From: Monosiga brevicollis MX1
Taxonomy: Eukaryota > Opisthokonta > Choanoflagellata > Craspedida > Salpingoecidae
DNA length: 38,104 nucleotides
NCBI RefSeq assembly: GCF_000002865.3
Contig: NW_001865054.1
Coordinates: forward strand, 10,395-48,498
Reading direction: 5' to 3'
Shown piece by piece: positions 1 to 38,104 of this stretch; position 1 is the stretch's first letter, and every line of letters begins with the position of its first letter. The position numbers and the translations under genes were made by a program. The notes under the pieces were generated by a model. It was not told the DNA's origin and ran no database searches. It was given only the letters and a program-made list of their open reading frames with translations.

Positions 1-1808
1 TTGAGCCTCAAGCGAAGTAAAGCAGGCACCTACGTTCTTGGCCACAATGGACATCACTTGGTCATCAACCACAAAGTCCCAGAGTCCATCCGAGGCAACC
101 ACTAGCCAAGTGGCTTCGCTGTGCTCCAAGCGATGGGGCTGCCAGTCATCAATACCAGCCCCATTGGGAGTGCAGATGACCACTGGTTTGCCGTCCGCCT
201 TGACATCGATATCACCAAATCTAGACAGAGACAATGCAACGCCACAAAATGATTCGTGGCAAACACGCGCAACAGAGCCGCCGAGGAGAGGGGGGTCTCG
301 CGGCCAGTGGAACGAGCTTGAAAGCACAGATCATTGGGAACAGTTGAGGTCATGAGCACTCACCCGCGGGAAGGGAAGAGGACACCGTACACACTGCCGT
401 CGGGTGCAATTTTGCCACCAGCCGCCAATATCCGTTTGCGCTCCGACTTGAGATTCGTGCCATGTCGTTCATTGAGCTCGACTGGGTTGACACCATGTGT
501 CTCATTGATCTGGAAAAGTAAGGCCTTGGAATCACCGGCATTGCCACAGTACACCTGGGAGACACCAGACCAGCGAGGTGGGCAGACATTGGAACGAATC
601 GTGAGTCGGGAGAACTTGTACTCGTTACAAAGCCTCAGCTGAGCGCACGCATTCTTGGCGTGACGCACCTGACTGCCTTTGACCACCACCGCAGTGCTGC
701 AGGAGCCTGCCGTGTCGTTGGCGCTTTTGGCACGCTCGCACCACTTGTTCTCCGTCACCTTGAAGCTGAATATGCGATCGGGGCCAGAATGCATGAGGCT
801 CGAGGTTGGTGTTTGAACTATTCAGACTGCGAGAAGCCTCGACAAGATCAGGGCGATGCACCTGTGATGAAGCGCAGTGCCAACATTTTTGTGGTAGTTG
901 GCCTGATACATGAGCTGGCCCAGCTCTTTGTAGAGATTCTTGCAAGCAAACTATGGAGCAATGTATTCCAAAGCAGACACATGAAGGGATGGTCGTGACC
1001 TTTTTATTGAATGTCGGCTAGATATGCGAGGGACGAAAGCAACGCACATCTGAGCAAGTTTTGCCACCGTGGCCATCGAAAACCGTGAACACGGCAAGAC
1101 GTCGATCGGAGGTACCAACATACTGCGAAAACGCCATCAAATGTCAGTTTTATGCCGCAGGTCCATCCGCCTGCACGAGTTGAACTACATAAGAGAACAG
1201 GAATGCGGCACAAACCTTGGCCTCCTCTTGGGGAGCGTCCGTAAAGAGGTCGAGGATGACATTGCAGCGATCCTCGTTGTCGGGGTGATTGAAACCCAAG
1301 TCCGTGGCATGGCCCACAACCATCTCTGGGAAAATCTGAAGTATCGACACCAGTGAATGAGACAGTATGGCGGATCCCAAGCGGCCCAATCAAGGCGAGG
1401 ACCCAAACAGCCTTGTTCGGCAAATCCGGGCGGCGTGGGGCCTACATCGTTTGCATCTTCGCTCTCGCCGGCTTCAGCGTGGAAGTTTGATGCAGAGGTG
1501 TTGCGCTTGAAACTGAAGACTCGACGCATCACACCTTTCTTCTTGGTGGGCTTGCGGGACTAGGTGCGAGCACAGGGCCAAGAGTGAGGAAGTTTCTGAT
1601 TGGTTCAAGGGCGCATCAACAAGGCGGCTCGACTCAGACGCTTGCCCGAACTTGATAAACAGCAGTGAACCCGTGCCAAGAGCGAAGATCATACCAGGGA
1701 AGTTTGGGTGATAGTGTCATTGTCATCGATGTTATCTGAAGCTGCATTGGCCGCAGCCGCTGCCTCGGCAGCCCGCAGGCCCTTTTTGGTGCTGCGCCGG
1801 CGAAACAT
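1..1808 (-). CDS. PP2C/PPM-family Ser/Thr protein phosphatase (3' partial)
   Basis: Metal-dependent PP2C phosphatase that removes phosphate from Ser/Thr residues, probably in the cytosol or nucleus. Exons read on the minus strand: 1808-1695, 1559-1446, 1335-1189, 1122-1048, 950-862, 765-669, 554-364, then 220 to about 34; all join in phase to about 338 codons. A GTAGGT donor follows at position 33, so the last exons lie outside the window. PP2C signatures are in order: NEDR (Asp about residue 98), VFDGHGG (Asp about 141), STAVVV, NAGDSKALL, a FGD block, and ASDGLWD (Asp about 320), giving the metal-binding Asp set. The start was chosen at ATG 1808, which opens MFRRRSTKKGL. The first 75 residues are basic, Ala/Asp-rich and contain RRVFS, a possible basophilic-kinase site. 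There is no signal peptide. The exact PPM subfamily is not recognised. Family assignment is firm; the second intron (1445-1336) is the least certain. Confidence 0.9.
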
Positions 1809-2766
1809 GATGGGCCGTGCTGGGCGGCGACAAGAAGCGTCCGACGGGCAAGCAATTTGCAAAGACAAACACGGATGAACTTGGGCTGCTTGCTCTGGGT
1901 GGGTACAATGCGAAGAAATCCAAGGTCATGAGGATAGCACAAGAAGAAAGGACCAGCCGGCTTTGATAATGAGCGAGCACGAGCGCGTGCAATAAAGGAG
2001 AAGCGTGCGCGCAGGCGTCGCTGGCAGGCGGCTGTCCTACCTGTCAGCGGCGGCCACAGATGAGCAGCACGCGCCTTGAACCAAGCTGAGGTACACTCAC
2101 CCCACAAGCCTGCAGCGAGCAAAACTGTTTTCTCCACTGCTCAACCCGCCAAGCGCGCCGACAGGGATCGATGACCACAAGACGACGATCGGTGTCCAAG
2201 CGCGCGCGAGCCAGAGCCAGCGCGAGACTGCCACACCAACAGAAAAAAAATTTGAAAGGAACAACTGCAACTTCTATCCTGATAGCGACGAAAACTTCAG
2301 GTCGGTGCAAAGGGCAAGTTAAGCATATTTATTACCACATCGACGATAACCGTACCAACTGCGACATCACACCATGTCCTGAGCGCGCTGCTTAGTGATT
2401 CTATGAAGGCGTTGGAGTAAGGGGCGTTTCTGCTTGGCTGCACTTTCTTATTTATCAGCTACATTAAGTTACTTAGTTCACCTTATGTAATAGTATTTTA
2501 CTCAAAATTTTACTTCAAACTCGCTTTGGACAAGGGCAGGAACACTTGGTAACCAAGTCGACCCGGCAGCCCGCGAGAGCAGTGAGTCAATTTTCCTTGC
2601 ATTGTGGTAAACTGTAGTTTGCCACATTTAGATAGAACTTTGAAAGGAAACGGCGCTGGCGCGAAGTTGCCTCGACCCTCGTCCACGTCCCTCCTCGCCT
2701 GACTTTGCCTCCTTTTTATCCCGTCTTTGTTGACACCCTCGCTCGAGCAGAGCGGCTGGGGAGGAG
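1809..2766. other. intergenic region between divergent genes
   Basis: This stretch separates the PP2C start (minus) from the 154-aa ORF (plus), so it should hold both promoters. Several open frames cross it but none has coherent splice sites or recognisable composition. An AT-rich part lies at about 2440-2520. No clear TATA box or other motif was identified. Confidence 0.5.
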
Positions 2767-3231
2767 ATGGATCACGATAGAGGGGGTGGTTCACCACCGC
2801 CAGCCAAGCGTGGTCGGCCAACTCAATCAAAGAAAATATCGGTGCAGATTCTCACCAAAGCCTTTGGCTCCACCAACGTGAAGAGACACCTCAACGCCAT
2901 TTATGCCCAGGCCACAGCTCAAGCCTTTCCGGGCGGGACAAGCTCACCCGACGTTCAAGCCTTGGCCAAACGCATGATGCTCGCCATGATGGCCAGCGAG
3001 ATTGATCAACCTGATTGCCTCGAGCGTACCCTGGATAAAATGGCGCGTCTCTCGAGCATAGATCGGACAGAGTTGCGCACATGGATCCTACCGCTTTGGC
3101 ATGAGATTGCCGGTGATCCCGAACCTGAACCTGAGCCCAACCCGTCAGCCCCGCTAGCCACAGAGGCTGAGACTTATCATGATGTGGCACCTGCGCATCA
3201 GGGTGCAAGCCCTGCCCCTGAACATTCCTAA
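2767..3231 (+). CDS. uncharacterised intronless 154-aa protein
   Basis: A single uninterrupted frame from ATG (preceded by GGGGAGGAG) to TAA. I do not recognise the family. The N-terminus has a short basic, AT-hook-like patch (AKRGRPTQ, residues about 13-20). Residues about 20-118 look helical, with Met/Ala/Leu-rich runs such as LAKRMMLAMMASEI. The C-terminal 40 residues are disordered and contain a PEPEPEPNP run. There is no signal peptide or membrane segment. It is the only gene here without introns, which could mean a recent origin, a retrocopy, or a spurious ORF. The antisense frames are less protein-like. An AATAAA at about 3561 on this strand could be its polyadenylation signal, although it is about 330 bp downstream. 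A DNA- or chromatin-binding role is only a guess from the basic patch. Confidence 0.55.
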   Translation: MDHDRGGGSPPPAKRGRPTQSKKISVQILTKAFGSTNVKRHLNAIYAQATAQAFPGGTSSPDVQALAKRMMLAMMASEIDQPDCLERTLDKMARLSSIDRTELRTWILPLWHEIAGDPEPEPEPNPSAPLATEAETYHDVAPAHQGASPAPEHS

Positions 3232-3759
3232 AGCCTTCACCCGACTTATAATGCACGGGCCAACACACTGTCAAGCCGAGCTGCCCTGCCTCCTTTGTCT
3301 AGCGAGCGCTGAGCGCCCGTTGTACCAGCAATCACTTGTTCATGCCACTCATTCTGTATTTTTTTTTTTTAAGTCGAAGCTCTAAGCAGCTTGCGGAAAT
3401 TTACATGACATTGTTAAGAATTGACATGTTAAGCGACTGGTCATGACCACCTGCACCCGCAGCTGAATGGGTGGAGTCTTGCTCTCGAAGAAGAACCCAA
3501 AGCAGCCTTTTTGGCTCCATTAAAAAGGTAAATTGGAGAAGGAGAAAAACTCTGTAGCAAAATAAACTACAAGGGCATCAAGGCAAAAGCAGGACGCCCG
3601 CCTTGACCTTACAGAAGAGGCAGCATCGACAAACAAACGGCATAAAGAACAGAACGCATGGGGATTAACAGCAGAGACGGCCATGGCTGGCCAGCACCCG
3701 GTGCTGAATGAAAATGGAGCAAGGACAACAGACAAAAACCGCGAGCCAGCAACGCCAGC
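3232..3759. other. convergent intergenic region, no gene seen
   Basis: The ends of the 154-aa ORF (plus) and of Mo25 (minus) face each other here, so it should contain both 3' untranslated regions. It has a T10 run at about 3360 and AATAAA on the plus strand at about 3561. No coding frame with convincing composition was found. Confidence 0.5.
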
Positions 3760-5403
3760 CTACAGCTCGCGAATCTGCTTCATCAGGTATTCCTTCTCAT
3801 CCACAAACTGCTCGTCCTCGGCACGATCGTTATGGAAATCAGCCAAGAATTCCAGCAAGGCCTCGCGATTCCGTTGCAGGATGCTCAAGATTTCCGGCTC
3901 CTTGTTCGGGTTGGCCACAAACACCTTGAACACGTGGAAGGCCTCAAACTGAATGTTGCGGCTCTTGTCGCCCAGCAGTGTCATCATCAGCTTCAGATTG
4001 TTCTTGTTGCTAATGTACTTGGTCATGGTCGTAAAGTTGGCGCGGTCCAGGAGCAGCTCACCCAAGAGCTTCAGGCTCTGGCGCTTGGTCACGTAGTTTT
4101 CCGACTTGAGCAGTGTATCATAATGCTCCATGAACTTGTCATAGTTGCTCTCCAAGAAGGTCGCCGCCAAAACCTTGTGCTTGGTCATCAAATCCTATCC
4201 CCACCAAAGGTGACCACAGAGAGAATAGTGAATGGCTGGAACAGGGCAAATCCTGTGCCTGAGGCGAGATGCGAGCTGCACCTCGGGTCAAGAATTGCAA
4301 GGATTGCGAGTCCTTGTCCGTGTGAATACTGCCGTACCTTGAACGAGGAGAAGGCGTCTGACGCCAGATCGAACTGGCTCAGCTGCACATGCTCGAAAAA
4401 CTTGTAAAAGAGCTCATCGGAATGCATGATGATCTTGGCCAGGGGCTCAAACTTGATGCACTCGCGCAGCATCATACCCGTGCTGAGGGCAATGGCAGGG
4501 TCTTCATAGCCCTGGCAGAGCTTCGTCAGAATCTCAGGCTTGACAGTGCAGATATAGTCCACCGTCGGGGTGCGGTCCCCAATCTCACGCTTCAGCAAGC
4601 GGTTGAAGATCTGGACCACGTCCTTCTTGCCCTATCATATTCATGCCCACAGGTAGCAAACAAGACCAATGTCAAACTCAAAAATGGAAGCCAACACGTC
4701 CATAGCAAGACCGCCCAAGGCGTGAAGGAGCCCAATGGTGATGAAGAGGAAGACTTGGGACCTACCTCAAAATCCATCTGATTGAGGTTGAGAATAAACT
4801 CAAAGAGAGCATGATTGGCTTCAACTGCTGCGGCCAGCTGGGCGCAGGCCTCGGTTGATGCAGCTCCTCCATCTAGCATGGTCACCAGCCCGAAAAACAT
4901 CATGACCAAATAGAGCACCGCCAGTGCCAATGGCAATCGACATGAATGGATGAGTTATGGAGAAATTTACGCCTACACCAGCGAGAAAACCCCCTTGCAT
5001 ACTCGCGTGGTAACGCACCAGCACCAAACAAAATCAGCTTCATCTGCTGCAGTTGCTTATCAAATTCTTCCTGGCGCTGTTGCAAGGCGAAAAAGAGGAA
5101 AAAGAGAAGATGAGATTGAGTGAGGTGGCGAGGAAATGGGGCATGACCGTCTGAGCTGCACCTAGCCTAGTCCAAGCCAGGGTGGACGCATGATCAAGAG
5201 CAAGCGAACCTTCTTGTTGCCTTCTTGCTTGTCGACGAGCTCAATCGCCTTTTTGACGAGGTCTGCGGCCTTGGGCTACGGCAAGATTCAATACAATAAT
5301 ACGCGATAATGGCCGAGGATAGGGCAAGCCACGAACCCAAGACGCGCTCCTGTCAAACTCTGCTCAACTAAGCATCCCAAAAAAAAAAAGCTCAACATAC
5401 CAT
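3760..5403 (-). CDS. CAB39: Mo25 / calcium-binding protein 39, LKB1-STRAD scaffold
   Basis: Armadillo/HEAT-like helical scaffold that, in animals, binds STRAD and stabilises active LKB1, and activates related STE20 kinases. Exons: 5403-5401 (the ATG only), 5275-5210, 5076-5019, 4872-4766, 4631-4338, 4194-3760; in phase, 320 aa, close to the family length of about 340. Highly conserved blocks are present: [78 protein letters not shown] and a [13 protein letters not shown] end. The start lies in a strong Kozak context, GCCACCATGG, and the G after ATG is already the intron donor (GTATGT). The next exon continues [10 protein letters not shown], matching the family N-terminus. No broken motif is seen. 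A long GA-rich tract (sense of this gene) lies about 500-700 bp upstream. Confidence 0.96.
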
Positions 5404-6278
<875 letters not shown>

Positions 6279-7621
6279 TCAGACAGAAATTTGCTTGTAG
6301 CATCCAAGCGAACATATGGGCGCTTGAGTTTCACGATGCCGATAGCGGGAAGATTGACCACACACGGAGCAGGCTGGTGCACTCGTTCGACGCTCTCTAC
6401 CCGTAGCACAGCAGCAGCAATGGGTATGGGGGTGCCCATATCCACAGCGGTATTGATGAACAGACTTGTTGCATGACATCACTCTGGGGAATCAGAAACA
6501 ACAAAGTCGGAAAAAAATAGAAATTACAAACAATACGAACCGTGGCGGCGGGAGTGCAGGAAAGGTCGCCTCGTCTTGATAGCTGATGGTCGTCCCCTCG
6601 GCTCGGCTCACCATGCGCGTATGCGGGCCAATCACTTGCCGTGCCTACGTGGCGATGCAAGACCAAACGGCGGCAGGGTGACTGCCCATACTGATACGTG
6701 TATGATTCCAAGGCGATTGGCAACGGCGCGTTTCGCACCTCTGTTTCTTGCTCGTCCATTACGGCGCGCGAGTGTTTCTGCTGCTTAAGTAGCTTCTCTA
6801 CGACGGCTCGCTTCTCTTCTTCGGCTCGTTGCGCCACCAGCTGCGTGCGACGACGGTTGGCAGCTTCCCGCAACAGCTGACGTCGCTCCTCTTCCTCACT
6901 TGACAGTGACTTGCTTTTCTCTACGCAAAAGTGGCCTCGTGAGGGTCAATCCAAGCCATATTCTGACTCATCTCTCTGGTCCTCTCCGAACATCGGTCAG
7001 CCATGAGCAAAAGTCGAAGCGTCCATTCACGCACTGTTCGGGATCTCAACCAGCTCCTCTGTGAACGGATCCTCCTCCTTCAACAGCGCCCGCTGCAAAC
7101 ACACGCACGGTGAGCGGGCTTTTAACGTGAGGCACGCTGGGTACCATCATAATAGCACCATCCAGGCTATCGTGCGCACCCGGCCCCCTCACCTGCCGCG
7201 ACGTTAGATTGGCATCTGTGGCACGAGGTAGCTCGCCGTTCTCGTCAAGCTCACCGGCCTCGAGCGCAGCCGACCATGCGTCCAGTGGATCCTCGCCGCC
7301 GTCTTCCTCTCCATCGTCCTCGTCCTCGCCCTCATCCTCATCTTCATCCTCGTCTTCATCCTCATCCCCTTCGTCGTCCACCTCATTTTCCTCAACCTCG
7401 TCGTTTCCCTCCTCCTGGCTCAGATCATCACTCTCCTCAACCTCCACGTTGCCTGATCAAGCAGCCAGCCAAGGTCAGCTCGGTTTCCGTGGCTTACACG
7501 TACGCTAGCGGCGCCGCTTACCCATTTCCACGTTTTCCTCAACCTCCTCGTCCTCTTGACTTGAAGCTGGAACGGCTTGTGTGGCTGCCGCACCACTCCG
7601 CCTTGAACGTCGCGGCGGCAT
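6279..7621 (-). CDS. INO80B: INO80 complex subunit B / IES2-like (PAPA-1 region plus HIT zinc finger)
   Basis: Nuclear subunit of the INO80 ATP-dependent chromatin remodeller. Exons: 7621-7522, 7452-7193, 7092-7035, 6920-6692, 6483-6279; in phase, about 283 aa. Order: basic N-terminus (MPPRRSRRSG), a long Asp/Glu-rich region (residues about 35-95), then the PAPA-1/IES2 block LTSRQRALL...EEEERRQLLREAANRRR with a charged helix, and a C-terminal HIT-type finger: CSVCGQ...RYRH...PICSLGCYKQ, ending six residues later. The CSLxCY ending matches animal INO80B closely; a His stands where a Cys is often found. The segment between the charged helix and the finger is odd (Cys/His-rich in the finger frame), while an overlapping frame looks more like the family motif, so this junction may hold an annotation or sequence error. 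The family call is strong; the last exon boundary is less certain. Confidence 0.85.
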
Positions 7622-8231
7622 GAATCTTGTGACACAAGGCGAGCACACGCGCTCAAGTAATCGCCAACAGATTGATAAGGACGTGGAGCATAAAGAAACA
7701 AAAAAGGGAAAGAAGTCAGTTCTGGTTTTTTGTCTTCTTTTTGGGGTTTTTTGTTGTTGATTTCGTCATAATTTACTCGGTATATTTGGTAATTTTCTGA
7801 GGCGATAGAGCTTGTCCAGCCGTCCGTCGAAGTGCTACTGGGCCTGCACAGGGATGATAACAAACTAATCGGGTTGTTTGGAAAGCTGACCCAAAGTTTC
7901 AACCTTAAACGAGAGGGTTGGACATGAAAGAGAGAGTATAGTCTTGTTTTACGTTGCGAGCATCAATTGTGTGTCCAAAGCAGAAAGTTCTATTGTTCAT
8001 AGACACGGTTGAAGTGCACTCGGCATCTTCACGAGCGACGATGACAGTATCCCTGCCCCCTGCCCAGGACAACTACGTATCCCCTGCGCGCCGAAGACCC
8101 AGTCTTGTGGATGCCAGAGACGAGCTCAAGCAAAGGCCTCCAAACACGCTGCCACACACTGCTGATCTTAGCGTGGTCCCTGTAGCATTTTCCCACTACC
8201 AGTGTGCTGCTGCACGTCCCAGTTGCGCAGC
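7622..8231. other. intergenic region, no gene seen
   Basis: Lies between the INO80B-like start and the dehydrogenase stop, both on the minus strand. T-rich runs occur at about 7715-7765. No supported coding frame or RNA gene was found. Confidence 0.5.
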
Positions 8232-10189
8232 TTAAAACTTGATCACGCCTCGATAGTGCATGTCACCATTGCGGACCTTGTCAAAGGCGTCGTTGATCTG
8301 TCCAGTGAAGCAAAAGGCATCCATGTTGGCGCGCGCATGGAGAAGCAGCAAGATGCTCGTGAGACAAAGGTTGGGCCCGCACTGGCAGCGCTTACGCGGA
8401 GAGGTTGCTAGTTTGCGCGACACACTCACTTTGTCAGTCTCAAATACTTCCACCTTGGCGCCAATGCCATGCAAAGCGGCGAATGACAACATCTCCTCGG
8501 TCGCCTTGCGTCCACCTGCACAAGAACCCACGATCTGATGGTGTACGTAGTTCAAAAAAAAAAAAAGGTCGAGGTTAGACTGTGCGTGACGCAAGGCGCG
8601 TCCTGATCTGAACAAGATTAGATCCCGTGTCAAAAACTCACGTTGAGTTGTTTGAACAACAACTCGCCAAAAATGGCAATCTTCGCTTCCTCCTGCACAG
8701 CACCGACAAAGCAGAGAGTGCCCCTACGATATCACGGCACAATGCGGTAAAAAATGAGGTCAGCTATAGCGCCCTGCACAGTAGACAGCTGATCAGGTAT
8801 CCTACTTGTGACGAAGCAGCTTCAAAAAGCCATTCCAGTCCAGAGGAACGTTGACTGTCACAATCAAAAGGCCCAATTGGTTCTCGAAGCGCTTCATCTC
8901 TTCCTTGTTTTCCGTGTTGACAAAATCGTGTGCACCCATGGCCAGCACCTCGTCGCGTTTCTCTGCAACAAACCACCACCCACACGAGGACCGACATCAC
9001 ATTAGAAACAGGGGTTCTCAAGTTTTTGAGCGCTCTTTCAGCTTGCAGACACTTCTGGTTGTATATGTGCGGCACGTACTCTCGGAGTGTGACAAGGCCA
9101 CAACGCGCGAGCCGCGCGCCCGGGCAAACTTGACAGCCATATGTCCGAGACCACCAACGCCCAGGACGCCAACGGCATCAGAGGGGGCCGAGAACTTGAT
9201 CAAGGGGCTGTACACTGTAACACCGCCACACATCTATGACAAAGAATCGACCATACAGAAAAGATGGCGGGCGCGTGAGATCCACTGACACAAGAAGCGG
9301 TAAAATACAACCACCGAACCGCGATCAAAGTAGCATGCACAACGCTGGGCGTTCAACTCACCAGGGGGCCGACGGTCTCAGAATCAAGGCCATCGGGGAT
9401 GGGAAAGACACCCGTCTTGTGCCCACGCCATTTGCTGGCCATGCCACCATTCTCCTGGCCAGCACATGTAGTTCGGCCGTTTTGGCACAGCTGTTCGTCA
9501 CCGTCCTTGCAAAAAGTGCAGTCTCCTGCGAGTGCGCCGCAAGTTGGTGAGTCATTGCCTTGCCGTATGTTCAGTGAGATGATCTGATCGCAACCGAATA
9601 GGTAAACCTACCACATGCCTGCTTCCACCAGCCGACGCCAACTCGCATGCCCGGCTTGAACTCGCTCTCGCGAATCGCCGAGCCTACCTGCGTCACTTTG
9701 CCAACGACCTCGTGTCCGGGGACCTGCAACACACGGACAACGGTGAGCGTTGGCGGGCCTCAGGTTGCTTCAGTTCGCCTTTTGTCAGGCATCAACCTGA
9801 CAGGGCTGGCCGGCTGGTCTTACCTTTGGGTACGCACACATTGAACCCCAGTCGCCGTCCACCAGGCTAATGTCAGAATGACAGACACCTAAAACGTCAC
9901 GCGAAACAGCGTCGCGGTCAGGTCGGTCCAGGGACAGTGTCCTCTTGGGCGGTGATGGGCGGCAGCATGCACAGCACGTACCGCAGTGGGTGACCTCGAC
10001 TTCAACATACTCGGGCTCAAGCGAGTCAAGTTCAAACTGCGAGCACATCACATGCAGCGTAAGGACAAGATGATTGGAAGCTCGTGCCTTTGAGGCTTGG
10101 TCAAATTTTCGTTGTACTGGTCACACCTCGAATTTCTCCAGGCGGCCCTTGGCCTCCTTGGCGGCGTATCCAACAGTTTTTTCTGCCAT
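8232..10189 (-). CDS. NADP-dependent cinnamyl-alcohol-type zinc dehydrogenase (MDR family)
   Basis: Cytosolic medium-chain dehydrogenase that interconverts alcohols and aldehydes with NADP(H). Ten exons: 10189-10127, 10036-9982, 9888-9824, 9723-9612, 9525-9362, 9233-9080, 8962-8806, 8723-8642, 8534-8430, 8297-8232; in phase, 340 aa, typical length. Catalytic-zinc ligands: Cys39 (HCGVCHSD), His65 (PGHEVVG) and Cys155 (MCGGVT). The structural zinc site is complete: Cys98, Cys101, Cys104, Cys112. The Rossmann motif GVGGLG is at about 178-183. The following SHSEKKRDEVLAMGA matches the CAD/YahK pattern in which Ser and Lys bind the NADP 2'-phosphate. The C-terminal GSCAGGRKATEEML and YRGVIKF are also family-typical. 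Start ATG 10189 is in CCCACCATGG context. The substrate cannot be told from sequence. No defects are seen. Confidence 0.95.
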
Positions 10190-10593
10190 GGTGGGTCGGT
10201 CAGTGCACGGGAATGCAAGACAAGGTGTAGTGAAATGTTCAAAGATGTGTGTCGACGTATCAACGAGTAAAATGCTACTGCCGCGCGCGTTGTGCCAGCT
10301 TCTCACCCGCCTCTTTCCTGCTGAGTTGAAGGCTCCGAGGTGCTGGCACATGCCAAGCGAGACGCCCGATCACTTATCGTGTCTCGTTTCTCCTCACGTT
10401 GCACCTCTTCTGTAGCCCATCACGGCTTGTCAAAGAATACATGACGGATTGTGCACGACTGCACAAGCGCTACATGTCTGAAGGGCTCCAAGTGCTTCAA
10501 AGCCTCCAACACAGGTCAAATCGTGAGCAACGAAGAAGTAAACACACAAAGTGTATGACATCTTTTTTGGACATACTTTTTTTTGGTTGCATT

Positions 10594-10635
<42 letters not shown>

Positions 10636-11018
10636 ACATTGATCGCCTGCTGGAGCCGCGACGTGTGTGTCATGCGTGCACGTACTTGCGCTGAACGATC
10701 GTGATACTCGGCGTCATTATGATGGAGAGGCTGGCAGCTGTTTCAGCTTACCAGTTTTTTTTTTTCTCGGCCTCGTGTGGGTTATCTTCACAAACTCACT
10801 CCTCTCTATCATTTCATCGTTTGATCATCAATTCTTCATTCACATGCCGTGGCAATACAATACATGGGCATGCTCCAGGTGGTGGTTGGTTATTTCACAT
10901 AAATCCGACCGCAAATAAGAAACAAGGTGATCCCAGCAGCCTGCCCATTCTTTACATACACACTGGACACTAAAATCCAAGGCTTTCTTCTTGACAAAGT
11001 TGCTGAGAACAAGCTGCT
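10190..11018. other. intergenic region between dehydrogenase and receptor A
   Basis: Contains the dehydrogenase promoter side and the receptor A 3' side (both genes minus). It holds a GT microsatellite and short T runs. No convincing gene. Confidence 0.5.
10594..10634. repeat. (GT)n microsatellite
   Basis: About 20 uninterrupted GT units in the non-coding stretch upstream of the dehydrogenase gene. Confidence 0.97.
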
Positions 11019-14000
11019 TTAGGCCTCGACCACACTCAGCCGTCGCCCAGACAAGGAAGGATTGCGGGCAAAATCGTAGTCATTGTCATTGTCAATCAGC
11101 TGAACTGTCGTCTTGGCCGAAGTCGCCAAGTTGTACGTGCCTTCGCCGCTCATCTGGCTCTCCTGCAGGCGAGGCCTGGACTCGATACGTGAGGTCGAGA
11201 CGGGCTGGCGCTGGGATGCGAGAGCAAAGTGACCCTTTTTGCGACCCAACGCGGCTGCGTCAGAATGTTTTGAGCCCAAGCGTTTCTTCAAATACAGGTA
11301 CAAGCCAACAAAGCCCAAGACCTGCACCGCCAAGACAGCTACCACGAGTCCAAAGACCGCAGATACATCACTGTCCCAGGTTTGGCTGAGCGCCGAGGCA
11401 GCCGCAAAGGTGGTGGTGGTAGTAGTAGTGGTAACGGTGGTTGCTTCAGTTGTACTTGTGTCCGTGTCAATGACGCTGCTCGTCTCCAAGTACGTATTGC
11501 CATCGGCAGAGACGATTGAGAAGTTGCCACCATTCTGTAACGCCTGCTCAAGTAGAAAAACGAGGGCCTCGCTCGAGAGATCCTCCGAGCGACGGCGTCG
11601 TGCGGTTGTTGTGCTTGGGGGTAGGAACACCAAGTCTGCGGCCGTCATATTGTTTTCATCCGAGAATCGGGTCACGGCAATGCGCGCACTTGAAATACCC
11701 AAGCTGGTTGCGAGCTCGCTTGCAACTTCTGCCGCCAGAGCGATCGACGCCACACTGCTCAGATCTGCGTACGTGTCATTCCATGCGACCGTCAGAACCA
11801 ATTGGCTAACCGTAACGGATACCGTAGTCGAGTCCTCCGTGGTTGCCTCGTATTCGTACGTCCAGCTAATCTCATCGGCCGCATTCTGCGCCAGGTCCAG
11901 CAGGTTGGTTATGGTCACCGTCACGCTGGTACCAGCCAAAGTGGCCGCGGAGAAATGGCGATAGAGCGACAGCGAAAGCGTGTCGCCGGAGCACTTGATG
12001 TCGACGTCATTTGTACCAAGCTGTAATAGTCCGTCAATATCCACAGAGAGATAGAAGAGGAAAGGTCGGCTGCACAAAATATCCTCCGTCATCTTGACAG
12101 AAATCACATCGCCAGCAGAGAAGACACCGTCCACGGGCTCGGGCTGAGAAAAGATTTCGGGTGCTTCACGATCAATACGACCACTGATGATGGAAGAGAA
12201 AACCTCATTGATACCGTCTGGGGGATCCAGACCTGCTGCAGTGCATTCGGCCGCGGTCTGTAGCTCATACTCACCATCAAGCACGCCATCGACTGCCCAG
12301 TTGAGGCTACTGTAGCCGTAGTCCGACTCGTCGTACATAAAGTTGAGGATATCCCCACTGGCATTTCGGGCGTACGTCCAGTCCACGTCACCCACGCGAC
12401 GGTACATGAGGTGGACGCCCTCCAGCCGGGCATTGTCTTCCCAGCGACGGGAGGAAGTCTCAGGATTGGTGAGTGTGATGCGGAAAACCTCAGCATTCTC
12501 CTCAATGCTGACAAGGAACGAGCTCTCACGACTCATGGTGCCAGTCCAGTCAACCTGAGAGCAGGGCTGGAGGAATTCGACGGAGAGCGTCACTTCCGAG
12601 AACTGCATCAGTTCGTAGGCAGAGTCGTCGCGCCCAAGGAACTCAATGCTCTCGCAGCGCGAGCGGAAGCCCAGGACGACATCAAACGTATAGCGGCTCA
12701 TGTCGTAGCGCTCAATGGCAATCACTTGCTCATACTGTCCAAGTCCAGGCATCTGCTCGAAGAGCAGTGGCTCAAAGAGGGGATGGCCATCCGCTGCCAC
12801 AGAGACACCGGTCTCATTGCGAACATAACTGTGGATGGGTCATTGGTAGCAGGAGAGGGCGAAGCTATTAGAAAGGTGCCCCGTGCCGCGTGAAGAATGA
12901 TTGGCGATGAACGCGAGTGTAGCAAGCCAACTCACAGCTCATAGGTGGCCGACGAGATGGCATCGTTCATGAGATAGACAGTGAAAAAAGCCTTGCTCGA
13001 GGGCAATACTGCGCTTGTGGGTTCTCGAGATATCTGAACACGTGGCTACGCAAGGATAATCAAATATTTTTTAGTGCGCGACCGGGCAGTAGACATATGC
13101 GAATGCTGTTTGAGCTAGGGTCAAGCGCAAGCCAGTTGGCGATTTATGGGGGATGGGCGGTGGGTATGATTTAAGCTTTTGAATAATTGCTTGCACCAAC
13201 CTGTTCAAGAGCATAGGTGTTGCTCTCGTGCAAGCATGAGCTTGAGCCCGCCGATGTGTGGAAAACCAAAGTGTTAAAGTATGGATCCCGATAAACCTAT
13301 TAAGCCGTGTCACCAATCGCTGTGTGAGGAATACCGTGGGCCGTGCACTCTGACAAGCTGTAGACGCTCCGAGAAACAAAACTTTGCTGTTAATATCGCA
13401 CCTCAACAAGAAATTCGTTGCCCATGTCGCCATCACTGAGCTCAAAGCCCTGACGCTCAGCGGTTTGGGTGCCCCTGGTAGTATGGTTGAGCCTAAAGTT
13501 CTGGCCTTGGGCACCAAGATCACCTTCGATGTAGCCGCCTGTGGCACCTTCAAAGTCGTGATCTGCGTGTACAAACGTGCTCCAATCCAGTTGAAATTCG
13601 TGTCCAGTAGTTTTTGAGCTTTCTTCCTCGTCGGCAGTCTCATAAGAATACTGTTGATGCGGTATGCATAATTTACACATGGGTGAGAACAAGGGTGCAA
13701 TCTGTTTGCTCCCTCTTATAACAAAGACCTTGCATGTGCGAGCCACCACTACCCAGTGGAGGGACCCATCCCCCAAGATCATCATATTCAAACTCAAATG
13801 ACTTCTCACCTTGGCTCCCCCACCCGAGAAGCTGATGGCATTATTTTTCTCCAAAGAGGCTTGCGCATTGGAACTCAAACTCATGTCAAAATCGCGAGCC
13901 TGTTGCATCAAGTTGGTTGGCATCAGGTTTGTTTGCGCTGTCAAGTTGCCAGCTGCTGCTTGGGCAGTAATGTTGTCAATGTAGTCGACGATGTCAGTCC

Positions 14001-17000
14001 AGCCGTCAATGGCTTCAGTGAGCTTCTCAACTTTCGCCAAGGTTTCGTTGATGAGAGCATCATTTGTGGAGCCCTCGGCAATGAGTGCGTCATAGGAAGC
14101 CTGGGCGAGGGCCAGGTTGTTTTGAAGCGTGGGGATCTGCGCCACACCCGGCGTAAGATATAAGCGTCAAATGAAAGTGCTCCCAAACTAGGTAAATAGA
14201 ACGCAGTGCAGGGGAAAACAAAAACAAAAACAGTCGTTTGCATGACCACACCTCTTCAAGCTGTAGAAAGCGATACGTCTTGATCGAGAAGGCCCCTGTA
14301 GCACTTCGTGGATTCAAGCTCCACTGTACATCCTGCGATGATGATGCCTCGCAGGTGGTGTAGTTGAACGAAATGGTTCGCACGTCAGCAAACCTGACAA
14401 CGAGCGAAGGCGTGATGATCAAGTGATCAGACGGCGTGCCCTTGTAATCGCTGGTTTTCAAGCTGAAGGTCGTTGTGAACACTGCAGATCCATCCGCGTT
14501 TCTGTCGCCTTTGAGGTCGCTTTCAAGCGTATCAATATGAGTCTGAACACCAACATGCGTCTTATAGTCGGCCCACTGTACACACGCCATAAGTCTGAGC
14601 AGGCGTGAAAACACAATCAAAGTGAGATGTAACGGAAGTACACCCAGGACGGTGGGCCAAAGGCGGGCCGCCGTTAACGTACACGCATGTTTCCATACTG
14701 GTTCCAAAGCTAAGACCACCAGCCACTTCACTGTAAGCACCAGCAAAAGCTTTGTATTCGCTGTGGGTGATTGTCATGCTGGCTTCGGCGCTTTCATAGT
14801 ATGCATAGCTCTCTCCACCAGGTGGATCTATAAGAGTCCACGAGTTTTATTTGAAAAACAAACAATCAAAGAAGGCCAGTAAGTCACCACCTCAAAAACT
14901 GTGCAAGGCCTTCCTTTTCACCACACATACCATAAACGATGGTCAAGGGAAAGTACTCCGGAAAATCCTATCGTTAGAAGTGCAACACAGACATCCATGG
15001 TGCCAGGCTTCTGAGCTTAGGCACGACTGTTGCCGACAAAGGCATTCTTTTGTAATGCGGTGCAAGCACATACCATCGTGAAACGGTCAGAGATGATCTT
15101 TGAGCCCAAGACCACCACGGGGATGTACGTTGTTGAGGGTTGATAGACGCTTTGCGTGAAGCTGGCTGAAAAGATTTTGGCATATTTGACACCTTCCTTC
15201 TCCCCCGATGATAGCTCCGGCTCGCCTGTCTGAATCTCCAGTTCACCGCGTGCATTGGTGTATGTGTCCGATGTATCGCCATCATCATACAAAAGCTCCA
15301 GTTCACACCCGGTGTTGCACACCACGAGGCGGCTATACTCAGCGTCAGTAATGGAACTTTGTGCCAACAAGTTGTCGGCCACAGCAGTTGACTCGCCCAG
15401 CAGATTCGTGACGGATAGTGAGCCCTCGACCCAAGTGCAGTCGTCTTGGTCGTTCCAGTACTCTTCATAAACATAAACAGTGACGTTGGAAATCACATCA
15501 CGATTGATGGTGTGGACATCGCAGCTGCTGGCCAGAGTGCTGCCGATATCGACACTGATCGTGGCAGCTGAGTGATACTCCCAGCGCACAGTCGTATCGT
15601 CGCTTGAAAGGTCTGCGTCCTGCGTCAAAGTTCCGGCGGCTTCAAAGTAATTGATCATCATATCTCCAATGTCCGTGTCATCATCAGGCAATGTGCCTGT
15701 GTAGGTGACTTCCCACAAAGTGGCAGGCATTTGCAAAGTGGTCTCGTAGCGCACTGGCACCTCCTTCTGAATGGTACATGTTGGCAGCGAAAAGACAAGG
15801 GTTGAGGTTCCAAGGGTCCGATTGCACTTGCCACCTGCGACCTGCAAGGTGACATTGCGGGTCGTCACATCGTGAAAGTTGATCGATTCACTGCTGAGCT
15901 CATCGAAGGAGATTGAGAAGTAAGAATAGGCAAGCACATCGCCCACAAGGCTCAGGGTGTCAACAGTTCCATCCGGTGTGCGACTACGATCATTAGAAAG
16001 GAACTCAAATTCGTGGTCTTCATACTCGACGGTCCCGTATACCACCATGCCGGCTGGAATGGGGGCAACATAGTAGCCAGTGGCGTCCGTGTAGGCACAG
16101 ACGATAGCGGAATGGGAGTAGTGGCTGTTAAAGCACACGTGGGCATTGTTCATGCCACAACCATCTGGATTCGAGTCAGACTCGGTGCCATTAATGTAGA
16201 CATAGCCATACACCGGCACAGCTGAGACGTCAGTAAAGTCAGCTTCGGTATTGAAGGTCAGCCACTCGACCAGAAAGGTGCGAGAAGTGCATGGCAACCC
16301 ATCGCATTCGTAAGTATGATTGACTGCTTCAGACTGCTTAGAGACAGAAATGTTCATTTGCTCGTATTTCTGACTCAAAAGGTCAGTCTGGATGTAAATC
16401 TCGTATTGACCGTTTGAGTCGGTGGTGGTGGTGCCAGAGAGAACGCCACCCAGTGTCCATTCAATCGTGGTGTCAGCAACAGGCACACTCTCAAATTCAT
16501 CGTTGCCAATGTTCACAGACCCCTTTACCATGGCTTCCTATTGCGCATGCAGTCACATTCCTAGAGGTCAGTTGCAGGTTGGCTCAAAGTGCAATATTGG
16601 CATGGACGACGCACCCATTTGATCTTAAAGTCGATGCAAGTCTGCGAGGACTCGTAGCGACTATCCAATTGCTGGTTGTCGGCCCACACGACCGTCGTGC
16701 GCGAGTAAGCGGATATGCAGTACGAATAGGCAGAACCGACATCAACTTCGGGAGAAATGACAGCATCGTCGTAAATGGTTTCTGGGTGATGTGTCGTGCC
16801 ACAAGCCGAGCTCGATGCGACGTCATCTAGGCACGTGCATAAACAAAAGAACAAGCAGCAGTGTCACAAAACTGATTTCTCTAGTCAATGTATTCACATT
16901 TCCAGCCCAGCATCGTTCAAGCTAGTTCTGTTACCGTACAGGAAGAAGTAAAGGTGTTGGTGTCGCGACGCATGATGAAACCGTCTTCACAGTAGCTCTA

Positions 17001-20000
17001 TCAAACGGACCAAGCCCGCGTACCATGACAATATAAGACCCATCAATGCGACGCTGACCCTTTCAGGCTCAACCGGGAGAAACCTGAGGCAGCCACTCAC
17101 CTCGTCAGTCCATTGGAAGAAGATTTTGCCCATGTGCTGGGTGGCACTGACGTCGATGGGGGGTCCTGTGGTGTCGGATTGATCGCACCCGCAGGTGGTC
17201 TGCACAATATTGAACTCGGCGGCCTCATCCTCATACTCTGACGCATCCTTGTCCTGGGACTCGACCTTAAGATAGTAGTACTGGCCTGAAATAAACGGGA
17301 GAAAACCGTGTTAGCGCGAATCCAGGTGGCACAGAGTTGCACTTGTGGCCTACAAGTCAGCGTTCGGTACCTGACCTGGCACGAGGTTGGCAAACGTGTG
17401 GTCTGAAATGTCAGCGTAGCCACTACCGCTGGTATCAGCGGAAACCTCCAGGGGATAGCCCACAGCGTCATCATACGCATCTGAGGGCCAAGCGTAAGCA
17501 CGGGAGAGCATCGTGAGTGTGCATGCATGGAGATTTTGCTTTGGAGCTACAGATCAGTAACGCAAAAACCAAAGCATTCTTACATTCGCGGTCTCGCCAC
17601 AGGCCCAAAGTAACGCGGAACTTGGCCCATCGTTGAGCTGAGTTATCGATCTTAATGGTTATATTTTTGGCGTAAGCCTCATAGGTCACGGAGAAAGCGG
17701 GTTGATCAATGCATTCGGTAGCACCCGTCGTCGTGACGTAGGTTCCATCTGGACACGTCTGACAAGATGACTGCGCCGTCTATGGCGTTGCAAAATATCC
17801 ATGATGCCATGAGTTGTTGGCCAGCACAAGCTGTTTTGAAGTCCTGCGGAAGCCGAAGGGAAACGCTATCTTACCGAATCTTGATATTTTCCTGGCCAAG
17901 GCGAGGACTGGCAACTTTTGCAAGAATTCGCCGTGTTAACATCTGAATACTTGCCCACTGGACAGGCCTTGCGGGTAGTGCGATCAGAGTCAGATACATA
18001 GTAGCCCGTACTATAGTTCAAAAGTATCAACATAAGTTGATCGCGTTTGATGAGCGATGCAGATGATGGAAGGAAGGATGTTGTCAGCACGCCCTCCTTT
18101 CCCTTACCCGGCCTGCTTGCAAGAACTTTGGCCTGTCTGGTCAGTGTATGTGCCGCTCGAGCACGACGTGCAGGCAGTATTGCCAGTGCCCGACGCATAT
18201 TTGCCTACGCAGAAATGCATTGGTTTAATTAGCAAAAGAATGTTTGCAACATGCTTGGATAGCGATGTGCGCAGGGATGAGAGGCGCCCACCTTGAGCAC
18301 ACGAGGAACAACTCGTCTGTCCACTGCTAGATTGGGCTTTGCCGGCCGTGCAGGCAACACACACGCCATCCACTGTGTCACCAGACTGATAGTATCCAGC
18401 GTTGCACGAGGTACCTCCGTCGCAACCACAGTTTTGATCACACCCCGAGTCACAACTGCTATCGCAGTTTACCGAGCCGCCGCAATTACTACATTGTGGT
18501 TCACAAGTCAAGCCAGCATTGCAGTAAGCAAAGTCAAATCATGACGAATCATACCAGTTTGATACTATTATTTAGCTACCAACCTGTCACATCCGTTATC
18601 ACAGCTGTCACGTTGTCGTCGATTCAGTGTCAGATGGCGGGGGGTTCGTATGTGCGGAGAGGCAACAGACATGAGGCGTAAAGATTAAGTCTCAACCCTT
18701 CGAGTCAAGCGCCGAACGCTGCAAACCACGTCGGAAACGCAACGTACCTGCCATCACAATCGCAGCCAGAGGAGGAACATGTGCCGGCGGACGAGCAAGG
18801 CGCAACCCAACTCGTGCCACGACGACTGCGTTCCATGCCCATCGCCGTGTCGCGGACACTGGAGACACGCTCAACGAGCTCATTGCCCGCACACTGCAAC
18901 AGAGCGCCAAGATTTTGGCGAAGTTTTTGACGGGGCCAGTAGAGACCAGAGCGATCACCCAGACTGCGTTGCAGCTGCTCAAAGCGAATACCACTGAGTG
19001 CCGAAAGAAGCGAGTACGACGCTTCACCCATAATCAGCGGGCTCAGGCTGGCGCAGAGCTGTTCGCGCCAAGTAGCCAGGCCCGGCACAGCCAGCTCGTG
19101 CCAAATGAGGCCCTCAGGCGTCTGACCAACGGCATTGGCGAGTGCCTCATACTGATGGCAGACGTAACTGGGGAGGGTAGTGCGCTGGCACTGGGCAGTG
19201 AGAACGTCGAGCCAGGTGCGGCCCGTGCGGGAGAGACCGATGGTGAGATGGGCAGAGGGGGTATCGGTGGTGACGGCGTAGTGGATGACGCCCTTGGGGA
19301 GGTACATGCTGTCGCCTTGGTGGAGGGTGACGTTGCGGCAGATCATGGGCTGGAGCATGGACATGGTGTAGGTGGTGCAGCCGTCGAGGTGGCTGCGTTT
19401 GATCTCCTGGAGCTGGGCACGGTCGGCTTCTGAGAGGGAGACGGTGGCGTTGTCTGTCTGGGGGAGGCAGAGGGTCCAGTGTTTTTGGTTTGCCACCTGG
19501 ACCACGACGACGTCGTATGGATCCGTGTGGGGCTATCGAGAAGGACAGAGGGACAGAGGGACAGAGGGACAGTGAAGTAGGAGGTCGTGTGAGCAGAGAG
19601 GTGGATGAGCATGCGTTTCCGTGTGTCAAAGCGGTGAGAGGCAAGGCACGGCAAGGCAAGGTGGGGAAGCATGGGCGGTACCTCGAGGGTCTGGGCGTTG
19701 GCAGGAGTAAAGTAGGCGTGAACGGTGGCATCGATGCCGAGTTCGGATTCGATGAGGGACTCGAGGGCCGATGGCTGGGCCTTGCGGTCAAACTCACGCT
19801 TGTAGACGACGCTGGTCACATCGCTCATGTTCTGAAGCTCGGCCCAGCTTGGCGTCGTTGAATACTTTTGGTTCAAACGCATCGCCTTGATGGCATTGGG
19901 GAAGCCGGCGGCCTGGCGATAGATGGAACCAAAGGCTTCGAGGCTCGCCATGTGTTGAGCGAGGGGTTCGGTCTCGCGCAGCTGGGTGAGAAAGGCATCG

Positions 20001-20218
20001 GCATCGGACCCGGAGCGGGAGACGACGCGTGTCTGTGTCTGGAAGGTTCGTTCGATCTGGCGGGAGTTCATGGGTTGGAGGACTGTCACAAGACCATCGT
20101 TTCCTTGGGCTGTGGGGCTGAGGCAGAGCAGGTAGAAAAGTAGGGCGAGGGCAGGCAAGCGAGTGTACAGCCGCTTCTGCACCGGCCTCGCCTCACCCAC
20201 GGTTGGCGTGGGCGTCAT
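11019..20218 (-). CDS. receptor A: extracellular JmjC/cupin-4 domain fused to a giant single-pass membrane protein
   Basis: Twenty exons read in phase (20218-19682, 19532-18748, 18604-18584, 18488-18292, 18204-18108, 18010-17875, 17779-17584, 17480-17376, 17285-17101, 16997-16940, 16826-16615, 16537-15074, 14967-14931, 14827-14683, 14594-14252, 14136-13810, 13650-13402, 13296-13201, 13045-12936, 12828-11019), about 2,369 aa. Order: hydrophobic signal segment (LALLFYLLCLSPTAQG); JmjC/cupin-4 fold with PHTDPYD (His181, Asp183) and LPKGVIH (His263); CDxGCD linker; ephrin-receptor-like Cys repeats (GYY/GKY...C..C); fibronectin-III-like modules (QYYYLKVES); an exon of 488 codons with many NxT/S sites and carboxypeptidase-regulatory-like strands; a helical stretch; bacterial-Ig-like DREAP module; SEA-like module with RRRR; Thr-rich stalk; transmembrane helix; 89-aa tail ending RRLSVVEA. 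JmjC relatives hydroxylate proteins using Fe(II) and 2-oxoglutarate; the substrate here is unknown. Start ATG 20218; upstream Met 20317 is possible. Confidence 0.85.
18584..18604 (-). other. 21-nt microexon of receptor A
   Basis: Seven codons' worth of sequence, encoding Cys-Asp-Asn-Gly-Cys-Asp with split Ser codons at both ends. It is flanked by an AG acceptor (CGTGACAG) and a GT donor (GTTGGT). Receptor B has the same-length exon at 29293-29313 with the same phase, which supports it as real. Confidence 0.8.
18905..19832. repeat. near-identical duplicated tract, copy 1 (JmjC-coding)
   Basis: Matches 29581-30517 almost base for base. I count about five differences in about 420 bp compared in detail, and the match runs through the intron at 19533-19681. 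Identity falls off abruptly at both edges although both flanks are also coding. A second short identical stretch lies at about 19957-20050 (partner about 30636-30729). Confidence 0.93.
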
Positions 20219-21549
20219 CTCGGCGGCGGCAATGCTCGACAGTAGCAGTGGTAGTGCTTCAATTCCAAAGGTCAGCGGGTGGATCGACCAGAGTGAAAGA
20301 AAAAAAAAATGAAGCATTCACACACCCCAGCTCGAGAGACTGCATGGATTCAATCTCAACAGGAGGGGGGCGAGAGGAGCCGAGAGGAGCAAAGGCTGTT
20401 GTTGTTTACACCCAGTTTTTTTTTTTTTCCGTCCTGAAATTGGGACCAAAGGAGTTGGGAAAAGGGGTGTGTTTGAGCATCAGGGGTACTTGGACTGATT
20501 GGGACCGTTCGTCCAAATGCTCCGCTCCATCCGCTCCGTCCGCTGTTGGAGTTTCACGAGTTCGGAAGAGGGAGAGGAAAGAGGGAGAGGGAAGTGGGAG
20601 AGGGAAGTGGGAAAGGGAAGGAGGGAAGGAGGGGACTGTTGTGTGGTTTGTCTGAACCCGCTGTTGCTTTGTTTTCGTCTCACTGCGACTTTGCCTGAGC
20701 GGCAGGGGCTGACGCACCACCATACTTCGGACGTGGTTGGGTTGACTTTTTGTAGGTTGGGACACTATCATCACGTCTGTCGTGACAAAAACCAGCACGT
20801 GAAGAATGAATGACATGCACTTGTACAACGAAATTTCAAATTTTTTTCTACTTCACTTGTTTTTGAGAACTACAACAACAAAGAACAAAACAAAACCTGA
20901 CAGGGTGTAAGGTGCGTGATGGTGTGGAAAGGACTGCTACTTCAAGGCTAAGTTGGCGAGACAACAATGGGTTGTGGTGGTCAGGTTTGACACCTAATTC
21001 ATTGTGAGGTCAACACAACAGTCTTACACGTTTCGATGCGTCGGGCGGTGCGTATGTGCCGTTCGCTTGCCTCTTGCTTCTCTCACCTACTTTTCGATGC
21101 CACCCAACCTATCTGGCCTGATGCTTGCTACAAACACCTTGTTTATCACGCGCACCGATCTGTGCTCAAGCTCGTCTCCCAACTTTTTTCATGTATCGAT
21201 ACATATGCAGCTCTAGAGGAGGGTGATAGCACATTCATTTGCCATTTGCAAATTTGTGTTACCAAAGCACACCCTTTTATTGCTACAACAAGGGAAGGAT
21301 TTGTGATGACGAAAAAGGGGCTCTTTGCTTTGAATTGCGCCGACTGAAAAAGCGATGCTTAAAAACATGTCAATTCTTTCATTGACAAGAGCAGAACCGG
21401 CAGGGTGGGTGGTAGCTGGCGGCCTTTAATAATTTTCAACATCCCACTAACTCACAAACGTTAAACACTCATGCACAGGCTCAAAATATCAAGGAGCTAG
21501 TGAGGTTAGCATGGGCAGAAAGCATGCAAGAACCGACGATCATCAGCAT
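20219..21549. other. intergenic region between the tandem receptors
   Basis: Lies upstream of receptor A and downstream of receptor B (both minus), so it should hold the receptor A promoter. It contains a T13 run at about 20415, a homopurine tract at about 20560-20640, and AT-rich parts around 20840-20900 and 21240-21480. No supported gene. Confidence 0.5.
20560..20640 (+). repeat. homopurine GGGA-rich tract
   Basis: About 80 bp almost entirely A/G on the plus strand, made of repeated GGGAGAGGGAAGT-type units with many G3 runs. It lies about 350-420 bp upstream of the receptor A start. Confidence 0.85.
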
Positions 21550-23495
21550 CTACGCCGAGACGACGCTCACTCGTCGCCCGGTTGCAGGCAGAGCATGCTC
21601 CTCTTCAACGTCAGATTGAGCAAAGTCTGTCATGGCATCCAAGTCCGTGCTGGTCACGCGACGCTGTCCGTGCGCAGAGTTGCGATAGGCCAGTTCATAA
21701 GTTGGGTTTGCCACATCCTGGCGGTTGGCCAGCTCATATGTCGTGTTCACATGGGCGGGAGATTGAGCAAAGCTGTAGTTGCTGTCCTGCTTGCCAGTGC
21801 GGGTCGACTTGGCGCTCCCTGCCGAGAACACTTGGAATTGGCGTTGGTGCTTGGAGGAACCCTCCAGATGCGCGCGCTGGCCGCGATACTTGTAGCACCA
21901 CACCAGGGCCACAATCACCACAAACTGCAACACCATCGTCACAATAGAAACGACAAACGTGGCAGTGACGTCGTCCTTGAGGGCCGAGATGTCCGCCGAA
22001 GAGGCCGACGCACTGTTGTCCGAGTCTCCCGTGGGTGTCGCCGTCGTGCTACTCTCCCCATCCGAATCGTCATCAATGATGCTGCTGGTTTCCAGGTAAG
22101 TATTGCCATCAACGGACACAACGGAAAAATTGCCACCGTTCTGCAGTGCTTGCTCAAGGAGGTACACCAAGACCTCGCTTGACTGCTCCGAGTTGTCGCG
22201 ACGACGCGCAGAAGCTGCTGCCGTGAAGAGCAAGCTGACGGCCGTTCGGTTGTCAGCCTCCTCGGAGAAGCGCTGAACAGAGATGCGGGAGGTCGCCACG
22301 CCGAGGATACTGGCCAGTTCCGAGGCGATGCGTGCGGCCAGCGCCTGTGCCTCCTCGCTGTTGATGTCCGCGTAGGCCTCGTCCCACGTCACCGTCAGGA
22401 CCAGGTCGTTGATGGCTACCGACACACTGGACGTGGTCGTCGGGGCCTCGTACTCGTACGTCCAGCTAATCTCACTGGCTGCGTTCTGCGCCAGATCCAG
22501 CACGCCCGTGATGACAACCGTCACACTCGAGCCAGCCAAGGTGGCCGAGGAGAAGTGGCGATAGAGCGACAGTGACAGCGTGTCGCCGCTGCACTCAATG
22601 TCAATGTCGTTGGTACCTAGCTCGAAAAGCCCCTCAACAGTCACGGCCACATAAAAAGGGAAGGGGCGGCTGCACACAATATCCTCAGTCATCTTCACTG
22701 AGATCACATCGCCAGCAGAGAAGACACCGTCCACGGGCTCGGGCTGAGAAAAGACGCCTGGCGCCTCCCGATCAATGCGGCCACTGATCGTACTAGAAAA
22801 CACCTCATTGATGCCATCCGGCGGATCCAGGCCCGCCGCAGTGCACTCGCTCACTGCCATCAGCTCGTACTCCCCGTCCAGAACACCATCGGTATTCCAT
22901 TCAAGGGTGCTATAACCGTAGTCCGACTCGCCGTACATAAAGTTGAGAATGTCCCCGCTGGCGTTGCGGGCGTACGCCCAGTCCACGTCACCCACACGAC
23001 GGTACATGAGATGCACGCCCTCCAGGCGGCCATTGTCTTCCCAGCGGCGAGAGGATGTCTCAGGGTTGGCCAGGGTAACGCGGAAGATCTCGGCATTCTC
23101 CTCAATGTTGACAAGGAACGAGCGCTCGCGACTCATGGTGCCAGTCCAGTCAACCTGGGAGCAGGGCTGGAGAAACTCAACGGAGAGCGTCACTTCCGAG
23201 GACTGCAGCTCAGCCAAGGCAGCATCGTCGCCACCCACAAACTCAATGCTCTCGCAGCGCGACCGGTAGCCCAGAATCACGTTGAAGGTGTAGCGGCTCA
23301 TGTCATAGCGTTTCACGGCAATCACTTGCTCGTACTGCGACTCACCGGGCATTTGCTCAAACACAATGGGCTGAACGAGACGATGGCCATCTGCCGTGAC
23401 GGACACACCCGTCTCGTCACGAATATACCTACATTACCGAACACAGGAGACGAGGTGACGGGCACGCTTTGTCGGAAACTGTTGCGGACGCGGTC

Positions 23496-23569
<74 letters not shown>

Positions 23570-26500
23570 GCAACAACAACAACAACAATCATCATTCTTC
23601 AGCACTCAAAGGCGTAAACAGAACACTCACAGCTCATAAGAGGCAGAGCCAATGGCATCGTTGAGCAACAGGACGGTGAAATAGGCTTCGGCATCCGGGA
23701 AAACCTCCCCAGCCGGCGTGCGCGTCACAAGCAATCGTGGCTAAAGGGGAAATGAAAAGACAAACAACGTGAAACTGCCGCTTCACTGCAATAGCCCCAT
23801 CGGTGTCGTGCCCCAGAGGCACACGAGCTGTACACTCTAGGGGAGGGCACGAAATGCAACGCACCTGCTGCAAGGCATATGTATTGTCCTCGTGAAGGCA
23901 CGAGCTGGAACCAGCAATCGTGGCAAACACCATGGTGTTGAAATAGGGGTCACGATAGACCTAAAAGGTGACCCCATGCAAAGCACAACAAGAATGCCAT
24001 TGCCACCCACATCTTGGTGAGCCGTGACACGCCGCGTTGCAAGTGGTGTTGCGCACTTTGCACAGTGGTGTGCAAGGTCTCACCTGCACCAGGAATTCAT
24101 CACCCATGTCTGGATCACTCAGCTCAAAGCCAAAGGTGGCGGTGGTACTCGAGCCATTCGTTGTTGTGTCCTGGTCGTTGATTTCACCCTCGCCACCCAC
24201 GTCTGCACCCACATAGCCGCCAATGACAGTGGCGGAGAAGTCGTGGTCACCAACAATGCGCGCGTTCCAGTCGAGGTGATAAAAGTCGCCGCTGGTAGAC
24301 GTTGCTTCTTGCTCACGAGTGCTCTCGTAACGATACTAAAGCCCAGGCCGACATCAAACCACACAGTCACATTGATGAGAAGGGAAAATACAGCTGTCAC
24401 ACCCGGTAAGGGCGGGAGGCAGGAGGCGGAGGGCAGAGGGCGGAGGGCGCGAGGCGCGTGGATGCTTCTGTACCTTCAGGCCACCACCGCTAAAGCTGAT
24501 GGCATCATTGACCTCGAGATTGGCTTCCGCATCCTCGACCTTGTTCAGGTCAAAGTCCATGGCATTGGCCATGAGCTTGGAGGGCATCAAATGTGTCTGG
24601 CGGGTCAGGTTACCGGCCTCGGCCTGGGCAGTCATGGTGTCAATGTAATCCAAGATCGACTGCCACCCGTCAATGCCCTCGTTGATCTTGCTGATCTTGG
24701 TCAATGTCTCGTTCTGAGAAGCAACATTGTCTGGCTGAGTTTCCAGGAGCTCTTCATACTCTGCCTCGTAGTAGGCCAGGTTCTTTCTCAACGTCGGCAG
24801 CTGTGTACGCAGTCAGAACCAAACACAACACAGTATGAGAACCCTGCATGGGCGATACACAAGGTGGGGCAAAACCAAACAGGAGGCGCATCCTCTCAGC
24901 ACAAGCTCTCAGCACAAGCCGCCACAGAAACACCCACCCACCTCCTCAATCTCAATAAACTTGTACGACTTGATGGAGAAGGCGCCAATCTCGTTGGCCT
25001 TGTCCAGGGTCCACTGGATCTCCGTATCCACGTTTGACTCGCAGGACGTAAAGTTGAAGGAGACCACGCGGACCTCGGCAAACTTGACAACGAGGGAAGG
25101 TACGACAACCAGGTGGTCCGAGGGCGTCCCAGAATAGTCGCTGGTTTCCAACGTGAAGGTTGTCGTCACTTGCAGGGACCCGTCCTTGTTGCCGCTCGTC
25201 TTGATCTTGCCCTCCAAAGAGTTGATGTCCGCAGCAACACCCAAGTGTGAATGGTAGTCAATCGTCTCGACGCATGCCACCAAAGCACACGACTCCATCA
25301 CCGTTCCAAAGCTCAGACCGCCTTCAATATGGCTGTAAGCTCCGGCAAAGGATGCATATTCCTTATGGGTCAAGGATAGTGAAGACTCGGCTGCCTCATA
25401 CCATGCGTAGCTCGCGCCACCCGGAGGATCTAGCAAGGCACCAATTCATCACGGATCAGGATGGCAGTTCCAAGCGCAGTGGCGAAGCAACATTAAGTCG
25501 GATAGACCACGTACCGTAGACGATGGATAGGGGAAAGTATTGGGGAAAGTCCTAAGCCGTGTTGCAAGACAAAGCAAGGCAAGGCAAGACAAGACAAGAC
25601 AAGGCAAGACAAAGCAAGGTAAGACAAAACCAAAAAAAAAAGGAGGGGCGGGGGGGATCGAGGCAGAGGAACAGCCGGCGTCAGACAGGAACAGCTGCAG
25701 CGCATTGAAGAAACCGGGATCATCCATGTGCTAGCAAACCCACAATCCACAACCTACCATCGTAAACTTGTCGCTGAGAACCTTGGCACCAGTCACAACG
25801 ACAGGTACGGCAAGCGTCGAGTCGATATTGACCGCATGCGAGAAGCGAACGGAAAAGAGTTTGGCATACTTGACACCCTCCACCTCGGCAGTGGTTTCCG
25901 GCTCGCCCATTTGAATCTCCATCTCCCCACGAGTAAACTCATACGTATCGGCATTCTCGCCATCGTCGCGCTGCAGCTCCACTTCGCATTCCGTGTTGCA
26001 AAGAACCAAGCGATCATACTCCTCTTGCTCAATGGCTTGTTCAGACAAGAGCTCGTCAGCCACAACCGTGGTCTCACCCAGCTGGTTGGTGACGTACAGA
26101 TTGCCCTCGACCCAGGTGCAGTCGGCCTGGTTGTCCCAGAACTCCTCGTACACCGTTACTGTTACATCGCTGACGACGTCGCGCCCAATGACCTTGGTGT
26201 CACAGGAAGAGGTCTTGGTGCCCGAGATGGTGAGCTCGATGGTGGCCTGCGGGTGATACTCCCAGCGGGCGGTTGCTTCTTCGCTCGAGAGGTCCACGTC
26301 CTGCACACGCACGCCAGCCGCCTTGTAGTACTTGAACATCATGTCCGTGACGTAGGTATTGTCAAAGGCCACGGTGGAATCGTACGAGGCAATCCAGTTG
26401 ATGGCCGGAACCTCCTGGACGCTCTCATATAGAACCTCATAGGTCAGTTCGATGTCGCAGGTCGCGTGCGTGAAGACAATGGTGCTCGTGCCCAGTGTGC

Positions 26501-29500
26501 GGTTGCACTTGCCACCCGCCACCTGCAACGTGACGTTGCGCTTGGTCACATCTTGAAAGTTGATGTCGTTGCCGTTGACAACGTCAAAGTCCACGTAAAA
26601 ATACGAGTAGTTGAGCGTGTTGCCCATGCTGTCAACGACGACTTCGCTGCCCTCTGGAGTCAGGCTGCGAGAGTTGTTCATCAGCTCATACTCATGGTCC
26701 TCATACTCGACTGTGCCATAAACAGTCAACCCTTCGGGCACTGCCACAACGTAGTAGCCCGTAACGTCAGTGTAGGAGCAAGCAATGGTGCCGTGGGTGT
26801 GGCGGCTGTTGAAGCACACGCGGTGGTCTTGCAGACCACAGCCGTCTGGGCTGGCCGTGGTGATTGTGCCGTCAGCGTAGACGTAGCCCGTCAGCGGGAC
26901 GCTCGAGGTGTCCTCAAACTCAATCTTGTTCTCAAAGGTCAACCACTCCACAAGGAAGGTGCGCGAGGTGCAAGAGATGCCGTCGCATTCGTACGTGTGC
27001 TCGATGCCCTCAGAGGTCTTGGCCACGGACACAATCATTTCTTCAAACTGGTTGGTGAGGAGATCTGTCAGAATGTAAACCTCAAACTCGCCGTTGGCGT
27101 CTGTTGTTGTCGTGCCTGACAACGTCCCCCCTCCAATGCTCCATGACACGTTGGTGTCGGCCACGGGAACCTTTGAAAACTCGTCGTTGCCCAACGCAAC
27201 CTGACCTGTCACCTTGGCCTCCTGAGAAAGCCGGGAGAGCAGAAAAGAAAAAAAGAAAGAGAAAGAAAAAAAAAAAAACGGAATACGAACAGAGACACCA
27301 CCAAGTCAGTGTTGAAACGGCCCTGCTTCATGAAGACAAGCCAGTCGGCGCGAGCGCAGCAAACACTCACCCATTGCACCTGATAGTCGGCACAGGCCTC
27401 GCTCGACTCATAGCGGCTATCCAGATCTTGGTCGTCGGCCCAGATCACCGTGGTACTCGAGTACGCGGAAACACAGTATGAATACGCTTGGCCAACATCA
27501 ACCTCGGGTGAGATGATAATGTCGTCAAATACCGTTTCCGGTTCGTGTAGCAAACCACATGCCGTGCTGGAGGCCACGTCGTCTAAGGCACCCGACAGCC
27601 AATGGCATAGCAATGTGTTGGGTTAGATGCCTATCATGGTAGTGGCCACCCGACAAGGAAAGGAACAAGGCGGGAGCTACTCACAGGAGGAAGTGAATGT
27701 GGTACCATCGCGGCGCAGAATGAACCCATCTTCACAGTAGCTCTAACAAACAAGTTAAAAGCAACAACAACAACAACCCATGCAAAGGTTAGTATATACT
27801 ACCAACCCAGGTACGGCAATCAACTCCAAGTCGCAAGCTTTCCGAGATGTCAACCAGACCTGATCCTCCCAAGAGAAGAAGAGCTTGCCCATGTACTGCT
27901 CAACGGCCATGTTGACTGGCGGTCCACTCGTGTCTGTCTCTTGGCAGCCGCAATTGGTTTGGACAATGTTGAACTCGGCGTATTCATCTTCATACTCATT
28001 GTTGTCCTTGTCCATGGCCTCAATCTTCAGATAGTAGTATTGGCCTGCGCAGAACATTTGCAAAACAAGGGTAAGGAAGGAAAGGTTGGGAACAAAGATT
28101 TGACGAAGCGAGCGCGATCACATCGGAGTAAGTTGCCGCGACGCAACGCCCAAGCGCACCTGGAATCAGGTACGAGAGCGTATGGGATGAGACAGAGTCA
28201 TAGGAGCCGCTTGTCTTGGAGGCATCCACTTCAATGGGATAGCCCGAGGCATCGTCATAAGCATCTAAGCATCCCCACGACATTTGCGCAGTATCGGTAT
28301 GTCAGCAAAGAGGTCATCGGAGCAAGCAGTGCCTGGCACGCATTCCCATCAGTAAACCCACATTCACGTGAGCGCCAAAGGCCCAGGCTGATGCGGAACT
28401 GGCCCCAGCGGCCAGCAGAGTTGCCCACGTTGATGGTAATACTCTTGGCCGCGGCCGAGTACGAGGCAGTCAAATCAGGCTGGTCGATGCAACTCGTGGC
28501 TGAGTTTGATGTGACGTATTTGCCGTCAGGGCAAGCCTTGCAGCTGCTCTGTTTTGCCTGATTCTGGTACTCGCCAGGCCACGGCGAGGACTGGCAACTC
28601 TTGCATGAGTTAGCCGTGGAAGTATCAGAATACTTTCCGGCCGCGCACTGCAGGCGGCGCGTGTGGTCTGAATCCTTGACATAGTATCCGGTGCTACGTC
28701 AAGGGATTAGGCCGTGGTGAGTGGTGGCTGATAAATGCTCATGCGCACAGTTGTATAGGAATAATGTTGATGAAAAATTGAACACGACCTACCCGGCGTT
28801 CGTACAGCTACTTGAGCCGTCCTGGGTGTTATACTTGCCGCTTGGACAAGTATAGCAAGCGTTGAACCCCTTTCCAGAGTATTTGCCTAATTCAATGGCA
28901 AGCATGCAATCAGTCGCAGATGACACGGCGGGCATCTCCTCCATGCGAGGTGGATCAATGTCTGCATTCGCAGAAGCATGCGCTCATACCTTGAGGACAG
29001 GAGAAACATGAGGTACCACCGGTACTTGGTTGATACTTTCCAGCAGCACATTCATTGCACTGAGCCTCCGACTGGGCTCCGGAGCGATAGTATCCTCTGT
29101 TGCAGGCAACAGTGCCATCACATTCACAGCTTGAGTCGCAGCTCGAATCACAGCCGCTGTCGCAGCTGAGGCCTAAAGTGCAGCCGCTGTATAAACGCAA
29201 GAGATGGTGGAGATGAGGGACGAAACGACAGTATCTCATGCCGGAGTTGATCAACAAGGGCAAGCGAGCAGGGGCCTTGGTGCAAGAAATACCTGTCACA
29301 ACCGCTATCACAGCTATATGGGGCCGAATAGGAAAGGGGGCATCGCAGGTCAGTCAAATAACAACAAGGCAAGGAAACGTTGGCTATAGCCGACAGCAAG
29401 CCAGCGGCAATGCAGCGACTTACCTTGAGTCACAATCGCAGCCAGAGGCGGAGCACGTATTCGCCGAAGCACATGGTGCCGTCCAACTTGAGCTGCGACG

Positions 29501-30860
29501 ATCACGCTCAAGACCAATCGCGGCATCGTGATGCACATTGACACGCTCGGCCAACTCTTGGGGTTCACACTGTAACAGAGCACCAAGGTTTTGGCGAAGT
29601 TTTTGACGGGGCCAGTAGAGACCAGAGCGATCACCCAGACTGCGTTGCAGCTGCTCAAAGCGAATACCACTGAGTGCCGAAAGAAGCGAGTACGACTCTT
29701 CACCCATAATCAGCGGGCTCAGGCTGGCGCAGAGCTGTTCGCGCCAAGCAGCCAGGCCCGGCACAGCCAGCTCGTGCCAAATGAGGCCCTCAGGCGTCTG
29801 ACCAACAGCATTGGCGAGTGCCTCATACTGATGGCAGACGTAGCTGGGGAGGGTAGTGCGCTGGCACTGGGCAGTGAGAACGTCGAGCCAGGTGCGGCCC
29901 GTGCGGGAGAGACCGATGGTGAGATGGGCAGAGGGGGTATCGGTGGTGACGGCGTAGTGGATGACGCCCTTGGGGAGGTACATGCTGTCGCCTTGGTGGA
30001 GGGTGACGTTGCGGCAGATCATGGGCTGGAGCATGGACATGGTGTAGGTGGTGCAGCCGTCGAGGTGGCTGCGTTTGATCTCTTGGAGCTGGGCGCGGTC
30101 GGCTTCTGAGAGGGAGACGGTGGCGTTGTCTGTCTGGGGGAGACAGAGGGTCCAGTGTTTTTGGTTTGCCACCTGGACCACGACGACGTCGTATGGATCC
30201 GTGTGGGGCTATCGAGAAGTACAGAGGGACAGAGGGTCAGAGGGTCAGAGGGACAGTGAAGTAGGAGGTCGTGTGAGCAGAGAGGTGGATGAGCATGCGT
30301 TTCCGTGTGTCAAAGCGGTGAGAGGCAAGGCACGGCAAGGCAAGGTGGGGAAGCATGGGCGGTACCTCGAGGGTCTGGGCGTTGGCAGGAGTAAAGTAGG
30401 CGTGAACGGTGGCATCGATGCCGAGTTCGGATTCGATGAGGGACTCAAGGGCCGATGGCTGGGCCTTGCGGTCAAACTCACGCTTGTAGACGACGCTGGT
30501 CACATCGCTCATGTTCTTGAACTCGGCCAGCGTCAGCGGGCTGTGCAAGGTGTCGATGCCGCCATGCTGTGTTGTGCGGATGGCATTGGGAAAGCCAGCA
30601 GCTTGAACATAAATGTTTTCAAAGTCCAACAAGCTCGCCATGTGCTGAGCGAGGGGTTCGGTCTCGCGCAGCTGGGTGAGAAAGGCATCGGCATCGGACC
30701 CGGAGCGGGAGACGACGCGAGTCTGTGTCTGGAAGATACGTTCAAGCTGATTTGGGGTGATGGGCTGCAAAAGGGTAGCCAAGCCCTCGAGACCATGGGC
30801 GGGTCTCAGGCAGAGGCAGAGCAGCAGGAGAACCGCCGAGGCGGCGCACCCGCGAGCCAT
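21550..30860 (-). CDS. receptor B: extracellular JmjC/cupin-4 domain fused to a giant single-pass membrane protein
   Basis: Tandem paralogue of receptor A. Eighteen exons in phase (30860-30366, 30208-29424, 29313-29293, 29186-28990, 28886-28793, 28693-28362, 28264-28160, 28044-27860, 27742-27685, 27582-27371, 27221-25758, 25551-25515, 25429-24942, 24800-24474, 24335-24084, 23960-23865, 23740-23631, 23428-21550), about 2,378 aa. Start ATG 30860 is in GCCACCATGG-like context and opens a clear signal peptide (ASAVLLLLCLCLRPAHG). The metal triad is His167, Asp169, His249. Domain order equals receptor A. Most exon lengths are the same in both (for example 785, 21, 197, 185, 212 and 1464 bp). Two introns of A are absent here. 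The juxtamembrane SEA-like module carries RRRD; the transmembrane helix is VSIVTMVLQFVVIVALVW. The tail of about 113 aa has three tyrosine motifs (SNYSFAQ, NTTYELA, NPTYELA) and ends RRVSVVSA. Substrate and ligand are unknown. Confidence 0.85.
23495..23588. repeat. (CAA)n trinucleotide microsatellite in a receptor B intron
   Basis: About 30 CAA units with one CAG interruption, inside the intron between the last two receptor B exons. Receptor A has no such tract in the equivalent intron. The poly-Asn and poly-Leu frames across it are artefacts. Confidence 0.97.
25557..25625. repeat. AAGAC/AAGGC short tandem repeat
   Basis: Runs of CAAGGCAAGACAAGACAAGA-type units in the intron upstream of the 37-nt exon of receptor B. 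Non-coding in all supported models. Confidence 0.8.
29293..29313 (-). other. 21-nt microexon of receptor B
   Basis: Encodes Cys-Asp-Ser-Gly-Cys-Asp with split Ser codons at both ends. It is flanked by ATATAG and GTATTT. It is equivalent in length, phase and sequence to the receptor A exon at 18584-18604. Confidence 0.8.
29581..30517. repeat. near-identical duplicated tract, copy 2 (JmjC-coding)
   Basis: Partner of 18905-19832. It covers most of the JmjC/cupin exons and the intron between them, including the small GACAGAGG repeat (about 30221-30255), which differs slightly in unit number from copy 1. Confidence 0.93.
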
Positions 30861-31764
30861 GGTGGCGGCGGTGTGGGGAGGGACACAGGGCCTTTTGATG
30901 TGGGCTGCCAGCAATTGACGGAGCCAATGACTCGCCCGTCTCAACGGCAAAGAGCGACTCGGGTAGGCTGTCAAGGATGTCAAAGATGGTGTTGAACCTT
31001 GCTTGCTGGGCAAGTGAAAGAAAAATGAGATGTTGAGCCAACAGTTTGAGATTCATATGTATGCTACCTGAAACCGAGCGCGTGTGTGGTGTGTTGGGGT
31101 TGGAATTCCTTGACTATGGTGTTCGCATTGGTACCGTTGGTGTATTGTAGCGGGTTTGGAATGGACAACAAGAAGGAGCGGATCGGATGTGGGAAGACTG
31201 CTCGGTTGAGACTAACCGTAGGGGGGAAAGGAAAATTCACATCGAAGGAGGATGCTCGATCAGATCCTGTTTTTGGAGCGCACGAGGACCGAGGAGCGGC
31301 AGAGAGCGAGCGCCAGGAGTGAGCACCAGAGATGTCCAACGTGGGCGAATTTTTTGGGGGGATTGGGTGTTTGGGCATCAAGACAAAGGGCGGAGGGAAG
31401 GTAACGTGAGTGGCTAGCGCAACTTTTTTGGATTTCTGTCCCCAGCCAAACGGGGTTCGTTACCGCTGTTTTGAAATGTGTCATGTGTTACGGATGTATA
31501 TTCCCCACTCGATACATAGCCAATCCTATGGCATCGGTTCGTCAGACACGGCCGCGGAGCTTTTGATGCTCGAGCCAACACAGTGAGAAACGTCAGTTTG
31601 ATGGATTACGTTATCTGACAACCAGTCCTTATAAAATTTTGGTTTTAAAAATTAGGATGTGCATTTTAAAGTTTTAAAAAGTTGTTCATGTTGATGTTTT
31701 TTTTGTTTTTGTTCTTTTGTCGACGGTCTGTCAGTGAGTTGATCTTTTTTTTTTCAACATCATC
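30861..31764. other. divergent promoter region, receptor B / nucleoside hydrolase
   Basis: About 900 bp separates two gene starts that point away from each other. The part next to the hydrolase is AT-rich, with TTATAAAATTTT at about 31629, a possible TATA-like element about 135 bp before its ATG. No supported gene lies in between. Confidence 0.45.
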
Positions 31765-33849
31765 ATGAGAATGGCGCTTCATCAACACTGGAGCTGGCTG
31801 CTCATGGTTGGACTGGCCAGCAGCGTGTGCTGGGCCGAACCCGTGAAGGTACGTGAGAGCAGGCGTTGTGGAAAAGTTGGTCCTCTACGAATCGCTTTGG
31901 GCACTATTATGGTCTTCCCATCTTACTCACACAAGACTGTTTCAGGTGATTTTGGACACAGACATGTCGACTGATTGCGATGATGTGGCAGCGACCTGCA
32001 TCCTGAATCAGATGCATGCCGATGGCGAGGTGAGAGCACCAAAAGTGTTGACGTTTGACCTGTTCATGCACATCAACACTCAATCTTGGTACACGCCACT
32101 CATCACGGCATCGGATTAGGTCGAGATTCTGGCCATCGTTCACAACACTGGTCTCTATCAGGGTATTGGCGCCGTATCCGTGCTCAATACGTTCTATAAC
32201 CACTCAAAGATCCCTCTCGGTGCCTACAAAGGCACCTTTGATGCCAACGCCACGGGCCAAGGCGGCGCCAACAAGACAGGCGCGTACGTGGCGGATCTTG
32301 TCGAGCACTTTCCCTCGCCCATCAAAAATTACGACCAGGTTTGTGTCCGGGTTCACTTTTTTACCTTCATCGCTTAACTTTCCGCATCCTGCATGATCGC
32401 ATTTTGTTTCACTGTTGCTTGCAGGTTCCCGCTGCGCTGAGTGTGTACCGACAACAACTCGCAGCAGCGGTATGGCCGACGCCTCTGCATCTTCTAATCA
32501 TCAAGGATGTCTCATTCGTGCTGAGTAAACATGCACAGCATATTTGCCTTTCACCCCGCTTGCTGATTCTCAATTGTTAGGCTAACAACAGCGTGACCAT
32601 TGTATCCATTGGCTTTATGACCAACTTGGCGGATCTCATCAATTCAACAGCCGACGAGCACAGCCCTTTGTCGGGCATCGAGCTCGTCAGCGCAAAGGTG
32701 TGCGCACTGAGGCTCCTCTTGGAGCTTGATCGGAAACCATGTGGGCCTGTTCGCACTTATTTTCTTTACCATAGGTCAAACACTTTGCTGTCATGGGGGG
32801 CAATTACCTACACTATTCCACTCATCCAGAGTGGAACTTTGGCCACAACAACATTGGCGTGAAAACCAAGTTTGTGATTGAGCACTGGCCATCTCACATC
32901 CCAATCACCTATTTGGGGAGTTTCGTGGGTCAAGAGGTATGGACTTGCGGCTAGAGCAGCACTGGTGCCATTGTCACAGATCAGCTGTTTTTCTCACGAC
33001 TACCTTGGCTCATGTTTGCTCCCCTCTATCTCCAACGTTGCTGTTCCTGCCCCTGATTCATTTTGATTTTCAGGTTGTCACTGGTGCTGCCATGACAAAC
33101 CAACTCCCGACTACCAATCCGTGTCGTCAAGCCTACGTTGATTTCAACGTACGTTCTTTGTTAGCAAGCGTGCTATTGCTACATAGCCTTCCCCTCGATG
33201 TACTTGTAAAGATTAGCGAACCCTTGCTGAGTTGACCATTAATATTATGCGTGCGTGTGTGTGTATGTGTGTGTGTGTGTCTGTGTGTGTGTGTGTCTGT
33301 GTGTGTGTCTGTGTGTCTGTGTCTGTGTGTCTGTGTGTCTGTGTGTCTGTGTGTCTGTGTGTCTGTGTGTCTGTGTGTCTGTGTGTCTGTGTGTCTGTGT
33401 GTCTGTGTCTGTGTCTGTGTCTGTGTTTGTGTGACCCTACAGGGCCCCTCGAATGGGCGTTTTAGTTGGGACCCAATGACCACCCTCTTGGCCGTACGCG
33501 GTATTGATCAATTTTACGATAGCGTTCGTGGCTGGAACGAGGTGGTAAGTGTCAACTTTTCAGGGCTTTTTAACATGCTTTCTCCTGACAGCGCTCTTGC
33601 ATTGATCTATAGTTGACCAACGGCACCAATGTATTCCACAATCAAACGGGCACCAACCAAGCATACGTTGTACGTGTATGATTTGGGTGTATGTGTGTTG
33701 CACGCTTGTTGTGTGGTGATGTTCGTCCCACCTGATGCTCATGTTTCACGACTTTGTAATTGCAGGCCATAAAAGGAGACCCACAACAAATCGCCAACGC
33801 CATCGACAACCTGCTTCTCAAAAGTGAAGCGCAGAATGCTCAGGCATAG
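31765..33849 (+). CDS. secreted inosine-uridine-type nucleoside hydrolase
   Basis: Cleaves the N-glycosidic bond of nucleosides to ribose and base. Ten exons: 31765-31848, 31946-32029, 32120-32338, 32425-32469, 32581-32697, 32775-32936, 33074-33148, 33443-33544, 33613-33669, 33766-33849; 342 aa, normal length. Every exon is a multiple of three, so all nine introns are phase 0. An N-terminal signal peptide ([14 protein letters not shown]) predicts secretion or a lumenal location, as in some protist and plant extracellular hydrolases used for purine salvage. The calcium-binding signature [10 protein letters not shown] is intact at about residues 32-41. [14 protein letters not shown] and SWDP (C-terminal Asp) match the family core. 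Which nucleosides it prefers cannot be read. The intron at 33149-33442 contains a TGTCTG repeat. No defect is seen. Confidence 0.95.
33248..33431. repeat. GT-rich / (TGTGTC)n repeat in the hydrolase intron
   Basis: A GT tract grading into about 20 TGTGTC/TGTCTG units that fill most of the intron between exons 7 and 8 of the nucleoside hydrolase. The poly-Cys/Val open frames across it are repeat artefacts. Confidence 0.96.
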
Positions 33850-33972
33850 TTGTTGCCATTTTTTATAAATTACCAAGTTTTTGAGTGAATGCTTTAGTTG
33901 TGTGCCATCATGATCGATTAACAAGTTATGCATGGAGTCATCATAGTTGCTCTTGTTTACTTTCATTTAAGC

Positions 33973-35867
33973 CTAAGTCTTGAATGTCTTTTGACGCTTC
34001 ATTTGATTCCGGTGTCTTGAGCAAAAGTCCTCATGCTGAAGCACACGACGTTGATCTTCCAGAGAACGCTCAAGCGCGTCAAGTCGTTCCTCCATCATTC
34101 CCCGAAACCAGACCTGAAGCTGGCGTTGGCGCTTGTCGATTACGCTTGAGAGTGGGGCCACAACCTCTATGGAGGATGCCAGCTCGTCCCACGCCTCTAG
34201 GAGCAATATTGGGGCTTCAAATAAATCGCTCGGAAACCGAACACCTAAGTCTAATTGCGCTACAACAGGGATGGCTCCCGCTTCAATGGCCTCATAAAAG
34301 CAGGTCCAATCAAGCTCATGCTCCTACGTGTCGCAAAGAGTTTTAGAAGCAAAGCGAAGCCTTGTCAGTTCAAAAGCACCAATTCCATCTCAGGCAAAAC
34401 TGCACAATTTAATAGCTACGCGTACCAAAGGGCAGATAGTGAAAGAGGATGCCAGCATGATGCGTGCCGTGGCCGCCGTCGTCAGGCCATCGCTCGCATC
34501 AAGATCGTCCTTATTGAGTGGAACGAGGCTTTGCTCGTAAACCTGCACGACATGATGAGTCCATCTTAGTTGAAGCCTTGCATCGACTTCAACTTTGCTT
34601 CGCGGCACGCCGCTGCAGACAAAGATAGAAACACACCTTTCCAGGAAACAGTTGAGACACGTGTTGCAACGCAGCACGGATAGTCGAGCGCAAGACCGAG
34701 GGACAATTGACGCTTAAACTGACGACGTATTGGCTGATAAAAGGAAAAAAGGGGGGACACGGTTAGAGTGGGAGACCGACAAAAAATACAAATAGAAAGT
34801 GCATAGTTGCACACTGGAATTTAGCATGTTTGCTGTTGTGCGTACCGCGTGCTTGCTGGCAAGACTTGATCAGGAGCGATGGACGGGAAAGTAGCACGCG
34901 TGCCAATGGGAAACAGATCATATTCTTGAGCGCTTTCCGGGTGAGTGGCTTGGTGATGCCACTGCGGTAAAAATATTGGCGCGCGCAAAGTGGGAAAAAG
35001 CGAGGGATTCATTTGTTCACCAAAAATCAAGAGTGCAGTGCGTCCCGGAATTCTCTGTGCCGCTTGTGCAAGGTCTTCAACTGCCACCAGCATGACTTTG
35101 AAGCCAGGATTGTCCATGCAGACTTCTTTAAACCATTTTGTGTCGTCAAGGCTTGCAATGCTGGTGAGCTGCTGCTCGGTGTAAGAGTACGAGCGTCGGG
35201 ATGTGCTTGCGATGGTGCGCATGCTCCAGTCCAACGGCGAGATAGGGGACGCTGAGAAAACGTACAACGTGATGCGGGGTCGTAACGCAGAGTCGATGTG
35301 AAGAACTTCCGACCAGAAGTTTCGTCCACCACATGTGGTCTGTGAAAAGCCTGAGCAAGGCTGCAAGCAGACGTTTTGCCTGTGTTGTCCATCTTCATAC
35401 GCCGAGAAAGCGCGCAAGCAGCCACACTGGTTACCTTTGTTGAGGACGGCAAATTCGAAGCTCTGGTCGGCACAAAAACGCGCGCAGCGAGTTCGCGTCA
35501 ATTCAGGAAGCACAGTCGGCTGTATATCCACCTTGCTGATTGGCAAATAAAAACAACCAAGCGGTGAGGCTTTGATTCTCAAAGAGCGCACGGCAACAGG
35601 CTCCTTTTCTTCTTCTTCACTTTGCTTCGATGAGAATCCTCGACTGAAGCGCGGACGATTGGGCGAAAACTCTTTCGTTTGCGCATCTTCATCTGATCGC
35701 GGCACGTGGAAGGCATGGGCATATGGATGCGGCTGTGGCAGGGTGGGTTTTGCAGGAGAAGGCGCCGTTTGTGTTCGTGATGCTGCAGACCCATGCCAGA
35801 GCAATAGACTGCAGGCCAGGAGCGCCACTACAAAGAGTGCCACCAGAAATGTGGGAAGGCGAGCCAT
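33973..35867 (-). CDS. WSC-domain, exostosin-like (GT47-like) type II membrane glycosyltransferase
   Basis: Probably a Golgi glycosyltransferase. Exons: 35867-34846, 34733-34637, 34542-34426, 34323-33973; in phase, about 528 aa. The N-terminus is a short tail plus membrane anchor (LVALFVVALLACSLLLW), then a Ser/Pro-rich stem. Residues about 105-195 form a WSC-type Cys domain (LGCFYLP, RCARFC, QCGCLRAF, C..PCSG, CGGRNFW), a proposed carbohydrate-binding fold. The catalytic part has LLIFGEQ, the block SVLRSTIRAAL, SSFTICPL and CFYEAIEAGAIPVV, the exostosin/RXYLT1-like pattern for nucleotide-sugar binding. The C-terminal 70 residues are helical and charged. Start: the first ATG, 35867; an in-frame GTG upstream is not expected to be used. 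The donor sugar and acceptor are unknown. Domain assignment is good; the exon 2-3 boundary is the least certain. Confidence 0.82.
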
Positions 35868-36700
35868 CGCGCCACTTCCAAGACCGATCTTGGCCAGCAA
35901 GCTCACATGGATGGCCGATGGCGCCGTCGTCTGAGAAGAGCGGCCCTCTCAAAGGCGACTATCCGAGCATTTGAACGCAAGAGTAAGAAAGAAGTTATTG
36001 GTGTGTGTGTGTGAAAAGTGAAAAGAGCATCTTCAAAAGAAAGCCAAGAAGCACACCAACAATTTCTTGCGTTGTTGTTGTGACCACTTTGACATGTGCA
36101 TGGACGACAAGAAAAGAAAATCTTGAGGAGATCATGAATCCGACGCGTTAGCCACAAACACGGCCAATTAAAAAACAGAGGCGTGGATAGAGGGCATCAA
36201 ACGCCTCAAGGCAAAGCCGCTGCAGGTATGCAGACGGAGAACCGACCAATCAAAAAGGCTTGTCAAAATACATCCAAAATACATCCAAAATACATCCAAA
36301 ATACACACAACGACTGATACGTACGAGGATTGTGGTTGAATTGGCCCTTGTCTAATGAGCGAATTATTCAACCGCCAATACAGGTACAAGCAAGCTTCGC
36401 ATTCATGCTGCGCGGGTTTTCGATCAGGAGGCAGTCTGGTGTCTCCTTGATATTTGATTGGCAGCATGTCGCACGTCTCCGCAAAGAGCTGTGTGTGTGC
36501 GGTCACGAACCAATAACAGAATTCCTACTTCCAAGTACGAAAAACTAAACCCGATGACCATAACAACAATAACGGTAAAGGATTCTACGAAAACTAACTC
36601 TATGTTGCTTTGAAAACTACAATAATGGCACAAACAGCGTTGATAACCACGATAAGAACATGAAAGCATTTTGCTGACGAGGCCTTGGCACATCAGTGCC
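35868..36700. other. divergent intergenic region with a short tandem repeat
   Basis: Lies between the starts of the glycosyltransferase (minus) and the tail-fibre-like gene (plus). It includes three copies of an 11-bp unit ATACATCCAAA at about 36269-36303. No supported gene. Confidence 0.5.
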
Positions 36701-38104
36701 ATGGCAGATCATGCTGAGATAAGTTGCTGGAGGCGTCTCGTCTTTCTGGTGTTGCTGCTGACTTTGGGGACTTGGAGGCCGGCGAACGGTAAGCTGGGTT
36801 GTCGAGAGCCATTCGTGTCATCTGGCAACCGCACAATCTCACACGCTTCCTCACGTTGGGCAGGACAAATCCAATGGATTCCGTTGCAGCTGGAAGAGGG
36901 GTTTGCTGCACGGGCAGGCTACATGCAGCCCGAGTACGCCCTCGACGGTGATCGCGTGTATCTACGTGGTGATATCGAGGTAAATGCGTCTCAGAGCTTT
37001 CATCGTCATGCGCCCCAGCGCTGGGCCCAGCTGGGCACGCGCGGTCCCCTGGCGCAGTGGCCCGTGCCCATGCTTGAATGTCATGCCGAACCCACTACAC
37101 TGCATCGTGTTATAGATTGTCGATGCGACCAAATCCGTCATCACCATTCTGGCCGACCATGCTCCTGAAGCTGCGCTGGCCTTCACCGCTCCGACTTCTG
37201 ACACCATTTATTCACATCGGTCCGTATCCCAAAGCATGCGAACATGCGGGGGGGAAAGGAAGAAGAAGGATAAACCCAGACGAAACCCAGACTGGGGAAA
37301 AAAGTCGTTGATGGCGTCTTTGCATGCAAACATGCCCAGACACAATTGCCCCACCAAAGGTGACTAATCTTCGGAAGCACCACAAACACTCACCTTCACC
37401 CTGAATGGATGGCAGTGTGGATGTTCGCGTGAGCGGACAAGTGGCCATCACGGCTCAAGTCCCAGGATCGACCTACTTCTCGCTCAATCGCATCATCTAT
37501 TCGGTAGCGCCTCAAAACGGTGGAGATAGTGTCAATGGCATGTCAGTTTCCCACAATGTCGCTGGGAAAACGCAGCTGGCAACACCAAGCCATGAACACC
37601 GTGCTGATGACTCGACGATGGGGATCTGATGTATCACTAGGTTCCAGACAATGTCCATGGCCACAGACGCATCAGCCAACGGCAACGGGTGGACGGTGCG
37701 TTGACCGGTGCCCAACCACAGCTGCTGCGCACTTGCCCGTCCCCCCGCCTTTTTTTTAATTTTTTTTTTTTTTGTTGTTGTTGTGTGCTGTGAGGACGGT
37801 GCGGTGGTGTAGCTTACTCACGACCAAGTGCCTGTGCCAAAATGGATGGTCAAACTGGTTGCTGAATGCCTGCAGATACCACAATGCCGCTTGTCAACGG
37901 ATAACGTTGTCGAGTGTCGAGGCCTCGTTCGCCGCAACTCTCTTGGCACCTTGTTCACCTTGCCGGCAGGTCAGAAAAGCAATGGTGTTGCCCTCCGTCG
38001 TATCGCCATTGACCTCGTTGGTACTGACTGCCCATCGCTATTGCTCTGTAGGAATGAGACCCGCCATGGACCTGTCCTTTCCGACCGTATCCCATCAGTC
38101 ATAC
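36701..38104 (+). CDS. secreted protein with phage-tail-fibre-like beta modules (3' partial)
   Basis: ATG 36701 (GCCATGG) opens a signal peptide (RLVFLVLLLTLGTWRPANG). Exons I can support: 36701-36979, 37116-37219 and 37416 to about 37530. A further coding stretch at about 37838-38100 is in the same style, but its boundaries are unclear, and the gene runs past the window. The first module reads GYMQPEYALDGDRVYLRGDIE, then FTAPTSD..., then VDVRVSGQVAI and YFSLNRIIYS. The later stretch has VVECRGLVRR, GTLFTLPAG and ALRRIAIDL. This resembles the repeating pattern of phage and bacterial tail-fibre or structural proteins (V-x-LRG-x-V, then LPxG, then V-x-V-x-G-x-V, then a final beta strand). It is probably an extracellular fibre or matrix protein; the function is unknown. 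The intron between 37530 and 37838 is unresolved. Confidence 0.6.

Follow-up and report, generated by a model that had tools for sequence, protein, structure and literature searches.

Candidate JmjC oxygenase modules at the head of receptor-like membrane proteins in the choanoflagellate Monosiga brevicollis

JmjC enzymes resembling NO66 and MINA have a known role as nuclear and ribosomal protein hydroxylases. Could such a domain also form the outermost part of a membrane protein in a choanoflagellate, a lineage used for studying the origin of animal signalling? The question is raised by a stretch of 38,104 nucleotides of Monosiga brevicollis DNA (the window; coordinates below are positions within it), in which spliced gene models give a tandem pair of minus-strand genes, A and B, with a common domain order. 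An earlier note had proposed for both genes a signal peptide, a JmjC domain, a Cys-rich ectodomain, one transmembrane helix and a cytoplasmic tail, and spliced models, Pfam and hydropathy bear out this architecture.

Two tandem genes with one domain order

11019-20218, minus strand: gene A, 20 exons, 2358 aa; ATG 20218-20216, stop codon ending at 11019 (gene model)
19682-20218, minus strand: gene A exon 1, which encodes the signal peptide and the N-terminal portion of the JmjC module, with Tyr169 (gene model, profile match to MINA53)
18748-19532, minus strand: gene A exon 2, JmjC core, H181, D183, K196, H263 (Pfam, gene model)
17584-18604, minus strand: Cys-rich exons of gene A with Ephrin_rec_like repeats, the first being the 21-nt exon 18604-18584 (Pfam, E 2.5e-10)
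11376-17480, minus strand: gene A remaining ectodomain (sub-threshold Pfam matches only)
11286-11375, minus strand: gene A transmembrane segment, aa 2241-2270 (hydropathy)
11022-11285, minus strand: gene A cytoplasmic tail, 88 aa (gene model)
21550-30860, minus strand: gene B, 18 exons, 2371 aa; ATG 30860-30858, stop codon ending at 21550 (gene model)
30366-30860, minus strand: gene B exon 1, which encodes the signal peptide and the N-terminal portion of the JmjC module, with Tyr155 (gene model, Pfam)
30792-30860, minus strand: gene B signal peptide, approximately aa 1-23 (hydropathy)
29424-30208, minus strand: gene B exon 2, JmjC core, H167, D169, K182, H249, and family-invariant C187, C217, C230, C280 (Pfam, gene model, alignment)
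28362-29313, minus strand: Cys-rich exons of gene B with Ephrin_rec_like repeats, the first being the 21-nt exon 29313-29293 (Pfam, E 8.9e-10)
21973-28264, minus strand: gene B remaining ectodomain (sub-threshold Pfam matches only: Big_1, CarboxypepD_reg, SEA)
21886-21972, minus strand: gene B transmembrane segment, aa 2232-2260 (hydropathy)
21553-21885, minus strand: gene B cytoplasmic tail, 111 aa (gene model)

The outer limits first proposed for the pair proved exact: on the minus strand, gene B begins at 30860 and the stop codon of gene A ends at 11019. The start codon of B sits in GCCGCCACCATGG context; gene A has an in-frame ATG further upstream, at 20317, as a possible alternative start. 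Exons were joined with a paired search for splice sites; placement by hand was used for the 21-nt exon, for the introns found only in gene A, and for the boundaries between segments 2-3, 3-4, 5-6 and 13-14. The 19 introns of A and the 17 of B are all GT-AG, and each gene model is one open frame. The description of all exons as in phase thus stands for the frame, which remains open throughout, but not for the introns, where phases 0, 1 and 2 are all present; places and phases match between A and B.

Signal peptides and transmembrane segments were called by hydropathy, not by a trained predictor. The windows that pass in B are the signal region, the transmembrane segment and one further weak stretch at 1428-1446, while in A the transmembrane segment alone passes and the signal peptide, within aa 1-39, was judged by eye; on hydropathy, both proteins have the type I single-pass layout, with an N-terminal signal peptide and one transmembrane segment on the C-terminal side. 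The ectodomain had been put at about 2,000 residues, which is close, although the stretch after the JmjC exons comes to about 1,800 (A 441-2240, B 427-2231). The roughly 1,600 residues beyond the Cys-rich repeats gave no confident Pfam match in either gene, an ectodomain exon searched against the PDB gave none, and structure prediction of an ectodomain exon for two sequences yielded no usable model (mean pLDDT 30.2). Pfam found no kinase in the last exons of A and B, which are thus not receptor tyrosine kinases by this measure.

The JmjC module and its family

The spliced JmjC region of B matches Pfam JmjC_2/Cupin_4 (PF08007) with E 3e-18 and 66 bits, against a curated cut-off of 22, so the proposed N-terminal domain lies far above chance; exon 2 alone, from A or B, gives E about 3e-13. 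A profile of five family members matches MINA53 with E 8.8e-17 from profile position 6 on, and the nearest solved relatives are MINA53 and NO66, in agreement with the kinship first suggested. By hhalign, the comparison with six bacterial JmjC_2 proteins reaches 99.7%, with homology extending as far as column 259 of 384; it brought out no counterpart of the dimerisation or winged-helix part of ribosomal oxygenases, and a helical stretch past the JmjC homology is predicted with low confidence. The JmjC part had no match in NCBIfam. The cupin fold itself is upheld by profile, whereas structural support is weaker: the model of exon 2 alone has a mean pLDDT of 55.5, and a Foldseek search with it places NO66 at the top of a list with only two matches at E <= 0.001 and with TM-scores of about 0.26.

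The HxD...H Fe(II) site of the earlier note is present as H181/D183/H263 in A and H167/D169/H249 in B, with K196 and K182 as the 2-oxoglutarate lysines. RIOX2/MINA53, RIOX1/NO66, bacterial YcfD and A/B have in common the JmjC_2 family, the HxD...H motif and a lysine 15 residues past the first histidine; the Tyr and Thr lining the pocket of MINA53, as described in the available parts of PMC6006756 and PMC8667043, are also present in A and B. In ribosomal oxygenases the JmjC domain is followed by dimerisation and winged-helix domains, and the human enzymes have ribosomal proteins as substrates (PMC6006756, in the portion available). A and B, in contrast, add a signal peptide, extra cysteines, a long ectodomain and a transmembrane segment, and their secretion signal argues against ribosomal-protein hydroxylation.

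We examined 22 JmjC modules of this type in the genome, A and B included, which sets the family at no fewer than 22 genes (C43 and C50, both weak matches, and other weak PF08007 matches are not counted). Locus L131 (C52), found by PF08007, did not match the B module and was dropped; the genome also has a MINA-like and an NO66-like locus of its own (L129, L130). Several features recur: i) HxD, the 2-oxoglutarate lysine and the distal histidine are kept in all 22 modules (in L035 the HTD lies on an upstream exon), and in the alignment of the other family modules the Thr is kept in 20 of 20 and the Tyr in 18 of 18 readable rows; ii) dN/dS is 0.17-0.38 in seven of nine JmjC-exon comparisons, those with estimable dS; iii) four extra cysteines, of a kind that a protein folding in the secretory pathway would be expected to have, are found in 20/20 other family modules versus 0/19 bacterial rows, although two of the four columns fall in a stretch absent from the bacterial proteins; iv) in-frame N-termini at 15 of the 20 other loci are signal-like; and v) three further genes on other contigs are collinear with A and B, two of them reading through to a transmembrane segment and tail, for a total of five collinear genes on four contigs. 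A transmembrane helix was seen in six of the 22 (A, B, C46, C12, L041/L048 and L043), the DNA of the others being too short or unscanned for this feature.

The modules are attached to several different ectodomains, among them Cys-rich, HYR and SCR/Sushi types in several relatives. These resemble the ectodomains of the M. brevicollis receptor tyrosine kinases RTKB2 and RTKC8 as given in the available text of PMC3584944 and PMC10263333, in which the words JmjC and cupin do not appear; unlike those receptors, A and B have no kinase domain. L043 has PF07714 tyrosine-kinase-like matches in two open reading frames, but the catalytic Asp is absent, which makes it pseudokinase-like. In a tree built on query-anchored rows (175 columns), the receptor-type modules form one clade with a FastTree local support of 0.94; since the five modules of the window type do not group together, we draw no order of fusions.

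What the head may do

We favour, with moderate confidence, the view that A and B are type I membrane proteins whose lumenal or extracellular head is probably an active Fe(II)/2-oxoglutarate oxygenase. As far as sequence can tell, signal peptide, JmjC_2 homology and retained ligands together support the surface or secretory-pathway oxygenase envisaged in the earlier note, and its alternative of a dead oxygenase fold is less likely given that Fe(II) ligands and lysine are kept throughout the family. The module would fold in the ER with its own disulfides and, if catalytically competent, would draw on O2, Fe(II) and 2-oxoglutarate within the secretory pathway, where lumenal collagen-type hydroxylases carry out the same chemistry; its target may be a residue in the modules next to it or in a co-travelling partner. 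The protein would then reach the cell surface, and ligand binding there may be an additional role of the head; the route of signalling could be the tail or, in a relative, the attached tyrosine-kinase-like domain.

A serious competitor, though on balance an unlikely one, is that the head is catalytically idle or sensory, its JmjC fold binding Fe and 2-oxoglutarate, or an outside ligand, for recognition or for metabolite or oxygen sensing with no substrate hydroxylated. Free 2-oxoglutarate is expected to be scarce in the extracellular space, the kinase-like domain of L043 itself resembles a pseudokinase, and the modules of L036 and L042 diverge strongly beside a near-identical ectodomain, as a recognition head might; retention of ligands and lysine in 22 of 22 modules, and dN/dS well under 1 where measurable, speak against an idle head.

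Improbable in our judgement is an ER-resident maturation enzyme acting on folding clients, with surface display incidental or absent. The extra cysteines would fit a lumenal fold, and human JMJD8, a JmjC protein with a signal peptide, resides in the ER lumen and has folding-related partners (PMC5684140, from the part available), offering a precedent for the compartment that counts for the favoured reading as well. JMJD8 is JmjC-only, without a large ectodomain. Against an ER-resident enzyme, the present module does not stand free but comes attached to several kinds of large multi-domain ectodomain, and the tails of A and B, read by eye, show no ER-retention signal.

Very improbable, even granting that the gene models are computed, is that the JmjC exons form a gene of their own upstream and that the receptor part begins further on, because five genes on four contigs are collinear, the JmjC-to-Cys-rich order recurs in unlinked genes, the introns of A and B match in place and phase, a single open frame in L043 and in L045 takes in the JmjC core and the beginning of the Cys-rich part (that of L045 running into a long Cys-rich array), and near the junction in A and B neither a stop codon nor a second signal-like segment is apparent that might indicate a transcript ending before the Cys repeats. 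JMJD6, formerly the "phosphatidylserine receptor", was once described as a transmembrane receptor and this was contradicted by its nuclear localisation (PMC2453528, available portion); in A and B, by comparison, the signal-like N-terminus, Cys-rich modules and transmembrane segment all lie in one gene model.

Returning to the active oxygenase head, we raise as a tentative and still doubtful suggestion that these genes represent a new class of receptor in close single-celled relatives of animals, a large family with exchangeable ectodomains, a transmembrane segment, and Tyr-containing tails or kinase-like domains, in which the module lying outermost, and recombining separately, is an active JmjC oxygenase, so that hydroxylation dependent on O2, Fe and 2-oxoglutarate would be wired, outside the cytosol, to surface recognition or signalling. 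If true, JmjC hydroxylase chemistry would extend to cell-surface biology through more than 20 genes with an intact module behind a secretion signal, genes that, where read far enough, encode membrane proteins. The literature searched, which did not take in the 2008 kinome paper, contains no description of JmjC-headed receptor-like proteins.

Possible sources of the module and gene conversion

No close prokaryotic origin of the module was found among the best 80 of 98 bacterial relatives from a prokaryotic scan, which are largely actinobacterial and 28-41% identical in the best segment, nor was there any relative among 13 pattern matches in one scan of viral_contigs.

Gene conversion between A and B was mapped as follows:

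18916-19807, minus strand: main gene-conversion tract in A, spanning intron 1; B counterpart about 29592-30491

Intron 1 is identical between A and B at 146 of 149 positions, and only 4 of 146 4-fold sites differ over aa 134-390. Judged from these sequences, gene conversion is modular and has homogenised the JmjC module of A and B; L036 and L042 present the other arrangement, with a near-identical ectodomain and a divergent JmjC part. Modular gene conversion shows a way in which receptors of the A/B type can be reassembled.

Architecture of genes A and B

Tandem minus-strand genes A (20218-11019) and B (30860-21550) occupy 11019-30860 of the window, on contig 41 of the searched genome (39.47 Mb in 57 contigs). 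Homologous segments of the two genes were joined by a paired GT/AG site search that kept frame and alignment in both; a 21-nt exon and two A-specific introns were positioned manually. The spliced model of A has 20 exons and 2358 residues, and that of B has 18 exons and 2371 residues; all introns are GT-AG and 77-206 nt long, and those common to A and B share the same place and phase. The last intron is 107 nt in A, about half the 202 nt found in B, where it contains a long run of TTG triplets at about 23600-23490. The hand-placed exon and two further open frames of the window are:

A 18604-18584 and B 29313-29293, minus strand: 21-nt exon at the JmjC/Cys-rich junction, encoding a Cys-Asp-rich heptapeptide (gene models)
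34824-35948, minus strand: WSC-domain open frame, also of cell-surface type, adjoining A and B (Pfam E 9.7e-11)
6400-6945, minus strand: PAPA-1-like open frame, a weak match just above cut-off (Pfam E 1.5e-5)

The order proposed in the earlier note (signal peptide, JmjC domain, Cys-rich ectodomain, one transmembrane helix, cytoplasmic tail) is borne out in both spliced models by Pfam and by hydropathy, on which the signal peptide and transmembrane calls are based. Ephrin_rec_like repeats follow the JmjC module (E 2.5e-10 for A and 8.9e-10 for B); over the next 1,600 or so residues Pfam gives only sub-threshold matches (Big_1, CarboxypepD_reg, SEA); and the single transmembrane helix is followed by a tail of 88 residues in A and 111 in B. 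Both tails end in GRR(L/V)SVV(E/S)A and have several motifs with Tyr in common. A further 19-residue window in B (1428-1446) lies weakly above the hydropathy threshold, and its counterpart in A below it. Overall, the case for this architecture is strong.

The JmjC module and its predicted activity

The JmjC/Cupin_4 domain which the same note had placed at the N-terminus is found in both genes. Pfam JmjC_2 matches spliced B at E 3e-18 (66 bits against a cut-off of 22) and exon 2 alone, from either A or B, at about E 3e-13, so both exons contribute to the domain. The best single-sequence matches among solved structures are the ribosomal oxygenases MINA53 and NO66 (E 3.4e-7 to 1e-6); a five-member family profile matches MINA53 at E 8.8e-17, with the best stretch at profile positions 6-165; and hhalign aligns columns 8-259 of 384 to six bacterial JmjC_2 proteins at 99.7%. 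Structure prediction for exon 2 by itself gave a weak model (mean pLDDT 55.5; 10-residue means of 56-82 across the first 100 residues), and Foldseek with this model ranks NO66 first, a YcfD-like enzyme 15th, and MINA53 17th, with E <= 0.001 for only two matches and TM-scores of about 0.26; the fold assignment therefore depends mainly on the sequence profiles.

Both A and B retain the iron triad, a Lys 15 residues C-terminal to the first His, and a Tyr 12 residues N-terminal to it. A conserved Lys of the same spacing is described as contacting 2-oxoglutarate in Hydra No66 (PMC6006756), and MINA53 Tyr167 and Thr255 as contacting modelled inhibitors (PMC8667043). All 20 other modules of this type in the genome keep the Lys, the Trp, the distal His, and the Thr; the Tyr is present in all 18 readable rows, and HxD in 17 of these 18, the sole exception (L035) being an intron read-through. 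Since HTD closes the upstream exon in each of L035, L036, and L043, HxD occurs in all 20. Of nine JmjC-exon comparisons, seven give a dN/dS of 0.17-0.38 and two have saturated dS. The modules are likely to be catalytically active, as judged from sequence; across the family as a whole we hold predicted oxygenase activity with moderate confidence.

Four cysteines (B 187, 217, 230, and 280) are likewise present in 20/20 other modules. In the 19 bacterial rows these columns never hold Cys, two of the columns lying in a stretch that bacteria lack; the MINA-like row has Cys at two of the four, within a stretch taken for intron. An in-frame, signal-like N-terminus was seen at 15 of the 20 other loci; three had no anchor, and at two none was found. 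The JmjC modules are likely to be lumenal.

A family of JmjC-headed genes

The JmjC part of B matches at least 50 places in its own genome, which group into 26 loci: A and B, 20 more assigned to their class by sequence, two of nuclear type (MINA-like on C39, NO66-like on C47), and two weak (C43, C50). A search with the ectodomain exon of B hits five genes: A, B, and one each on contigs C32, C46, and C12. In the last three, collinearity with B runs from about residues 43-56 to 2094-2156 (segments 28-74% identical), and the C46 and C12 genes read on to a transmembrane helix and tail. The C32 and C46 genes share 95.6% identity across 6.7 kb, and are thus recent duplicates.

Other ectodomains differ in kind: Sushi with HYR_4C and/or DUF4215 in L036, L037, and L039 (Pfam) and in L040-L042 (by similarity to these); Bact_surface_Ig-like with HYR in L034 (Pfam), which L046 and L047 resemble by eye; and a long Cys-rich array in L045 (Pfam). 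Sushi-type L041 runs on into L048, where a transmembrane helix precedes a Tyr-rich tail; by eye, this tail (L048:4030-4506, plus strand) is Tyr/Asp-rich, with repeated Tyr motifs resembling phosphotyrosine sites. A transmembrane helix was seen in 6 of the 22 genes, L132-L134 being covered over module and N-terminus only. One relative carries a kinase-like domain:

L043:2340-6817, plus strand: JmjC, Cys-rich region, transmembrane helix, and tyrosine-kinase-like domain (Pfam and reading of open frames)

PF07714 matches L043 in two open frames (E 9e-17 and 2.1e-16), and because VSA replaces HRD in the alignment to KIT, the domain lacks the catalytic Asp. L035, whose JmjC module resembles that of L043 and which by eye contains a kinase-like remnant, is probably a second JmjC-headed gene with such a domain. 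We regard the fusion as real and conserved, in a family of considerable size whose oxygenase ligands are intact.

Novelty of the family is provisional. By title and opening of the abstract, the literature matches listed on choanoflagellate/Monosiga or secreted/membrane JmjC, JMJD8, and ribosomal oxygenases include no receptor with a JmjC head; M. brevicollis RTKC8 and RTKB2 ectodomains are described as Cys-rich, HYR, SCR, and EGF (PMC10263333, PMC3584944); the words cupin and JmjC are absent from the main texts of these two papers and of a holozoan kinome study (PMC8662651); and the terms choanoflag-, Monosiga, transmembrane, and signal peptide are likewise missing from a paper on Riox evolution (PMC6006756).

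Probable modular gene conversion

Intron 1 is identical in A and B at 146 of 149 positions, and only 4 of 146 fourfold sites differ over residues 134-390, against 48-69% by region from residue 391 on; the conversion tract ends sharply near 18916, within exon 2, and sites upstream of residue 134 are mixed (4/25 differ over residues 40-100, 2/6 over 101-133). Two other pairs are the mirror image of A/B, with near-identical stretches of ectodomain and diverged JmjC: i) L036/L042, where dS is 0.009 in the Sushi part (944 codons) but 1.44 in JmjC exon 1 and saturated in exon 2; and ii) L037/L038, where 224 Cys-rich codons are identical but dS is 2.2 in JmjC exon 2, though only 0.22 in exon 1. No such contrast between JmjC and ectodomain divergence was found in C32/C46. 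Because JmjC is homogenised in A/B and the pattern is the opposite in L036/L042 and L037/L038, we take the JmjC module and the ectodomain to be cassettes that can recombine separately.
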